Origin: Corticibacter populi | GTDB lineage: Bacteria; Pseudomonadota; Gammaproteobacteria; Burkholderiales; Burkholderiaceae_C | DNA length: 64,000 nt | Direction of reading: 5' to 3' | NCBI RefSeq assembly: GCF_004217315.1 | Contig: NZ_SGWR01000004.1 | Coordinates: 206,718-270,717, forward strand | Shown: piece after piece, positions 1-64,000 of the stretch | How positions within the stretch are numbered: the stretch's first letter is position 1 | Layout of the letters: each line of letters starts with the position of its first letter | Notes under the pieces: generated by a model | Told to the model about the DNA's origin: nothing | Database searches by the model: none | What the model saw: the letters and a program-made list of their open reading frames with translations, nothing else | Program-made: the position numbers and the translations under genes

Positions 1-1
1 C

Positions 2-814
2 AAGCCGCTGGGCCAGCGCTACCTGGAGATGCTGGCCAAGTACGCCCGGCTGGATCTGGGTATGAGCCATTTCCACCAGGAGCGGGTGCGCGATCTGCTG
101 CTCTCGCGCCTGCCGGTGTCGCTGTCACTGGCGTTGTGGACGGTGTTGATCGCCTATCTGGTGTCGATTCCGCTGGGTATTGCCAAGGCCGTGCATGCCG
201 GCTCGCGCTTCGATCTCGCCACCAGCCTGGTGGTGATCGTCGGGTATTCGATTCCCGGCTTCGTCATGGGCATTCTGTTGCTGCTGCTGTTTGGCGGTGG
301 CGTGCTGCCGCCGCTGTTTCCGCTGCGCGGGCTGACCTCCGATGACTGGGAGACACTGAGCCTGGCGGGCAAGCTGCTGGATTACCTCTGGCACATGGCG
401 CTGCCGGTGGCGTCGATGGCGGTGGGCAGCTTTGCCATCGCCACCATGCTGACGAAGAACACTTTCATGGATGAGTTTCGCCGCCAGTACGTGCTGACGG
501 CGCGGGCCAAGGGCCTGTCCAGCAACGCGGTGCTGTACCGGCATGTGCTCAGAAACGCCATGCTGCCGCTGGTGACGGGGTTCTCCAACGTCTTCGTGGC
601 CCTGCTGTTCTCCGGCAGCCTGTTGATCGAGACCATGTTCTCGCTCAATGGCGTCGGCCTGCTGTCGTTCGAGGCCATCATGCGGCGCGACTACCCGGTG
701 GTGCTGGGCAGCATCTATCTGTTCACCATCGTCGGCCTGCTGATCAAGCTGGCGGTGGACATCGGCTACACATTCATTGATCCGCGCATCAAGTTCGATG
801 CCTTGGAGGGCTGA
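2..814 (+). CDS. yejB: YejB-like peptide ABC transporter permease (5' end outside window)
   Basis: Inner-membrane permease of a peptide/microcin-C type ABC importer. The reading frame is open from the first bases, so the gene starts upstream; an internal ATG at 29 is not the real start. About 270 C-terminal residues are visible, with several hydrophobic segments. The ABC permease EAA loop is visible as YVLTARAKGLS followed by HVLRNAMLP, which contacts the ATPase. The next gene, the second permease, begins two bases after this stop, and an ATPase follows with an ATGA overlap, giving the yejB-yejE-yejF order. A YejA-type binding protein would be expected upstream, outside the window. It could also be named as a generic dipeptide/nickel (DppB-type) permease; the pairing with a fused double ATPase favours Yej. 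Confidence 0.88.
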   Translation, partial: KPLGQRYLEMLAKYARLDLGMSHFHQERVRDLLLSRLPVSLSLALWTVLIAYLVSIPLGIAKAVHAGSRFDLATSLVVIVGYSIPGFVMGILLLLLFGGGVLPPLFPLRGLTSDDWETLSLAGKLLDYLWHMALPVASMAVGSFAIATMLTKNTFMDEFRRQYVLTARAKGLSSNAVLYRHVLRNAMLPLVTGFSNVFVALLFSGSLLIETMFSLNGVGLLSFEAIMRRDYPVVLGSIYLFTIVGLLIKLAVDIGYTFIDPRIKFDALEG

Positions 815-815
815 A

Positions 816-1864
816 ATGGCCACGCATTCCCGTTCCATCTCTCCCTGGCGCCGGGTCTGGCTGCGCTTCAAGCGCCAGCGGCTGGGCTATTGGAGCCTGA
901 TCGCGCTGGCTGCCATGCTGGTGCTGAGCCTGGCGGGCGAGCTGCTTTCCAATGAACGGCCGCTGCTGGTGGTGCACCAGGGGCATTGGTACTTTCCGCT
1001 GGTCAACGATTACTCGGAGCGGCAGTTTGGCGGCGCCCTCGATACCGAGGCCGACTGGCTGGATCCGCAGGTGCTGCAACTCGTGCGTGGCGATGGCGGC
1101 CAGGTGCTGCGCGCGCCCAACCCGTATTCCCACGACAGCCTGAACTACTTCTCCGCGCAGCCGCACCCGGCGCCGCCTTCGGCGGACAACGTGTTGGGCA
1201 CCGACACCATCGGCCGCGACGTGTTGGCGCGGCTGCTGTACGGCTTTCGGGTGTCGTTCGTGTTCGGCATCCTGCTGGCCATCGTCGGCACGGTGATCGG
1301 CACACTGTTCGGGCTGGTGATGGGCTATTTTGGCGGCCGCGTCGATTTCTTTGGTCAGCGCCTGCTGGAAATCTGGTCGGCCATGCCAGAGCTTTATTTG
1401 CTCATCATCTTCGCATCCATGTTCAAGCCCAGTATGCTGCTGCTGGTGGTGCTGCTGTCGCTGTTCAGTTGGATCGGCCTGTCCGACTACGTACGTGCCG
1501 AGTTCCTGCGCAACCGGCAGGCCGAGTACGTGCGCGCGGCGCGGGTGATGGGGCTGTCGCATGCGCAGATCATCTGGCGCCACATCATGCCCAACAGCCT
1601 GACGCCGGTGATCACTTTTTTGCCGTTTCGCATTAGCGGCGCCATCGTCGTGCTCACCAGCCTGGATTTTCTGGGCATCGGCGTGCCGCCGCCCACGCCC
1701 AGCTTGGGCGAGTTGCTGGCGCAGGGCAAGGCCAACCTCTACGCCTGGTGGATTCTGGTGCCGACCTTCGGCGTGCTGACGCTCACCCTGCTGCTGCTGA
1801 CGCTGGTGGGCGATGCGCTACGCAATGCGTTCGATCTGCGCGACCGCTCTGCGGGGGCCGCCTT

Positions 1865-1868
<4 letters not shown>
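816..1868 (+). CDS. yejE: YejE-like peptide ABC transporter permease
   Basis: Second inner-membrane permease of the peptide importer, 350 residues. The start at 816 is chosen because it follows the yejB stop (812-814) and has a TTGGAGGG ribosome site at 803-810; a longer in-frame start inside yejB is unlikely. An N-terminal membrane segment (about residues 25-45) is followed by a long periplasmic stretch of about 100 residues typical of YejE, then a five-helix permease core. The EAA loop EYVRAARVMGLS with RHIMPNSLTP is clear. The stop overlaps the ATPase start, so the two are translationally coupled. It acts with the upstream permease as the heterodimeric channel. Confidence 0.9.
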
Positions 1869-3469
<1,601 letters not shown>

Positions 3470-3576
3470 GTGCGCCGTACCTCTTTGGCGCGCACCAGCA
3501 CAGAGTCCTGGCAGATCGCCGCACTGGATGTGCGCACGTCTGGCGCCCTGTGGCCGGGCGCGGCAAGGCGGGCATG

Positions 3577-4434
3577 TCAGTCGCCGTACGGCAGCGCGCT
3601 GATCTCGTGCAGCAGCGCCACCAGCTGGGTGGCGGCATTGTCGACCAGCAGCCGGCCCTTCTCGGCGCTGGCGGCGCGGGCATCGCCGGCGGCACCCTCG
3701 GGGTTGTAGTCCTGCATCATCCAGCCCATCTTGGCGCTTTTGCCATTGCCGAGGATGGGATAGCGGCGGGCTCGCTCCTCGGAACTGGAGGCGAAGACGC
3801 GGGCCTGCTCCGTATGCACCAGCTCGGGGTGCAGGTGCAGCAGCACCGAGGTTTCCAGCGCGCCGGCATGGATGCCAAAGCGCTGCTCGTGCGCGGAGAA
3901 CAGCGCCTCGATGTGCGGTGGCTGCGGCAGCTGGTACCAGCTGCTGCTGTAGGTCAGCATGCCATGCCTGCGGCGCAGCTGGCGCGCGACCATGTCCATC
4001 ACGCTGACCTGGCCGCCGTGGCTGTTGAAGATCAGCAGGCGCCGGATGCCGCTGCGCGCCACGCTGGCGCCGATCTCGCTCCACAGCGCGATGATGGTGG
4101 CCGGCTCCAGCGTCAGCGTGCCGGGAAAGTCGGCGTGTTCGGGACTGAAGCCGATGGCCTGCGTGGGCAGGAAGAGGGCAGGGGCTCGCTCGGCCGGTGG
4201 CAGTGCCTCGAGCTGCGCGATGGCGCGGCCGACGATGCCATCGGTGATCTGCGCATCGACGCCCAGCGGCAGGTGCGGGCCATGCTGCTCGGTGGCGCCC
4301 ACCGGCAGCACGGCGACGCTGCGAGCGAGCAGGGCGCTGCCGGCGCGTTCGGCGAAGTCGCGCGTGCCCAGCGCGCTCCAGCGCAGGCTGGGCCAGGCGT
4401 TGGGTGTCTCGGAGGGGGCGATGGCTTGGCTCAT
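3577..4434 (-). CDS. Creatininase-family amidohydrolase
   Basis: Metal-dependent cytoplasmic amidohydrolase of the creatininase (PF02633) family, 285 residues. The start at 4434 (MSQAIAPSE) is preferred over an upstream arginine-rich extension. Family metal-binding signatures are visible: an N-terminal ATEQHGPHLPLGVD with Glu, His and Asp ligands, NSHGGQ in the middle and HAGALETS with a Glu further on. The family includes creatinine amidohydrolase, MftE and FAPy-deformylase-like enzymes, so the substrate cannot be read off. It lies convergent to the peptide transporter with about 100 bp between them, and may or may not be related to it in function. Confidence 0.85.
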   Translation of the reverse strand: MSQAIAPSETPNAWPSLRWSALGTRDFAERAGSALLARSVAVLPVGATEQHGPHLPLGVDAQITDGIVGRAIAQLEALPPAERAPALFLPTQAIGFSPEHADFPGTLTLEPATIIALWSEIGASVARSGIRRLLIFNSHGGQVSVMDMVARQLRRRHGMLTYSSSWYQLPQPPHIEALFSAHEQRFGIHAGALETSVLLHLHPELVHTEQARVFASSSEERARRYPILGNGKSAKMGWMMQDYNPEGAAGDARAASAEKGRLLVDNAATQLVALLHEISALPYGD

Positions 4435-4563
4435 GCGGCGATTATGCCGTCTGGGCCGGCGCACCTTGCCGGCAGGAGACCCGGCTGAAGTCCGGCCTGA
4501 AGGCTTGACAGGAACCAATGCCGGCTTTGGCGCTCATAATCTGCGCTGGCGTGGCGCGGCCTT

Positions 4564-4582
4564 GAAAACCTGTTCAAAGACC
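4564..4582 (+). repeat. Solo end of interspersed repeat (CCTGTTCAAAG type)
   Basis: The sequence GAAAACCTGTTCAAAGACC matches the end shared by the larger repeats near 12131, 21780, 47964 and 53141. It lies in the 265-bp gap upstream of the DsbD-like gene, with no matching second end seen nearby. It may be a decayed copy. Nothing else was recognised in the gap. Confidence 0.4.
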
Positions 4583-4699
4583 GTTGGCCACGCCCTTGTT
4601 CGTGCACGGTGGTGCATGTGATTTTTGGGTGGCTTTTTGCGGTGGCAGGTGCCATTGGTTCCGGGTTGATCTGACGTGTTCGCATCGATTGTTTCTTCA

Positions 4700-7081
4700 A
4701 TGGCCCGGCGGGCCTGCATGGGCCGCTTGAGCACCTGGCTCCAGCGGCAGGCGGCGCTGCTGTGTGCGGTGCTGCTGGCCGCCTGGGCTTGCGGTGCGGC
4801 AGCGCAAATCCGCTTCTCCACCGACGCATCGGGGGCTCCGGCGGCCTCTGCGCAGGTGCAGACCCCGCATGTGCGCGCCGAGCTGGTGGTGCATGCGCCA
4901 GAGGGCCTGCAGCCGGGCGAGCCGGTCTGGCTGGGCCTGTTGATCGAGCATGCGCCGGGCTGGCACACCTACTGGAAGAACCCGGGCGATTCCGGCATGG
5001 CCACCGAACTGCAGTGGCAGCTGCCGCCGGGTCTCGAAGCCGGCGCGATCGACTGGCCCACGCCGCGCAAGCTGCGCATCGGCACACTGGCCAACTACGG
5101 CTATGAGGGCACGGTGCTGCTGCCGGTGCCGGTCACGGTGGCGCCCGGCGGCGTGCAGGTGGGCGAGGCGCTGGGACTGGGCCGGGGCGCGGCCGTGCCC
5201 ATCACGCTGCATGCCAGCTGGCTGGTGTGCAAGCTCGAATGCATTCCGGAGCAGGGCAGTTTCCACATCCAGGTGCCGGTGCAGGGCACGACCGGCCTGC
5301 ACGCCGCCGGGTTCCAGCAGGCCTGGCAGCAGCGGCCCGAGGCGCTGGCCGCCGAAGGCTCCAGTGCGGCTGCCGAGGGCGATCGGCTGCGGCTGCGCAT
5401 TGCCGGCCTGCCCGCCGCGCTGCAGGGACACAAGCTGGAACTGTTTGCCGAAACCCCTTTTACGCTGGCCCATGGCGCGCGCGATGGCCAGGAATGGCAA
5501 CAGCACTGGGAAGAAGGCGCTGATGCCGCCGCAGGCGTGTGGATCGCCGAGGTGCCGCTCGCTCCTGACCGCGAGGCCAGCGGTGCCAGCCTGCCGTTGG
5601 TGCTCACCCGCATGACGGCCGAGGAAGGTGGCGACTGGCATCCGGCCGGGGGCGAGCTGACGCAGGGCTGGCGCGTGCAGGTGCCGGTCACCGCCGGCTG
5701 GCAGGGCGCTGCGCGCGCGCAGCCTTCGGCGGCACTGCTGCAGGCGCTGGCGGACAACCAGGCCCGCGCCGATGCCGGTGCGGCGGTGGCGACCGGTACG
5801 CCGGTGACTGTCGGCTGGAGTACCGCGAGCGCCGGGAGCACCGTGCAGTGGGCCTGGATGCTGGTGCTGGCGCTGCTGGGCGGCGCGGCGCTCAATCTGA
5901 TGCCCTGCGTGTTCCCGGTGCTGGCGATCAAGGCCTTGTCGATCGTGCGCCATGGCGGCGACCGACGCCTGCAGCGCCGCAGCGCGCTGGCCTACGGCGC
6001 CGGGGTGGTGGTCTCGTTCGCGTTGCTGGGCGCGCTGATGTTGGCGTTGCGCCTGGCCGGCACCCAACTGGGTTGGGGCTTTCAACTGCAGTCACCCTGG
6101 TTCGTGGCCGGCATGGCGCTGCTGTTCACGTTGATGGGGCTGGCGCTGGCCGGTGTGTTCGAACTGCGCGTGTGGCTGCCGTCGGCACTCGGCGATGCCA
6201 GGCCACGTTCGCCACTGGTGCATGCGGCGCTCTCGGGTGTGCTGGCGGTGCTGATCGCCTCGCCCTGTACCGGACCGTTCATGGGCGCGGCGCTGGGCGC
6301 TACGCTGGGCCTGCCGGCCTGGGCTGCGCTGGGCATTTTCCTGGCGCTCGGGCTGGGCATGGCGCTGCCCTTCGTGGCGCTGGTGTGGTTTCCCGACTGG
6401 CTGGCACGCCTGCCGCGCCCGGGCGCCTGGATGGAGGGCTTTCAACGTGCCATGGCCTTCCCGATGTTCGCCACCGTGGCCTGGCTGCTGTGGGTGCTGG
6501 CGCAACAGGTTGGCATCGATGGCATGGCGGCCTGGCTGTTCGTGCTGTGGGCGCTGAGCTTTGCGCTGTGGCTGTGGGGCCACCGGCCCCGGTCCGCCGC
6601 CCTGGTATTGAAGGGCGCATGGGCTTTGGTGCTGTTGGCGCCGCTGGCCGTGCTGGCGTTGGGCGCGCTGCGTTTTGCGGCTGCGACGGCCGCGCCGCCT
6701 GCAGCGCCGCAGCTCTCGCAGGCCGAGACCGGTGCCGGCTGGCAGGAATGGTCGCCTGAAGTCCAGCAACAGGCACTGGACCAGGGGCTCCCGGTGTTCG
6801 TCGACTTCACCGCCAGCTGGTGCATCACCTGCCAGTACAACAAGGCCACCACGCTGGCCGACGAGGGGGTGCTGGCCGATTTTGCCGCTGCCGGGGTGCG
6901 ACTGCTGCGCGCCGACTGGACGCGCCAGAATCCCGCCATCACCGAGGCGCTGCGTGCGCTGGGCCGCAGCGGCGTGCCCACCTACGCACTGCATGTGCCG
7001 GGCCGGCCGGTGGTGGTGATGGCCGAACTGCTCGACCGCGCCGAGCTGCGCACGCAACTGCAGGCCTTGCCGCCGCGCTGA
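4700..7081 (+). CDS. DsbD-family thiol:disulfide interchange protein (ScsB-like)
   Basis: Inner-membrane reductase that passes electrons from cytoplasmic thioredoxin to periplasmic thiol proteins. The protein is about 793 residues from the ATG at 4700; a GTG at 4676 is possible but unlikely. After a signal peptide (AWACGAAAQ) comes a periplasmic DsbC-type N-terminal domain to about residue 370. It contains the pair Cys-Lys-Leu-Glu-Cys ([10 protein letters not shown]). A multi-span CcdA/DsbD membrane domain follows, with one cysteine in [11 protein letters not shown] and one in [12 protein letters not shown]-terminal thioredoxin domain carries CITC ([13 protein letters not shown]). It is longer than E. 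coli DsbD (about 565 residues), which fits the ScsB-like subfamily linked to copper tolerance. It stands alone, upstream of hemE. Confidence 0.88.
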
Positions 7082-7167
7082 AGCGGCGCCGAGGCACCGC
7101 CGCCAAGGAGGCGGGGCGTGGCGGGGCTTTGGCGGCAGGCGGACGATCCCGGGTGACAATAGCGCCC

Positions 7168-8286
7168 ATGACATTCCCACGCCTGCACAACGACACCTTC
7201 CTGCGTGCCTGCCGCCGCCAGGCCACCGACTACACCCCTTTGTGGATGATGCGCCAGGCCGGGCGCTATTTGCCCGAGTATCGCGCCACGCGCGGGCGGG
7301 CCGGCAGCTTCATGGGCTTGGCCACCAACGTGGATTTCGCCACCGAGGTCACGCTGCAGCCGCTCGAGCGCTATCCGCTCGATGCCGCCATCCTGTTCTC
7401 CGACATCCTCACCGTGCCCGATGCCATGGGCCTGGGCCTGCACTTCATCGAGGGCGAGGGCCCGCGCTTCGAGCGCCGCGCCGATGACGAGGCCAGCATC
7501 GCTGCGCTGGCCGTGCCCGACCTGGAGCGGCTGCGCTACGTGTTCGACGCCGTCACCTCGATCCGCCATGCGCTGGGCGGCCGCGTGCCGCTGATCGGCT
7601 TCTCCGGCAGCCCCTGGACGCTGGCCTGCTACATGGTCGAGGGTGGCAGCAGCTCGGACTACCGCAAGGTCAAGACGCTGATGTATGCCCGGCCGGAGCT
7701 GATGCACCGGCTGCTGGCCGTCAACGCCGATGCCGTCGCCGCTTACCTGAACGCGCAGATCGATGCTGGCGCGCAGGCCGTGATGATCTTCGACAGCTGG
7801 GGCGGGGTGCTGGCCGACAGCCACTTCCGCGCCTTCAGCCTGGCCTACACCGAACGGGTGCTGGGGCAGCTCAAGCGCAGCGGCGCCGACGGCAGCGACG
7901 TGCCGCGCATCGTTTTCACCAAGGGCGGGGCACTGTGGCTGGGCGCCATGGGTGGGCTCGACTGCGAAGTACTGGGGCTGGACTGGACGGCCAATCTCGG
8001 CCGCGCCCGCGCGGCCGTGGGCGGCAGCGCGGGCCAGCCGGGCAAGGCCCTGCAGGGCAACCTGGACCCGAACGTGCTGTTTGCGCCGCCGGCGGTGATC
8101 GAGCAGGAAGTGCAGCGCGTGCTCGACGATTTCGGCGTGCCGCACACCGATGCCGGCACCGTCGGGCCCGCGCACATCTTCAACCTGGGCCATGGTATCA
8201 GCCAGTTCACGCCGCCTGAGAACGTGGCGGTGTTCGTCGACGCGGTGCACCGGCTCTCGCACCAGATGCGCCAGCGCGCCGGGTAA
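7168..8286 (+). CDS. hemE: Uroporphyrinogen decarboxylase
   Basis: Cytoplasmic enzyme of heme biosynthesis that removes four carboxyl groups from uroporphyrinogen III to give coproporphyrinogen III. The protein is 372 residues from the ATG at 7168, slightly above the usual 350-365. The N-terminal signature [16 protein letters not shown] is intact, followed by [28 protein letters not shown] and IFDSWGG. The C-terminal GHGI motif ([16 protein letters not shown]) is intact. Longer upstream frames run through the dsbD end and are not needed. Six bases separate its stop from the next gene, so those two are probably co-transcribed. Confidence 0.97.
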
Positions 8287-8292
8287 GCGGCC

Positions 8293-9330
8293 ATGACCTT
8301 CGCGCAGCAGCAGGACAAGGGCAGCGCCAGCGCCTCGCCAGCCATGCTGGTGCCCGATTTCTGGGCCGAGGCCAGCCTGCACGGCCACAAGGGCCGCAAG
8401 CCGGTCACGGTGCGGCGCCACGGCTGGTCCAACACCAGCGCGGCGGAGGCGCAAGCCCACGCCCAGGCCCGTGCCGAAGCCGCGCTGCAGCGCATCCTGG
8501 CGGGCGAGACGCTGCCGCGGGGGGAGGCCCGGCAGGCCTATAACGGCGCCGACGGCATGCCGATCCGCGAGGAAGTGCTGGCGCGTCATGGCGAGCAGGT
8601 CATCACCCGCAACGCCTATGGCGCGCAGTGCCTGAATTCCCCCAATGTGCTGTTTGCCGATGTCGATGTGGTGCCGCGCCGGGCGCCCGGGCTGGCCTGG
8701 GTCTTCTCCGGCCTGTTTTTGCTGGTGTTGCTCGGCTTGCAGCTGTTCGCCGGATTCGCGCCGGGCGTGACCTTGCTGCTGGCGGTCTTGCTGGCCTTGC
8801 TGGGCACGTTCTGGGTGGCGCGGCCCCTGTTGCGCGGCTGGGTGGCGCGGCGCGATGCGCCCGAGCAGGCCATGCGCGCACGCCTGACGCATTTTGCCGG
8901 GACGCATCCGCTCTGGAACCTGCGCCTCTACCGGACGCCGGCGGGCTTTCGGGTCGTCGCCACGCACCGGCCGTTCCGCGCCGATGAGGACGAGGTGCGG
9001 CGTTTCTTCGACGCCGTGCAGGCCGATCCGGTCTATGTGCGCATGTGCCTGAACCAGCATTGCTTTCGCGCGCGCCTGACGGCCAAACCCTGGCGCATCG
9101 GCATGGATGCGCATCTGAAGCCGCGACCCGGCGTCTGGCCGGTGGCGGCCGAGCGACTGCCCGAGCGCCAGGCCTGGGTCGAGCGCTATGAGGCCCTGGC
9201 CAAGGATTTTGCGGCCTGCCACTATCTCGAATCGATCGGCTCGGGGCATGTCGACAACCAGGTCATGCCGGTGGTGGAACTGCACGACCGCCTGACGCGG
9301 GCGCATTGGCAGCAGGCCTCGCTGGCATGA
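8293..9330 (+). CDS. Conserved membrane protein of unknown function
   Basis: I do not recognise a characterised family. The 345-residue protein begins six bases after hemE and is probably in the same operon. An N-terminal soluble region of about 130 residues contains AYGAQCLNSPNVLFADVDV. Two adjacent hydrophobic segments follow at about residues 135-180 (FSGLFLLVLLGLQLFAG and LLLAVLLALLGTFWVA). A C-terminal soluble domain of about 160 residues ends the protein. It carries a conserved-looking cysteine/histidine patch (YVRMCLNQHCFRARLTAKPWR). The two-helix hairpin between soluble domains suggests an inner-membrane protein. Linkage to hemE could mean a role near heme metabolism, but that is inference. 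Confidence 0.75.
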   Translation: MTFAQQQDKGSASASPAMLVPDFWAEASLHGHKGRKPVTVRRHGWSNTSAAEAQAHAQARAEAALQRILAGETLPRGEARQAYNGADGMPIREEVLARHGEQVITRNAYGAQCLNSPNVLFADVDVVPRRAPGLAWVFSGLFLLVLLGLQLFAGFAPGVTLLLAVLLALLGTFWVARPLLRGWVARRDAPEQAMRARLTHFAGTHPLWNLRLYRTPAGFRVVATHRPFRADEDEVRRFFDAVQADPVYVRMCLNQHCFRARLTAKPWRIGMDAHLKPRPGVWPVAAERLPERQAWVERYEALAKDFAACHYLESIGSGHVDNQVMPVVELHDRLTRAHWQQASLA

Positions 9331-9910
9331 CGCGAGACCATCAGACAGCCACGCTGCCGCACCGTTTATGCACAGCCACCAGATGCCGCGGCAATGCTGG
9401 CAAGGTCTGGCCGGTCGATGCGCCACGGAATGCCGATGATTTCAAAAATTCCACGCAAGTCATTGATTTTCAATGACGGATTGGATTGCCTATTTGCGTG
9501 GCACTGCAATGAAAGCCTTGATATGACGCGCCCTGTGGCAGACATGCACAGTGTTTTCCACAAACTTATCCACAGGTTTTGTGGGTTAGTGGAAAAAAAG
9601 GCCTTAAATCAATGATTTGTGCCATCAATCGTGAAGAATTCTGAGTTTGGTCTGCAAGTTCGGGTGGGCTGCCCGGGCCTGTGGGAGGGGGCTTGCTCAC
9701 AGCATGACAAGGGCTGTCACGCACCCCGGGGCGAGATCGGTATCTGCGGAACAAGTAATTGATTCATAAGCATATTGCCATGGATTGTGTGTGACGGATG
9801 GTGTCATATACCACAAAATTGGAAGCATCAAGGAAAAATTCTGGATGGATATTCACAAAGTTATCCACAGCCTGTCGTCTTCCCTGTCGCAGCGAGCCGG
9901 GGCCTGAGCG
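9331..9910. other. Non-coding gap with several DnaA-box sequences
   Basis: This 580-bp stretch has no convincing gene and is clearly richer in A and T than its surroundings (for example 9437-9485, 9591-9650 and 9751-9785). Two perfect DnaA boxes TTATCCACA lie at 9566-9574 and 9861-9869. A relaxed-consensus box TTTTCCACA lies at 9554-9562. One-mismatch ATATTCACA (9849-9857) and two-mismatch TGTGGGTTA (9580-9588, opposite strand) also occur. Such clusters mark replication origins or DnaA-controlled promoters. No dnaA, dnaN or parB is visible nearby, and priA starts immediately downstream. Confidence 0.55.
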
Positions 9911-12133
9911 ATGACGCACTGTGTGCAGGTGGCGCTGGAGGCGCCGTTTCATAGCGGCATTGGCCATTTGCTGAGCTATACCGCCGAGCAGCCACTGCCG
10001 CCGGGCACGCTGGTGCGTGTGCCGCTGGGCAGCCGGGAAGTGCTCGGCATCGTCTGGGATGAAGCCGCCCCGGACGACGCTGCGGCTGCCATCGATGCCG
10101 CGAGTCTGCGCCCGGTGGCCCAGGTGCTCGATGGCCAGGCGCCGCTGGCATCCGAGTGGCGCCGCCTGATGGAATTCGCCGCCCGCTATTACCAGCGCAG
10201 CCTGGGTGAAGTGGCCTTGATGGCATTGCCGGCTGCATTGCAGGACCAGGGGCTGGCGCAATGGCACAAGCGCCTGCAGAAGATCGCCAGGGATCCGGCT
10301 GAACCTGCCGCCAAACCCAAGGCCCGGCGCCGCCCCAGGGCCGTTGCCAGCGCGGAGCCTGCGCTGGCGCAGGAGGCTGCCGTAGACAACGCGCCGGCGG
10401 AGCGGGTCGCCGCATTGCAGCCGGCACCGCGGCCGGTGCTCACCGCCCAGCAGCAGGCCGTGCTCGATGCCCTGCAGCAGGGCGGCGGCACCTATCTGCT
10501 GCACGGCGTGACCGGCAGCGGCAAGAGCGAGGTCTATCTGCGCCAGGCCGAGGCACTGCTGCGTCAGGACCCGCAGGCGCAGGTGCTGTTCATGGTGCCC
10601 GAGATCAACCTCACACCGCAGTGGCAGCAGTTGCTGCAGCAGCGCTTCGGACCGTGGCTGGGGCCCGATTGCGTGGCCGTGCTGCACAGCGGCCTGACCC
10701 CGGTGCAGCGCCTCAACCACTGGCTGGCGGTGCACCAGGGCCGCGTACGGCTGGTGCTGGGCACGCGCATGGCCGTGCTGGCGAGCTTTGCGCAACTGCG
10801 TCTGATCGTCGTCGACGAGGAGCACGATGCCAGCTACAAGCAGCAGGACGGCGCGCGCTACCATGCGCGGGATCTGGCGGTCTGGCGGGGCAAGCAGCTG
10901 GGAGTGCCGGTCGTGCTGGGGTCGGCCACGCCCTCGCTCGAGAGCTGGTGGAACAGCCGCCCGGCCAGCGCCGAGGCGCCTGCCGGACACTACCGGCGCC
11001 TGTCCATGCCCGAACGCGTCGGCCAGGGCCAGCTGGCCGCGCTGCGCATGGTCGATATGCGCCAGCTGCCGCGCGAGACGGTGCTGGCGCCCAGCCTGCT
11101 GCAAGCCATGGAGGAGCGGCTGGTGCAGGGCGAGCAGTGCATGGTGCTGCTTAACCGGCGCGGCTATGCGCCGGTGCTGTGCTGCGGCGCCTGCGGCTGG
11201 AAGAGCGACTGCCCGCATTGCTCGGCCCACCAGGTGCTGCACAAGGCCGATCGCAGCCTGCGCTGCCACCACTGTGGCTACGCCAGCCGCATTCCGCGCC
11301 ACTGCCCGCAGTGCGGCAGCACCGACCTGGCGCCGCTCGGGCGGGGCACCGAGCAGCTCGAGGAAATGCTGCAGCAGGCACTCGACGCCATGGCACTGCC
11401 TGATGGCCGTGCGCCGCTGGTGCTGCGCATCGATGCCGATTCGACCCGCCACAAAGGGGCGCTGCAGCAAAGCCTGGCACAGGTGCACAGTGGCGCCGTC
11501 GATGTGCTGGTGGGCACGCAGATGATTGCCAAGGGGCACGACTTCCGGCGCATTGGCCTGGTGGCCGTGGCCCAGCCCGATGGCGCGCTGTATTCCAGCG
11601 ATTTCCGTGCGCCCGAGCGCCTGTTCGCGCTGCTGATGCAGGCGGCCGGCCGGGCCGGACGCGATGCCGGCTACATGCGCGATGGCGCTTCCAGCCCCGA
11701 GCTGTGGGTGCAGACCCGCGAGCCCGGCCACCCGCTGTTTGCGGCACTGGCACGGCACGACTACGAGGGCTTTGCCTGTCAGCAGCTGCACGACCGCCAG
11801 CAGGCCGGCATGCCGCCCTTCACGCACCAGGCACTGCTGCGCGCCGATGCGCGCAGTCAGGAAACCGCGCAGGCCTTCTTGCGCATGGTGCAGCAGCAGG
11901 CCCGCGCACAGGCACTGCCGGGCCACGATTGGGTGACGGTGTACCCGCCGGTGCCGTTGGGTGTGCAGCGCGTGGCCAATGCCGAGCGCGCCCAGATGCT
12001 GCTGGAAAGCCCTTCGCGCGGTGCGCTGCAGGCCTTTTTGCAAGCCCTGCAGCCGTTGCTGCAGGCGGCCCGCAGCGAGGCCGGCCGGGGTTTGCTGCGC
12101 TGGCTGGTGGATGTGGATCCGTTGCAGATCTGA
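9911..12133 (+). CDS. priA: Primosomal protein N' (replication restart helicase)
   Basis: Cytoplasmic superfamily-2 DNA helicase that reloads the replisome at collapsed forks, 740 residues, normal for PriA. An N-terminal DNA-binding domain (about 1-110) is followed by a variable Ala/Pro/Arg-rich linker. The helicase core has Walker A GVTGSGKSEVYLR and Walker B DEEHD. Eight zinc-binding cysteines appear in CCGACGWKSDCPHC and CHHCGYASRIPRHCPQCG. Helicase motifs GTQMIAKGHDF and QAAGRAGR follow. The gap just upstream holds DnaA boxes. The stop codon TGA at 12131 is also the first three bases of a short inverted-repeat element. Confidence 0.96.
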   Translation: MTHCVQVALEAPFHSGIGHLLSYTAEQPLPPGTLVRVPLGSREVLGIVWDEAAPDDAAAAIDAASLRPVAQVLDGQAPLASEWRRLMEFAARYYQRSLGEVALMALPAALQDQGLAQWHKRLQKIARDPAEPAAKPKARRRPRAVASAEPALAQEAAVDNAPAERVAALQPAPRPVLTAQQQAVLDALQQGGGTYLLHGVTGSGKSEVYLRQAEALLRQDPQAQVLFMVPEINLTPQWQQLLQQRFGPWLGPDCVAVLHSGLTPVQRLNHWLAVHQGRVRLVLGTRMAVLASFAQLRLIVVDEEHDASYKQQDGARYHARDLAVWRGKQLGVPVVLGSATPSLESWWNSRPASAEAPAGHYRRLSMPERVGQGQLAALRMVDMRQLPRETVLAPSLLQAMEERLVQGEQCMVLLNRRGYAPVLCCGACGWKSDCPHCSAHQVLHKADRSLRCHHCGYASRIPRHCPQCGSTDLAPLGRGTEQLEEMLQQALDAMALPDGRAPLVLRIDADSTRHKGALQQSLAQVHSGAVDVLVGTQMIAKGHDFRRIGLVAVAQPDGALYSSDFRAPERLFALLMQAAGRAGRDAGYMRDGASSPELWVQTREPGHPLFAALARHDYEGFACQQLHDRQQAGMPPFTHQALLRADARSQETAQAFLRMVQQQARAQALPGHDWVTVYPPVPLGVQRVANAERAQMLLESPSRGALQAFLQALQPLLQAARSEAGRGLLRWLVDVDPLQI

Positions 12134-12213
12134 GAGCGTGTTCGAAGTCTCGGCGTGTTTGCCGCCATGCGTGAAAAACTGCAGCTGCGTGGTGAGACTT
12201 TGAACACGCTCTG
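12131..12213. repeat. Short inverted-repeat element after priA
   Basis: Arms of 18 nt, GAGCGTGTTCGAAGTCTC at 12134-12151 and its near-perfect complement at 12194-12211 (one mismatch), enclose about 42 bp. The outer end resembles that of the larger repeats in this window (TGAGA-C-TGTTC). The first three bases supply the priA stop codon. It may act as a transcription terminator or be a very small mobile repeat. Confidence 0.6.
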
Positions 12214-12259
12214 GGAACAGTCCCTATGGGCCAAGCGAGAAGGTACGCTGAGCCGGCGT

Positions 12260-12976
12260 TTACTGCGGCTGGCGGCGCTCCGCGCCACTGGCCAGCCGCT
12301 GCAGCGCGGCCTGGTCGCGCACCGCCACGCGCTTGCGGCCGTTTTCGACGATGCCGCGCTCCTGCCAGGCGCTGAGCAGGCGGCTGACGGTATGCAGCGT
12401 GGTGCCGGTCATCTCGGCGATGTCCTGGCGGGTGATCGGAAAGCCGATGGCGATGCGCCCGTCTTCCTGTGGCTGCCCCGATTGGGCCACCAGGCGCAGC
12501 AGCGTGTGAGCCACGCGCTGCTCGACCTCCTCGGTGGCCAGTTCCTCGATGCGCGTGTGCGCGCCCTGCAGGCGCTGGCCGACGGTTTGCAGTGCCTGCC
12601 CGGCCAGGCGCGGATGCAGCGCGAGCATGCGCTCCCACGCCCCGCAAGGCCAGGCCAGCGCCAGGCTGTCCTCGATGGCGCTGGCGGTGGCCGGATAGTC
12701 CGGGCGGTTGAGCAGCCGGGCGATGCCCAGCAGGTCGCCAGGGCGGACAAAGCGCACCACCACCTGCTCGCCCTGCGGCGTCGTCTTGACGACCTTGAGC
12801 GTGCCGCCCAGCAACAAAAAGAAATGCGTGGCGGTCTCGGCCTGCTGGAAGAGGGCTTCGCCGGCGGCCAGGCGGCGCACCTGCGCGTGCAGCAGCAGTG
12901 CCTGTAGTGTCTCATCAGGTGCCTGCGCAAACAGGTCGAAGCGGCGTATCAGGGCCAGGCTCAGCGGCGGTGTCAC
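12260..12976 (-). CDS. Crp/Fnr-family transcription regulator (Dnr/NnrR-like)
   Basis: Predicted activator of the adjacent denitrification genes. From the GTG at 12976, with GGGAG a short distance upstream, the protein is 238 residues, usual for this family. A cyclic-nucleotide-type sensor fold spans about residues 10-130 ([27 protein letters not shown]). A C-terminal winged helix follows with the recognition stretch [24 protein letters not shown]. No N-terminal Fe-S cysteine cluster like that of Fnr is present, so heme-based NO sensing (Dnr/NnrR) fits better. It is divergent from nirK, with about 200 bp between them that contain a candidate binding site. An extended frame to 13099 would run into that regulatory region. 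Confidence 0.82.
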
Positions 12977-13026
12977 GGAAAGGCTCCCTCGGTGCAAGCT
13001 GGGACAGAGGCTGCGGACGGATTGGC

Positions 13027-13040
13027 TTGATCTGGCGCAA
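13027..13040. promoter_or_regulatory. Candidate Fnr/Dnr box upstream of nirK
   Basis: TTGATCTGGCGCAA matches the Crp/Fnr half-site arrangement TTGAT-N4-ATCAA with the left half perfect and three of five bases in the right. It lies about 137 bp before the nirK start, in the gap shared with the divergent regulator gene. The regulator beside it is the obvious candidate to bind here. Confidence 0.5.
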
Positions 13041-13176
13041 GTGCGGGCCAAGCATTGAACCGGCGCGCCCTTGGCCAGTGCACTTGTTTGTGATGGCACA
13101 AAGAGCGCCCGCAGCCGATCGGGCTCAATGCAGACATTCCCAACCCCTTTTGCAAAACAGAACGAGAGGATGTGCC

Positions 13177-14265
13177 ATGAAAGCCCGATTGTCCGTGATT
13201 CCCGCAGCGCTTTGTGCGGCTTTTGCCTTCATGCCGCTGCATGCCGAGACCACCAAGGATCTCGAGCGCGTCAAGGTCAGCCTGGTGGCGCCGCCGCTGG
13301 TGCATGCGCACGAGCAGGCCACCGAGGCCGCGCCCCGGGTCGTGCAGTTTCGCATGGAGATCGTCGAGAAGAAGGTGGTGATCGACGACCAGGGCACCAC
13401 GCTGCAGGCCATGACCTTCAATGGCACGCTGCCGGGCCCCACCATGGTGGTGCACGAGGGAGATTACGTGGAGCTGACGCTGGTCAACCCCGCCACCAAC
13501 GTGATGGCGCACAACGTCGATTTCCATGCCGCCACCGGTGCGCTGGGCGGCGCCAAGCTGACCAATGTGAACCCCGGTGAAGAAGCCGTGCTGCGCTTCA
13601 AGGCCGACCGGCCCGGCGTGTTCGTCTACCACTGCGCGCCCGAGGGCATGGTGCCCTGGCACGTGGTTTCTGGCATGCATGGCACCATCATGATCCTGCC
13701 GCGTGAGGGCCTCAAGGACGGCAACGGCCAGCCGCTGCATTACGACCGGGTCTACACCATCGGCGAATTCGACTTCTATGTGCCCAAGGACGAGAACGGC
13801 AAGTACAAGGACTTTGCCTCGCTGCCCGAGAGTTTTCCCGACACCATCGAGGTCATGGAAACGCTCACGCCCTCGCATGTGGTGTTCAACGGCCGGGTGG
13901 GAGCCATTGCCGGCGAGAACGCCCTGCCTGCCAAGGTCGGCGAGAGCGTGCTGTTCATCCATTCGCAGGCCAACCGCGACACCCGCCCGCACCTGATCGG
14001 CGGCCACGCCGACTGGGTCTGGGAGCATGGCAAGTTCAACAACATGCCCTGGCGCGACCTGGAGACCTGGTTCATCCGTGGTGGCTCGGCCGGTGCGGCC
14101 TTCTACACCTTCAAGCAGCCGGGCGTGTATGCCTACGTCAATCACAACTTGATCGAAGCCTTCTACAAGGGCGCGGCCGGGCATGTGAAGGTCGAGGGCG
14201 ACTGGAACGACGACTACATGAAGCAGATCAAGGCCCCCGGCCCGATCATCAGCACGCCTTGGTGA
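13177..14265 (+). CDS. nirK: Copper-containing nitrite reductase
   Basis: Periplasmic enzyme that reduces nitrite to nitric oxide, the key step of denitrification. The protein is 362 residues with a signal peptide ending near [10 protein letters not shown]. The ATG at 13177 has GAGAGGA upstream. All copper ligands are visible by comparison with Alcaligenes-type NirK. Type 1 copper: His112, Cys153, His162 and Met167. Type 2 copper: His117, His152 and His323. The catalytic Asp is Asp115. The motifs [36 protein letters not shown] and [10 protein letters not shown] are intact. It is transcribed away from a Crp/Fnr regulator. Its product NO would be handled by the NO reductase 2 kb downstream. Confidence 0.97.
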
Positions 14266-14316
14266 GCACCGGCGCCCGGACCAGGGGGACCAGGCGCCGC
14301 AGAGAGTGAGGAGTGG

Positions 14317-14361
14317 AGCCGGCAGGTCCGCGGCGAGGAGCCGCGGGCTCGCCGGCTTTTC
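14317..14361. terminator. Hairpin terminator between nirK and norR
   Basis: A long G+C-rich hairpin (outer arms AGCCGGC at 14317-14323 and GCCGGCT at 14351-14357, plus inner complementary TCCGCGGC / GCCGCGGG) is followed by a short T run. It lies between two convergent genes and may serve both, most clearly nirK. Confidence 0.7.
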
Positions 14362-14389
14362 TGTTGCCGGCCTCTGCCGGGGCGGCGAA

Positions 14390-15964
14390 TCAGGCGGTCT
14401 TGAGGCCCAGCCGCCTGGCCAGCTTGTGCAGATTGCTGGCGTCGAGCTGCAGGCTGCGCGCCGCCTCGGCCCAGTTGCCGCCGCTGGCGGCCAGCGCGGC
14501 CGTGATGGCCTGGCGCTGGCACGCCGCGACGCCCTGGCGCAGCGGGACAATCGGCGCGGTCAAGGGCGACGGGGCAGGGGAGGGGCCGGCGCCATGATGG
14601 TCCGGCGCCGCGTGATGGCCGCCTTGCGGGGCGGCCAGCCCCGGTTCAAGGTCCATCCATTCCGCCTGCAGCGAGACGATGTCGGTGCGCCGGGCGCCGC
14701 GGCTCAGGGCCTTGAGGGCGGCGCGGCTGATGACGTGTTCGAGCTCGCGCACATTGCCGGGCCATGGGTAGGCCAGCAGGGCCTGTTCGGCCTGTGGACT
14801 CAGGCGCAGGCTGCGCAGGCCCAGCCGCGCACGGTTGAGTTCCAGAAAGCGCCCGGCCAGCAGCAGGATGTCGCGGCCGCGCTCGCGCAGCGGTGGGATG
14901 GGCACCGGGTAGACCGAGAGCCGGTGGTAGAGGTCGGCGCGGAAAAGGCCGCTTCTGACCTGCTCGCGCAGGTTGCGGTTGGTCGCGGCGATGATGCGCA
15001 CCCGTACGCGGCGCGGCCGGTCTTCGCCCAGGCGCTGGATCTCGCCGCTTTGCAGCGTGCGTAGCAGCTTGGCCTGCACCACCAGAGGCAGTTCGCCGAC
15101 CTCGTCGAGGAACAGCGTGCCGCCGTTGGCCGCTTCGAAGCGGCCGGGCCGTGCGCTGGTGGCCCCCGAGAACGCGCCCCTGGCATGGCCGAACAGTTCG
15201 CTCTCGGCCAGCGATTCGGGCAGCGCGGCGCAGTTCACATGCACCAGCGGCTTGTCGCGGTGGCGCGAGAGCTGGTGCAGGCGGTGCGCAAACAGCTCTT
15301 TGCCCACACCGGTCTCGCCCAGCAGCAGCACCGGCAGTTCGGCGTCGGCCACCACCGCCAGTTCGTGCAGCAGTTCGGTGACGAGCGGGCTCTGCCCGAG
15401 GATTTCGGCGCTGTCGTGCGCGCCATCGGCCGGCCCGGCCGGGGCGGCAGTGGTGCCGCGCAGCGCGCGTGCCTCGCCCTCGAGCCGGCCGACGCGCACA
15501 GCCACTTCCACCACCCGGGCGAGGTGTTCCAGCGCGGTCTGCGCAGCCGCATCGAAGGTGCCGATCTGCAGCGCGTCCAGTGTCAGCGCGCCCCATGCCT
15601 CGCCGTCCACCTGCAGTGCAATGCCCATGCAGTCATGCACGGCCAGCGGCTCGCCGGCATGTCCTTCGATCAAACCGTCATAGGGATCGGGCAGCAGGCT
15701 GTCGTGGTGAAAGCAGGTGGTGCCCCGGCGCGCCAGGATGGCCGCCAGTCGCGGGTGCTCGCCAGCGGCAAAGCGTCGCCCCAGCGCGTCGCCGACCAGG
15801 CCCGCCACCGCCACCGGCCGCAGGTGGTCCTGCTCCAGCTTCAGCAGGGCCACCGCACCGCAGCGAAAGTGCGCCTGCAGCGCGTCGACCAGGCGCTGCA
15901 GGCGCACGGCGGCTGGCAGTTCCCCGATCAGATCATCCAACAGGGATTGGAGCAGCGTGTTCAT
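14390..15964 (-). CDS. norR: NorR-type NO-responsive sigma-54 activator
   Basis: Bacterial enhancer-binding protein that senses NO through an N-terminal GAF domain and activates sigma-54 transcription of NO reductase. From the ATG at 15964 it is 524 residues, close to typical NorR. GAF domain occupies about residues 20-180. The AAA+ domain has Walker A GETGVGKE, the ESELFGH motif and Walker B TLFLDEVGELP. A C-terminal Fis-type helix-turn-helix ends the protein (NWAEAARSLQLDASNLHKLARRLGL). The sigma-54-contacting loop reads GAFSGA (residues 263-268) instead of the usual GAFTGA. An ATG at 15979 would add five residues. It is divergent from the NO reductase gene, whose promoter carries three NorR boxes. 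Confidence 0.93.
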   Translation of the reverse strand: MNTLLQSLLDDLIGELPAAVRLQRLVDALQAHFRCGAVALLKLEQDHLRPVAVAGLVGDALGRRFAAGEHPRLAAILARRGTTCFHHDSLLPDPYDGLIEGHAGEPLAVHDCMGIALQVDGEAWGALTLDALQIGTFDAAAQTALEHLARVVEVAVRVGRLEGEARALRGTTAAPAGPADGAHDSAEILGQSPLVTELLHELAVVADAELPVLLLGETGVGKELFAHRLHQLSRHRDKPLVHVNCAALPESLAESELFGHARGAFSGATSARPGRFEAANGGTLFLDEVGELPLVVQAKLLRTLQSGEIQRLGEDRPRRVRVRIIAATNRNLREQVRSGLFRADLYHRLSVYPVPIPPLRERGRDILLLAGRFLELNRARLGLRSLRLSPQAEQALLAYPWPGNVRELEHVISRAALKALSRGARRTDIVSLQAEWMDLEPGLAAPQGGHHAAPDHHGAGPSPAPSPLTAPIVPLRQGVAACQRQAITAALAASGGNWAEAARSLQLDASNLHKLARRLGLKTA

Positions 15965-16021
15965 GGTTTGAATGACCATCAAATGGTGAAAATTACCTCA
16001 ATGAATCAGGTCTTTTATACC
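15965..16021. promoter_or_regulatory. Three NorR-binding boxes (GGT-N7-ACC)
   Basis: Three perfect copies of GGT-N7-ACC lie at 15965-15977, 15985-15997 and 16009-16021. Triple sites of this form are the known binding sites of NorR in Ralstonia eutropha, with GT-N7-AC in E. coli. They sit between norR and the NO reductase gene, upstream of a sigma-54 promoter, which is the expected enhancer layout. The first box touches the norR start codon, so autoregulation is possible. Confidence 0.9.
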
Positions 16022-16062
16022 ATGAGTGTATTCAAGTCGTTGAGGTATAAGGGTGCGACGGC

Positions 16063-16078
16063 TGGCACATGGCTTGCA
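16063..16078 (+). promoter_or_regulatory. Sigma-54 (-24/-12) promoter of NO reductase operon
   Basis: TGGCACATGGCTTGCA matches the sigma-54 consensus TGGCAC-N5-TTGCA exactly, with the required GG-N10-GC spacing. It lies about 47 bp before the start codon of the NO reductase gene and about 40 bp downstream of the last NorR box. Confidence 0.92.
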
Positions 16079-16124
16079 CTTCCTGGGCTGTATCGACATG
16101 CAGACAGGAAAAAAGGAAACCACC

Positions 16125-18404
16125 ATGGGGCACTACCGCAAACTCTGGTTCACGCTGATCGGCGTACTGGCCGTCACGTTCGGAATACTGGGCTTCTATG
16201 GCGCCGAGGTGTACCGCAGTGCACCGCCGATTCCGCAACAGGTGCAGACGGCCGATGGCCGCCTGTTGTTCAGCCGGGACGGCATCCTCGACGGCCAGAC
16301 CGCCTGGCAGTCCGTGGGCGGCATGCAGCTGGGCTCGATCTGGGGCCACGGCGCCTACCAGGCGCCGGACTGGACGGCCGACTGGCTGCATCGCGAGCTG
16401 CTGGCCTGGCTGGACCTGGCCGCCGGGCAACTGCATGGCCAGCCCTATGCCGCGCTGGATGCGTCGCGGCAGGCCATGCTGCGGGCGCAATTGCAGGCGG
16501 AGTACCGCGCCAATGGCATCGATGCGCAGGGCGTACTCACCGTCTCGCCGCGCCGCGCCCGGGCCATGGCACAGACGGCTGACTACTACAGCCGGTTGTT
16601 CTCCGATGCGCCCGAGTTGCAGCCAAGCCGTGCCCATTTCGCGATGAAGGAAAATACCTTGCCGAGCCAGATGCGCCGCCAGGACCTGACGCAGTTCTTC
16701 TTTTGGACCGCCTGGGCAGCGGCCACCAACCGCCCCGGCACCGAGGCCACCTATACCAACAACTGGCCGCATGAGCCGCTGATCGGCAACGTGCCCACGT
16801 CCGAGAACATCATCTGGTCCATCGTCAGCGTGGTGCTGCTGCTGGCCGGCATCGGCCTGCTGGTCTGGGCCTGGGCCTTCCTTGGCAGGCATGACGATGC
16901 GCTGCCGGCTCCGGCCGCGCAGGATCCGCTCTCCCGCGCGCCGCTGACGCCATCACAACGCGCGCTGGGCAAGTATCTGTTCGTGGTGGTGGCCTTGTTC
17001 GCCTTCCAGGTGCTGCTGGGCGGTTTCACGGCGCATTACACCGTCGAGGGCCAGCATTTCTACGGCGTGGACGTCTCGCAGTGGTTTCCGTATGCGCTGG
17101 TGCGCACCTGGCACATCCAGGCGGCGATCTTCTGGATTGCCACCGGCTTCCTGGCCTTTGGCCTGTACTTCGCGCCGGTGCTCAATGGCAACAAGGACCC
17201 GAAGTTCCAGAAACTGGGTGTCGAGGTGCTGTTCTGGGCATTGATCGTGGTGGTGGTCGGCTCGTTCGCCGGCAACTGGCTGGCGATCGCGCAGATCATG
17301 CCCGCGCACCTGAACTTCTGGCTGGGCCATCAGGGCTATGAGTACATCGATCTGGGCCGCCTCTGGCAGATCGCGCTCTTCATCGGACTGCTGCTGTGGC
17401 TGGTGCTGATGCTGCGCGGCATCCTGCCGGCTTTCAAGGTCAAGGGCACCGACAAGAACCTGCTGGCGCTGCTGAGCTTCGCGGTGGTTGCTGTCGGGCT
17501 GTTCTACGCCTCGGGGCTCTTCTACGGCGAGCGTACCCACATCTCGGTGATGGAGTACTGGCGCTGGTGGGTGGTGCACCTGTGGGTCGAGGGCTTCTTC
17601 GAAGTGTTCGCAACCACCGCGCTGGCCTTCGTGTTCTCCACGCTGGGGCTGGTGTCCTACCGCATGGCCACGGCCGCCAGCCTGGCCTCGGCCTCGCTCT
17701 TCATGCTCGGCGGCATTCCCGGCACCTTCCACCACCTGTACTTTGCCGGCACCACCACGCCGGTGATGGCGGTAGGTGCTTCGTTCAGCGCGCTTGAAGT
17801 GGTGCCGTTGATCGTGCTGGGTCACGAAGCCTGGGAGAACTGGAGCCTGCAGCGCCGCGCCGTCTGGATGCAGCGGCTGCGCTGGCCGCTGATGTGTTTT
17901 GTCGCCGTGGCGTTCTGGAACATGCTGGGCGCTGGCGTGTTCGGCTTCATGATCAATCCGCCGATCTCGCTCTATTACCTCCAGGGCCTGAACACCACGC
18001 CGGTGCACGCCCATGCCGCGCTGTTCGGGGTCTATGGCTTCCTGGCACTGGGCTTTACACTGCTGGTGCTGCGCTACCTGCGGCCCCAATCCGTGTTGAA
18101 CGACAAGCTGATGAGAACCGCCTTCTGGTGCATGAATGCCGGCCTGGTGCTGATGATCGCCACCAGCCTGCTGCCGATCGGCCTGTTCCAGTTCCATGCC
18201 AGTGTCAGCGAAGGTCTTTGGTATGCGCGCAGCGAGGCATTCATGCAGATGCCGCTGCTGCAGACGCTGCGCTGGGTGCGCACCTTGGGCGACCTGGTGT
18301 TCATTGCCGGCGCGCTGTCGATCGGCTGGCAGGTGGTACTGGCGCTTTGGAGCAAGGCACCGGCAAGCCTTGATCCGGTTCCGGCTCCTGAGGCGCATGG
18401 ATGA
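16125..18404 (+). CDS. norZ: Quinol-dependent nitric oxide reductase (qNOR)
   Basis: Inner-membrane heme/iron enzyme that reduces 2 NO to N2O with electrons from quinol. The 759-residue length marks the single-subunit qNOR type (NorZ), in which a cytochrome-c-like N-terminal extension without heme c is fused to the catalytic subunit. The start at 16125 follows an AAAAGGAAA ribosome site. A first transmembrane helix (about residues 10-28) is followed by a periplasmic domain to about 220. About a dozen helices follow, with conserved histidine pairs (HLWVEGFFEVF, GTFHHLYFAG, TPVHAHAALFG). The motif containing TWHIQAAIFWIATG is typical. A sigma-54 promoter and NorR boxes lie upstream; nnrS overlaps its stop as ATGA. 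It is often annotated norB. Confidence 0.95.
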   Translation: MGHYRKLWFTLIGVLAVTFGILGFYGAEVYRSAPPIPQQVQTADGRLLFSRDGILDGQTAWQSVGGMQLGSIWGHGAYQAPDWTADWLHRELLAWLDLAAGQLHGQPYAALDASRQAMLRAQLQAEYRANGIDAQGVLTVSPRRARAMAQTADYYSRLFSDAPELQPSRAHFAMKENTLPSQMRRQDLTQFFFWTAWAAATNRPGTEATYTNNWPHEPLIGNVPTSENIIWSIVSVVLLLAGIGLLVWAWAFLGRHDDALPAPAAQDPLSRAPLTPSQRALGKYLFVVVALFAFQVLLGGFTAHYTVEGQHFYGVDVSQWFPYALVRTWHIQAAIFWIATGFLAFGLYFAPVLNGNKDPKFQKLGVEVLFWALIVVVVGSFAGNWLAIAQIMPAHLNFWLGHQGYEYIDLGRLWQIALFIGLLLWLVLMLRGILPAFKVKGTDKNLLALLSFAVVAVGLFYASGLFYGERTHISVMEYWRWWVVHLWVEGFFEVFATTALAFVFSTLGLVSYRMATAASLASASLFMLGGIPGTFHHLYFAGTTTPVMAVGASFSALEVVPLIVLGHEAWENWSLQRRAVWMQRLRWPLMCFVAVAFWNMLGAGVFGFMINPPISLYYLQGLNTTPVHAHAALFGVYGFLALGFTLLVLRYLRPQSVLNDKLMRTAFWCMNAGLVLMIATSLLPIGLFQFHASVSEGLWYARSEAFMQMPLLQTLRWVRTLGDLVFIAGALSIGWQVVLALWSKAPASLDPVPAPEAHG

Positions 18405-19777
18405 ACGTGAACAGGCACAAGAAGTCCTTGCCGCAGCCGTCCGTCCCTGATGGAGCATGGCGTCGCGGGCGGCCACTGCCCCTGCCGGTGGTGATGGCCG
18501 CGCAAGACCCGATCCTCCATTCGATCGAGGAGCCCGGGGGGCGCGAACGCAGGGCCTGGGCGCTGCGCTGGCTGGGCGCCGCGCCCCACCGGTTGATGTT
18601 CTTCGTCGGCGCTGCCAACCTGCTGTTGGCCATGTTGTGGTGGAGCTGGTGGCTGGCGGCGGCACGCTGGCCAGCCGTGCTGCCGCTTCCAATGACGCCC
18701 CAGCCGCCCGGCTGGCTGCATGCCTTCACCATGCAATTCCAGGTTCTGCCCAGTTTCTTCTTCGGCTTTCTGCTCACCGTGTTTCCGCGCTGGATGGGGT
18801 TGCAGGAGTTGCGGCCCTGGCAGTACCTGCCGGTCGGCCTGGGCATGTTCGGTGGCCAGGCGCTGGTGCTGCTCGGCGCCGCGGGCCTGCCGGGTGCCGG
18901 CGCGCTGATCGCCCTGGGGCTGGCCGCCACGCTGCTGGGCTGGGGCACGGGTCTGGTCTGGCTGGGGCGCTGGCTGCGCGAGGCCGGGCAGATCAACTGG
19001 CATGCGCGCTCCTGTTTCGCCGCCATGCTGCTGGGCTGGCTGGCCATCGCCGTGTTCGCTGCAGGCCTGTGGCTCGGACACCCGGTCTGGGTGCAGGCCA
19101 GTCTGAAGGTTGGCGCCTTCGGTCTGCTGCTGCCGGTGTACCTGTCGGTGGCGCATCGCATGTTTCCGTTCTTTGCCGGCAACGTCGTGCCCGGCTATGT
19201 GCCCTGGCGCCCCCTCTGGTGGCTGGCGGCGGTGTGGCTGCTGGCGCTGGCACACCTCGTTCCTGAGCTCGCCGGCAGGCCCGCCTGGCTGGCTTGGCGA
19301 CGGCTGCCCGATGCCGCCATGCTGGCACTGGCGTTGCTCACGCTCTGGAAATGGTGGCCGCGCCGCGTGGCACCTGGTTTGTTGAAGGTGCTTTTCATCG
19401 GCCTGCTGTGGTGGCCCGTCACGTTCGTATTGCTCCTGCTGCAAAGCTGGTGCTATGCGGCGCATGGCACGCTGTTGCTGGGCCGCGCACCGGCGCATGC
19501 GCTCTTCATCGGCTTGTTCGGCAGCCTGCTGGTGGCCATGGTCACGCGCGTCACGCAGGGGCACTCGGGGGGACGGCTCTATATGCCATGGGTGGCATGG
19601 TTCGCCTTTATCGGCATCCAGCTGGTGGCAGTGCTGCGCATCGGCGCCGAACTGGCGCCGGACCCGCATGTCTGGCTGGTATCTGCGGCTCTGGGCTGGC
19701 TGCTGGCGTTGGCGCCCTGGGTGGCGCGCATTGGCAGCATGTACCTGCGGCCGCGTGTCGATGGCAAGCCGGGTTGA
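18401..19777 (+). CDS. nnrS: NnrS family heme-copper membrane protein
   Basis: Polytopic inner-membrane protein of the NnrS family, 458 residues with about twelve hydrophobic segments. The family is regulated with denitrification genes and is associated with relief of NO stress. Family landmarks are visible: PHRLMFFVGAANLLLAMLWW, the HAFTMQFQVLPSFFFGFLLTVFPRWMG stretch, and the VTRVTQGHSGG motif near residue 385. Its ATG overlaps the NO reductase stop by four bases, so it is translationally coupled and under the same NorR/sigma-54 promoter. Biochemical function is not firmly established in the family. Confidence 0.9.
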   Translation: MNVNRHKKSLPQPSVPDGAWRRGRPLPLPVVMAAQDPILHSIEEPGGRERRAWALRWLGAAPHRLMFFVGAANLLLAMLWWSWWLAAARWPAVLPLPMTPQPPGWLHAFTMQFQVLPSFFFGFLLTVFPRWMGLQELRPWQYLPVGLGMFGGQALVLLGAAGLPGAGALIALGLAATLLGWGTGLVWLGRWLREAGQINWHARSCFAAMLLGWLAIAVFAAGLWLGHPVWVQASLKVGAFGLLLPVYLSVAHRMFPFFAGNVVPGYVPWRPLWWLAAVWLLALAHLVPELAGRPAWLAWRRLPDAAMLALALLTLWKWWPRRVAPGLLKVLFIGLLWWPVTFVLLLLQSWCYAAHGTLLLGRAPAHALFIGLFGSLLVAMVTRVTQGHSGGRLYMPWVAWFAFIGIQLVAVLRIGAELAPDPHVWLVSAALGWLLALAPWVARIGSMYLRPRVDGKPG

Positions 19778-19786
19778 CGGGGGACG

Positions 19787-20185
19787 ATGACGATGATCGC
19801 GCATTACCTGCTCATCAAGCATGCGCACATGGGCCTGGCACTGCTCAGTGGTGCGCTGTTCGCGTTGCGTGGCGGCGCGCTGCTGCTGGGCATGGCCTGG
19901 CCGCGCCGGCGCAGCGTGCGTGCGCTCAGTTATGCGGTCGACACCGCGCTGCTGCTGGCCGCTTTCACGCTGGTGACCATGCTGCCGGCGGGCTATTTCG
20001 CCAATGGCTGGCTGCTGGCCAAGCTGGTGCTGCTGCCGTTCTACATCGGGCTGGGGTTTGCGGCGCTGCGCACGCGCCGGCGCGGCATGCGGGCGCTGTT
20101 GCTGGTCTTGGCGCTTCTGGTGTTTGCGCAGATCTACGGGATCGCCCGCGCGCACCATCCGCTGGGTTGGCTGGTGATGTTGTGA
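19787..20185 (+). CDS. SirB2-like small membrane protein
   Basis: 132-residue protein with four hydrophobic helices, matching the SirB family (invasion gene expression up-regulator, PF04247) in length and layout. The N-terminus has the family-like LLIKHAHMGLALLSGALFALRG, and the C-terminus ends with IYGIARAHHPLGW. It follows nnrS by nine bases and is probably the last gene of the nor operon. SirB2-like genes often sit in denitrification or respiratory loci, but the molecular role is unknown. A second ATG at 19793 is possible. Confidence 0.8.
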   Translation: MTMIAHYLLIKHAHMGLALLSGALFALRGGALLLGMAWPRRRSVRALSYAVDTALLLAAFTLVTMLPAGYFANGWLLAKLVLLPFYIGLGFAALRTRRRGMRALLLVLALLVFAQIYGIARAHHPLGWLVML

Positions 20186-20215
20186 GCGTTGCCTCGGCAG
20201 GAATGGCCGACGCCT

Positions 20216-21448
20216 TCAGTTCGATGCGAATCGGCCGATCGCTGGCCAGCGCCAGTGCAGGTACAGCCAGGCCGCCAACCCCACCAGCATGAAGCTGGCC
20301 GACGCCAGTGCCAGCAGCATGGTCGAGTGCATCACCAGCGGCACCACCAGACCGGCCACCAAGCCATTGGCTGCCGAGGCAACGCAAGCCTGCATCGACG
20401 AGGCCATGCCGCGGCGCAGCGGGTTCAGGTCCAGTACCAGGATGGTCACCACCGGCATCATCACTGCCCAGCCTATCGAATAGAGCCCCAGCGGCAGGAT
20501 GGAGAGCCACACCTTGGGCGTGAGAAACGCCGTGGCCGTCAGGTTGATCAGCGTTGCCACTGCCATCAGCACGAAGCCATGGCGAATCTGCCATTTCAGC
20601 GGCACCCTGCCAGCCATGCGGCCGCTGAGCACGGCGCCGCTCATGATGCCGCCGATGGTGCAGAAGAACAGCCAGAAGAACTGCGTGGGCGCCAGGCCCA
20701 GGTGGGTGCCCAGAAACTCCGGCGCGGCCAGGATGTAGACGAACATGCCGTTGAAGGGAATGCCGCTGGCCAGCGCCAGAAGCACGAAGCGGGCGCTGCC
20801 GCCGAGCGCCAGATAGCCCTGCAGCAGGGGTTTTGGCCGGAATGGCTGGCGCTCGCTGCGAGGCAGCGTCTCGGGCAGGTAGATCAGGTTGAGCAGCCAG
20901 AGCCCGCCGCCGAGCAGCGCCATGAACCAGAAGATGCTGTGCCAGCCCAGCAGCGCGAACAGCCAGCCGCCGATCACCGGCGCAATCGCCGGCGCGAGGC
21001 CGAAATACAGCGTCACATGGCTCATCACCCGCTGCGCCTGGGCGGGCGGGAACAAATCCCGGATGATGGCGCGAGAGACCACCATGCTGGCGCCGGCGGA
21101 GAGACCCTGCACGGCCCGGAACGCGATGAGCTGCTCGATGGACTGCGCCATCGCGCAGCCCACCGAGGCGAGCGCGAACACTGCCACGCCCACCAGCACC
21201 ACCGGGCGGCGTCCGTAGCTGTCGGCCAGCGCGCCATGGAACAGGTTCATGAAGGCGAATGCCAGCAGATAGGCCGAGAGCGTCTGCTGCATCTGCACCG
21301 GAGAGGCTGAGAGCGACTGCGCGATACCGGAGAACGCCGGCAGAAAGGTGTCGATCGAGAAGGGGCCCAGCACGCTCAGCAGTGCCAGCAAAGCCGGCAG
21401 CGCCCAGCTTGGGCCACTCCACTGGATCTGGTTGTGCGGAGGGGACAT
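20216..21448 (-). CDS. Bcr/CflA-family multidrug efflux transporter (MFS)
   Basis: Inner-membrane proton-driven drug exporter of the major facilitator superfamily, 410 residues with about twelve transmembrane segments. Bcr/CflA subgroup signs include FSIDTFLPAFSGIAQSL at the N-terminus and motif A in loop 2-3 (GALADSYGRRPVVLVGV). RAVQGLSAGASMVVSRAIIRDLF and the helix-5 motif APAIAPVIGGWLF are also present. It is convergent with the nor operon, only 30 bp away. Upstream lies a repeat-rich gap of about 840 bp. The exported substrate is unknown. Confidence 0.92.
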   Translation of the reverse strand: MSPPHNQIQWSGPSWALPALLALLSVLGPFSIDTFLPAFSGIAQSLSASPVQMQQTLSAYLLAFAFMNLFHGALADSYGRRPVVLVGVAVFALASVGCAMAQSIEQLIAFRAVQGLSAGASMVVSRAIIRDLFPPAQAQRVMSHVTLYFGLAPAIAPVIGGWLFALLGWHSIFWFMALLGGGLWLLNLIYLPETLPRSERQPFRPKPLLQGYLALGGSARFVLLALASGIPFNGMFVYILAAPEFLGTHLGLAPTQFFWLFFCTIGGIMSGAVLSGRMAGRVPLKWQIRHGFVLMAVATLINLTATAFLTPKVWLSILPLGLYSIGWAVMMPVVTILVLDLNPLRRGMASSMQACVASAANGLVAGLVVPLVMHSTMLLALASASFMLVGLAAWLYLHWRWPAIGRFASN

Positions 21449-22290
21449 TCAGAAACGACAGATAAGCGCTCGCCGCGGCCATGGGTACGACGATTGCGGG
21501 GGTGTGGGTGCCTGGCCATGGGAGGGCGTTGGCGGTTTCCCGCTGGCATGGGAACGGACCATGCTCCATGGAGCATGGCTATTCCGCGGGCAGGAGGCTC
21601 TCCCATGCGGGAAGGCGCCATTGTGCCCGAGGCGCGGGAAAGGAGTTTGTCTCTTTGGCAGCACTGGCTGCCGGAGTCTGGACTGTCTGCCATGGTTGGA
21701 ACCCTCCGTATCCCATGCACATCGGGTACGGATCAGGCTTGCGGAGGCATGAATCTGCGGATGCATGGTGTGAGTCACTGCTGTCAGAACCTGTTCACGA
21801 TCTTTTCTTGGGCCACGCAGGGGGTCAAAAATGCAGTGGGCAACGCCGCCCGATGCATTTTTGACCTCCTGCCCTTCGGGTTGCTCTGGCAAGCGCGCGC
21901 TGCGGTGTGACAAATCCTCGCCGAGCCACCGGCCCGACGGTGGTTTGCGCCTTGCATCGCATCGCCTGCGAGGGAGACGCGGCCCGCGAAAAGATCGTGA
22001 ACAGGTTCTCACAGCGTGATGCAAACCCTTGCAATGGCAGGAGGATGCAGTGATCGCGGCAATGCCAGTGGGCCGGGATCTGGCCGTTGTTGTGCACCCG
22101 CAACGAAATCGCGTGGAATCCCTGTCCGATTGCAAATACTCTTTGCCATCGTCAGGAGGGTCTGTTGGAATACAACCTAACTTCCCCACCAGGAGGTTGG
22201 CTCGGGGAACCGGCGGGACTATCAGCTGGTGCAGCAATGACCCAAGACCCCCCGTACCGGAGCCCTATGTTTAACCTTGGAGTATCCGCA
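21449..22290. other. Repeat-rich non-coding gap before porin gene
   Basis: 842 bp with no gene I can support. It holds a perfect 20-bp palindrome centred on CCATGG (21559-21578) and other dyad-rich sequence up to about 21750. A mobile-looking repeat occupies 21780-22013. The last 270 bp should contain the porin promoter and leader, but no clear -35/-10 pair was recognised. Small open frames here are broken by the repeats and look spurious. Confidence 0.6.
21780..22013. mobile_element. MITE-like inverted-repeat element, copy 1
   Basis: A perfect 21-nt terminal inverted repeat (21787-21807 against 21988-22008, ending GAACCTGTTC at the outer edge) bounds about 220 bp without coding capacity. 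With one mismatch the repeat extends outward to GCTGT-A. Inside is a hairpin with perfect 13-nt arms (21823-21835 and 21854-21866, ending in a T-rich GCATTTTTGACC). The interior matches a second copy at 47964-48131 in reverse orientation. No clear target duplication was seen. Confidence 0.75.
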
Positions 22291-23274
22291 ATGAAAAAAT
22301 CTCTGATCGCTCTGGCCGCTGTTGCAGCTTCTGGCGCTGCCCTGGCCCAATCTTCCGTGACCCTGTATGGTGTTGCTGACGTCGCTGTTGGTTACCAAAC
22401 CAAGAACAACGACAGCCAAGCCCGCGCATTCGCCAGCGAAGCCCTGAACAACGGCACCAGCCGTCTCGGTTTCCGCGGTGTGGAAGACCTGGGTAATGGC
22501 CTGAAGGCTTCCTTCAACTTCGAGCAAGCTGTCAACCTCGCCAACGGTAGCGCTTCGTCTGGCTATGCCCGCGCCGCCTGGGTGGCCCTGAGTGGCGACT
22601 TCGGTTCTATCCGCGCTGGCCGCAGCACTTCGCCTGCCAACCATGCTCGTGGCGCTTGGGAAGTTCTGGGTGACCCCAACTACTCCGTGGTTGCCAACCA
22701 GTTCGGCTACGCCGGTTCTGGCTCGCGTAACGATGCCCAACTGCTGTACATCACCCCTTCGTTCGGTGGTTTCACTGGTCAAGCCGCTTACATCTTCGAA
22801 GACAACCGTGATGGCAACAACGCCAAGTACGAACTGGCTTTGATCTACAAGAACGGCCCTCTGGCTGCTGCCATCAACTACGCTGACGCCGATGACGTCA
22901 ACGGCTCCGGTACCGATGCCAATGGTCTGGATCTGGGCGTGAGCTACGACTTCGGTTCGTTCAAGGTCGCCGGTTCCTACCATGACGGCACGTTCTACGA
23001 ACGCTCTGGCTTCAGCGGCCAAGACTACAAGGGCTTCAGCCTGGGTGCCAGCGTGCCGTTCGGTGCTTTCAGCCTGGGTCTGGAAGTCGCTTACGAAGAC
23101 AAGTCGGACACCACCGACGCAGTGGTTGAAGCCAAGTACGCCCTGTCCAAGCGCACCTTCGTGTATGGTGTCTATGGCTACAACGAAAAGTCTACGGGCA
23201 AGAACGGCCTGAACGCTCGTCCGAGCGACTGGGGCAAGGACAACTTCGGCCTGGGCATTCGCCACAACTTCTAA
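22291..23274 (+). CDS. Outer membrane porin (Gram-negative trimeric type)
   Basis: Beta-barrel general porin of the outer membrane, 327 residues. The start at 22291 has TTGGAG upstream and gives a classic signal peptide (MKKSLIALAAVAASGAALAQ) followed by SSVTLYGVADVAVGY, the Burkholderiales porin N-terminus. The C-terminus ends in GIRHNF with terminal Phe, the outer-membrane insertion signal. Loop 3-like PTRS region is seen around DFGSIRAGRSTSPAN. Codon choice differs from its neighbours (many GCT, TCT, GGT), as is usual for very highly expressed genes. A strong terminator follows. It resembles Omp32-type anion-selective porins, but selectivity cannot be read. Confidence 0.93.
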   Translation: MKKSLIALAAVAASGAALAQSSVTLYGVADVAVGYQTKNNDSQARAFASEALNNGTSRLGFRGVEDLGNGLKASFNFEQAVNLANGSASSGYARAAWVALSGDFGSIRAGRSTSPANHARGAWEVLGDPNYSVVANQFGYAGSGSRNDAQLLYITPSFGGFTGQAAYIFEDNRDGNNAKYELALIYKNGPLAAAINYADADDVNGSGTDANGLDLGVSYDFGSFKVAGSYHDGTFYERSGFSGQDYKGFSLGASVPFGAFSLGLEVAYEDKSDTTDAVVEAKYALSKRTFVYGVYGYNEKSTGKNGLNARPSDWGKDNFGLGIRHNF

Positions 23275-23320
23275 TCCGTGTGTAGTTGCACCAGCAACTA
23301 GCCATACTGCTTAGCAGACA

Positions 23321-23350
23321 AAGCGCCACCGTCAAGGTGGCGCTTTTTTT
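23321..23350 (+). terminator. Rho-independent terminator of porin gene
   Basis: AAGCGCCACC and GGTGGCGCTT form a 10-bp perfect stem with the loop GTCAA, followed by a run of seven or more T. It begins about 47 bp after the porin stop. Confidence 0.92.
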
Positions 23351-23778
23351 CGTCTGCTGTGTCTGCAGCGGGTCGTCGGCACTGCGCTGCATGCCTATTC
23401 GGCCCGGTCCACACAGAGGCATCCGGGTGATGTTTCACACGACGTCTGGTTCGTGAATCGGCAATGCCGCGGAGTCGACGAGAAAATGTTGCAACACGTG
23501 TCAACCGGTAGCATGGCTCGCGCGTCTTCACAAACGCTCTGGCAACATGTCGGGCATGAAAATCCTTGAGCACCGCATGTAAATCCCTGTTGCGTGGCTA
23601 CCACTGATGCACAATCTGAAACCATCTTCGAAAACGTCAGTCGAACGGAATTGTTTTTTGGCGAATAATCAATCAGGCATCGCGTGAGTGCGTTCAGACA
23701 TTGGATTTGTGCATGACCAAACAGGATTTTCTGGGTGTTGATACCGGCGCATCGGTGACCGGTTGCGGTACGGATGGT
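23351..23778. other. Gap between porin terminator and tolB
   Basis: About 430 bp in which no gene is supported. No remnant of tolQ, tolR or tolA, the usual upstream partners of tolB, was recognised. An AT-rich stretch around 23650-23685 may hold the promoter of the tolB-pal-cpoB operon. In-frame ATG at 23713 could extend tolB into this gap. Confidence 0.5.
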
Positions 23779-25059
23779 ATGGATTGGCGCGCCACGCGTC
23801 GCGGCGCGTTGGGCGCATTGCTGGCTGCAGGTGCGGTGCCCGCGGCCCTGGCGCAGGGTTTGCGGGTGGAGATCTCCGGCTTCGAAGGGCGGCAGTATCC
23901 GATCGCGAACGTGCCGTTCAAGGGCGAGGTGCAGGCGCCGCAGAAGATCTCCGCGATCGTACGGGCTGACTTGGAGCGCAGCGGCGTGTTTCGCGGCGTC
24001 GATGCCAGCGGCGTGGCACTCGATGAGCTGTCCCGTCCGGATCTGGCTGTGTGGCGCCAGCGTGCCGCTGAATGGCTCAATACCGGCAGCATCAACCGCA
24101 CGGCTGATGGCCGCTTCGATGTACGTTTCCGCCTGTGGGATGTGGTGCGTGGCGAAGACCTGGGTGGTCAGAGTTATGTGGTTCCGGCCGCAGACCTGCG
24201 GCTCGCGGCGCACCGCATTGCCGACTTCATTTACGAGAAGGTCACGGGTGAGCCGGGCGTGTTCTCGACTCGTCTGGCCTATGTGACCAAGGGGCAGCGC
24301 TATTCGCTGTGGGTCTCGGATGCCGATGGCGAGAATGCGCAGGCGGCGCTGACCAGCCCCGAACCGATCATTTCCCCCGCCTGGTCGCCCAATGGTGCAC
24401 AGCTCGCCTACGTGTCGTTCGAGTCGCGCAAGCCCGTGGTCTATGTGCACGAGGTGGCGACCGGCCAGCGCCGGCTGGTTGCCAATTTCCGCGGTTCCAA
24501 CAGCGCTCCGACCTGGTCTCCCGATGGGCGCCGCTTGGCGGTGACTCTTACGCGCGATGGCAGTTCACAGCTCTACACCATCGCGGCCACCGGCGGCGAG
24601 CCGGCGCGCATCATGCAAAGTGGTGGCATCGATACCGAGCCTTGTTTCTCGTCTGATGGCCAGTTCATCTACTTCGTCAGTGACCGGGGTGGCTCGCCGC
24701 AGATTTACCGTGTGCCCAGCAGCGGTGGCGGCGCGCAGCGCGTGACTTTCAGTGGCAGCTACAACATCTCGCCGGCACTCAGTCCCGATGGGGCTTACTT
24801 GGCCTATATCTCGCGCACCGGTGGCGGCTACCAGCTGCATCTGATGGACCTGGCTTCCGGCACGGTGACAGCCCTGACGAACACCTCGGCCGACGAAAGC
24901 CCGAGTTTTGCGCCCAACAGCCGGCTGATCCTCTACGCCACCCGCGAAGGCGGCCGCAGTGTGCTGGTGACCACGACGCTCGACGGACGCCACAAGGTCA
25001 AATTGTCCGGCCAGGGCGGAGAGATCCGTGAGCCGGACTGGGGTCCGATCCAGCGCTGA
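23779..25059 (+). CDS. tolB: TolB periplasmic component of Tol-Pal system
   Basis: Periplasmic beta-propeller protein that works with Pal and TolQRA in outer-membrane constriction during division. From the ATG at 23779 it is 426 residues, the normal length, with a signal peptide MDWRATRRGALGALLAAG-- ending AALAQ. A start at 23713 would put 22 residues before the signal and lacks a ribosome site. An N-terminal D1 domain (about 27-160) is followed by WD-like repeats seen as SPAWSPNGAQLAYVSF, APTWSPDGRRLAVTL, EPCFSSDGQFIYFVSD and SPALSPDGAYLAYIS. pal and cpoB follow in order; tolQRA are missing upstream. Confidence 0.93.
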   Translation: MDWRATRRGALGALLAAGAVPAALAQGLRVEISGFEGRQYPIANVPFKGEVQAPQKISAIVRADLERSGVFRGVDASGVALDELSRPDLAVWRQRAAEWLNTGSINRTADGRFDVRFRLWDVVRGEDLGGQSYVVPAADLRLAAHRIADFIYEKVTGEPGVFSTRLAYVTKGQRYSLWVSDADGENAQAALTSPEPIISPAWSPNGAQLAYVSFESRKPVVYVHEVATGQRRLVANFRGSNSAPTWSPDGRRLAVTLTRDGSSQLYTIAATGGEPARIMQSGGIDTEPCFSSDGQFIYFVSDRGGSPQIYRVPSSGGGAQRVTFSGSYNISPALSPDGAYLAYISRTGGGYQLHLMDLASGTVTALTNTSADESPSFAPNSRLILYATREGGRSVLVTTTLDGRHKVKLSGQGGEIREPDWGPIQR

Positions 25060-25140
25060 GCACCCCATGCCGGTGCAGGCGCACATGTCCATTTTTTTGA
25101 GGTTTTCTTTTACGCTAGTTAGCGGTTTGAGGAGTTCGTG

Positions 25141-25674
25141 ATGTTGAAAAAGGCGCTTTCCTATTCCATGCTTGTGACAGCCATCGTGCTGGCAGGCTGT
25201 TCTTCCAAGGTCAAGCTCGACGACCAGGCCAATGCCGGGACGACTGGTACGGCCGCCTATGATCCATCCAGCGGTGCTGGTCAGAGCACGATCTCGGGCA
25301 TTGACCTGACGACGTCGAACATCGAAGGCGAGGGCCCGGCCAACGTCGCCCATACCCTGTACTTCGATTTCGACAGTTACGCCATCAAGCCCGAGTATCA
25401 GGCCACGCTGCAGTCCCATGCGGATTTCCTGCGCGCCAACCGCAGCCGCACGGTGACGCTGGAAGGCCATACCGACGAACGCGGTGGTCGTGAATATAAT
25501 TTGGCACTGGGCCAGAAGCGTGCCGAGGCGGTGCGCCAGGCACTGGACCTGCTGGGTGTGCCGGCCGGCCAGGTCGAGGCCATCAGCTATGGCAAGGAGA
25601 AGCCCAAGGTCCAGGGCTTCAACGAAGATGCCTACGCGCAGAACCGTCGCGTAGAGATCCGCTACAACAACTGA
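25141..25674 (+). CDS. pal: Peptidoglycan-associated lipoprotein
   Basis: Outer-membrane lipoprotein that tethers the membrane to peptidoglycan, 177 residues. The lipobox VLAGC gives lipidated Cys20. The OmpA-like C-terminal domain has the peptidoglycan-binding signature: LYFDFDSYAIKPEYQ, LEGHTDERGGREYNLALGQKRAEAV and QNRRVEIRY. GAGGAG lies before the ATG at 25141; an adjacent GTG at 25138 is an alternative. It is downstream of tolB and one base before cpoB, as in the Tol-Pal operon. Confidence 0.96.
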   Translation: MLKKALSYSMLVTAIVLAGCSSKVKLDDQANAGTTGTAAYDPSSGAGQSTISGIDLTTSNIEGEGPANVAHTLYFDFDSYAIKPEYQATLQSHADFLRANRSRTVTLEGHTDERGGREYNLALGQKRAEAVRQALDLLGVPAGQVEAISYGKEKPKVQGFNEDAYAQNRRVEIRYNN

Positions 25675-25675
25675 T

Positions 25676-26443
25676 ATGACCATGCAACGACCCGCACTGC
25701 CATTCCTCCGTTCTTCCCGCAAGGGTTTGCTGACCGTGGCGGCAAGCGCCAGCCTGCTTCTGCCGGGCGCAGCACACGCCTTGTTCGAGGATGGTGATGC
25801 CAGGCGCGCCATTCTGGAGTTGCGCGGTCGGGTCGATCAGTTGCAGCTCGTGGATCAGAACCATTCCTCCGAAATCCAGCAAATGCGCTCCAGCCTGCTG
25901 GAGCTGCAAAGCCAGATCAGCAGCCTGCGCAGCGAGATCGCCTCGCTGCGCGGTGAGAAGGAAGAACTGACCCGCGAGCTCCAGCAGTTCCGCGATGGGG
26001 TCGATGGCCGCCTCAAGCAGTTCGAGCCAGCACAGGTGCAGGTCGATGGTGCCGAGTTCTCCGCGCAGCCCGCCGAGCAGCAAGCTTATGAGGCTGCGCT
26101 CGATCTGTTGCGCAATGGTGACTACGCCAGATCGCGGGATGCCTTCACCGGGTTCTTGAAAGATTACCCGCAAAGTGGCTATGCGCCATCGGCGCGCTTC
26201 TGGTTGGGCAATTCCTACTACGCCACGCGCCAGTACCAGCAGGCTATCGACACCTTCAATGCCATGCTGCGCCAGGCGCCGCAGCACGAGCGCGCGCCCG
26301 AGGCGGCGCTGTCGATCGCCAATAGCCAGATCGAACTCAAGAACGTGACGGCGGCCAAGCAGACCCTGCAGAATCTGATCAACGTCTATCCGAATTCGGA
26401 TGCGGCAGGCTCAGCCCGTGAGCGGCTGGCGCGCCTGCGCTGA
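25676..26443 (+). CDS. cpoB: CpoB (YbgF) cell division coordinator
   Basis: Periplasmic protein that couples Tol-Pal function with PBP1B peptidoglycan synthesis, 255 residues. A signal peptide ends near PGAAHA. A coiled coil follows (about residues 35-105, heptad-rich with SLLELQSQISSLRSEIASLRG). The C-terminal TPR repeats (about 130-255) include AYEAALDLLRNGDYARSRDAF and ARFWLGNSYYATRQYQQAIDTF. The ATG begins one base after the pal stop, indicating co-transcription. A terminator follows. Confidence 0.94.
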   Translation: MTMQRPALPFLRSSRKGLLTVAASASLLLPGAAHALFEDGDARRAILELRGRVDQLQLVDQNHSSEIQQMRSSLLELQSQISSLRSEIASLRGEKEELTRELQQFRDGVDGRLKQFEPAQVQVDGAEFSAQPAEQQAYEAALDLLRNGDYARSRDAFTGFLKDYPQSGYAPSARFWLGNSYYATRQYQQAIDTFNAMLRQAPQHERAPEAALSIANSQIELKNVTAAKQTLQNLINVYPNSDAAGSARERLARLR

Positions 26444-26471
26444 TGATTAATCGGAACTGAGCCAGAGCCAG

Positions 26472-26519
26472 AACCAGCGGCCATCGCCACGTGCGAATGG
26501 CCGTTGGTTTTTCTTTTTG
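26472..26519 (+). terminator. Terminator after tolB-pal-cpoB
   Basis: Stem arms ACCAGCGGCCAT and ATGGCCGTTGGT (one mismatch) enclose about 12 nt and are followed by a T-rich tract TTTTTCTTTTT. It lies about 30 bp after the cpoB stop. Confidence 0.85.
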
Positions 26520-26566
26520 TCCATCCTCTGACGCGTTTGCAGCAACAGCCCGATTGAAGCAACCCC

Positions 26567-27349
26567 ATGCCATCCAACGAAACCCATGCCCAACGCCGTT
26601 TTGGCGGCATGCAGCGCCTTTATGGCGTCGAAGGAGCAGCTCGCATTGCGCAGGCTCGCGTCGCCGTGGTGGGCATTGGCGGTGTTGGATCCTGGGTGGC
26701 CGAGGCATTGGCGCGCAGTGGCATTGGCGCGTTGACGCTGGTCGATCTGGACAATGTGGCCGAGTCGAACATCAACCGTCAGATCCATGCCCATACCGAG
26801 AGCATCGGCATGCCCAAGGTGCTGGCCATGCAGCAGCGCATTGCTCTGATCCATCCCGGTTGCGAGGTTCAGGGCATAGAGGATTTTGTCGAGGAAGACA
26901 ATGTGCAGCACTTGCTGGGCGGCGATGGGATTGATGCGGTTGTTGATGCCTGCGACCAAGTACGCGCCAAGGCCGCCATTGCTAGCGCCATGGTGGCGCT
27001 GAAGCGACCCTTCATCACCGTGGGCGCGGCAGGCGGCCGCACCCACGCCGAGCAGGTGGAGGTACAGGACCTCGGCCTGCTCTCCCATGACCCTTTGCTG
27101 GCGCAACTGCGCTACCGCCTGCGCCGCTACCATGGCTTTCCAAGCCAGGGCGCACGCATGCATGTGCCCTGCGTCTTTAGCAGGGAGGCCGTGCGCCAGG
27201 CCGATGCCAGTTGCGCCGCCACCCAGCAGGAGGGCAGCCTGAACTGCGCGGGCTACGGCTCATCGGTGGCCGTGACCGCCACCTTTGGCATGGTTGCCGC
27301 CGGCTGGATTCTGAATCGCTTGGCACTGGCGCCAGAGCCGCGCCGATAA
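26567..27349 (+). CDS. tcdA: tRNA threonylcarbamoyladenosine dehydratase
   Basis: E1-like (ThiF/MoeB fold) cytoplasmic enzyme that uses ATP to cyclise t6A to ct6A at position 37 of ANN-decoding tRNAs. The protein is 260 residues. The nucleotide-binding motif VGIGGVGSWVAEALARSG and the LVDLDNVAESNINRQ stretch are intact. A cysteine-bearing loop VPCVFSREAV and the C-terminal LNCAGYGSSVAVTATFGMVAA match TcdA/CsdL. It stands between the cpoB terminator and tRNA-Lys; lysine tRNA is one of the t6A-modified tRNAs, though the linkage may be chance. Confidence 0.93.
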   Translation: MPSNETHAQRRFGGMQRLYGVEGAARIAQARVAVVGIGGVGSWVAEALARSGIGALTLVDLDNVAESNINRQIHAHTESIGMPKVLAMQQRIALIHPGCEVQGIEDFVEEDNVQHLLGGDGIDAVVDACDQVRAKAAIASAMVALKRPFITVGAAGGRTHAEQVEVQDLGLLSHDPLLAQLRYRLRRYHGFPSQGARMHVPCVFSREAVRQADASCAATQQEGSLNCAGYGSSVAVTATFGMVAAGWILNRLALAPEPRR

Positions 27350-27354
27350 GCTGC

Positions 27355-27360
27355 TATAAT
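27355..27360 (+). promoter_or_regulatory. -10 box of tRNA-Lys gene
   Basis: A perfect TATAAT lies 43 bp before the mature 5' end of tRNA-Lys, followed by GCGCGGC, a G+C-rich discriminator typical of stable-RNA promoters. No good -35 hexamer is present at 16-18 bp; TTGGCA at 27320 is too far. Confidence 0.6.
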
Positions 27361-27403
27361 GCGCGGCTTCACGCAATTCTGATCATTGAGTTGCGGCAGC
27401 GTC

Positions 27404-27479
27404 GGGTCTTTAGCTCAGCTGGTAGAGCAGCGGACTTTTAATCCGTTGGTCGCGGGTTCGAATCCCGCAGGACCCACCA
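27404..27479 (+). tRNA. tRNA-Lys (TTT anticodon)
   Basis: A full cloverleaf can be drawn. Acceptor stem GGGTCTT pairs with AGGACCC (one G-T pair), the D arm contains AGCTCAGCTGGTAGAGC, and the anticodon arm CGGAC-TTTTAAT-CCG has anticodon TTT. The T arm is CGGGTTCGAATCCCG and CCA is encoded. It marks the left edge of a lower-G+C region with transposase remnants, and tRNA genes are common island insertion sites. Confidence 0.97.
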
Positions 27480-27497
27480 AAGAACAGTAGTAAAATC

Positions 27498-27532
27498 AAA
27501 CACTTGACGTGAAAGCGTTGAGTGTTTTTTTG
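27498..27532 (+). terminator. Terminator after tRNA-Lys
   Basis: AACACT...ACG and CGT...AGTGTT form an interrupted stem around the loop TGAAAG and are followed by seven T. It lies about 20 bp after the CCA end. Confidence 0.75.
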
Positions 27533-27719
27533 CGACCCGCTCCATGTAGCCGCTGTGTAGCCGACGGAAAGCAGAATCTCCACGAAACCTGTATCCCAAG
27601 AGCAAGGTTGCGCGGTAACGGTTTCTCTATACAGCAGGACCCAGCCAGCGCTCACCTGCCGGGATTTCATGCGGTGGGTTGCCGCACGCAGCGTTCGGCA
27701 TCATCTATCGCCATCGATG

Positions 27720-27910
27720 CAGGCGGTGCGCTGCAGAGCGCCTGCATCGAGCGCTTCATCAGCAAGCTTCGACAGGAGTGTTTGGACGGACAATCGTTCG
27801 AAACATTGGTACAGACACATCAGGAGATCGCCCAAAGGCAGCACGATTTCAACGATGTGCGTCCCCACAGTTCACTGTGGCACACCCCGCGCGCGAGCTT
27901 CGCCTCCTGA
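27720..27910 (+). pseudogene. IS3-family transposase remnant (C-terminal end)
   Basis: The last 60 or so codons of an IS3-type integrase-fold transposase. It reads ACIERFISKLRQECLDGQ and ends HDFNDVRPHSSLWHTP, equivalent to ESFNGRLRQECL and DYNESRPHSALGWATP in the element at 36.3 kb. The rest of the catalytic core (the two upstream Asp residues) is missing and the frame upstream does not continue the homology. It lies 240 bp from tRNA-Lys at the edge of the putative island. The remaining 27533-27719 and 27911-28006 hold nothing recognisable except a 10-nt copy of the tRNA 3' end at 27634. Confidence 0.8.
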
Positions 27911-28006
27911 CATCGCCTGCGCTGGTGATGTCAGAAGGTCTAGAAAACCTTGGGTTCGCTATCTCACCACTGGTATGGTTGAAGCCGTCAAGTCAAAAGA
28001 TCCTGC

Positions 28007-28693
28007 TCAAAACCCCGGACGATTCACAATGCTGCGCCGCTTCTCGAGGTGGCCGAGAAAAATCACCAGCGGCCACAACAGCGTCAAATAGATCGCTGCA
28101 GCCAACACGATGGGCGTGGGGTTGTAGAGCATCGACTGTGCGGTACGCGCCGCATAGAGCATGTCTGGGACCGAGACAACGCTCGCGAGCGTGGTGAGCT
28201 TGACGACCTCGATCATGTTGCTCACCAGATCGGGGAACACGTTGCGCAAGGCCTGAGGAATTTCCACCCAGATCAGGCTCTGCAGGCGGCTCATCCCTGT
28301 GGATCGGGCTGCTTCCCGCTGACCGGGCGCAACGCTCTCGAGACCGGCGCGAAAAATCTCACCGAAGTAACTCGAGTTGTTGAGCATGAAGCCGACGGCA
28401 ACGCAGCCAAGCGGCGACAGCTCAACGCCCAGGTAAGGCAGGCCGGTGTAGAGAAAGATCAACAGCACCAGCGGCGGGAATGCCCGGAAAAAATCGATGT
28501 AAACCACCAGCACACCGCGTACCAAGCGACTTTTGGAGACGAAGCCGGCCACAGCAAGCAGCAAGCCACTTGCCAGGCCAAGTGGAATCACCCACAGTGA
28601 CAGCGCCAGCGTGGTCCACAGGCCGTTGATGACATACGGCGTAACTTCTTTAAGCACGTCGATGTTGAAGAACGTTTGAATGATGTTGTTCAT
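28007..28693 (-). CDS. Polar amino-acid ABC transporter permease (second)
   Basis: Inner-membrane permease of the HisM/GlnP family, 228 residues with about five hydrophobic segments. The N-terminal YVINGLWTTLALSLWVIPLGL and the EAA loop (AGLESVAPGQREAARSTGMS, then PQALRNVFPDLVSNMIEVVK) are typical. It is the last gene of an eight-gene operon and lies 18 bp after its partner permease. Together they would form the membrane channel for the amino acid or related compound bound by the product at 30.2 kb. Confidence 0.92.
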   Translation of the reverse strand: MNNIIQTFFNIDVLKEVTPYVINGLWTTLALSLWVIPLGLASGLLLAVAGFVSKSRLVRGVLVVYIDFFRAFPPLVLLIFLYTGLPYLGVELSPLGCVAVGFMLNNSSYFGEIFRAGLESVAPGQREAARSTGMSRLQSLIWVEIPQALRNVFPDLVSNMIEVVKLTTLASVVSVPDMLYAARTAQSMLYNPTPIVLAAAIYLTLLWPLVIFLGHLEKRRSIVNRPGF

Positions 28694-28711
28694 GGTGCCC
28701 GTTCTTCAGCT

Positions 28712-29392
28712 TCAGTGCATACCTGCGCCATGGCGGCGTTCGATGTATCGGCCCGCGATTACCACGGGAAGAAAAATCATGAGATAACCGAGGGCTCCCA
28801 GCATCAGCGGTGTTGGGTTGCCGGCGAAGCTCGTGGCGGAGGTCGCTTCGTTCAGAATCTCATTCAGGGCTGCCACCGAACCGTAGGCTGTGCCCTTGGT
28901 GATGGCGATCACACGATTGGTCAGCGGAGCAACCATCAGGCGGCAGGCCTGAGGCAATGTGACGTAAAGCATCGTCTGCGTGTGTGACAGGCCTGTCGAG
29001 CGCGCCGCTTCTTGAATGCCAGGAGGCTGCGCCTGGATGCCAGCCCAGTAGACTTCCTCCGAGAACGCTGCCAGCACCAGAGTCAAGGCCAGCCAGGTTG
29101 CCACGAACGCACTCATCGAGATGCCAACAAACGGCATCGCATAGTAGAAAAGAATGATCAATACCAAGGGCGGTAGCGCCCGCAGAATGTCTACCGACAT
29201 TCTGATCGCCAGGCGCAATGTGCGCGAGGGAAAGGTCCGCAGATAAGCCAGCAGCAGACCCAGAGCAAGCCCGGCAACGACGATGGCCGCCCCTAGCTCA
29301 ATGGTGACCATGGCGCCGCGCAGGATTTGCGGCAGATACTGGCGCGCAACGTCCGCGTTGAAGAATGTGAAAACGAGTTGATCAAGTTGCAT
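28712..29392 (-). CDS. Polar amino-acid ABC transporter permease (first)
   Basis: Inner-membrane permease of the HisM/GlnP family, 226 residues from the ATG at 29392; a longer in-frame extension reads back through the ATPase gene and is rejected. Hydrophobic helices and the family loop are clear (EEVYWAGIQAQPPGIQEAARSTGLS, then PQACRLMVAPLTNRVIAITK). It lies 19 bp after the ATPase gene and 18 bp before the second permease in the same operon. Confidence 0.92.
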   Translation of the reverse strand: MQLDQLVFTFFNADVARQYLPQILRGAMVTIELGAAIVVAGLALGLLLAYLRTFPSRTLRLAIRMSVDILRALPPLVLIILFYYAMPFVGISMSAFVATWLALTLVLAAFSEEVYWAGIQAQPPGIQEAARSTGLSHTQTMLYVTLPQACRLMVAPLTNRVIAITKGTAYGSVAALNEILNEATSATSFAGNPTPLMLGALGYLMIFLPVVIAGRYIERRHGAGMH

Positions 29393-29411
29393 GAGCAGGC
29401 CTCGCCGGGGT

Positions 29412-30170
29412 TTAGATACGGCGTTCGCCGATGCCCCCGACAAACGCCGCTGTGCGCGCTTGTGCCGGACTGCCAAAAACCTGGTCTGGATGGCCTTGCT
29501 CGACGATGACGCCATCTTCCATGAACACCACATGGTCAGAGGCCGCCTTCGCAAAGCCCATCTCATGCGTCACGACCACCATCGTCATCCCATCGTTGCG
29601 CAGCTCTCGCATGACTTCCAACACGCCCCCCACCATCTCCGGATCTAGCGCACTGGTCGGTTCATCAAAAAGTACCAAGGCCGGTCGCATCGCTATGGAG
29701 CGCGCGATGCCCACGCGCTGCTGCTGCCCGCCCGAGAGCTGCGCGGGGCGCGCATCGGCCTTGTGCTCCATCCCGACTTTTCTAAGCGCATCGATGGCGA
29801 CTTTTTCGGCTTGGGCGCGCGGCATCTTCTTCACCTTGGTGAGCGCAAGGGCAACGTTACTCAGCACCGTCAAGTGTGGATAAAGGTTGAATGCTTGGAA
29901 CACCATGCCCACCCGCTCACGCAGTTTGTTGAGATTCGAGCGTGGGTCATAGATGTCCTTGCCCTCAACAAGAACCTGACCGCTGCTCGCATTCTCCATG
30001 CGATTGCAGCAGCGCAGCAGCGTGCTCTTGCCGGAGCCGGAAGGACCGATGATGGACACCAGCTGGCCGGCTCGCACGTCCATGTCAATCCCTTTCAGAA
30101 CGACATTAGACCCATAGTGCTTGAAGAGCTGGCGCACTTGCAGCAGCGAAGAAGAGGAAGTTGCGGACAT
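29412..30170 (-). CDS. Polar amino-acid ABC transporter ATPase (GlnQ-like)
   Basis: Cytoplasmic ATPase of a polar amino-acid importer, 252 residues, usual for GlnQ/HisP. Walker A is GPSGSGKST, the Q loop is [19 protein letters not shown], the signature is [15 protein letters not shown] and Walker B is [14 protein letters not shown]. The switch histidine lies in [10 protein letters not shown]. It sits between the binding protein (38 bp upstream) and the two permeases in the putative hydantoin/D-amino-acid operon. Confidence 0.94.
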
Positions 30171-30208
30171 CGGTTCGGGCAGTGAATATCTGGGGCTACA
30201 GGGCGCGA

Positions 30209-31048
30209 TTAGTTGCAGTTCAGCTCGACGGGCGTTGCGTCATAGCCGTTGAGGCCTTCGACGCCATGGCCAGGCGGGGAGACCATGGTGGCGGAGTTGG
30301 GCAAAGGCTCGGAGTTAAACCATTTGGTGTAGAGCGCAGCCAGGGAACCATCTTTCTTCATGCACTTGAGCACCATGCTGACTTGGTCGCGACCGGCCTT
30401 ATCGTCCAGGCGAAAAGGAATCGACCAGACCGAGCCTGTTTCAATGACAGCGGTCGATTTGATCGAGCCGTTGCTCTTGATCGCCCAGGCCGATGGCGTC
30501 AGCCCTGCCAGGTTGCCGTCAGCGCGTCCGGAGATCACAGCCTGTACGGCATCCGCATTGGTGCCATACACGGCAATTTCGTAGCCATACTGCTCTTGGT
30601 GGGCACGCGCCCACTCTTCCGGGCCGGAGCCCTTGTTGACTGCCAGCGTCTTGCCTCTGAAGTCTTCGAGAGAGTTCAGATCGTTCCGACTCTTCTTCAC
30701 CACAATGGTGAAATTGTTGTTCATGTAGCCTTCGGTCAGAAGGACGGTCTTGGCGCGCTCGGCAGAAACTGTTGTTGGCGCCATCAGAAAATCGAACTTG
30801 CCTGCATTCAGCGCAGGAATCAGGGCGGAGTACTGTGCACCTTCAATCTCCAGGGGACGGCCGAGGCGTCTGGCGATTTCCTCGCCGAGCTCGACGTTAA
30901 AGCCCTGGTAACCACCACTGAGCTTGGGAAACGCATGCGGAGGGAAGTTCGGATCAATGCCGGTGCGCAGTGGCGTTTGGGCCATTGCGCTACCAATCAG
31001 GCAAGCCAGTGTGATAGGTGCAACAAAGAATCGAGTCAGGCGAGACAT
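30209..31048 (-). CDS. Amino-acid ABC transporter substrate-binding protein
   Basis: Periplasmic binding protein of family 3 (SBP_bac_3), 279 residues, with a signal peptide ending IGSAMAQ. The family N-terminus [20 protein letters not shown] is followed by [15 protein letters not shown] and later [11 protein letters not shown]. The family usually binds polar amino acids or opines. Co-transcription with hydantoinase genes suggests a ligand such as a D-amino acid, N-carbamoyl amino acid or hydantoin; that is inference. It is the fifth gene of the operon, 12 bp after the racemase. Confidence 0.92.
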
Positions 31049-31060
31049 GGGCTAGTTCCT

Positions 31061-31828
31061 CTAAGCTAGGGTTAAGGGTCTGGGAGGGGGAGAGATGGGC
31101 GCTTCTGCACGCAGATCAGGCCGGAAAACCGCCAGCACGCGTCGCGCAAGTGCGTCGACAGAGTCGGTAATCACCACGTCAAAGGCATCACGGCACGTGT
31201 TCGGCAGCGCGAGTGGCAGCTCGGTACAAGCCAGCACCACGGCACGCGCGTGTTGTTCTGCCAGCGACGCGACAGCACGAGATGCCGGTGCCAATGCCTC
31301 GTTGGTGCGGCTTGCTTTGACCAGCTCGATCGCGCTCACACAGTCTTCAAAAGACTGGCTCTGTGGCACCAGAACGTCATAGCCGCGCGCTTTGAGGGCC
31401 GGCTGATAAAGATCCAGCGCCAAAGTTGCCGGAGTGGCAAGTAGGCCAATGGGGCCATCAACGACTCCTTGACTCGCCAAGTCATCAAGCACCGCATCGA
31501 CGATATGCAGAATCGGTACATGGCTGTTGGCGGCCAGCTGCGGGTACCACAGATGCGCGGTGTTGCACGGAATTGCGATGCAATCGGCCCCTGCATCGAC
31601 CAGTAACGCGATCCCTTGCATCATGTCCGGCAAAGGGCTTTTGCCGCCGTGCAGCATGGCGGCGGTGCGATCCGGAATTCTCGGATCACTGCGCAGCAGC
31701 ACAGAAATGTGCTCCTGATCACAACCAGCTGGCGTCATTTCGATCAGCCGTTTGAGAAAGTGCGCGCCAGCCAACGGGCCCATACCTCCTAGTACGCCCA
31801 GACATTGGGGTGCTTGGGCACCGTTCAT
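31061..31828 (-). CDS. Aspartate/glutamate racemase family protein
   Basis: Cofactor-independent two-cysteine racemase, 255 residues. The N-terminus LGVLGGMGPLAGAHFLKRL is typical of the RacD/YgeA group. Both catalytic cysteines are present in AIPCNTAHLW and VLACTELPLAL. It would interconvert L- and D-forms of an amino acid, which fits processing of the D-amino acid produced by the carbamoylase encoded upstream. Its start overlaps the preceding racemase stop as ATGA. The exact substrate cannot be told from sequence. Confidence 0.88.
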   Translation of the reverse strand: MNGAQAPQCLGVLGGMGPLAGAHFLKRLIEMTPAGCDQEHISVLLRSDPRIPDRTAAMLHGGKSPLPDMMQGIALLVDAGADCIAIPCNTAHLWYPQLAANSHVPILHIVDAVLDDLASQGVVDGPIGLLATPATLALDLYQPALKARGYDVLVPQSQSFEDCVSAIELVKASRTNEALAPASRAVASLAEQHARAVVLACTELPLALPNTCRDAFDVVITDSVDALARRVLAVFRPDLRAEAPISPPPRPLTLA

Positions 31829-32499
31829 GGCTTGGCCTTCCCATTCACGGCATCAATGGCAGCAACAATGGCTGCCGCGCAAGGATCAATCACCGGGACA
31901 TCAAGCGCCGACTCAAGCTGCCCGCGCAATGCGGACATGCCGGCGCAGCCAAGCAATATGGCATCAGCATGCAGCTTGTCGCGCAGTGTCCTGCCGGCAG
32001 CAAGCATGCGCTCGAAGGCCTGTACGTGATCACCGGATGCGGCTACCGAAATATTCAGTGCACGTTCACCCACTACGCGGTGTCCGATGCCTATGCGCTC
32101 CCAGTACGCAAGATGGCGTGGAATCGCAGCATCTGCGACAGCCACCACCCCAACACGCTCTCCCGCCTGCAGGGCGCAGCGCATGCCTGCCTCCCCCATG
32201 CCGATGACGGGGATTGCACACTGGCTGCGGACCGCCTCCAAGCCAGGATCGCTGAAACAGGCGATGACCGCAGCGTCGTACGCACCCAAAAAGTTGCCGA
32301 CAACGCGCGCGCCCACGCGATGCCTTGCGTCTTCAAAATCGGCTTGTGTCACGATCCCCTCGGGTCCATCGCTGCAAGTAACACCGACTATTTCAGCCAT
32401 GCGCTCGGGCATGGCGCAACGCATTGCATGCACCACCGACTGCGTGACGCTCTCGCTGCTGTTTGGGTTGAGCGCCAGGATGCGCGGCACCACATTCAT
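31825..32499 (-). CDS. Hydantoin racemase-like protein (Asp/Glu/hydantoin racemase)
   Basis: Two-cysteine racemase of the hydantoin/allantoin racemase group, 224 residues from the ATG at 32499. The N-terminus PRILALNPNSSESVT is characteristic. The cysteines are in AAVIACFSDPGLEA and ILLGCAGMSAL, matching the Cys76/Cys181 pair of HyuE-type enzymes. It would racemise 5-substituted hydantoins so that both isomers can enter the hydantoinase. It overlaps its neighbours on both sides by four bases. A role as maleate isomerase or allantoin racemase is less likely given the operon. Confidence 0.85.
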   Translation of the reverse strand: MNVVPRILALNPNSSESVTQSVVHAMRCAMPERMAEIVGVTCSDGPEGIVTQADFEDARHRVGARVVGNFLGAYDAAVIACFSDPGLEAVRSQCAIPVIGMGEAGMRCALQAGERVGVVAVADAAIPRHLAYWERIGIGHRVVGERALNISVAASGDHVQAFERMLAAGRTLRDKLHADAILLGCAGMSALRGQLESALDVPVIDPCAAAIVAAIDAVNGKAKP

Positions 32500-33983
32500 T
32501 GCGGACCTCTCACTTCCAGCAGCGCCTTGAGTACTGATCCACGCACATGCGTAGCCGCCGTATTTGCTGCGGATGCGTTTGGCAACTCCGGTTTGCTGCG
32601 CCGCAGAAACTGCCCGGTGCCGCGCTCGACCAGCAATTGCCCATCCTGAACGACTACCCGGCCCCGGTTGATGACCGTGGTCGGCCAGCCCTGCATCGTT
32701 CGCCCTTCGTAGGGCGTATAGCCAGTGTTGTCGTGCAGCATGCTGGCCTTGATCGTGGTGCGGCGTTCTGGATCCCAAATGGCGATGTCGGCATCGGCGC
32801 CTGCCACCAGTTCACCCTTGCGGCCAGACAGGCCATATAACGCGGCGTGGTTGCCTGCCGTCAATGCGACGAATTGATGGATATCCATGCGTCCCGTCAT
32901 CACGCCTTCGCTGAACAGCAATGGCATGCGCAATTCGATGCCTGGAACACCGTTTGCCATCTCTTTGAAGGTGGTGGCATCGCCGTTGGGAAGCTTGCCT
33001 GAAGCGTCGAAGCGGTAGGGGGCGTGGTCGGAGGAATACGTCGCCAGCGTTCCATCGAGCAAGCCGCGCCAGACTTCCTGCTGCGACGCGGCGTCGCGTG
33101 CGGGTGGCGAGCAGCAGAACATGGCGCCCTCCAACCCGGGACGATCCATATCCTTGGCGTCAAGGAACAGGTACTGTGGGCAGCTTTCGGCAAGAACCCG
33201 GGCTCCCAGGCGCTGCGCGCCGCGCAGCAACTGCACCGTCTCGGCTCCGGCAACATGCACGATCATCACCGGTACGTCCAGCAAGCGAGACATCGCGATA
33301 GCGCGATTGGTGGCTTCGCTTTCCGCGATTGGGTCATGCGCCACACCATGGAACTTGGGCGCTGTGTGCCCCTGCTCCAGCAGGCGTTGCGTGATCCAGC
33401 GGATCATGTCGTGATTCTCCGCGTGCAGCATCACCAGAGCTTGCTCGTGCCGCGCCAGTGCCAGAATATCCAGCAGCTGGTAGTCGTCAAGGCGCATCTT
33501 CTCGTAAGTCATATAGACTTTGAGCGAGGTAATGCCATCACGGATGGCCTGCGGCAAATCGGTCTGCATGGTCTCCTCATCTGGATTTGCCACGATGAGA
33601 TGAAAGCCATAGTCGATCACCGCTTTTTCGGCTGCCCGCGCGTGGTAGTCAGCCAGAACTTCCGGGATGCTTGCATTGCGATGTTGCGCCGCGAACGGAA
33701 TGATCGTGGTCGTACCACCAAACGCCGCAGAAACGGTTGCGCTGTAAAAGTCGTCCGCGCACATCATGCCCATCCCGGAGCGCTGCTCGACGTGACAGTG
33801 GCTATCAATGCCGCCTGGCAGTACCCAATGCCCGTTTGCGTCGATTTCGCGTTTTCCTGCGCCAAGCTGAGGTGCAATGCGCGCTATGCGCCCGTCGCAT
33901 ACGCCAACGTCACTCATCTCCACGCGGCCTTGTGTCACGACGCGGCCGCCGCGTATGACCAGATCATATTGGGGGACGTTCAT
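32496..33983 (-). CDS. D-hydantoinase / dihydropyrimidinase
   Basis: Metal-dependent cyclic amidohydrolase that opens 5-substituted hydantoins or dihydropyrimidines to N-carbamoyl amino acids, 495 residues. Binuclear metal ligands are visible: His-x-His in GGIDSHCHVEQ and a carboxylated lysine in ITSLKVYMTYEKM. The later His residues lie in VMLHAENHDM and VMIVHVAGAE, and the Asp in YSSDHAPYRF. Length and motifs fit the D-hydantoinase subfamily. The gene overlaps the carbamoylase upstream and the hydantoin racemase downstream by four bases each. Pyrimidine catabolism alone is less likely, because the neighbour is a D-carbamoylase and not a beta-ureidopropionase. Confidence 0.93.
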   Translation of the reverse strand: MNVPQYDLVIRGGRVVTQGRVEMSDVGVCDGRIARIAPQLGAGKREIDANGHWVLPGGIDSHCHVEQRSGMGMMCADDFYSATVSAAFGGTTTIIPFAAQHRNASIPEVLADYHARAAEKAVIDYGFHLIVANPDEETMQTDLPQAIRDGITSLKVYMTYEKMRLDDYQLLDILALARHEQALVMLHAENHDMIRWITQRLLEQGHTAPKFHGVAHDPIAESEATNRAIAMSRLLDVPVMIVHVAGAETVQLLRGAQRLGARVLAESCPQYLFLDAKDMDRPGLEGAMFCCSPPARDAASQQEVWRGLLDGTLATYSSDHAPYRFDASGKLPNGDATTFKEMANGVPGIELRMPLLFSEGVMTGRMDIHQFVALTAGNHAALYGLSGRKGELVAGADADIAIWDPERRTTIKASMLHDNTGYTPYEGRTMQGWPTTVINRGRVVVQDGQLLVERGTGQFLRRSKPELPNASAANTAATHVRGSVLKALLEVRGPQ

Positions 33984-34927
33984 TTGACCGGTGCTCCAGC
34001 GCCGGTGCGCTCCGTGATCAGCTTGTAATGCTCCGGCCGGCGATGCTTGGCGAAATTGAACACATGTTCACGGAACATCTCACCCAGCGACAGGTCCACG
34101 TTGGCGGTAATTACTTCATCTTCTTCCGATACCGCGCGTGCCACGATCTCGCCTGTAGGAGCGACGATCACCGAACTGCCGATCATGTGATGACCGTCCT
34201 CACTGCCACACTTGGCTGCCGCAGCCACCCAGAGACCGTTTTGATAGGCGTTGGCTTGCAGAGAAATCAAATGCGTGGTCGTGCGAAGATGCACCGGCTC
34301 ATTCCAGTGGATGTTCAAGGACGGAGTGTTGTAGCCCAGCACCACCACCTCAGCGCTTTGCAGTGCCATGACGCGGTAAGTCTCTGGCCAGCGACGGTCA
34401 TTGCACAGGCACATTCCCATGCGCACTTCGGTGTCTCCTAGCGGCACGTTATGCACCCTGAAACCCAAATCACCTACTTCAAAGTACTTCTTCTCCAAAT
34501 GCTGAAATGGTGCCTCGGGCTTATGGTCAGAGTGACCTGGCAAATGGATCTTGCGGTACTTGCCAGCGATGCTGCCATCAGGCCGCACGATCACTGCGGA
34601 GTTGTAGGGCGTGCCTTCTGGCGTGAGCTCGGCATAGCCAAGATAGAACCCCACACCCAAATCGCGCGCGGTATCAAAAAGTGGACTGGTCTCCGTACTG
34701 GGCAGCGTTTGCTCAAAAAAGCGCGCCTGTGCTTCTGCATCTCCCATCCAGTAACGCGGAAAAAATGTTGTCAACGCCAGCTCCGGGAAAACGACAAACT
34801 GCGCGCCCCGATTTTTTCCCTCCTTCAGCATTTCCACCAAACGAGCCACCACCGACGCTCGGGAGTCATCCAGATTTACTGCGCCCATCTGAGCCACAGC
34901 CATCACGAAGCTACGCTTTCCAGTCAT
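33980..34927 (-). CDS. N-carbamoyl-D-amino-acid amidohydrolase
   Basis: Nitrilase-superfamily enzyme that hydrolyses N-carbamoyl-D-amino acids to D-amino acid, CO2 and NH3; 315 residues from the ATG at 34927. The catalytic triad is Glu49 (VVFPELALTTFFPR), Lys126 (GKYRKIHLPGH) and Cys175 (CNDRRWPE). These segments are nearly identical to Agrobacterium D-carbamoylase, as are FQHLEKKYFEVGDLGF and HVFNFAKHRRPEHYKLI. It is the first gene of the eight-gene operon and overlaps the hydantoinase. A TTG 18 bp further up would add six residues. Confidence 0.93.
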   Translation of the reverse strand: MTGKRSFVMAVAQMGAVNLDDSRASVVARLVEMLKEGKNRGAQFVVFPELALTTFFPRYWMGDAEAQARFFEQTLPSTETSPLFDTARDLGVGFYLGYAELTPEGTPYNSAVIVRPDGSIAGKYRKIHLPGHSDHKPEAPFQHLEKKYFEVGDLGFRVHNVPLGDTEVRMGMCLCNDRRWPETYRVMALQSAEVVVLGYNTPSLNIHWNEPVHLRTTTHLISLQANAYQNGLWVAAAAKCGSEDGHHMIGSSVIVAPTGEIVARAVSEEDEVITANVDLSLGEMFREHVFNFAKHRRPEHYKLITERTGAGAPVK

Positions 34928-35256
34928 CTCATGTTTCCATATCAATTAGGGGTGCAGGAATGATTGCGCAACAGGACAGAAAAATCGATAACGCTTTTAT
35001 TCCCAGCTATTGCCGTTTTGTTAACACCTGCAGTGGATGCACTGAATCCGAACATTTTTCGCACCAAACAAGGGCATTTATGGTCTCCATGCACGTCAGA
35101 TGGCACCGAAGTTGTGCTCAGTCAAGGATGGGATATCTCCATGGCCGGACTATGCGAAGCATCGCCCGCGAATCTAAGAGCCTGTTCAAAGGCGTGGATG
35201 TCGGAGACACTCTTGCCTTGCCACCGTTATGCGCGAGTTGGAGTTAGAGTCACTGC
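34928..35256. promoter_or_regulatory. Divergent promoter region, hydantoin operon and LysR gene
   Basis: 329 bp between the first operon gene and the divergent LysR regulator, AT-rich near the operon side (34975-35040). LysR regulators usually bind such shared regions at T-N11-A sites, but no single convincing one was picked out. At 35175-35192 the sequence TAAGAGCCTGTTCAAAGG matches the end of the interspersed repeats seen elsewhere in the window. A small open frame across this gap looks spurious. Confidence 0.5.
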
Positions 35257-36189
35257 ATGAAGTTGAGACATCTGGAAGTGTTCTGGGCGGTCATGTCAAC
35301 CGGCTCGGTCAGTGACGCCGCTCGGCTGCTGCACGTCTCTGTGCCGGCAGTGAGTCGGGTACTCGGCCATCTGGAAGTGCAGCTTGGGTTTCCCCTGTTT
35401 GATCGAATCAAGGGGCGTCTTTATCCGACCGAGGAATCAAAGCGACTTTTCAAGTCGGTCGATGACATCTACGGGCGTATACGTGATATCGACCGGCTCG
35501 CGCAAGACCTTTTGCAACGTCGTAAAGGCCTGCTCAGCATTGTTGCAAGCAATAGCATTGGCCATGAGCTAGTGCCTATCGCACTGGCAAAGCTGCGCTT
35601 GAGGTTTCCCGATTTGCACGTGCGCTTCGTACTGCTAGGGCACGAAGCGCTGCGCGACTGCATACTTGAAGGCCACGCCGATCTTGGCATATCGACGCTG
35701 CCGATGGAACACCCTCAACTCACGACGCGCCTGATAGCACGCAGTGAGTTGATGTGCATCTGTCCTTGGAGTCATCCCCTCGCGCAAGCCAGCGCCGTTA
35801 GTGCGCAGGAGCTGGCGCAGCACCTCAACATTGGTTACGTACCGAAAACACCAATGGCCCAACGCCTGGCCTCTTTTTTCGATCAGCATGGATCTGCGTT
35901 GCAGACCACCATTGAAGTCGGGACCCCCCATAGCGCCTGCGCATTGGTACAAGCCGGCGCAGGCGTAGCATTGGTAGAGCAATTCTCCCTGCAAAGCTGG
36001 CCAAGAGCTGCATTCAGGGTAATCCCTCTTGAGGGGGCAACGCCAATTCTCGCCGACTTGATTTATCTTCGCGGCGCACCGCTAAGTCGTCCCGCTGACG
36101 TGTTTGTGGAATATCTGACGGAGGTACTGGATATACGCGCCCTGATCCCCAATGCACCCAAACTTTCCATGCAGATGCTCTTGGATTGA
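35257..36189 (+). CDS. LysR-family transcription regulator
   Basis: DNA-binding regulator of 310 residues. The winged helix is at the N-terminus (LRHLEVFWAVMSTGSVSDAARLLHVSVPAVSRVLGHLE, about residues 3-40). The substrate-binding domain follows from about residue 90 (LLSIVASNSIGHELVPIAL). It is transcribed divergently from the hydantoin operon with a shared gap of 329 bp, so it is the likely local activator responding to a pathway intermediate. Its G+C content is lower than that of the flanking core genes, like the rest of the island. Confidence 0.92.
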   Translation: MKLRHLEVFWAVMSTGSVSDAARLLHVSVPAVSRVLGHLEVQLGFPLFDRIKGRLYPTEESKRLFKSVDDIYGRIRDIDRLAQDLLQRRKGLLSIVASNSIGHELVPIALAKLRLRFPDLHVRFVLLGHEALRDCILEGHADLGISTLPMEHPQLTTRLIARSELMCICPWSHPLAQASAVSAQELAQHLNIGYVPKTPMAQRLASFFDQHGSALQTTIEVGTPHSACALVQAGAGVALVEQFSLQSWPRAAFRVIPLEGATPILADLIYLRGAPLSRPADVFVEYLTEVLDIRALIPNAPKLSMQMLLD

Positions 36190-36308
36190 CTGAGTTGCGG
36201 GCCAAATCGTGCCATCAATCTTAACGACAAATATTTCTTAGCTCTGCGCCGCCTTATCTGACAGCCGACTATATACCTCGCTACCCAGCTATTGACCCTG
36301 TACCCGAC

Positions 36309-36896
36309 TCAGCACCGCCCTGAAGCAGAAACTTCTGGCTCCTCTGATATCGCCGTTGCTGTCTGCATGCAGCAACGGCGGGCGAATTCGGCAGGTGTCG
36401 CCCACCCCAGCGCAGAGTGGGGGCGACTCTCGTTGTAGTCCCTGCGCCAAACCCCGATCTTGGCCTGCGCGTCGGCCAATGACAAGAACCAATGTGCATT
36501 CAGGCACTCCTGGCGCAACCGGCCATTGAAGCTCTCCACAGCCGCGTTGTCGGTCGGCCTGCCCGGTCGGCTGAAGTCGAGCTCCACACCACGCTCATAG
36601 GCCCATCTGTCCATCGCCTTGGAGATGAATTCGCTGCCGTTGTCGGTCCTGATCGTAGCCGGCAGGCCGCGCTGCGCAGTGATGCGATTGAGCGTGCGCA
36701 CAACGTCTTCTCCCTTGAGGCTCTGCCCGACATCAATGGCCAGGCACTCGCGCGTGTACAGCTCAACAACCGTCAACATGCGCAGCTTGCGCCCGTCGAA
36801 CAGCGCGTCGGCCACGAAATCCATGCTCCAGATCTCGTTGCATCCGAAACGCTGTATCAATTCGGGCACCACCGCCCGGCGCGGCGAAGGCCTCAA
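36309..36896 (-). pseudogene. IS3-family transposase OrfB, N-terminus missing
   Basis: Integrase-fold transposase fragment of 195 residues in which the catalytic residues are kept: the first Asp in IWSMDFVADALFDG, the second in IRTDNGSEFISKAM and the Glu in ESFNGRLRQECL. The N-terminal HTH_21 segment (about 80 residues before RFGCNEIWSMDF) that intact OrfB proteins carry is absent. The remaining frame begins directly after the OrfA region. Frameshifted OrfAB production is therefore unlikely to yield an active transposase. Confidence 0.85.
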
Positions 36897-37158
36897 AGCT
36901 TTTTTCGACCATCGCCTGCAGCATCGTCTTGTCCAGGCTCAGGTTGGCCACGATCTGCTTGAGCTTGCGCTTCTCTTCTTCGAACTGGCCCAGCCGACGC
37001 AGCTCCGATGGTCCAACGCCTGCGTACTTCTTGTGCCACACATAGAAGGTTGCATCGCTGATGCCCATCTTGCGGCACACCTGCTCGACGCTGATGCCCA
37101 GTTCCGCCTGCTTGGGCGCAAAGGCCATCTGATCCTCAGTGAACATGTTCTTCCTCAT
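36763..37158 (-). pseudogene. IS3-family OrfA with replaced C-terminus
   Basis: HTH_8-type transposase subunit. The first 90 or so residues are normal (EQVCRKMGISDATFYVWHKKYAG, then SELRRLGQFEEEKRKLKQIVANLSLDKTMLQ). After KSFEAF the sequence leaves the family and reads out of frame through the OrfB coding region. This is the junction of the internal deletion. The out-of-frame overlap with OrfB extends about 130 bp. Confidence 0.8.
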
Positions 37159-37244
37159 GACATGCTCCTGGCCCGATCCGGGCCTTCAATCATGCCGGTC
37201 GTTCTGTTACCGAACGCTTCGAAATCATGGGACAGGGTCAACTC

Positions 37245-37820
37245 TCACACACTGTGAATAAAGCGGACCACCCGCTTGAGCATGTCGAAATCCAGATCTT
37301 CTTCGAGTTTGGGATTGCGCAGTGCCCTGACCGACAGGCCTGCAAGCAGTGCTGCCACGATTTCGAGGCGCGAGCGGGTCTCGCGGCTGTCATCTCCGAC
37401 AAGTTCTTGGAGCGCCGTGTGGAATTCGGCATCGTTGCGATGCACCACTGCGGCGATGGCGGGGTTGCGCGCCGCTTCGGCCAGGATTTCAATGGTTAGC
37501 GAAGCGCGCTTGAGATCTTTGTGGATGGAGACGGCGTGGCTGAGTTGGTCGATGAACAAGTCCATGACATCTTGCCCAGGGTTGGCCGCGGCAGCGCTTT
37601 GCAGCACGCTGATCTCGCTGCGGTCGCGCTCGACGATCGCGGCGACGATGTCTTCCTTGCTTTTGAAGTAGTGGTAGATGTGGCCCGAGCTCATCTCTGC
37701 CGCTTCGGAGATTCTGGCCATGCTGCTGCGATGAAATCCCCTGACGCGAAAACACTCCGCGGCAGCATCGAGGATTTGCGCCTTGCGCTTACGGGCAATT
37801 TCCGATTCTTCTTTGTTCAT
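37245..37820 (-). CDS. TetR-family regulator, divergent from RND pump
   Basis: One-component repressor of 191 residues. An N-terminal TetR helix-turn-helix is at about residues 12-58 (ILDAAAECFRVRGFHRSSMARISEAAEMSSGHIYHYFKSKEDI). The C-terminal ligand domain is slightly short and ends only three bases from the IS3-type element, so the tail may have been trimmed. It is divergent from the RND efflux operon 463 bp away and is a candidate local regulator of it. The second TetR gene at 44.2 kb is the other candidate. Confidence 0.87.
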   Translation of the reverse strand: MNKEESEIARKRKAQILDAAAECFRVRGFHRSSMARISEAAEMSSGHIYHYFKSKEDIVAAIVERDRSEISVLQSAAAANPGQDVMDLFIDQLSHAVSIHKDLKRASLTIEILAEAARNPAIAAVVHRNDAEFHTALQELVGDDSRETRSRLEIVAALLAGLSVRALRNPKLEEDLDFDMLKRVVRFIHSV

Positions 37821-38283
37821 GGGTGTAGATCCTGAGGGCCTGCTGCGGAGTGCGCCTGCCGACCGCGTTTGCCGCGTACCAAAGTCTTGTCTTAGGTATG
37901 GGTTGCGTGGACCGGACCGAACAGCCGGGCTTGCGGGGCAGAACCCAAAACTTTACCTGACTGCCCTACCCGCGTGACGCACTCAGACAATGTGTCGTGT
38001 GGCCGACACAGGCGGCAGCGGGGAATCATACTCAAGGATATCCCTCGACGGAGATTGGTTAGTCGCGCGGCTTTTCCTGCGGCGGCGCAAGGCAACGGAC
38101 TCGTCATTGAGTTGGGTCGGTCAATCAACCTATATAATCTCGCGTGGCTTGCTCAAGCTTCGCAAGCTTCTTGCTTGGAAATAGTTTGGTCAACCAACAA
38201 CTCTAAGTCTGGCCAATGGGTGGCAAGACCCTCGCAACGATTGCGCCGGTAACCGCGCAACCCGAAAGATCAAGGAATTTCCC
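37821..38283. promoter_or_regulatory. Regulatory gap between TetR gene and RND operon
   Basis: 463 bp without a supportable gene. A TATAAT at 38133-38138 has TTGGGT (38112) or TTGAGT (38108) as possible -35 boxes, both with imperfect spacing. Downstream of it lie AAGCTT-CGC-AAGCTT (38155-38169 region) and an inverted repeat TTGGT-CA-ACCAA at 38186-38197, a possible TetR operator. GGTCAATCAACC at 38119-38130 is a partial second copy. The left half (37821-38080) shows nothing clear. Confidence 0.5.
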
Positions 38284-39459
38284 GTGAAAGAGTCCAAACC
38301 TCCATTGCGCTGCAAAGGGTTGGCGTGCTTGTTCGGCACGCTGCTGTTGTTGACCGCGTGCAGCGGCGAGCGTGCCGAGAGTTCTGCCCCGCCGCAGGCG
38401 CCCCCTCCAGAGGTCGGGGTCATGACGCTGCATACTCAGCCGGTCACTCTCTCGACAGAGTTGCCTGGTCGCACTGCAGCCTATCTGATTGCGGAGGTGC
38501 GCCCTCAGGTCGGCGGCATCCTGCGTGAGCGCTTGTTCGAGGAAGGTTCGGACGTGAAAGCGGGACAGGTGCTCTACCAGATCGACCCGACGTCGTATCG
38601 CGCCACGCTGGCACGGGCCGAGGCCAGCCTGGAATCGGCCAAACTGCTGGCCGACCGTTACGACCGCCTGATTCAGAACCGAGCCATCAGCCAGCAGGAG
38701 CGCGACGATGCCCGCTCGCAGTACCTGCAGGCCAAGGCGACGGCGGATACGGCGCGCATCGACGTGGGCTACACCCGCATCACCGCCCCAATCTCCGGGC
38801 GTATCGGGCGCTCATCCGTCACGCAAGGTGCGTTGGTGACGGCCAATCAGGCCGAGGCACTGGCCACCATCCAGCAGTTGGATCCGATCTACGTGGACAT
38901 CGTCCAGCCTTCCGGCGCCATGCTGCAGTTGCGCGAAGACCTCGCCAGCGGGCGCCTGCAAGCCGCCGGCGATGGCAGGGCGCCCGTGCAATTGGAACTG
39001 GAAAACGGCCGCAGCTACGCGCATCCAGGCACGTTGCAGTTCTCCGAAGTCAGCGTGGATCCCGGTACCGGCTCGGTGACTTTGAGAGCCGTGTTCCCCA
39101 ATCCGGATGGCGTGTTGTTGCCGGGCATGTTCGTGCGTGCCAAGTTGCAGGAAGGTGTGCGCGAGCAGGGCTTGCTGGTGCCGCAGCGCGCCGTCTCGCG
39201 CGACAACCGCGGTCAGCCCTCGGTGTTCGTCGTCAACGCGCAGGGGCAAGTGTCGCAGCGGCCCATTCAGACCGAGCGCACCGTGGGCGGCGACTGGTTG
39301 GTCAGCGATGGATTGCAGGCCGGTGAGCAAGTCATCGTCGATGGCATCCAGCGCGTGCGCGATGGCGCGCAGGTCAAGGCCGTGCCGGTGCAAGCTGCAC
39401 CGGCGCCCGCTGCTGGTGCAGCACCGGCCGCTCCAGCAGCGCCTGAAGCCAACCAGTAA
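38284..39459 (+). CDS. RND efflux periplasmic adaptor (AcrA/MexA-like lipoprotein)
   Basis: Membrane-fusion lipoprotein linking the inner-membrane pump and outer-membrane channel, 391 residues. The start is GTG at 38284 with AAGGAA upstream. The lipobox LLTAC gives lipidated Cys26. The order of segments is the usual one: beta-barrel/lipoyl start ([19 protein letters not shown]), alpha-hairpin (about 105-165), lipoyl return ([12 protein letters not shown]), then beta-barrel with PGMFVRAKL. The C-terminus is Ala/Pro-rich. The pump gene follows after 11 bp. Confidence 0.94.
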
Positions 39460-39470
39460 GAGGTCAGGTC

Positions 39471-42400
39471 ATGGCACGCTTTTTCATTGACAGACCGATT
39501 TTTGCCTGGGTCATCGCGATTGTGCTGATGCTGGCCGGTGCGCTGGCGATTCGCTCGCTGCCCGTCAACCAGTATCCCAACATCGCGCCACCGGCCATCC
39601 AGATTTCCGGCTCCTACCCCGGAGCCTCCGCGCAGACGGTGCAGGATACGGTGGTGCAGGTGATCGAGCAGCAGCTCAATGGCCTGGATGGTCTGCGCTA
39701 CGTCAGCTCGGCCAGCAACGCCGATGGCAGCTTTTCCATCACGGTGACCTTCAACCAGGGCACCGACCCCGACATTGCCCAGGTGCAGACGCAGAACAAG
39801 CTCTCGCTGGCCGAGCCGCTGCTGCCTGCCGAAGTGCAGTCACAAGGCATCCGGGTCGTGAAGTACCAGATCAACTTCCTGCTGGTGCTCGGTTTGATTT
39901 CCACCGACGGCAGCATGACGGCGCCGCAATTGGGCGACTACATCGTCTCGAACCTGCAGGACACGCTCTCGCGCACCGAAGGCGTGGGCGACTTCATGGT
40001 GCTGGGCTCGCAGAACGCCATGCGCATCTGGCTCGATCCCTCCAAATTGACCAGCTACAGCCTGACCCCGCTGGACGTGAGCACTGCCATCCAGCAACAG
40101 AACGTGCAGGTTTCCGCTGGCCAGTTGGGCGGCCTGCCGACGCGCCAGGGCGTGCAGCTCAACGCCACGGTGCTGGGCAAGACGCGCTTTGAAACGCCGG
40201 AGCAGTTCGCCAACATTCTGCTCAAGGTCAACAGCGATGGCTCGCAGGTGCGCCTGCGCGACGTGGCCACGGTGGAGATTGGCGCCGAGAGTTTCTCGAT
40301 TACCTCCAAGTTCAACAACCAGCCCTCGGCTGGTATTGCGATTCGCCTGGCGACCGGTGCCAACGCCTTGCAAACCATCGCCAACATCCGCGCCGAGCTG
40401 GACCAGCTTGAGCAGAGCTTCCCGCCCAACATGGAGGTCGTGTACCCCTATGACACCGGGCCGGTCATCAGCGAATCCATCTCCGGTGTGGTGAGTACGC
40501 TGATTGAAGCCATCGTGCTGGTGTTCTTCGTGATGTTCCTGTTCCTGCAGAACTTCCGCGCCACGCTGATCCCGACGATGGCGGTGCCGGTGGTGCTGCT
40601 GGGCACGTTCGCGGTGATGTCGGCCTTGGGCTTCACCATCAACATCCTGACCATGTTCGGGCTGGTGCTGGCCATCGGCCTGCTGGTGGACGATGCCATC
40701 GTGGTGGTCGAGAACGTCGAGCGGCTGATGGCCGAAGAAGGCCTCTCGCCCAAGGAGGCGACCTACAAATCCATGGAGCAGATCACCGGTGCGCTGGTCG
40801 GCATCGGGCTGGTGATCTCGGCCGTGTTCGTGCCGATGGCGTTCTTCGGCGGCTCCACAGGCGTGATTTACCGGCAGTTCTCCATCACCATCGTCACGGC
40901 GATGTCGCTGTCGGTGCTGGTAGCCATCATCTTCACGCCGGCGCTGTGCGCGACGATTCTCAAGCCCGTCAAGCACGACCACCACGAAAAACGCGGCTTC
41001 TTCGGCTGGTTCAACCGGTGGTTCGACCGCAATGCCGACCGCTATCAGGGCGGGGTGGCACGCCTGGTCGGGGCACGCAAGCGCGGCATGGTGGCGTTTT
41101 TGATCATCGTTGCCGGGCTGGCCTGGCTGTTTCCGCAACTGCCATCGTCTTTCCTGCCGGATGAGGACCAGGGCACGATGCTGGTGCAGGTGCAAATGCC
41201 GCCCAACACTCCGGCGGAGCGCACGCAGGCGGTGCTCGATGAAGTCTCCAGCTATCTGGTCAACGAGCAGTCCGATGCGGTGGCTTCCGTCATGGTGGTC
41301 AACGGTTTCAACTTTGCCGGGCGCAGCCAGGGCTCGGGCATGGCCTTCGTCAGCCTGAAACCGTGGGCGGATCGCAGCAAGAGCGTGTTCGAGCTGGCGG
41401 GTCAATCCATGGGGCGCTTCTCGCAGATCAAGGAAGGCACGGTGATTGCCATCGTGCCGCCTTCGGTGTCGGAGCTGGGCAATGCCACCGGCTTCAACCT
41501 GTTTCTGGAAAACCGTGGCGGCCTCTCGCATGAGGAGTTGATGGCGGCGCGCAACCAGTTTCTGGGCATGGCGGCGCAGCATCCGGCGCTGACCGGCGTG
41601 CGGCCCAACGGCATGAACGACGAGCCGCAGTTCCAGGTGCTGATCGACGACGAGCGGGTGCGCACGCTGGGCCTGAGCCTGGCGGACGTCAACAGCACGA
41701 TGTCGGCGGCCTGGGGTTCTTCGTACGTGAACGACTTCATCGACCGCGGCCGCGTCAAGAAGGTCTACATCCAGGGCGAGGCCGATGCGCGCATCGCGCC
41801 GGAGGACTTTGGCAAATGGTATGTGCGCAACGACCAGGGCCAGATGGTGTCCTTCGATGCCTTCGCCAGCAGTGAGTGGACGTACGGCTCGCCCAAGCTG
41901 GAGCGCTACAACGGCGTGGCGGCGGTGGAGCTGCTGGGCCAACCCGCGCCAGGTTACAGCTCGGGCGAGGCGATGGCCGCCGTCGAGGAGATCGCGGCGC
42001 AACTGCCGCCCGGCCTGACCGTGGCGTGGACCGGCCTGTCTTACGAGGAGCGCCAATCCGGCTCGCAAGCGCCGGCGCTGTATGCCTTGTCGCTGCTGAT
42101 CGTGTTCCTGTGCTTGGCCGCGTTGTATGAGAGCTGGTCGATTCCCTTCTCCGTCATGCTGGTCGTGCCGCTGGGGGTGATCGGCACTGTGCTGGCCACC
42201 ATGATGCGCGGGCTGGAGAACGACGTGTTCTTCCAGGTCGGCTTGCTGACGACTGTCGGCTTGTCGGCCAAGAACGCCATTCTGATCGTCGAGTTTGCGC
42301 GCGATCTGTATGAGAAACAGGGCAAAACGGTGATCGAGGCCGCCGTGGATGCCGCGCGCCTGCGCCTGCGGCCCATCATCATGACCTCGCTGGCCTTCAC

Positions 42401-42641
42401 CGCCGGGGTGATTCCGCTGGCCATTGCCAGTGGCGCGAGCTCGGGGGCCAAGCACGCCATCGGCACTGGCGTGATCGGCGGCATGGTCTCGGCCACGGTG
42501 CTGGCCATCTTCTTCGTGCCGCTGTTCTTCGTGGTGGTTGTACGCCTGTTTGATCGCAAGGCCCGCGCCACGCCCGATCAGCCAGGCCCAGGCACTGCGT
42601 CGGCAAACCCATCTGCCCAGCCTGTTGGAGGTCAAGCATGA
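39471..42641 (+). CDS. RND multidrug efflux pump (AcrB/MexB-like, HAE1)
   Basis: Inner-membrane proton/drug antiporter, 1056 residues, normal for HAE1 pumps. The N-terminus [17 protein letters not shown] and the proton-relay pair Asp407-Asp408 ([15 protein letters not shown]) match AcrB numbering exactly. The large periplasmic loops, the second-half [14 protein letters not shown] helix and a Pro/Ala-rich cytoplasmic tail are present. It is the middle gene of an adaptor-pump-channel operon; the outer-membrane gene overlaps its stop as ATGA. Substrates cannot be told from sequence. Confidence 0.96.
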
Positions 42642-44185
42642 ACCATCTGAATTTTCGCCCGAGCGTGATCGGGCGCCACGTTGCGGCTGCGCTGGGCGCA
42701 CTGGTGTTGGCCGGTTGCAGCTCGCTCGCGCCGCAGTATGAACGTTCTACCGAGTCGGTCACCGCGCCGCAATGGCCGGTCAGTGCCAACCAGCCCGCAG
42801 CAGCGGATGGTGCCGTGCCTGCCGCACAGTTGCCGTGGCGTGATTTCTACACCGAGCCGCGTCTGCAGCAGGTGATTGCCACGGCGTTGGCGCACAACCG
42901 CGATCTGCGGCTGGCCGCGCTCAACATCGAGCGCGCCCGTGCGCAGTACCGCATCCAGCGCGCCGGTTTGCTGCCAGAGGTGGGTGCCTCGGGCGGGCAG
43001 AGCGCGCAACGTGTGCCGGCCTCCGTGTCTGGCACTGGCGACAGCATGATCAGCCGCTCCTACAGTGCGCAGGTCGGCATCAGTTCGTATGAAATCGACG
43101 TGTTTGGCCGCATCCGCGATTTGCAGGAGCAGGCCTTGCAAACCTATCTGGCGAGCGAGGAAACCCGCCGCGCCACGCAGATCAGTTTGATCGGCGAGGT
43201 CGCCGGGGCTTACCTGACGCTGGCTGCCGATCTGGATTTGCAGCGTGTCGCGCAGCAAACCCTGGCCAGCCGCCAGGACTCTTACGAATTGCAAACCGAA
43301 CGCGCCGAGGTCGGCACCGCCTCCGAGCTGGAAATGCGCCAGGCCGAAGGTGAGCTGGAGGATGCCCGCGCGCAGGTGCTCACGATCGAACAGCAACTCT
43401 TGCTGGATCGCAATGCACTGGAGTTGCTCACCGGCAGCCCGCTGCCAGACGCCTTGCTGCCCGAACCCGGCAGTTTGCTGCGCTTGCTGCCGGTGCAAAA
43501 CATTCCGGTCGGCTTGCCCGCCGATCTGCTGCAAAACCGCCCGGACATCCGCGCCGCCGAGCGCACGCTGGTAGGCGCCCACGCCAACATTGGCGCGGCG
43601 CGGGCGGCATTCTTCCCCAGCATCAGCCTGACCGGCACGCTCGGGCGCGCCAGCGGTGACCTGGAAGGGTTGTTCGGCAGCGGCGGCGGCCTGGGTTGGA
43701 CCTTCGTGCCGCAGATCAACCTGCCCATCTTCACTGGCGGGCGCCTGCAGGCGCAACTGGATACCGCCGAGGTGGATCGGGAAATCGCCCTAACGCAGTA
43801 CGAAAAGTCCATTCAGGTGGCTTTCCGTGAAGTGGCCGATGTGCTGGCGCAGCGCAGCGTGGTCGACCGCCAGTTGGCGACGCAGCAGCGCCGGGTGGAC
43901 GCGACCAGCGCCACCTCGGAGCTGGTCGACTTGCGCTACGAAGGCGGTGTTTCCAGCTACCTCGAAGTGCTCGATGCGCAGCGCAACCTGTTTGCCGCCC
44001 AGCAAGCCCAGATTCAGGCCGAACTGGCGCAGCAGGCCAGCCTAGTCACGCTCTACAAGGTCTTGGGCGGCGGCTGGTCGGTGCAGGACCAGCAAAGCGC
44101 CGATGCGGCGGCCCAGGCCCGTGCCGATGTCCGCGCCGCCAGCGCCAGCGTGCTCGACGCCCGGCAACTGTGGCAGCGTCAGTGA
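42638..44185 (+). CDS. RND outer membrane efflux lipoprotein (OprM/NodT-like)
   Basis: Outer-membrane channel of the tripartite pump, 515 residues. The lipobox VLAGC gives lipidated Cys27. Two OEP repeats are visible, starting near [29 protein letters not shown] and [32 protein letters not shown]. The NodT-type ending [10 protein letters not shown] is seen as [10 protein letters not shown], followed by a longer Ala-rich tail of about 40 residues. It overlaps the pump gene by four bases and a TetR gene follows at once. Confidence 0.94.
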
Positions 44186-44186
44186 T

Positions 44187-44873
44187 ATGGTTCGACGCAC
44201 CCGGCGTGAATCGATGGCCACGAGGGAGGGCATTCTGAATGCCGCCGAGTGGAGCTTTCGCACGCATGGTGTCAGCGCCACCACGATGGCGGCCATTGCC
44301 GCACGCGCAGGTTGTACGCGGGGAGCCGTATATTGGCATTTCCCCGACCAGCAGGCGTTGCTGCAGGCCGTTATCGCCCGTGGCCTGCCGTTGCTCAGCC
44401 CCCGGCTGACAGAGGAACTGGCGACGCGTCAGCGCGATTGGTTGGGTGTGCTGCAGGCAACGTTGCGGCGCTTTCTCGACGACGTCGAGGCCGACCCGCA
44501 CGCGTTGAGCGTGCTGGAAATCGTCCTGCATCGCTGCGAATTCACCGGCTCGCTCGGCCAGGCGTGCCTGACCGTCTGCGCACAGGAAGAAGCGCAGGTG
44601 TTACAGGCGTTCGAGCAGTTTTTCGACCAGGCGCAGCGCCAGGGCGAGTTGCGACCGGAACGTTCGCCCGCCACCTGTGCCAGCCTATTGCTGCTGATGG
44701 TGCTCGGCATCTGGAAAGCGCGTTTTCTGCACAATCCGCTACGGCCTTTCACACCAGACGCGCACGGTGCCTTGCAGATGGTGTTCGAGGTCTGGCGCGG
44801 CGCTGCTGCTGCCGCGCCAGAGGCCGGTGGACCTCGGCGCTGCGAACTCTATGCTCCACCCCGGCGACGCTGA
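44187..44873 (+). CDS. TetR/AcrR-family efflux repressor
   Basis: One-component repressor of 228 residues resembling AcrR/TtgR. The start ATG at 44187 is one base after the outer-membrane channel stop, so it is probably in the same transcript. The helix-turn-helix reads ILNAAEWSFRTHGVSATTMAAIAARAGCTRGAVYWHFPDQQALLQAV, about residues 16-62. The C-terminal domain contains LGVLQATLRRFLDDVEADPHALSVLEIVLHRCEF, the pattern of the MexR/AcrR/TtgR type ligand domain. It probably represses the operon by binding the promoter upstream of 38284. Confidence 0.9.
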   Translation: MVRRTRRESMATREGILNAAEWSFRTHGVSATTMAAIAARAGCTRGAVYWHFPDQQALLQAVIARGLPLLSPRLTEELATRQRDWLGVLQATLRRFLDDVEADPHALSVLEIVLHRCEFTGSLGQACLTVCAQEEAQVLQAFEQFFDQAQRQGELRPERSPATCASLLLLMVLGIWKARFLHNPLRPFTPDAHGALQMVFEVWRGAAAAAPEAGGPRRCELYAPPRRR

Positions 44874-44996
44874 AACTGGTCTACCGTCGCCCGGCCTGCC
44901 ATTGCAGGCGGGAGCGGCCCGCGTGCAGTTAGTCGTCCGGAGCCATGGCTGCCGGCATGGGGGCCCTTTTCGGAGATCATTCCGCCTGTCTTCTCT

Positions 44997-45469
44997 GCCT
45001 GTCTTTTCTGTGCGATTGCCCGGGTTTCCTGATCGGACCGGACATGGAGCAAAAGCGCATGATTTCGCAAGCCACTCGCCTGATCAACACCGTGTACGGC
45101 GCCACTGTTCCCAAGATCACGGTGGTGCTGCGTAAGGCCATTGGCCTGGCCTACCTGGCCATGGGGGGCGGCAGGATGGGGGCGAGCAGCCTGCTGGCAT
45201 GGCCGACCGCCCGCTTCGACGTGATGGGGCCGGACGTGGCGGTGGAGTTGATGCACGGGCGGGAGATCGCGGCAGCCTCCAACCCGGTGGAAAAGCGCAA
45301 ACAGATCCACTAACGGGTGCGGGACGCCTCGAGTGCCTGGCGGGCCGCAGAGCTCGGCCTGATCGATGATGTCATCGATCCTACGGATACGCGGCGCCTG
45401 ATTGTGACGCTTCTGGAACGGCAGGGACAACCGCTGCGCCCGGCATTCAAGCACCGCATCGACCCGTGA
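44997..45469 (+). pseudogene. Acyl-CoA carboxylase carboxyltransferase fragment
   Basis: Remnant of the C-terminal third of a biotin-dependent carboxyltransferase (propionyl/acetyl-CoA type). Homology begins near SFLCDCPGFLIGPDMEQKRM and runs through ITVVLRKAIGLAYLAMGGG, ARFDVMGPDVAVELMHGREIAAASNP. A TAA stop at 45311-45313 interrupts it. The same frame then continues with DASSAWRAAELGLIDDVIDP and ends at a TGA at 45467. About 350 N-terminal residues are missing. It is distinct in sequence from the intact carboxylase at 57-60 kb. The region 44874-44996 shows nothing else. Confidence 0.85.
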
Positions 45470-45525
45470 CGCGCGTCTTTGGGCACAATGGCTGCGTCTT
45501 TGTACATTTGTGATGGAGCCGACCG

Positions 45526-46053
45526 ATGCCCATGTATTGCGATGACCAGCCTGCGGGCCTGTCCGGCGCGACGGGTCAAATAGCGCGGCGTGACTGGCTG
45601 CGCGCCGCCGTCAGCCTGGTTGCGGCGCCGTTGATGGCCGGCCGCGTTGCCGCATCGTCGGCATCATCGGACGCAGTGCCGATGGAGGTCTGGTTGGATC
45701 CGAGCTGTGGTTGCTGCAAGGACTGGATCGCACACATGGTCGCCAATGGCTTTGCGCCGACGGTCCATGAGACGGGCAACCATGCCGTGCGCGAGCGGCT
45801 GGGCATGCCGGTGCGCTATGGCTCGTGCCATACCGCGCTGGTGGGCGGCTATGTGCTCGAAGGGCATGTGCCGGCGCAGGATGTGCGGCGCCTGCTGCAG
45901 TCGCGCATCCAGGCGCTGGGTCTGGCGGTTCCGGGCATGGTGGTGGGCTCGCCCGGCATGGATGGGGCGGTCTATGAGGGGCGCAGCGATCCCTACGAAG
46001 TGCTGCTCGTCCTCAAGGGTGGCGAAAGCCGCGTGTACCGCGCCTACCGCTGA
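45526..46053 (+). CDS. DUF411 metal-binding protein, predicted exported
   Basis: 175-residue protein of the DUF411 family, found in copper/metal-resistance settings. A twin-arginine-like signal is seen (ARRDWLRAAVSLVAAPLMAG, about residues 20-40). The mature part has the family cysteine motif MEVWLDPSCGCCKDW and a downstream YGSCHTALVGGYVLEGHVPA, followed by VPGMVVGSPGMDG. The cysteines probably bind metal. It stands alone between the carboxyltransferase remnant and a convergent thioesterase gene. Precise role unknown. Confidence 0.88.
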   Translation: MPMYCDDQPAGLSGATGQIARRDWLRAAVSLVAAPLMAGRVAASSASSDAVPMEVWLDPSCGCCKDWIAHMVANGFAPTVHETGNHAVRERLGMPVRYGSCHTALVGGYVLEGHVPAQDVRRLLQSRIQALGLAVPGMVVGSPGMDGAVYEGRSDPYEVLLVLKGGESRVYRAYR

Positions 46054-46113
46054 GAACGGGCCCTGAGGGCGCAGGCGAGGGCCAAGGCGGTGGCTGGAGT
46101 TGGGTCCTCCCGC

Positions 46114-46608
46114 TCAGCCAATGTCCTTGCTGATGGCCTGGTAGCGCTCCTGCAGTTCGTGGCGCAGCTGGCGGCGCTGCTGGGCCTGGTGGTAGCGGCG
46201 CTTCTCGTCCGGTGTCTGCGGCGACAGGCCGGGCACCGTGATGGGCTTGCCGCCGTCATCGACGGCCACCATGGTGAAGAAGCAGCTGTTGGTGTGACGC
46301 ACCATGCGCTTCTGGATGTCTTCGGTGATGACCTTGATGCCGACTTCCATCGAGGTGCGGCCGGAATAGTTGACCGAGGCGAGAAAGGTCACCAGTTCGC
46401 CCACGTGGATGGGCTGGCGAAACACCACCTGGTCGACGGACATGGTGACCACGTAAGTGCCGGCATAGCGGCTGGCGCAGGCATAGGCGACTTCGTCAAG
46501 GTATTTGAGCAGGGTGCCACCATGCACGTTGCCTGAGAAGTTGGCCATGTCGGGCGTCATCAGCACGGTCATGGTCAGTTGGTGGTTGCCGGGTTCCATT
46601 ACGGGCAT
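46114..46608 (-). CDS. Acyl-CoA thioesterase (YciA-like hotdog fold)
   Basis: Cytoplasmic hotdog-fold thioesterase of 164 residues. The family core is clear: MTPDMANFSGNVHGGTLLKYLDEVAYACASRYAGTYVVTMSVDQVVF, with the catalytic-region Asn/His-Gly-Gly. Further on comes the second strand motif VGELVTFLASVNYSGRTSMEVGIKV. A charged C-terminal tail of about 35 residues follows. Substrate chain length is not readable. It is divergent from a TlpA-like gene across 300 bp that contain a perfect 48-bp palindrome. Confidence 0.9.
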   Translation of the reverse strand: MPVMEPGNHQLTMTVLMTPDMANFSGNVHGGTLLKYLDEVAYACASRYAGTYVVTMSVDQVVFRQPIHVGELVTFLASVNYSGRTSMEVGIKVITEDIQKRMVRHTNSCFFTMVAVDDGGKPITVPGLSPQTPDEKRRYHQAQQRRQLRHELQERYQAISKDIG

Positions 46609-46908
46609 GTCGATCTTCCGGGGGTTGTTCTGTGATGGAGACGCATTGTGCCCGCAGGCGCCCGGTTCTTCAGGGCGCTTTGCGCCAAGCAGGCTTGGCC
46701 GAGCGGGTTATTGCAGGGCATGCACATTCGATGCCAGCTTGCGCACCCATCCCTGTCATGGCATGCCATGACAGGGATGGGTGCGCAGGACCGCCTGCGC
46801 GGGCGGGGCAACGCGGCGGTGTTTGATGCAGCGCAGCCAGCAGGGCTGCATAAAATGGTATAAAGTTTTCATGGGTGCACCGCACCCGATCTGGCATCCG
46901 GTCCTTGT
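46609..46908. other. Divergent intergenic region with long palindrome
   Basis: 300 bp between the thioesterase and TlpA-like genes, which must contain both promoters. The dominant feature is a perfect 48-bp palindrome at 46740-46787. An AT-rich stretch near 46855-46870 could be the -10 region of the downstream gene. No gene is supported. Confidence 0.6.
46740..46787. repeat. Perfect 48-bp palindrome
   Basis: The 24 bases at 46740-46763 (starting TGCGCACCCATCCCTGTC) are exactly complementary to 46764-46787 with no spacer, centred on GCATGC. It would form a cruciform or a fully paired RNA hairpin. There is no T run, so it is not a standard terminator. Confidence 0.95.
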
Positions 46909-47421
46909 ATGGCAACCCACTCCCGAAAGATTTTCCTCGCATTGCTGGCGCTCGTTGTCGGCGTGGCTGCCGCATTCCTGCTGTGGCCCACAAAACAGGA
47001 GGCGCCGGCGTCGAGTTTCGTGTTGCTCGATGGTTCGCGTCAGACCTCGGACGATATGCGTGGCAAGGTCACGCTGGTGAATTTCTGGGCCACCAGCTGT
47101 GTGACCTGCGTGGCCGAGATGCCGGAACTGGTGTCGACCTACCAGAAGTTCTCCGCACGCGGCTTCGACACGCTGGCCGTGGCGATGTCCTACGACCCGC
47201 CCAGCTACGTGGTCAACTTCGCGCAATCGCGCCAGTTGCCCTTCAAGGTGGCGCTGGACAACACCGGCGAGCTGGCCAAGGCTTGGGGCGATGTGCAGAT
47301 CACCCCGACGACTTTCCTGGTCGACAAGCAGGGTCACATCGTCAAGCGCTATGTCGGGCAACCTGACTTCGGTGAGTTGCACGAGTTGATTGAAAGGCTG
47401 CTGGCGCAGCCTGTCGCCTGA
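46909..47421 (+). CDS. TlpA/ResA-like thioredoxin-fold protein
   Basis: Membrane-anchored periplasmic thiol-disulfide oxidoreductase of 170 residues. An N-terminal signal anchor is at about residues 7-26 (IFLALLALVVGVAAAFLLW). The AhpC-TSA/redoxin domain has VTLVNFWATSCVTCVAEMPEL with active site CVTC, and cis-Pro region VQITPTTFLVDKQG. Such proteins keep heme-binding or metal-binding cysteines reduced. It is followed by a GNAT gene after six bases, probably in one transcript. Confidence 0.9.
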   Translation: MATHSRKIFLALLALVVGVAAAFLLWPTKQEAPASSFVLLDGSRQTSDDMRGKVTLVNFWATSCVTCVAEMPELVSTYQKFSARGFDTLAVAMSYDPPSYVVNFAQSRQLPFKVALDNTGELAKAWGDVQITPTTFLVDKQGHIVKRYVGQPDFGELHELIERLLAQPVA

Positions 47422-47427
47422 TCCGGC

Positions 47428-47925
47428 ATGGACCCCATCCCGCAGATATCGATCCGCCTGGCGCAAAGCCCGGCGGACTTCGAGCAGGCCCGTGAGCTGT
47501 TTGCCGAATATGCCGCGAGCCTGGACATCGATCTCTCCTTCCAGAACTTCGAGGCGGAGCTGGGCAGCCTGCCGGGTGACTACGCCGAGCCTGCCGGTTG
47601 CATTCTGCTGGCGGACATCGATGGTGTGCTCGCGGGCTGCTGCGCCATGCGGCCGTTGATGGCCTCGGCATATTCGAACGCCTGTGAGATGAAGCGCCTC
47701 TACGTGCGCAAGCTGTTTCGCGGCTTTGGCCTGGGGCGGCGTCTGGCCGAGAACATCATGGAGATGGCGGTCCTTGCGGGCTACTCCTGGATGCTGCTCG
47801 ATACCATCGACGAAATGGAGTCGGCCCGCGCACTCTACGAGGATCTGGGGTTCGTCGAAATCGAACCCTATTACTTCAACCCGCATCCGGGTGCCACTTA
47901 CCTGCGCGCGCCGCTGAACAACTGA
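47428..47925 (+). CDS. GNAT-family N-acetyltransferase
   Basis: Cytoplasmic acetyl-CoA-dependent acyltransferase of 165 residues. The coenzyme-A-binding motif A is seen as MKRLYVRKLFRGFGLGRRLAENIMEMA (about residues 88-115), followed by the motif B region MLLDTIDEMESARALYEDLGFVEIEPYY. The acceptor substrate is unknown. It lies six bases after the TlpA-like gene. A repeat element begins about 40 bp after its stop. Confidence 0.88.
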   Translation: MDPIPQISIRLAQSPADFEQARELFAEYAASLDIDLSFQNFEAELGSLPGDYAEPAGCILLADIDGVLAGCCAMRPLMASAYSNACEMKRLYVRKLFRGFGLGRRLAENIMEMAVLAGYSWMLLDTIDEMESARALYEDLGFVEIEPYYFNPHPGATYLRAPLNN

Positions 47926-47963
47926 GCGGCAGCCGAAGCGGATGAGGTCGAAGCGGCAGCTTT

Positions 47964-48131
47964 CAGAACCTGTTGACGCTCTGTTCGCGGGTCACGTTGC
48001 CCCGGCATGCGATGCGAGGCAAGGCGCAAACCGCAGTCGGGCCGGGACAACCCGAAGGGCAGGAGGTCAAAAACGCACCAGGCGTCTTGCCCACTGCATT
48101 TTTGACCTCCTGCGTGACCCGCGTTCTCAGG
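47964..48131. mobile_element. MITE-like inverted-repeat element, copy 2
   Basis: About 168 bp related to the element at 21780-22013, in opposite orientation. Shared blocks are GCGATGCGA/TGCAAGGCGCAAACC, CAACCCGAAGGGCAGG and a hairpin with 17-nt arms (48061-48077 and 48095-48111, one mismatch) ending in CATTTTTGACC. Outer ends are TCAGAACCTGTTG and the complement of CTGAGAACG. The right end (TGAGAAC on the minus strand) supplies the TGA stop of the transporter gene there. The hairpin could act as a terminator. Confidence 0.75.
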
Positions 48132-49053
48132 CACCGCTGGCCGGCGTGAACTGCAGCCAGTGCATCCACAGCGGCAGCGTCAGCATCGACAGCAGGGTTT
48201 GCAGCGTGATCAGCGCGGCCATCAGCCGTGCATCGCCGCCCATCTGGCGCGCCATGATGTAGGCGTTTGGCGCGGTCGGCAGGGCCGCATAAAAGCAGGC
48301 GGCAGTGGTCACCATCGGATGCACTCCCAGCCACAGGCACAGCAGCCAGGTCAGGGCCGGCAAGCCCATCAACTTGAGGGCGATGGTCCATGCCATGGCT
48401 TGCGGGTGCGCCCCCTCGGGCCGGAAATCGAGGCCGCCGCCCACGCAGATCAGCCCCAGACCCATGGCCACGCCGGCCAGGATCTCCAGCGCATTGGCCA
48501 GCGGCGTCGCCAGCCCCAGGCCACTGATGTTCCACAAGGCCCCGGCGACGGTGGCCACGATGATGGGGTTTTGCGCCAGCATGCGGGCAATGCGCTGAGG
48601 CGATACCTGCTGGTCGCCCCACCAGGCCAGCGCGATCACCGCGATCACATTGACGGCAGGCAGGCAGATGGCCAGTGCCAGCATGACGAGCGAGGCGATC
48701 TCCGGAGGAAAGATCAGGGCCGCCACGGCCAGTCCGTAGTAGGTGCTCGGCCGTGTGGCGCCCTGGATCACCGAAGAGCGCGCCGGGTTCGGCAGGCGCC
48801 GCGCCAGGCGCAGGCCGGCGAGCGTGACGACCAGGATCAGCGCAGTGGGCAGCAGCGTGACCAGCGCCAGCGTGCTGACCGCATTCGCGCCCAGTTGCAG
48901 CTGCGCAGTGCGCAGGAACAGCAGGGCCGGGAATGCGATGTAGAAACTGAACCATTCCAGCGCCGGGAAGAGCCCTGCCGGTGCCCTGGGATGGCGCTTG
49001 ATGGCCACGCCCACGGCGATGACCAGAAAAACCGGCAGCACGTATCCGAACAT
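48127..49053 (-). CDS. AEC-family auxin/malonate-type permease
   Basis: Inner-membrane carrier of the AEC (auxin efflux carrier) family, 308 residues with about ten hydrophobic segments. The ATG at 49053 begins MFGYVLPVFLVIAVGVAIKR. The two-fold repeat pattern typical of AEC is present, with FYIAFPALLFLRTA in the first half and CFYAALPTAPNAYIMARQMGGD in the second. Substrates in bacteria include malonate and other organic anions. Its last codon runs into the end of repeat copy 2, which provides the stop. It is 35 bp downstream of ispF. Confidence 0.88.
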   Translation of the reverse strand: MFGYVLPVFLVIAVGVAIKRHPRAPAGLFPALEWFSFYIAFPALLFLRTAQLQLGANAVSTLALVTLLPTALILVVTLAGLRLARRLPNPARSSVIQGATRPSTYYGLAVAALIFPPEIASLVMLALAICLPAVNVIAVIALAWWGDQQVSPQRIARMLAQNPIIVATVAGALWNISGLGLATPLANALEILAGVAMGLGLICVGGGLDFRPEGAHPQAMAWTIALKLMGLPALTWLLCLWLGVHPMVTTAACFYAALPTAPNAYIMARQMGGDARLMAALITLQTLLSMLTLPLWMHWLQFTPASGA

Positions 49054-49088
49054 ATCGATGCGGTTCCCGTTGGTCGTGTTGACAGGCC

Positions 49089-49586
49089 TCAGACGGCGCT
49101 GCCCAGCAGCAGCACGACGGCGCGCGCTTCCATGGCCTGGCCGCTGCCGACCGGGCCGAGCTTTTCCGCCGTCTTGGCCTTGATGTTGACCTGCCCTGGC
49201 GCCAGGCCCAGGCTGGTGGCCAGGTGCTCCCGCATGGCTTCCATGTGCGGTGCCAGCTTGGGGGCCTGGGCAGTGATGGTGCTGTCGATGTTGCCGATCT
49301 GCCAGCCGCGCGCCGCCACACGCCGCCATGCCTCCTGCAGCAGCATGGTGGAGTCCGCGCCCTTGAATTGCGGATCGGTGTCGGGGAAATGGCGGCCGAT
49401 GTCACCGAGGCCGGCAGCGCCCAGCAGCGCATCGGTGACGGCGTGCAGCAGCACGTCGGCATCGGAGTGGCCCAGCAGGCCCATGTGGTAGGGGATTTCG
49501 ATGCCGCCGAGAATCAGCGGTCGGCCGGGAACCAGGGCGTGAACGTCCCAGCCTTCGCCGATACGGATGCGTGGTGCTGTCTGCAT
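49089..49586 (-). CDS. ispF: 2-C-methyl-D-erythritol 2,4-cyclodiphosphate synthase
   Basis: Cytoplasmic enzyme of the non-mevalonate isoprenoid pathway that forms the cyclodiphosphate MEcPP, 165 residues. The metal-binding Asp-x-His is in [19 protein letters not shown] and the second His in [22 protein letters not shown]. The family stretches [19 protein letters not shown] and [12 protein letters not shown] are intact. It follows ispD by about 20 bp in the same orientation, the standard ispD-ispF pair. Confidence 0.97.
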
Positions 49587-49607
49587 GGTGTTCAGTGTGC
49601 TCTCGTG

Positions 49608-50429
49608 TCAATCATTGATATGGCTGAAGGTCGTCAGGCGGGCGTCCTGCGATTGGCGTGCGCGCAGGACGGCCTCGGCCAGCGCGAAGTCGTCCGGATA
49701 GGTGACCTTGAAGTTCTGCGCATGCGAGGCCACCAGCAGAGGCTGGTGGCCCAGTGCCTCGATGGCGCTGGCCTCGTCGGTGATGCTGCTGAGGTCCGGC
49801 AGGTCCAGTGCCGTCTGCAGCAGGCCGAGGCGGAACATCTGTGGAGTTTGCGCCAGCCATTTGCCGGCGCGGCTGATGGTGGTGGCCACCCGTGGTGCGG
49901 CGGCATCGTTGCCGGCGGGCACCGTCTGCTGCTTGAGCGTGTCGGGCAGCGGCAAGGCCAGCAGGCCGCCGACGGTATCGCGCCGGCACTGGGCGATCAG
50001 GCGCTCGATCAATGCGCTGGTGACGAGGCAGCGCGCCGCATCATGCACCAGCACCCAGTCATGCGCCTGCGCACCCAGTTCGCGCAGTGCCAGCAGGCCG
50101 CCGCGCACCGACTCGGCCCGCGTGGCGCCACCCACCGGACGAGCCAACAGGCGCGGCATGCCGGTGCGATCGACCTGCGTGTCGAAGTCGCGGTCATCGG
50201 GGGCCAGCACGACCAGCAGGCGCTCGATTTCAGCGACGTCCGAGAGTGCGCGCAGCGTGTGCGTGATCAGGCTTTCGCCCAGCAGGGGCCAGTATTGCTT
50301 GGCCGGACGGGGCAGACCCTCGCGGCGCTGCGCCTGCGCGGGAATGGCGCGCAGCCCGAGACCCGCGGCCGGCACCACGGCCCAGATGCGGATGGTGTCG
50401 GAGGCTGGCTGAGGCGGGGCGGCATGCAT
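49608..50429 (-). CDS. ispD: 2-C-methyl-D-erythritol 4-phosphate cytidylyltransferase
   Basis: Cytoplasmic enzyme that transfers CMP to MEP in isoprenoid synthesis. From the ATG at 50429 it is 273 residues, longer than the usual 230-240. The CTP-binding start VPAAGLGLR is followed by an unusual stretch (AIPAQAQRREGLPRP) before AKQYWPLLG, where most family members go straight to PKQY. The motifs VLVHDAARCLVT, GLLALPLPDTLK and QTPQMFRLGLL, and the final VTYPDDFALAEAVL are intact. The pathway step is therefore secure. It is followed by ispF. Confidence 0.95.
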   Translation of the reverse strand: MHAAPPQPASDTIRIWAVVPAAGLGLRAIPAQAQRREGLPRPAKQYWPLLGESLITHTLRALSDVAEIERLLVVLAPDDRDFDTQVDRTGMPRLLARPVGGATRAESVRGGLLALRELGAQAHDWVLVHDAARCLVTSALIERLIAQCRRDTVGGLLALPLPDTLKQQTVPAGNDAAAPRVATTISRAGKWLAQTPQMFRLGLLQTALDLPDLSSITDEASAIEALGHQPLLVASHAQNFKVTYPDDFALAEAVLRARQSQDARLTTFSHIND

Positions 50430-50498
50430 GGTGCAGGATTGTAGAGTCCGCACAGAGGCCATTGCCGCGTGAATGCCGCGTGGCTGGCCGCGGCCATG

Positions 50499-50519
50499 AA
50501 AAAGGCCCCGCAGGGCCTT
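50499..50519 (-). terminator. Terminator of ahpF (minus strand)
   Basis: AAGGCCC-TGCG-GGGCCTT read on the minus strand forms a seven-bp stem followed by T residues (the plus strand shows AAAAAGG). It lies about 35 bp after the ahpF stop and before ispD. Confidence 0.75.
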
Positions 50520-50552
50520 GGATGGTGAGCGGCGATGCCTGCCTGGCTGCAC

Positions 50553-52121
50553 TCAGTCGGGTGCCGAGGTGCGGATCAGGTAGTCGAAGGCGCTCAGCGC
50601 GGACTTGGCGCCTTCGCCGGCGGCGATGACGATCTGCTTGTAAGGCACATTCGTGCAATCGCCGGCACCGAACACGCCGGGCACATTGGTCTTGCCATGC
50701 GCGTCGATGACGATCTCGCCCATCGGGGTGGTCAGGTCAACGGTGCCCTTGAGCCAGCCGGTGTTGGGCAGCAGGCCGATCTGCACGAAGATGCCTTCGA
50801 GTTCCAGATGCTTGCTCTCGCCGCTGACACGGTCCTTGTAGCTCAGGCCGTTGACCTTGCCGCCCGCGCCCGTCACCTCGGTGGTCTGCGCGTTGAGCAG
50901 CACATCGACGTTGGGCAGGCTGTGGAGCTTGCGCTGCAGCACCTCGTCGGCACGCATCTTGTCGGCGAATTCCAGCAGCGTCACATGGGACACCACGCCG
51001 GCCAGGTCGATGGCGGCTTCGACGCCGGAGTTGCCGCCGCCGATCACGGCCACGCGCTTGCCCTTGAAGAGCGGACCGTCACAGTGCGGGCAATAGGTCA
51101 CGCCCTTGGTGCGATACTCCTCTTCGCCGGGCACGTTCATCGAGCGCCAGCGCGCGCCGGTGGCGAGGATCACGGTTCTGGACTTCAGGGTGGCGCCGCT
51201 TTCGGTCTGCACCTCGATCAGGCCGCCGGCCTGCGCGGCGGGCACCAGGGCCTTGACCTGCTGCAGGTTCATGATGTCCACGTCGTAGTCGCGCACATGG
51301 CGTTCGAGGTCGGCGGCAAAGCGCGGGCCGTCGGTCTTGGATACCGAGATGTAGTTCTCGATGTCCATGGTGTCGAGCACCTGGCCGCCAAAGCGCTCGG
51401 CCACCACGCCGGTGCGGATGCCCTTGCGCGCCGCATAGATGGCAGCGGCCGCGCCGGCCGGGCCACCACCGACGATCAGCACATCGAAGGGGTCCTTGGC
51501 GCTGATGGCTTGGGCGGCATCGGCGGCGGCGCTGGTATCGATGCGCGCGACGATTTCGCCGAGCTCCATGCGGCCTTGGCCGAAGTGCTCACCGTTGAGG
51601 TAGACGGTGGGCACGCCCATGATTTCCTTGGCCTCGATCTCGCCCTGATACAGCGCACCGTCGATGGCGGTGTGCGTGATGCTGGGATTGAGTACCGTCA
51701 TCAGGTTGAGCGCCTGGATGACGTCGGGACAGTTGTGGCAGGTGATCGAGTAATAGGTCTCGAAGTGGAACGGGCCGGCCAGCCGCTTGATGCGGTCCTG
51801 CAGTTCCTGGGGCTCCTTCGAGGGGTGGCCGCCCACCTGCAGCAGTGCCAGCACCAGCGAGGTGAACTCGTGGCCCAGCGGTACGCCGGCGAACACCAGG
51901 CCGGAGTTGGTGCCGGGGTTGGTGATCAGGAACGAGGGACGGCGCGCATCGCTGCCGTCGGTGCGTACGCTGATCTTGTCGCTGAGCGCGTCGATGTCGC
52001 TCAGTAGCTCGAGCATGTCGCGCGATCCCTCGCTGTCATCCAGCGAAGCGACCAGTTCGACCGGCTTGGTCAGGCGCTCCAGATAGGCTTTCAATTGGGT
52101 TTTGAGGGTATCGTCCAACAT
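50553..52121 (-). CDS. ahpF: Alkyl hydroperoxide reductase subunit F
   Basis: Cytoplasmic flavoprotein disulfide reductase that recharges AhpC with NADH, 522 residues from the ATG at 52121. An N-terminal double thioredoxin-fold domain carries CHNC ([14 protein letters not shown], about residue 130). The FAD motif is [20 protein letters not shown]. The catalytic pair is in [15 protein letters not shown], and the NADH motif is [19 protein letters not shown]. It lies downstream of ahpC in the same direction, with a terminator between, so it may be partly uncoupled from ahpC. Confidence 0.97.
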
Positions 52122-52200
52122 GGTCGGAATGTCCTTTGCGTTTGGCGTTTTTTGGCGTTTCCAGCGCCCGTCATGTCGATACATGAGGGCATTTCGGGCC

Positions 52201-52236
52201 AAAAAAAGCCCGAGCACCCGCTGAGGCGCCCGGGCG
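52201..52236 (-). terminator. Terminator of ahpC (minus strand)
   Basis: On the minus strand GCCCG and CGGGC with inner complementary bases are followed by seven T and GGC. It lies about 70 bp after the ahpC stop and upstream of ahpF, so ahpF expression from the ahpC promoter would need read-through. Confidence 0.75.
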
Positions 52237-52304
52237 TTGGAGAGGCCGATGGCCTCTTGTTTCTAGGTCTGCTGTTTCAGCACCTGTTCAGGTGTGATGG
52301 GCAA

Positions 52305-52871
52305 TCAGATCTTGCCGACCAAGTCCAGCGAGGGAGCCAGCGTCTTCTCGCCTTCCTTCCACTTGGCGGGGCAGACTTCGCCCGGGTGCGAGGCGACGTA
52401 CTGGGCGGCCTTGATCTTGCGCAGCAGGTCGTTGGCGTCACGGCCGATGCCTTCGGCGGTCACTTCGATGGCCTGGATCACGCCTTGCGGGTCGACGATG
52501 AAGGTGGCACGGTCAGCCAGACCCTGGCCTTCGCGCAGCACGCCGAAGTTGTTGGCCAGCGTGAAGGTCTGGTCGCCAACCATGAAGTACTTGATCTTGC
52601 CGATGGTCTCGGACGAATCGTGCCAGGCCTTGTGGGTGAAGTGGGTGTCGGTGGAGACGGAATAGACTTCCACGCCCAGCTTTTGCAGTTCTTCGTAGTG
52701 GTCGGCCACGTCGCCCAGTTCAGTCGGGCAAACGAAGGTGAAGTCGGCCGGATAGAAGAAGAACACGGCCCACTTGCCCTTGACGTCCTTCTCGGTGATG
52801 TCGACGAACTTGCCATCGTGGAAAGCGGTGGCCTTGAACGGCAGGATTTCGGTATTGACTTGTGCAACCAT
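52305..52871 (-). CDS. ahpC: Alkyl hydroperoxide reductase subunit C (peroxiredoxin)
   Basis: Cytoplasmic typical 2-Cys peroxiredoxin of 188 residues that reduces hydrogen peroxide and organic peroxides. The peroxidatic cysteine is in [17 protein letters not shown] (about residue 48) and the resolving cysteine in [10 protein letters not shown] (about residue 167). The C-terminus is usual for AhpC. Expression is commonly under OxyR; a weak match to an OxyR-like pattern upstream (52936-52972) was not good enough to annotate. ahpF follows. Confidence 0.97.
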
Positions 52872-53168
52872 TGCGGACTCCTATGACGGTTGGTGGATTA
52901 ATCAGGCGATGGGTAGAAGTTTACGGCACTCACGCGATAAATCAAATTGAATGATTCGATTGTCGTCATAGTTTTTGACGATTCTGTGACGCTGGCATGC
53001 TGGTCATGCCAGTGACGCAAGCAACGCAAATAGCGCAAGTAATGCAAATAGCGCAAGTGGTGCAGGTGATGCCTGGATCCGCTGGTTGCACGGCCGGCGC
53101 CCCGCGCCCCGACTCGGTGCCGGCCAGAGGCGCGTTCAGTGGCCCACGAAAAGATCGTAAGCAGGTTC
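52872..53168. other. ahpC upstream region with tandem 9-bp repeats
   Basis: 297 bp containing the ahpC promoter region (AT-rich, 52930-52985), a tandem array of 9-bp units at 53017-53070 and a solo repeat end at 53141-53172. No gene is supported. Confidence 0.6.
53017..53070. repeat. Tandem array of six 9-bp units
   Basis: Six units with consensus GCAARTARY in a row: GCAAGCAAC, GCAAATAGC, GCAAGTAAT, GCAAATAGC, GCAAGTGGT and GCAGGTGAT. The second and fourth units are identical, so an 18-bp period is also visible. The array lies in non-coding DNA upstream of ahpC. Confidence 0.8.
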
Positions 53169-53172
53169 TCAG
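53141..53172. repeat. Solo end of MITE-like repeat
   Basis: GGCCCACGAAAAGATCGTAA followed by GCAGGTTCTCAG matches the right end of the element at 21780-22013 with two or three differences over 30 bases. No other part of the element is seen. On the minus strand it begins TGAGAAC, and this TGA is the stop codon of the binding-protein gene. Confidence 0.75.
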
Positions 53173-54431
53173 GGCCGCCTCATCTGGCAATCGCTGGGCT
53201 GGGCCAGCTCCGCACCGGTGAAGACCGCATCGGTGCGAAAGCCGTAATCCGTGCCTTCCCAGGCCACGGTGACCTTTTGCCCGTCCACCGGGGCAATGGT
53301 GTTGACCACCTGCGGCAGCAGCAGCTGGTGATCCTGGGCGCGCATTTCCACCGGACCGATGATGGAGTCGTAACGAAGACCTTCGAGCGCGCGCGCCACG
53401 GCCACGCTGTCGGTCTGGCCGGCCTTGTCGATGGCGGCGGCCAGCAGGCGTGGCGTGAGGTCCATGCGCGGCGAGAGGAATTCCTTGCCCATGCGCTGCC
53501 GGTAGCGCTGCGCCAGCGCGTCCACCTGCGGCTGGTCGGCCTGGCCGGGATGCCATTCCGCCACCCAGGTCAGGTCGCCCTTGCGGATCTGCGACATGGT
53601 GGTGACCGTGCCGGGCATGGCGCCGGCGCTGTGGTTGAAGTAGCGCAACTGCAGGCCTGAGTCGCCCGCGGCCTTGAGCAGCAGGCTCAGGTCCGGCCCC
53701 CAGTTTCCGGTGATGACGGCATCGGCGCCGGCCTGGCGCAGGCCGGCGACATAGGGTGCAAAGTCCTTGACCTGCCCGATCGCATGGAAGATCTCGCCGG
53801 TGAACTGGATGTCGGGCCGGGCCTGGCCCACCATCTGCCGGCCATAGGCGGCCCACTGGCGCCCGTGGGCATAGTCCTGGTTGAGCAGATAGATCTTCCG
53901 GATCTCCGGCAGATCGGCAATGGTGCCTGCCAGAGCCTTCATCTTCATGGCGGTGTTGGCCTCGGTCTGGAAGTGCCAGAAGCTGCAGGTCTTGCCGGTG
54001 AGTTCCGGGTCGATGGACGAGTGGTTGAGTACCAGCACTTCCCTGCCGGGGTTGCGCTGGTTCCAGCGATTGGCCGACTGCACCAGGGCCGTGACCACCG
54101 ACGAGCCCGAACCGCCGGTGACGATGGCGCGCGCGCCTTGGTCAATGGCGGCTTGCAGGGCGCTTTGGCTCTCCTGCGCCGAGAGCTTGCTGTCGAACTT
54201 CAGCAGTTCCAGCTCGGTGCCGCCCAGCACGCCGCCCTGCGCATTGATGTCTTCCACCGCGAACTGGATGTGGTTGAGCATCAGTTCGCCCACGGCGGAG
54301 AAGGGGCCCGATAGCGGGTCGATGTAGGCGATCCGGTAGGTGTCGGCGGCATGGCTGCTGCCATGCGCCAGCAAAGCGGCGAGTCCGGCGGCGGCGATGG
54401 CACCGATCGCGCGGGAAGGGGGGCTGAACAT
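53169..54431 (-). CDS. Branched-chain amino-acid type ABC substrate-binding protein
   Basis: Periplasmic LivJ/AmiC-type (type 1 fold) binding protein of 420 residues. The ATG at 54431 gives a signal peptide ending GSSHAAD. The mature start DTYRIAYIDPLSGPFSAVGELMLNHIQFAVEDINAQGG is characteristic. It is an orphan with no permease or ATPase nearby, and the TetR gene upstream is 123 bp away in the same direction. Similar orphans in betaproteobacteria sit beside acyl-CoA or aromatic catabolic genes, which fits the ligase-carboxylase pair here. The stop lies in a repeat end, so the last residues may have been altered. Confidence 0.88.
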   Translation of the reverse strand: MFSPPSRAIGAIAAAGLAALLAHGSSHAADTYRIAYIDPLSGPFSAVGELMLNHIQFAVEDINAQGGVLGGTELELLKFDSKLSAQESQSALQAAIDQGARAIVTGGSGSSVVTALVQSANRWNQRNPGREVLVLNHSSIDPELTGKTCSFWHFQTEANTAMKMKALAGTIADLPEIRKIYLLNQDYAHGRQWAAYGRQMVGQARPDIQFTGEIFHAIGQVKDFAPYVAGLRQAGADAVITGNWGPDLSLLLKAAGDSGLQLRYFNHSAGAMPGTVTTMSQIRKGDLTWVAEWHPGQADQPQVDALAQRYRQRMGKEFLSPRMDLTPRLLAAAIDKAGQTDSVAVARALEGLRYDSIIGPVEMRAQDHQLLLPQVVNTIAPVDGQKVTVAWEGTDYGFRTDAVFTGAELAQPSDCQMRRP

Positions 54432-54554
54432 GGTTTTGTCTCCTTGGTTGTGGTGGTGAGCGAGGCGGGCCGCCTGTTCCGGCGGCTTCATCGAAATTGG
54501 CTTTGGCCTTGGGTTGGCGGCGCCATGGTTTCCTCCACATGGCGCCAGGGGCAT

Positions 54555-55301
54555 CTATCCGCCCGGTGCGGACGGTGGCGTGGCAGGTGCGCGCGGGCGC
54601 AGTCCCAGCAGTTGCATGGCCAGCCGCGTCAGCTCGGCGGTCACGGCCTCGGGGCCCAGGCGGCCATCGGGCCGGTACCAGCTGTAGAGAAAGCCCGGCA
54701 GGCTGCAGGCTGCCAGCGCGGTCAGCCGGGTTTCACCGAAGGCCAGGTCACCATCGGCGCGGGCCTGCTCCAGCAGCGGACAGAGCCGGTCATAGAAGCG
54801 GTTGGCGAGCTGCCGCACGGCCGCCTGGTATTCGGTGCGGTAGGCCTGGGGCTCCTTGTACGGAAAGAACGCGGCCGGGTAGTGCGCAATGGTGGCGCGA
54901 ATCAGCCGCGCCAGGCCCTCCTGCACCTTCTGTACTGCCGGGCGCGGGTCGCCATCGGCAAAGTCCAGCGCCGAGAAACAGGCCACCGCCGGGTGCCAGG
55001 ACAGCGTCTCGAAGAGCGCCTGCTTGTCATGGAAGTAGTAGTAGACGAAGGGCTTGGTGACGCCCAGTTCGGCGGCGATCTGCGCGATGGTGGTGTTGGC
55101 GTAGCCCTGCGCCGCGAAGAGCCGGGTGGCCGCCTGCAGGATGCGTTCGCGCTGCGCATCGGTGGCGGCGCTGACGTGGCGCTGGCGGCCGGTGTCCGGC
55201 GGCACATCGGGCCGCGGCGGTGGCGTGATGGCCGCTTTCCGGCCGCTGCGCTGCCGGCGCGCGCCGGTCGGATTCGGTGGTGTCGCAGAGGTTATACCCA
55301 T
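54555..55301 (-). CDS. TetR-family regulator, divergent from acyl-CoA ligase
   Basis: One-component regulator of about 248 residues from the ATG at 55301, with a basic, Pro-rich N-terminal extension of about 45 residues. The helix-turn-helix reads RERILQAATRLFAAQGYANTTIAQIAAELGVTKPFVYYYFHDKQALFE. The C-terminal domain resembles TetR regulators of acyl-CoA metabolism. It is divergent from the ligase-carboxylase genes across 95 bp. A perfect 12-bp palindrome overlaps its start codon. The true start may be internal, at about residue 43. Confidence 0.85.
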   Translation of the reverse strand: MGITSATPPNPTGARRQRSGRKAAITPPPRPDVPPDTGRQRHVSAATDAQRERILQAATRLFAAQGYANTTIAQIAAELGVTKPFVYYYFHDKQALFETLSWHPAVACFSALDFADGDPRPAVQKVQEGLARLIRATIAHYPAAFFPYKEPQAYRTEYQAAVRQLANRFYDRLCPLLEQARADGDLAFGETRLTALAACSLPGFLYSWYRPDGRLGPEAVTAELTRLAMQLLGLRPRAPATPPSAPGG

Positions 55302-55306
55302 GGGTA
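55295..55306. promoter_or_regulatory. Candidate TetR operator
   Basis: TACCCATGGGTA is a perfect 12-bp palindrome in the short gap between the divergent TetR and ligase genes, overlapping the proposed TetR start codon. Position and symmetry suit autoregulation and control of the divergent genes. Confidence 0.45.
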
Positions 55307-55396
55307 GGAATACTGGTGCAAGATGCACCGCATGGCAAGCCGCCGGGCGTTCCGCGCGGCCAACGACAAACCCAAAACTGACGCCATGGAGACAAG

Positions 55397-57019
55397 ATGA
55401 CTGATATTGCCGGCCTGCCCGAGCGGCCCCAGCAGCCTTTGCACGAGTACCTGCGCGAGCATGCGCGCCACCGACCGGACCACCCGGCCTGCATCTGGTA
55501 TGGCCGCGCCATCAGCTGGGCCGAACTGGATGGCGCCAGCGATGCCTTTGCCGCGCGCCTGCAGCAGCTGGGGGTGGCCAAGGGCGAGCCGGTGGTGTTG
55601 TTCCTGGGCAATTGCCCGGAATACCTGGTGGCGCATTTCGGCATCCAGAAGATCGGCGCCATCGTCTGCCCCAGCGGGCCGCTCAACAAGGAGCATGAAC
55701 TGGCCTACCAGGTCGGCGACCTGCAGGCGCGCGTGATCGTTGCGGCCGCGCCCTTGCTGCCGGTGGTGCAGAAGATCCGTGCGGACAGTTCGCTCGAACA
55801 CGTGTTCGCGGTCCACTATGGTGACTGGCTGCCCGAGAGGCCGACGCTGGACCTGCCCGCCGAGTTGGTGCAGGCCCGCGCGCAGCCGCGCAGCGTGCCA
55901 GCCAATTGCGAGGATTTCTTCGCGCTGCTGGCTTCTGGCGCCCGTCCACAACGAGTGGCGCTGTCGCTCGATGACGTGGCACTGATGACCTATACCTCCG
56001 GCACCACCGGCCTGCCCAAGGGCGCGATGCTCAGCTATGGCAACGCGCTCTTCAAGACGCGGGTGACGGCCGATTGCAATGGCGTGCAGCCCGCCGACGT
56101 GCTGCTGTCGGTGGCGCCGCTCTACCACATCGCCGGCATGCTGATGGGGGTGAACGTGCCGGTACTCACTGGTGCCACCAGCGTGCTGCTGCACCGGTTC
56201 GATCCGCGCGCCGTACTGCAGGCCATCGAACGCTACCGGGTGAGTTGGTGGTACAGCATTGCGCCGATGAACGTGGCCTGCATGCAGCAGCCCGACATCG
56301 GCAGCTTCAACCTCGACAGCCTCAGAATGAACCCGGTGACCAGCTTCGGCATCGCCTTCACCGAGTCGCTGGCGCGGCAATGGCAGTCGTTCGCGCCGAA
56401 CTGCACCTCGCAGGAGGCCGCCTATGGCCTCTCCGAGACGCACACCTGCGACACCTACACGCCCGCCGGCGGGGCACGCTGGGGCACCCAGGGCATTGCC
56501 TCGCCGGGGGTGACGATCCGCATTCTCGATCCGGACACCGGTGCCGAGCTGCCGGCCGACGAGGTCGGCGAAATCGTGCTGCGCAGCCCCGGCGTCTTCC
56601 AGGGCTACTGGAACAAGCCCGATGCCACCGCCGCGACGCTGCGCGATGGCTGGGTGCACACCGGCGACATGGGCCGGCTCGACGCCGATGGCTACCTCAC
56701 GTTCATCGGCCGCTTCAAGGAGATGATCAAGGTCTCGGGCTACAGCGTGTTCCCGGAGGAGGTCGAGACCATCCTCATCAAACATCCGGCGGTGGCGCAG
56801 GTGGCGGTGATCGCAGCGCCCGATGCCGAGAAGGGCGAGGTGGTCAAGGCCTTCGTCGTTCGCAAGCCTGGCATCGACGTCTCGCCCGACGACATCGTGG
56901 CCTGGTCGCGCCAGAACATGGCGAACTACAAGGCACCGCGCCACGTACGCTTCATCGACGCATTGCCGGCCACCGGCGCCGGCAAGGTGCTGCGGCGCCT
57001 GCTCAAGGACCTGGATTGA
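55397..57019 (+). CDS. AMP-forming acyl-CoA synthetase
   Basis: ANL-superfamily ligase that activates a carboxylic acid to its CoA thioester through an acyl-AMP, 540 residues. Motif A3 is ALMTYTSGTTGLPKGAML, A5 is AAYGLSETHT, A7/A8 is DGWVHTGDMGRLDADGYLTFIGRFKEMIKVSG. The catalytic lysine region near the C-terminus is GAGKVLRRLL. The chain-length preference is unknown but medium or long fatty acids are plausible. The carboxylase gene follows after 13 bp, suggesting that the CoA ester made here is its substrate. Confidence 0.93.
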   Translation: MTDIAGLPERPQQPLHEYLREHARHRPDHPACIWYGRAISWAELDGASDAFAARLQQLGVAKGEPVVLFLGNCPEYLVAHFGIQKIGAIVCPSGPLNKEHELAYQVGDLQARVIVAAAPLLPVVQKIRADSSLEHVFAVHYGDWLPERPTLDLPAELVQARAQPRSVPANCEDFFALLASGARPQRVALSLDDVALMTYTSGTTGLPKGAMLSYGNALFKTRVTADCNGVQPADVLLSVAPLYHIAGMLMGVNVPVLTGATSVLLHRFDPRAVLQAIERYRVSWWYSIAPMNVACMQQPDIGSFNLDSLRMNPVTSFGIAFTESLARQWQSFAPNCTSQEAAYGLSETHTCDTYTPAGGARWGTQGIASPGVTIRILDPDTGAELPADEVGEIVLRSPGVFQGYWNKPDATAATLRDGWVHTGDMGRLDADGYLTFIGRFKEMIKVSGYSVFPEEVETILIKHPAVAQVAVIAAPDAEKGEVVKAFVVRKPGIDVSPDDIVAWSRQNMANYKAPRHVRFIDALPATGAGKVLRRLLKDLD

Positions 57020-57032
57020 AAGCGGTGCAAGC

Positions 57033-60000
57033 ATGTTCAAACGCGTACTGATTGCCAACCGGGGGGAGATCGCGCTGCGCCTGCTGCGCGCCCTGCAGGA
57101 TTTGGACATTGCCACCGTGGTGGTGTATGCCGGGGACGATGCCCAGGCCCTGCATGTGCGGCTGGCCGACACCGCCGTGGCGCTCGATGCCAGCGGCCCG
57201 CAGGCCTACCTGGATGGTGCCGCGCTGCTGGCCGTCGCGCAGGCGCAGGATTGCGATGCCATCCACCCCGGCTACGGTTTTCTGAGCGAACGTGCCGATT
57301 TCGCGCAGGCCTGCGCCGATGCCGGCGTTGCCTTCATCGGGCCGACGCCGGCGCAGCTGGCGCTGTTCGGCGACAAGGCCGCAGCGCGCGCGCTGGCCGA
57401 GCGCTGCGGCGTGCCGGTGATGCCCGGCAGCTGCGGCGCCGTCACGCTGGCCGAGGCCCAGGCCTTCCTTGCCGCCCAGGCGGAAGATGGCGCCGGAGTG
57501 ATGGTCAAGGCCATCGGCGGTGGGGGTGGGCGCGGCATGCGGGCCGTGCTGCGCGCCGAGGAATTGCCAGAGGCCTTCGCGCGCTGCAGCTCCGAGGCGA
57601 AGGCCGCGTTCGGTGTCGAAGGAGTCTACGTCGAACGCCTGATGACGCGGGCACGCCACATCGAGATCCAGGTGTTGGGCGATGGCCGGGCCGCCGCCAG
57701 CCTGGGCGAGCGCGAATGCACGCTGCAGCGGCGCTTCCAGAAGCTGGTCGAGATCGCGCCCAGTCCGTCACTGAGCGATGCGCTGGCGCAGACCATCACC
57801 GATGCGGCGCTGCGCATGGCACGCGAGGTTGGTTATCGCGGCCTGGGCACGTTCGAGTTCCTGGTCGATGAAAGCTCCGGCGCGCTGCCCTTCGTCTTCA
57901 TCGAGGCCAATCCCCGCCTGCAGGTCGAACACACCGTCACCGAGGCCGTCACCGGCCTTGATCTGGTGCAGTTGCAGATCGCCGTGGCTGCCGGCGAGCC
58001 GCTGGCTGCGCTGGGCATCGTCGACGGTGGCCGCGCCGCCCAGCGTGGCTTTGCCATCCAGTGGCGCATCAATGCCGAAACGCTGGATGCCGAGGGTCTG
58101 GCGCGGCCGGCCAGTGGCACCCTGACGCGTTTCGAGCTGCCCGCCGGCCCCGGCGTGCGGATCGACACGCACGGCTATGCGGGTCTGGCGCCATCGCCGC
58201 ACTACGACACGCTGTTGGCCAAACTGATCGTGCACAGCCCCTCGCCACAGTTCGCCGATGCACAGCGGCGCGCCCAGCGCGCGCTGGCCGAATGCCGCAT
58301 TGCCGGCCTGGCCACCAACCTGGCGCTGCTGCAGGCCATCGGCGCGCGGCCCGAGTTCAGCGCCCAGGCCGTGCACACGCGGTTCGTCGAGGAGCATCTG
58401 CCGGCACTGCTGGCCGCGGCGCAGGCGCTGCAGAGCCGGCAGCCAGCGGATGATGCCGTGGCACCGGCCGGCATGGACCCGCATGCCGGTGCGTCTGCCG
58501 ACCCGTTTGCCGATGCCGGGCCGGCGGTGCTGCGCGCGCCGATGGCGGCCCGGCTGGTGCAGTTCGACGTGGCTGTTGGCGACAGGGTGCCGGCCGGCGC
58601 ACAACTGGGCGTGCTCGAGGCCATGAAGATGGAGCATCTGCTGCATGCCCCGCAGGCCGGCCGCGTGCTGGCGCTGCTGGCCGGGCCGGGCGACTACCTC
58701 GCCGAAGGCCAGCCGCTGCTGCGGCTCGAACCAGTGGATGCCGAGGCCGTGCCGCAGGACGAGCAGGCCGCGCTGGACCTGGATGCAATCCGCCCCGACC
58801 TGCAGCGCGTCATCGACCGGCACGCCTTTACCCTCGACCCGCAGCGGGACAAGGCGGTGGCCAAGCGCCACGCGCAGGGCGGCCGCACGGCGCGCGAGAA
58901 CATTGCCGACCTGTGCGAGCTGGAGGGGGACCCGGACGGCTTCATCGAGTACGGCCAGCTGGCCATTGCCGCGCAGACGCGCCGGCGCTCTCTGGAGGAT
59001 CTGATCGCCAGCACCCCGGCCGATGGCATCGTCACTGGCATCGGCAGCGTCAACAAACGCTGGTTCGGCGCCGAGGCCGCGCGCTGTGTGGTCATGGCCT
59101 ACGACTACACGGTGCTGGCCGGCACCCAGGGCCTGCGCAACCACCAGAAGCAGGACCGCATGCTGGCTGTGGCGCACCAGCTGCGCATTCCGCTGGTGCT
59201 GTTCGCCGAGGGCGGCGGCGGGCGCCCGGGCGATACCGACATGCCGATCGTCGCCGGTCTCAACAACCACACCTTCAGCCAGTATGCGGCGCTGTCGGGC
59301 AAGGTGCCGGTGGTCGGCATCGTGCATGGCCGCTGTTTTGCCGGCAACGCCGCGCTGCTTGGCTGCAGCGACGTCATCATTGCCACCCGCGCCAGCAACA
59401 TCGGCATGAGCGGCCCGGCCATGATCGAGGGCGGCGGCCTGGGCAGCTTCACGCCCGAGCAGATCGGCCCGAGCGAGGTGCAGTCGGCCAACGGCGTGAT
59501 CGACGTGCTGGTCGAGGACGAGGCCGAAGCGGTGGCCGTGGCGCGCCAGTACCTTTCCTACTTCCAGGGCACCCTGGCGCAGTGGGATTGCGCCGACCAG
59601 CGCCGGCTGCGCCACCTCATCCCGGAAAACCGCCTGCGGGTCTATGACGTGCGCGCCGTCATGCAGCATCTGTTCGACGCCGGTTCGGTGCTGGAGCTGC
59701 GCCGGGGCTTTGGCGCCGGCATCATCACCGCACTGGCGCGCATCGAAGGACGTCCGGTGGGCATTCTGGCCAACAACCCGCAGCACCTGGGCGGCGCCAT
59801 CGACGTCGAGGCGGCCGACAAGTCGGCGCGCTTCATGCAGCTGTGCAACGCGCACGGCCTGCCCATCGTCTCGCTGTGCGACACGCCCGGCTTCATGGTC
59901 GGCCCCGACATCGAGGCACGCGCGCAGGTGCGCCATGTCTGCCGCATGTTCATGGCGGCCTCGCACCTGGCGGTGCCGTACTTCACGGTGGTGCTGCGCA

Positions 60001-60347
60001 AAGGCTATGGCCTGGGCGCGCAGGCCATGGCCGCCGGCGGTTTCGACGCGCCGGTGTTCACCATCTCCTGGCCTACCGGCGAGTTCGGCGCCATGGGTTT
60101 GGAGGGTGCGGTGCGGCTGGGCTTTCGCAAGGAGCTGGAGGCGGCTGCGCCGGGCGCCGAGCGCGATGCGCTGTTCGCCCAACTGGTGGCGCAGCAATAC
60201 GCCAATGGCGAGGCCATGAACATGGCGCAAACACTGGAAATCGACGCCGTGATCGACCCCGCCCACACGCGCAACTGGCTGCTGCGCGGGCTGGAGTCGG
60301 CCTCCCGCACGGTGGCCGTGCCGCAGGCCTACGTGGATACCTGGTGA
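57033..60347 (+). CDS. Single-chain multidomain acyl-CoA carboxylase
   Basis: Biotin-dependent carboxylase with all functions in one 1104-residue chain. Biotin carboxylase comes first (about 1-450: FKRVLIANRGEIALRLL, MVKAIGGGGGRGMR, FIEANPRLQVEHTVTEAVTG). The biotinyl domain carries LEAMKMEH with biotinylated Lys532. Both halves of a carboxyltransferase follow (about 590-1104: GIGSVNKRWFGAEAARCVVM, VSLCDTPGFMVGPDIEA, FTISWPTGEFGAMGLEGAVRLG). This layout matches the long-chain acyl-CoA carboxylases described from Rhodopseudomonas palustris and Mycobacterium avium; most relatives are two-subunit enzymes. It follows the acyl-CoA ligase by 13 bp. The acyl substrate is inferred only. Confidence 0.92.
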   Translation: MFKRVLIANRGEIALRLLRALQDLDIATVVVYAGDDAQALHVRLADTAVALDASGPQAYLDGAALLAVAQAQDCDAIHPGYGFLSERADFAQACADAGVAFIGPTPAQLALFGDKAAARALAERCGVPVMPGSCGAVTLAEAQAFLAAQAEDGAGVMVKAIGGGGGRGMRAVLRAEELPEAFARCSSEAKAAFGVEGVYVERLMTRARHIEIQVLGDGRAAASLGERECTLQRRFQKLVEIAPSPSLSDALAQTITDAALRMAREVGYRGLGTFEFLVDESSGALPFVFIEANPRLQVEHTVTEAVTGLDLVQLQIAVAAGEPLAALGIVDGGRAAQRGFAIQWRINAETLDAEGLARPASGTLTRFELPAGPGVRIDTHGYAGLAPSPHYDTLLAKLIVHSPSPQFADAQRRAQRALAECRIAGLATNLALLQAIGARPEFSAQAVHTRFVEEHLPALLAAAQALQSRQPADDAVAPAGMDPHAGASADPFADAGPAVLRAPMAARLVQFDVAVGDRVPAGAQLGVLEAMKMEHLLHAPQAGRVLALLAGPGDYLAEGQPLLRLEPVDAEAVPQDEQAALDLDAIRPDLQRVIDRHAFTLDPQRDKAVAKRHAQGGRTARENIADLCELEGDPDGFIEYGQLAIAAQTRRRSLEDLIASTPADGIVTGIGSVNKRWFGAEAARCVVMAYDYTVLAGTQGLRNHQKQDRMLAVAHQLRIPLVLFAEGGGGRPGDTDMPIVAGLNNHTFSQYAALSGKVPVVGIVHGRCFAGNAALLGCSDVIIATRASNIGMSGPAMIEGGGLGSFTPEQIGPSEVQSANGVIDVLVEDEAEAVAVARQYLSYFQGTLAQWDCADQRRLRHLIPENRLRVYDVRAVMQHLFDAGSVLELRRGFGAGIITALARIEGRPVGILANNPQHLGGAIDVEAADKSARFMQLCNAHGLPIVSLCDTPGFMVGPDIEARAQVRHVCRMFMAASHLAVPYFTVVLRKGYGLGAQAMAAGGFDAPVFTISWPTGEFGAMGLEGAVRLGFRKELEAAAPGAERDALFAQLVAQQYANGEAMNMAQTLEIDAVIDPAHTRNWLLRGLESASRTVAVPQAYVDTW

Positions 60348-60497
60348 GGCAGAAACGCGCCGGGCACCATGGCGCCTGGCGCGTCTGGAACGGACCCTGA
60401 AGGGGTTTATGGCGGTGATTTGCAGCCCCTGGCGTTTGCCGTCATCATGCGGTTTTCCCCCCGCATCCCTCTTCCGTGACCCGCAAGGAGGCCGCCG

Positions 60498-61385
60498 ATG
60501 ACCCGCCTGACCGCCAAAGACTTCCCCCAGGAACTGCTGGAGCTCTACGACTTCTATGTGCATGGGCGCATCAGCCGGCGCGAATTTCTCGACCGTGCCG
60601 GCCTGTATGCCGTGGCCGGCACCAGCGCGGCCGCGATTCTGGCCGCGCTGAGCCCCAACTACGCGCTGGCCAATCAGGTCGAATTCACCGACCCGGGCAT
60701 CGTGCCCGAGTACATCCAGTATCCATCGCCCCAGGGCCATGGCCAGGTGCGCGCCTATCTGGTGCGGCCCGCCGGGGCCAGCGGACCGGTGCCGGGTGTG
60801 GTGGTGGTGCACGAGAACCGCGGCCTCAATCCCTATATCGAGGATGTCGCGCGGCGTGTGGCCAAGGCCGGTTTCGTGGCGCTGGCGCCGGACGGGCTCA
60901 GCTCGGTGGGCGGCTATCCCGGCAATGACGACAAGGGACGCGAGCTGCAGCAGACGGTGGATCCTGAGAAGCTGATGAATGATTTCTTCGCCGCCATCGA
61001 ATACCTGCGGGCCAGTACGCTGACGACTGGCAAGGTCGGCATCACCGGCTTCTGCTATGGCGGCGGCGTTTGCAACGCGGCATCGGTGGCCTACCCGGAA
61101 CTGGCTGCGGCCGTGCCGTTCTATGGCCGCCAGGCCAGCCCCGGGGACGTGCCCCGCATCCAGGCGCCCGTGCTGTTCCACTTCGCCGAGACCGACCCCA
61201 ACGTCAACGCCAGCTGGCCGGCCTACGAGGCGGCGCTCAAGGCCGCCGGCAAGACCTACGAGGCATACATCTACCCGGGCACCAACCATGGCTTCCACAA
61301 TGATTCGACGCCGCGCTACGACGAGGCCGCCGCCAAGCTGGCATGGCAGCGAACGCTGGATTGGTTTGATCGCCATCTGGCCTGA
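60498..61385 (+). CDS. Exported dienelactone hydrolase-family protein (Tat)
   Basis: Alpha/beta hydrolase of 295 residues. A twin-arginine motif ISRREFLDRAGLYAVAGTSA (about residues 25-45) predicts Tat export, as in YghX-like proteins. The hydrolase domain has the nucleophile elbow GITGFCYGGGVCN with Cys as nucleophile, Asp in HFAETDPNVN and His in PGTNHGFHND. An AAGGAGGC ribosome site precedes the ATG. It lies 150 bp after the carboxylase gene. Its substrate is unknown, and a link to the acyl-CoA genes is not established. Confidence 0.88.
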   Translation: MTRLTAKDFPQELLELYDFYVHGRISRREFLDRAGLYAVAGTSAAAILAALSPNYALANQVEFTDPGIVPEYIQYPSPQGHGQVRAYLVRPAGASGPVPGVVVVHENRGLNPYIEDVARRVAKAGFVALAPDGLSSVGGYPGNDDKGRELQQTVDPEKLMNDFFAAIEYLRASTLTTGKVGITGFCYGGGVCNAASVAYPELAAAVPFYGRQASPGDVPRIQAPVLFHFAETDPNVNASWPAYEAALKAAGKTYEAYIYPGTNHGFHNDSTPRYDEAAAKLAWQRTLDWFDRHLA

Positions 61386-61407
61386 TGCCAGGCTTTCGAA
61401 GCCGGTA

Positions 61408-61436
61408 TTTACAGGCGATCAGGAAAACCATACAAT
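61408..61436 (+). promoter_or_regulatory. Sigma-70 promoter of rpmB-rpmG
   Basis: TTTACA (61408-61413) and TACAAT (61431-61436) are separated by exactly 17 bp. The predicted start site near 61443 leaves a leader of about 148 nt before rpmB, long enough for translational autoregulation. Confidence 0.75.
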
Positions 61437-61590
61437 GCGCGGTTTTCCGGTTTTGCCGCCTTGCTTGCAGAGTCAGCTTTGCAGATGGGGTGGCAGGGGA
61501 TACCGCCAACCCTATCTGGCGAGGTGAGGCCGCTCGAGAAGGCATGCGAACAGCACCTGCCTGCGGCCGCAAATAAAGGGAAATCTCAAC

Positions 61591-61824
61591 ATGGCACGCG
61601 TATGTGATGTCACGGGCAAGCGCCCGCAAGTGGGTAACAACGTCTCCCACGCCAACAACAAGACCAAGCGCCGCTTTCTGCCGAACCTGCAGTACAAGCG
61701 CTTCTGGGTCGAGAGCGAAAACCGCTGGGTGCGCCTGCGCGTCTCCAGCGCAGCTCTGCGTTTGATCGACAAGAATGGCATCGAGGCTGTGCTCGCCGAC
61801 CTGCGCGCACGTGGCCAAGCCTGA
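61591..61824 (+). CDS. rpmB: 50S ribosomal protein L28
   Basis: Large-subunit ribosomal protein of 77 residues, the normal length. The L28 start [33 protein letters not shown] is diagnostic. AAAGGGAAA precedes the ATG. rpmG follows after 25 bp, the usual pair. Confidence 0.98.
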
Positions 61825-61849
61825 TTCTGCACAGTAAGGAGTAATTACC

Positions 61850-62020
61850 ATGGCATCCAAAGGCGGCCGCGAAAAGATCAAGCTCGAATCCACTGCTGGC
61901 ACCGGGCACTTCTACACCACCAGCAAGAACAAGAAGACGACACCCGACAAGCTGTCGTTCTCGAAGTTCGACCCCAAGGCTCGCAAGCACGTCGAGTACA
62001 AGGAAGTCAAGCTCAAGTGA
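61850..62020 (+). CDS. rpmG: 50S ribosomal protein L33
   Basis: Large-subunit ribosomal protein of 56 residues: starts [20 protein letters not shown] and ends [10 protein letters not shown]. This is the type without the zinc-binding cysteine pairs, so a cysteine-free L33. TAAGGAG precedes the ATG. A terminator follows the gene. Confidence 0.97.
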
Positions 62021-62054
62021 GTCCAGTCCCGCGCCCTGCGAGGTGCGGTGAAAA

Positions 62055-62085
62055 CAAAAAGGCCAGCCGTTGCGCTGGCCTTTTT
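62055..62085 (+). terminator. Terminator of rpmB-rpmG
   Basis: AAAAAGGCCAGC and GCTGGCCTTTTT form a long perfect stem around CGTTGC, about 35 bp after rpmG. Confidence 0.92.
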
Positions 62086-62177
62086 GCTGCCTGTTGCCGG
62101 TTTGCCGGTTCGTTGGTGCGCCAATCCTGGCTGGCGCAGGCGTTCGGCCAAGACTGCCTGGCCAGCCATGAAAAATG

Positions 62178-62208
62178 AAAAAGGCACCCGCGCAAACGAG
62201 TGCCTTTT
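62178..62208 (-). terminator. Terminator of aspS (minus strand)
   Basis: On the minus strand AAAAGGCACTCG and its near complement CGGGTGCCTTTTT form a stem around TTTGCG. A T-rich tail follows. It lies about 45 bp beyond the aspS stop. Confidence 0.85.
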
Positions 62209-62253
62209 CGAGGGCGAGAAAGGAAGGGGCCTAGTCCTCTGCCGCCCCGTCGT

Positions 62254-64000
62254 TTACTCGGCCGGCAGCGGGTTGCGCAGGCGGATGTGCAGCTCGCGCA
62301 ACTGCTTTTCGTCCACCGGCGAAGGGGCTTGCGTGAGCAGGTCCTGGGCGCGCTGGGTTTTGGGGAAGGCGATCACGTCGCGGATCGAGTCGGCACCGGT
62401 CATCAGCGTGATCAGCCGGTCGAGCCCGAAGGCCAGGCCGCCATGCGGGGGGGCGCCATACTGCAGCGCGTCGAGCAGGTAGCCGAACTTGGCGCGGGCA
62501 TCCTCGGGGCTGATCTTGAGCGCATCGAACACCTTGCTCTGCACGTCGGCGCGGTGGATACGCACCGAGCCGCCGCCGAGTTCCCAGCCGTTGAGCACCA
62601 TGTCGTAGGCCTTGGCCAGGCAACGGCCCGGGTCGGTGACCATCAGCTCCTCGTGGCCGTCCTTGGGGGCGGTGAAGGGGTGGTGCACGGCGGCCCAGCG
62701 GTCGTTTTCGTCGTCGTACTCGAACATCGGGAAGTCCACCACCCACAGCGGCGCCCAGCGGTTTTCGAACAGGCCATGGCTCTTGCCGAATTCGCTGTGC
62801 CCGATCTTCAGGCGCAGCGCGCCGATGGCGTCGTTGACGATCTTTTCCTTGTCGGCGCCGAAGAAGAGCAGGTCGCCATCCTGCGCGCCGGTGCGCGTGA
62901 GGATCTCGGCAATGGCCGCGTCGTGCAGGTTCTTGACGATGGGTGACTGCAGGCCATCGCGGCCCTTGGCCACTTCATTGACCTTGATCCAGGCCAGGCC
63001 CTTCGCGCCGTAGATCTTGACGAATTCGGTGTAGTGGTCGATGTCGCCACGGCTGATCGCGGCGCCGCCGGGCACGCGCAACGCCACCACGCGGCCGCCC
63101 TTGGTGGTGGCTGGGGTCGAGAAGACCTTGAAGTCCACGTCCTTCATCACCTCGGTCAGCTCGGTGAACTCGAGCTTGACGCGCAGGTCGGGCTTGTCGG
63201 AACCGAAGCGGAACGCCGCTTCCTGGTAGGTCATGGTCGGGAAGGCGCCGAGCTCGACGTCGAGCTGCGTCTTGAAGACCTGCACGATCATGTCCTCGAA
63301 GATGGCGCGGATTTCCTCCTCGTTCAGGAACGAGGTTTCGCAGTCGATCTGCGTGAACTCGGGCTGGCGGTCGGCGCGCAGGTCCTCGTCGCGGAAGCAC
63401 TTGGTGATCTGGTAGTAGCGGTCGTAGCCGGCCACCATCAGCATCTGCTTGTAGAGCTGGGGCGACTGCGGCAGCGCGTAGAACTGGCCGTCGTGCACGC
63501 GGCTGGGAACCAGATAGTCGCGCGCGCCTTCGGGCGTGCTCTTGCCCAGCATCGGCGTCTCGATGTCGACGAAGCCCTGCGAGTCGAGGTAGTTGCGCAC
63601 CTGGATGGAGACCTTGTAGCGCAGCATCAGGTTCTTCTGCATGTAGGGACGGCGCAGGTCCAGCACGCGGTTCGTGAGGCGCACGGTCTCCGACAGGTTG
63701 TCGTCGTCGAGCTGGAACGGCGGCGTCACAGACGGGTTGAGGACGACGAGCTCATGGCACAGCACCTCGATCTTGCCGCTGGTGAGACTGTCGTTGGTGG
63801 TGCCTTCGGGGCGTGCGCGCACCAGGCCCTTGATCTGCAGGCAGAACTCGTTGCGGATGGTCTCGGCCGTGGCGAACATCTCGGGGCGGTCGGGGTCGCA
63901 GACCACCTGCACATAGCCTTCGCGGTCGCGCAGGTCGATGAAGATCACGCCGCCATGGTCGCGGCGGCGGTTGACCCAGCCGCACAGGGTGACGGTCTGG
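62254..64000 (-). CDS. aspS: Aspartyl-tRNA synthetase (5' end outside window)
   Basis: Class II synthetase that charges tRNA-Asp. About 582 codons including the stop are visible; the N-terminal few residues lie beyond the window. The anticodon-binding OB-fold start [33 protein letters not shown] is at the window edge. Class II motif 2 is [20 protein letters not shown], the bacterial insertion (GAD) domain lies in the middle, and motif 3 is [15 protein letters not shown] near the C-terminus. Whether it discriminates tRNA-Asn cannot be read; no gatCAB genes are in the window. Confidence 0.97.

Follow-up and report, generated by a model that had tools for sequence, protein, structure and literature searches.

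An eight-gene operon of Corticibacter populi joins the enzymes of hydantoin hydrolysis to two racemase-type proteins and an ABC importer whose binding pocket is altered, and much of this gene set recurs in related bacteria. The second racemase and the changed importer pocket point to a specific natural substrate. Judging from its sequence, we consider it reasonably likely that the operon imports an N-blocked amino acid, probably one with an acidic side chain, and converts it to an L-amino acid.

Within the 64-kb stretch of C. populi DNA that was analyzed (the window), eight colinear reading frames, each open from ATG to stop, occupy positions 28007-34927 of the minus strand. The overlaps at the D-carbamoylase/hydantoinase, hydantoinase/racemase 1, and racemase 1/racemase 2 junctions are each exactly four bases, 12 bases separate racemase 2 from the binding protein gene, and the spacings further downstream are 38, 19, and 18 bases. 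Family assignments were far above chance in comparisons with Pfam, NCBIfam, and solved structures (Table 1); the eight-gene operon with a divergent LysR gene that the initial annotation had described was thus confirmed in its reading frames, overlaps, and family matches. The LysR-type protein, which presumably controls the operon, is 96% identical in a sister genome of the same genus, and alignment of the divergent region with that genome identified no operator. In both genomes, the 3′ end of a tRNA-Lys gene (TTT in the window, CTT in the sister genome) lies approximately 500 bases from the operon. An integrative island at this tRNA gene was considered and dropped, since no second copy of its last 20 bases (with up to two mismatches) was detected in the window or in two sister stretches, and no PF00589 integrase was found in the window.

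Table 1. Features of the operon and its divergent regulator, in positions of the window.
Feature	Position	Strand	Family or other evidence
D-carbamoylase (N-carbamoyl-D-amino-acid hydrolase, CN_hydrolase)	33980-34927	-	PF00795, 164 bits
D-hydantoinase/dihydropyrimidinase family, PRK13404 subfamily	32496-33983	-	NCBIfam PRK13404, PDB 4kqn
Racemase 1, hydantoin-racemase-type Asp_Glu_race protein	31825-32499	-	PF01177, 166 bits
Racemase 2, CuyB/aspartate-racemase-type amino-acid racemase	31061-31828	-	NCBIfam CuyB, asp_race
ABC substrate-binding protein (SBP_bac_3)	30209-31048	-	PF00497, 103 bits
ABC transporter ATPase	29412-30170	-	PF00005, 128 bits
ABC permease 1	28712-29392	-	PF00528, 67 bits; HEQRo_perm_3TM, 69 bits (cut-off 42)
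ABC permease 2	28007-28693	-	PF00528, 76 bits; HEQRo_perm_3TM, 79 bits (cut-off 42)
Divergent promoter region, 329 bases	34928-35256		Aligns with the sister genome, most closely on the operon side
Divergent LysR-type regulator	35257-36189	+	PF00126 and PF03466 above cut-off

The D-carbamoylase matched the solved D-carbamoylase 1fo6 with an E-value of 5e-100, and far more poorly a solved entry named beta-ureidopropionase (9e-28). Its residues E49, K126, and C175, together with N176, R178, and R179, are invariant in all 14 aligned sequences; the first three we take to be the Glu-Lys-Cys catalytic triad, with the presumed carboxylate-binding arginine also in place. These residue roles were assigned in part from PMC11503299. 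The hydantoinase exceeded the cut-offs of both the NCBIfam PRK13404 model (746 bits, cut-off 647) and the NCBIfam D-hydantoinase model (521 bits, cut-off 393), and matched PDB 4kqn with an E-value of 5e-111. Its HxH, Lys, His, His, and Asp motifs, presumably the metal-site and catalytic residues, line up with those of solved D-hydantoinases. Gate loop 3 is one residue shorter than in all four solved D-hydantoinases aligned and carries a basic residue (K/R) in 48 of 54 rows, so that a description of the change as a Phe159-to-Arg substitution was dropped; the basic residue occurs both with and without racemase 2. An ATP-dependent Hydantoinase_A-type enzyme (PF01968) had no match in the organism's own genome.

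For racemase 1, a profile search placed hydantoin and allantoin racemases as the closest solved relatives, and Cys81 and Cys185 are invariant in nine of nine rows. No curated hydantoin-racemase model in NCBIfam was matched, and the Pfam Amdase model was narrowly above its cut-off (27.3 against 25.9). Assignment as an arylmalonate decarboxylase or maleate isomerase was nevertheless rejected, given the weak NCBIfam decarboxylase score (25 bits, cut-off 225), the presence of both cysteines, and the identity of the solved relatives. Racemase 2 passed the CuyB cysteate racemase model (242 bits, curated equivalog cut-off 190) and the asp_race model (130 bits, cut-off 93). Its two cysteines, which like those of racemase 1 we assume to be catalytic, are kept in seven of seven rows. 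The counterparts of Arg48 and Lys164 in aspartate racemase are likewise retained, and we take their role in that enzyme as an indication of an acidic side chain. The Pfam and NCBIfam scan of nine proteins revealed no known sulfonate-cleaving enzyme. Seven racemases linked to D-carbamoylase genes, racemase 2 among them, form a single clade with support of 100/98. Moreover, racemase 2 was visible at four of the five loci in the subclade to which the window's importer belongs, and at none of the 39 others (Fisher 3.7e-5 over 44 loci, a value that takes no account of descent), where two of the four positives are the near-copies from the window and its sister genome and some of the 44 loci stop at contig ends; one of the five subclade members showed no racemase 2.

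The importer comprises an SBP_bac_3 protein, two HEQRo-type permeases, and an ATPase, completing the polar-amino-acid ABC set; the ATPase scored 290 bits with the GlnQ-type model, under its cut-off of 379. In the binding protein, Gly182 occupies the site of the ammonium-binding aspartate, and the carboxylate arginine, Arg98, is retained. The alpha-ammonium aspartate was present in none of 33 linked binding proteins (Gly in 32 and Ser in one; in a 34th the site falls in a gap) and in 30 of the 35 control binding proteins from the same and related genomes. One Asp-less control (L196/L212), chosen blind to context, turned out to sit in a hydantoinase-type cluster. The binding proteins of a second carbamoylase locus (L070 and L071), both without the aspartate, had been removed from the linked set before this count, and that of L070 was counted as a control (L164). 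Loss of the aspartate is a property of one binding-protein clade, including a few unlinked carriers, and the 33 of 33 losses may thus represent a single evolutionary event counted repeatedly. That clade also contains three proteins, with Ala, Asn, and Asn at this site, whose genes lie next to CoA-linked genes, an amidase gene, or tricarballylate genes; the 12.8 kb displayed for them includes no hydantoinase. The subclade of the window's importer has support of 100/100 in the tree. In a lysine-binding protein, mutation of the matching aspartate (D161I) raised the Kd from 97 to 2000 uM, as reported in PMC4917951. An AlphaFold2 model of the binding protein had a mean pLDDT of 86.7, and the best 50 Foldseek rows for it were mostly amino-acid-binding proteins. 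Among these, the opine-binding protein SocA (glucopine, deoxyfructosyl-glutamine) appeared at ranks 4, 6, 10, and 13 with 25% identity, and its likeness, as a binder of N-substituted amino acids, offers only a hint of the ligand.

The operon is present in the sister genome (L061) in the same order, with 86-98% identity protein by protein. All eight genes also occur, in different orders, in Paenalcaligenes and, together with the LysR gene, on a Variovorax paradoxus VAI-C plasmid (CP063167.1); the search for the same set in other genomes therefore found its order kept in the sister genome and rearranged elsewhere. Across 80 related D-carbamoylase loci, a hydantoinase was visible at 46, and the other seven genes were all visible at 19. 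The binding protein was also visible at 25 of the 46 hydantoinase-bearing loci, and the initial view that this importer type is unusual for hyu clusters was not supported. The accompanying proposal, that importer and second racemase belong with the hydantoin enzymes, found support in the binding-protein pocket, the co-occurrence of racemase 2, and the racemase clade, and the genes recur as one module. In four clusters, the hydantoinase and importer were found with the D-carbamoylase absent from the stretch retrieved, and in Sulfitobacter a TRAP transporter annotated for C4-dicarboxylates replaces the ABC importer. In a search limited to open-access literature, no listed title or abstract opening described this gene set.

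In the route that we propose, the substrate taken up by the importer would be a hydantoin or an N-carbamoyl amino acid, bearing a carboxylate and no free alpha-ammonium group. The hydantoinase would open the D-hydantoin in the cytoplasm and racemase 1 would convert the opposite enantiomer, after which the D-carbamoylase would release the D-amino acid, ammonia, and CO2, and racemase 2 would turn the D-amino acid into the L-amino acid for growth. An N-blocked ligand is favored by the loss of the ammonium-site aspartate with retention of the carboxylate arginine. The side chain is probably Asp-, Glu-, or cysteate-like, as in hydantoin-5-acetate or hydantoin-5-propionate, a preference suggested by the CuyB match, the retained Arg48 and Lys164 positions, the basic gate-loop residue, and the Sulfitobacter C4-dicarboxylate transporter. 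We put forward more tentatively, as a possible but doubtful extension, that a dedicated ABC importer class for acidic N-carbamoyl amino acids or hydantoins, paired with a specialized clade of D-acidic-amino-acid racemases, would complete a natural pathway by which an acidic hydantoin from the environment is turned into L-aspartate, L-glutamate, or L-cysteate.

The aspartate loss would also fit D-amino acids or plain carboxylates as ligands. Import of a free D- or L-amino acid, with hydantoins entering otherwise and the genes sharing regulation and no substrate, appears unlikely. The importer is a member of the polar-amino-acid family, racemases of the racemase 2 type stand beside SBP_bac_3 proteins at 7 of 28 control loci, as D-amino-acid use predicts, and a D-amino acid, with its ammonium group positioned differently, might manage without the lost aspartate. 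However, the aspartate is gone from the binding protein, and the importer keeps close company with the hydantoinase: at E ≤ 1e-45 the binding protein was found in 9 of 399 family genomes, with a hydantoinase within about 2.5 kb in all nine, and an importer lay near a hydantoinase in four of the seven plasmid records inspected.

The two racemase-type enzymes would have no obvious use in the breakdown of cyclic imides or ring amides to plain carboxylates, with the hydantoinase acting as an imidase and the carbamoylase as a half-amidase, and the carbamoylase retains the residues of true D-carbamoylases. We hold this reading to be improbable, although clade mates of the binding protein adjoin tricarballylate and CoA-linked acid genes, and genes of the SDR, DapA-type, and FAD oxidase kinds are present in several of the hydantoinase clusters. 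Reductive degradation of uracil and thymine, with the hydantoinase as an ordinary dihydropyrimidinase, accords with the NCBIfam subfamily name and with a thermophile counter-case, the D-hydantoinase of Geobacillus stearothermophilus, argued in PMC7175128 to be that organism's dihydropyrimidinase. Yet dihydrouracil requires no racemases, the nitrilase-fold protein matches D-carbamoylase well above beta-ureidopropionase (5e-100 against 9e-28), and the nine proteins scanned at the locus with Pfam and NCBIfam included neither a dihydropyrimidine dehydrogenase nor a beta-ureidopropionase, making this explanation very improbable.

Import and conversion of an N-blocked, probably acidic, amino acid can be set beside several known systems. 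Known hyu (hydantoin-utilization) clusters share the D-hydantoinase, D-carbamoylase, and hydantoin racemase families with this operon, which differs in its additional CuyB-type racemase and its polar-amino-acid-type ABC importer; Mhp1/HyuP, a familiar permease for hydantoins, belongs to a different transporter family. The importer has its fold and subunits in common with the GlnHPQ and HisJ/LAO types, from which its binding protein is set apart by the missing ammonium-binding aspartate. Similarly, racemase 2 resembles CuyB and aspartate racemase, above both NCBIfam cut-offs, but is a predicted racemase that lies in an operon with a D-carbamoylase and in a clade of its own. Compared with the V. 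paradoxus VAI-C cluster, the importer proteins are 77-80%, the carbamoylase 77%, and the hydantoinase 74% identical, whereas there the ABC genes come first and the racemases (52% and 58%) and LysR (51%) are more divergent. PMC3546935 terms a D-carbamoylase gene ahead of the D-hydantoinase gene unusual, an order also present here. It further reports that in Aminobacter ABC transporter genes come after a dihydropyrimidinase gene, and states that what hydantoinases do in nature is still unclear. The recurrence of an altered-pocket importer with hydantoin enzymes would make the natural substrate of this hydantoinase subfamily directly testable by ligand screening, and the operon would offer amino-acid biocatalysis an importer matched to a hydantoinase, a carbamoylase, and two racemases. 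A dedicated acidic-hydantoin route, if true, would give hydantoinases of the PRK13404 subfamily a physiological role. In the ergothioneine route, ErtD and ErtE convert hydantoin-5-propionate to L-glutamate. This chemistry on an acidic hydantoin is comparable to the route proposed here, but the ErtD models scored 227 and 188 bits, under their cut-offs of 650 and 600, and the carbamoylase of the present operon is of the D-specific type.

Comparison with reference families and with loci of other genomes revealed that this gene set, a variation on known hydantoin clusters, recurs in other bacteria. What is new is the pocket of the importer, the clade of linked racemases and a narrower class of candidate substrates, the reactions themselves being predictions. 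The initial annotation had described eight genes, all of which are real and in the claimed order: D-carbamoylase, hydantoinase, a hydantoin-racemase-type protein (racemase 1), a CuyB/aspartate-racemase-type protein (racemase 2), binding protein, ATPase and two permeases. While this observation was confirmed, the accompanying interpretation, dedicated uptake and conversion of a specific substrate to an L-amino acid, was borne out only in part. Each of the first four genes shares 4 bases with the next of the four, the gaps after racemase 2 are 12, 38, 19 and 18 bases, and 329 bases separate the operon from the divergent LysR gene.

Coordinates of the features discussed
Feature	Sequence	Position	Strand
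Eight-gene operon	window	28007-34927	minus
Racemase 1	window	31825-32499	minus
Racemase 2	window	31061-31828	minus
Binding protein (SBP_bac_3)	window	30209-31048	minus
LysR regulator	window	35257-36189	plus
Transposase remnant	window	27509-27910	
Transposase pieces	window	36309-37158	
tRNA-Lys	window	27404-27479	
tRNA-Lys	sister genome (L061)	17609-17684	
Second D-carbamoylase locus	own genome, L070	8785-18094 (C1, ~1193785-1203094)	
Second racemase homologue	own genome, C2	853868-854560	

Family assignments were concordant across Pfam, NCBIfam and solved structures, and each racemase carries two cysteines. The D-carbamoylase possesses the Glu, Lys and Cys that we take to be the key residues of its family, as well as an Asn and two Arg adjoining the Cys, all invariant in the 14 sequences aligned (14/14). 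In a D-carbamoylase docking study, Arg176 and Asn173 are named as substrate contacts (PMC11503299); these would correspond to R179 and N176 here, as matched by the shared Cys-Asn-Asp-Arg-Arg motif and not by alignment to that enzyme.

The recurrence of the gene set was assessed by a carbamoylase-alignment scan of named genomes, in which gene content was scored by tblastn with nine window proteins. The best 80 of at least 588 confirmed relatives were analysed, a choice that skews the sample to close kin, and the tallies are lower bounds because some loci stop at contig ends. Among these 80, hydantoinase was found in at least 46 loci, the binding protein in at least 26, both together in at least 25, all seven genes besides racemase 2 in at least 19, racemase 2 in at least 5, and the full set in at least one (Paenalcaligenes suwonensis, L088). 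Across 399 family genomes, the carbamoylase occurred in 24 (E<=1e-60) and the binding protein in 9 (E<=1e-45), in all nine with a hydantoinase about 2.5 kb or less away. Of 10 genomes searched within the genus, three encode the binding protein, one of them at 40% identity only. The complete set of eight, together with LysR, is also present on a plasmid of Variovorax paradoxus, where the ABC genes lead. For this branch, then, the earlier remark that permeases of other types are usual in hyu clusters is not borne out.

In amino-acid-binding proteins of the importer's family, the carboxylate of the ligand is held by an Arg and the ammonium by an Asp; in the lysine-binding protein these are Arg77 and Asp161, respectively. 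The window protein retains the Arg as R98, while Gly182 aligns at the Asp site. In a sensor built from the lysine-binding protein, the lysine Kd is reported to rise from 97 to 2000 uM with D161I and to 306 uM with R77L (PMC4917951). We aligned 34 hydantoinase- or carbamoylase-linked binding proteins with 35 controls from a family search of own and related genomes. The Arg was present in 34/34 linked and 33/35 control proteins, whereas the Asp site held 32 Gly, one Ser and one gap in the linked set and 30 Asp, three Gly, one Ser and one Thr in the controls, which contain near-copies from sister genomes and are skewed to canonical members, being mostly top-scoring matches. One Gly control (L196) lies in a hydantoinase-carbamoylase-ABC cluster (L212), another (L164) in the own genome's second carbamoylase locus, and the third (L165) near GntR and acyl-CoA dehydrogenase genes. 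The Asp loss is therefore real, but among the linked binding proteins it is a property of one clade.

Seven of 20 plasmid records carrying the binding protein were examined, and four (L214, L215, L219 and L223) contained a hydantoinase. None was found in the stretch shown for Variovorax sp. RA8, Paracoccus aminophilus and Agrobacterium, where the binding protein is accompanied by tricarballylate genes, CoA-linked genes and an amidase, and its Asp site holds Asn (followed immediately by an Asp), Ala and Asn, respectively. Some clade members may therefore carry carboxylates without any amino group; such a cargo fits a pocket needing no ammonium and makes rival ligands conceivable.

Related loci differed in content. 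The second D-carbamoylase locus of the own genome encodes a hydantoinase/carbamoylase-family amidase (TIGR01879, 400 bits against a cut-off of 204), a diaminopropionate ammonia-lyase (518 against 276), an oxidase of the DAO type and an ABC importer, the Asp being absent from its binding protein too; by gene content it looks like a locus for degrading a 2,3-diaminopropionate that bears a ureido group. Varying subsets of DapA-type aldolase, SDR and GlcD-type FAD oxidase in four hydantoinase-ABC clusters (L178, L091, L100, L215) suggest a substrate other than that of the window operon. In a further locus (L180, genome G022), with no D-carbamoylase match in the 20 kb, an amidase-signature protein comes after the hydantoinase, and the ABC importer is of the same type.

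Racemase 2 scored 242 bits against the NCBIfam cysteate racemase cut-off of 190 and 130 bits against the aspartate-racemase subfamily cut-off of 93. Of the five loci in the importer subclade to which the window belongs, four have it (window, sister genome, Variovorax, Paenalcaligenes); it was not seen in the fifth, Corticimicrobacter, or in any of 39 other compared loci (0/39). Seven racemases whose genes have a D-carbamoylase no more than 4 kb away group in one clade (support 100/98), outside which lie two more distant racemases of such clusters, from Paraburkholderia (L098) and Sulfitobacter (L216); in 28 control racemase loci, the short flanks gave no match to carbamoylase or hydantoinase. 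Racemases of this type may have joined hydantoin enzymes on more than one occasion: the tree needs two changes, although just one is required by its well-supported branches. In seven of the 28 control loci, the short flanks contain a binding-protein gene of weak similarity (25-28%) (L035, L041, L044, L045, L051, L056, L060), and the own genome encodes a second homologue, 41% identical to racemase 2.

Four concordant hints, short of proof, point to an acidic substrate side chain: the Asp/cysteate kind of racemase 2, a short and basic hydantoinase gate loop 3, and two neighbouring genes in other clusters. In known D-hydantoinases, Phe159 of this loop influences the accepted side chains (PMC7175128). 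Aligned with four solved D-hydantoinases, the loop lacks one residue relative to each of them, and 48 of 54 rows have a Lys or Arg there, a distant paralogue in L120 being among the other six; the basic residue is, however, also present in clusters without racemase 2, which speaks against the acidic reading. On a Sulfitobacter dubius plasmid (L216), homologues of both racemases, together with carbamoylase and hydantoinase, adjoin a TRAP transporter whose annotation names C4-dicarboxylates, and the Corticimicrobacter cluster has an asparaginase gene about 2.3 kb beyond it. Transposase genes are close to the Sulfitobacter cluster. Hydantoin-5-propionate, a reported metabolite, is one natural candidate substrate. 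Among the papers listed in a literature search on acidic hydantoins and N-carbamoyl-D-acids, none dealt with such an operon, as judged by title and abstract start.

The G+C content of the operon is 58.3% against 64.7% for the window, although several kb within 22000-38000 outside the operon also reach 58-61%, and transposase fragments flank it. In both the window and the sister genome, about 500 bases separate the operon end from the 3' end of a tRNA-Lys; the tRNA differs between the two, and the compared stretches showed no similarity beyond operon and tRNA. The closest carbamoylase relatives found (about 80%) are in two genomes, with no hydantoinase found in the surrounding 19-20 kb, whereas the closest importer proteins found (77-80%) are from Variovorax and racemase 1 reaches at most 52% among relatives found outside the genus. 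Because the closest relatives vary from gene to gene, these comparisons suggest that the operon is a mosaic moving between genomes.
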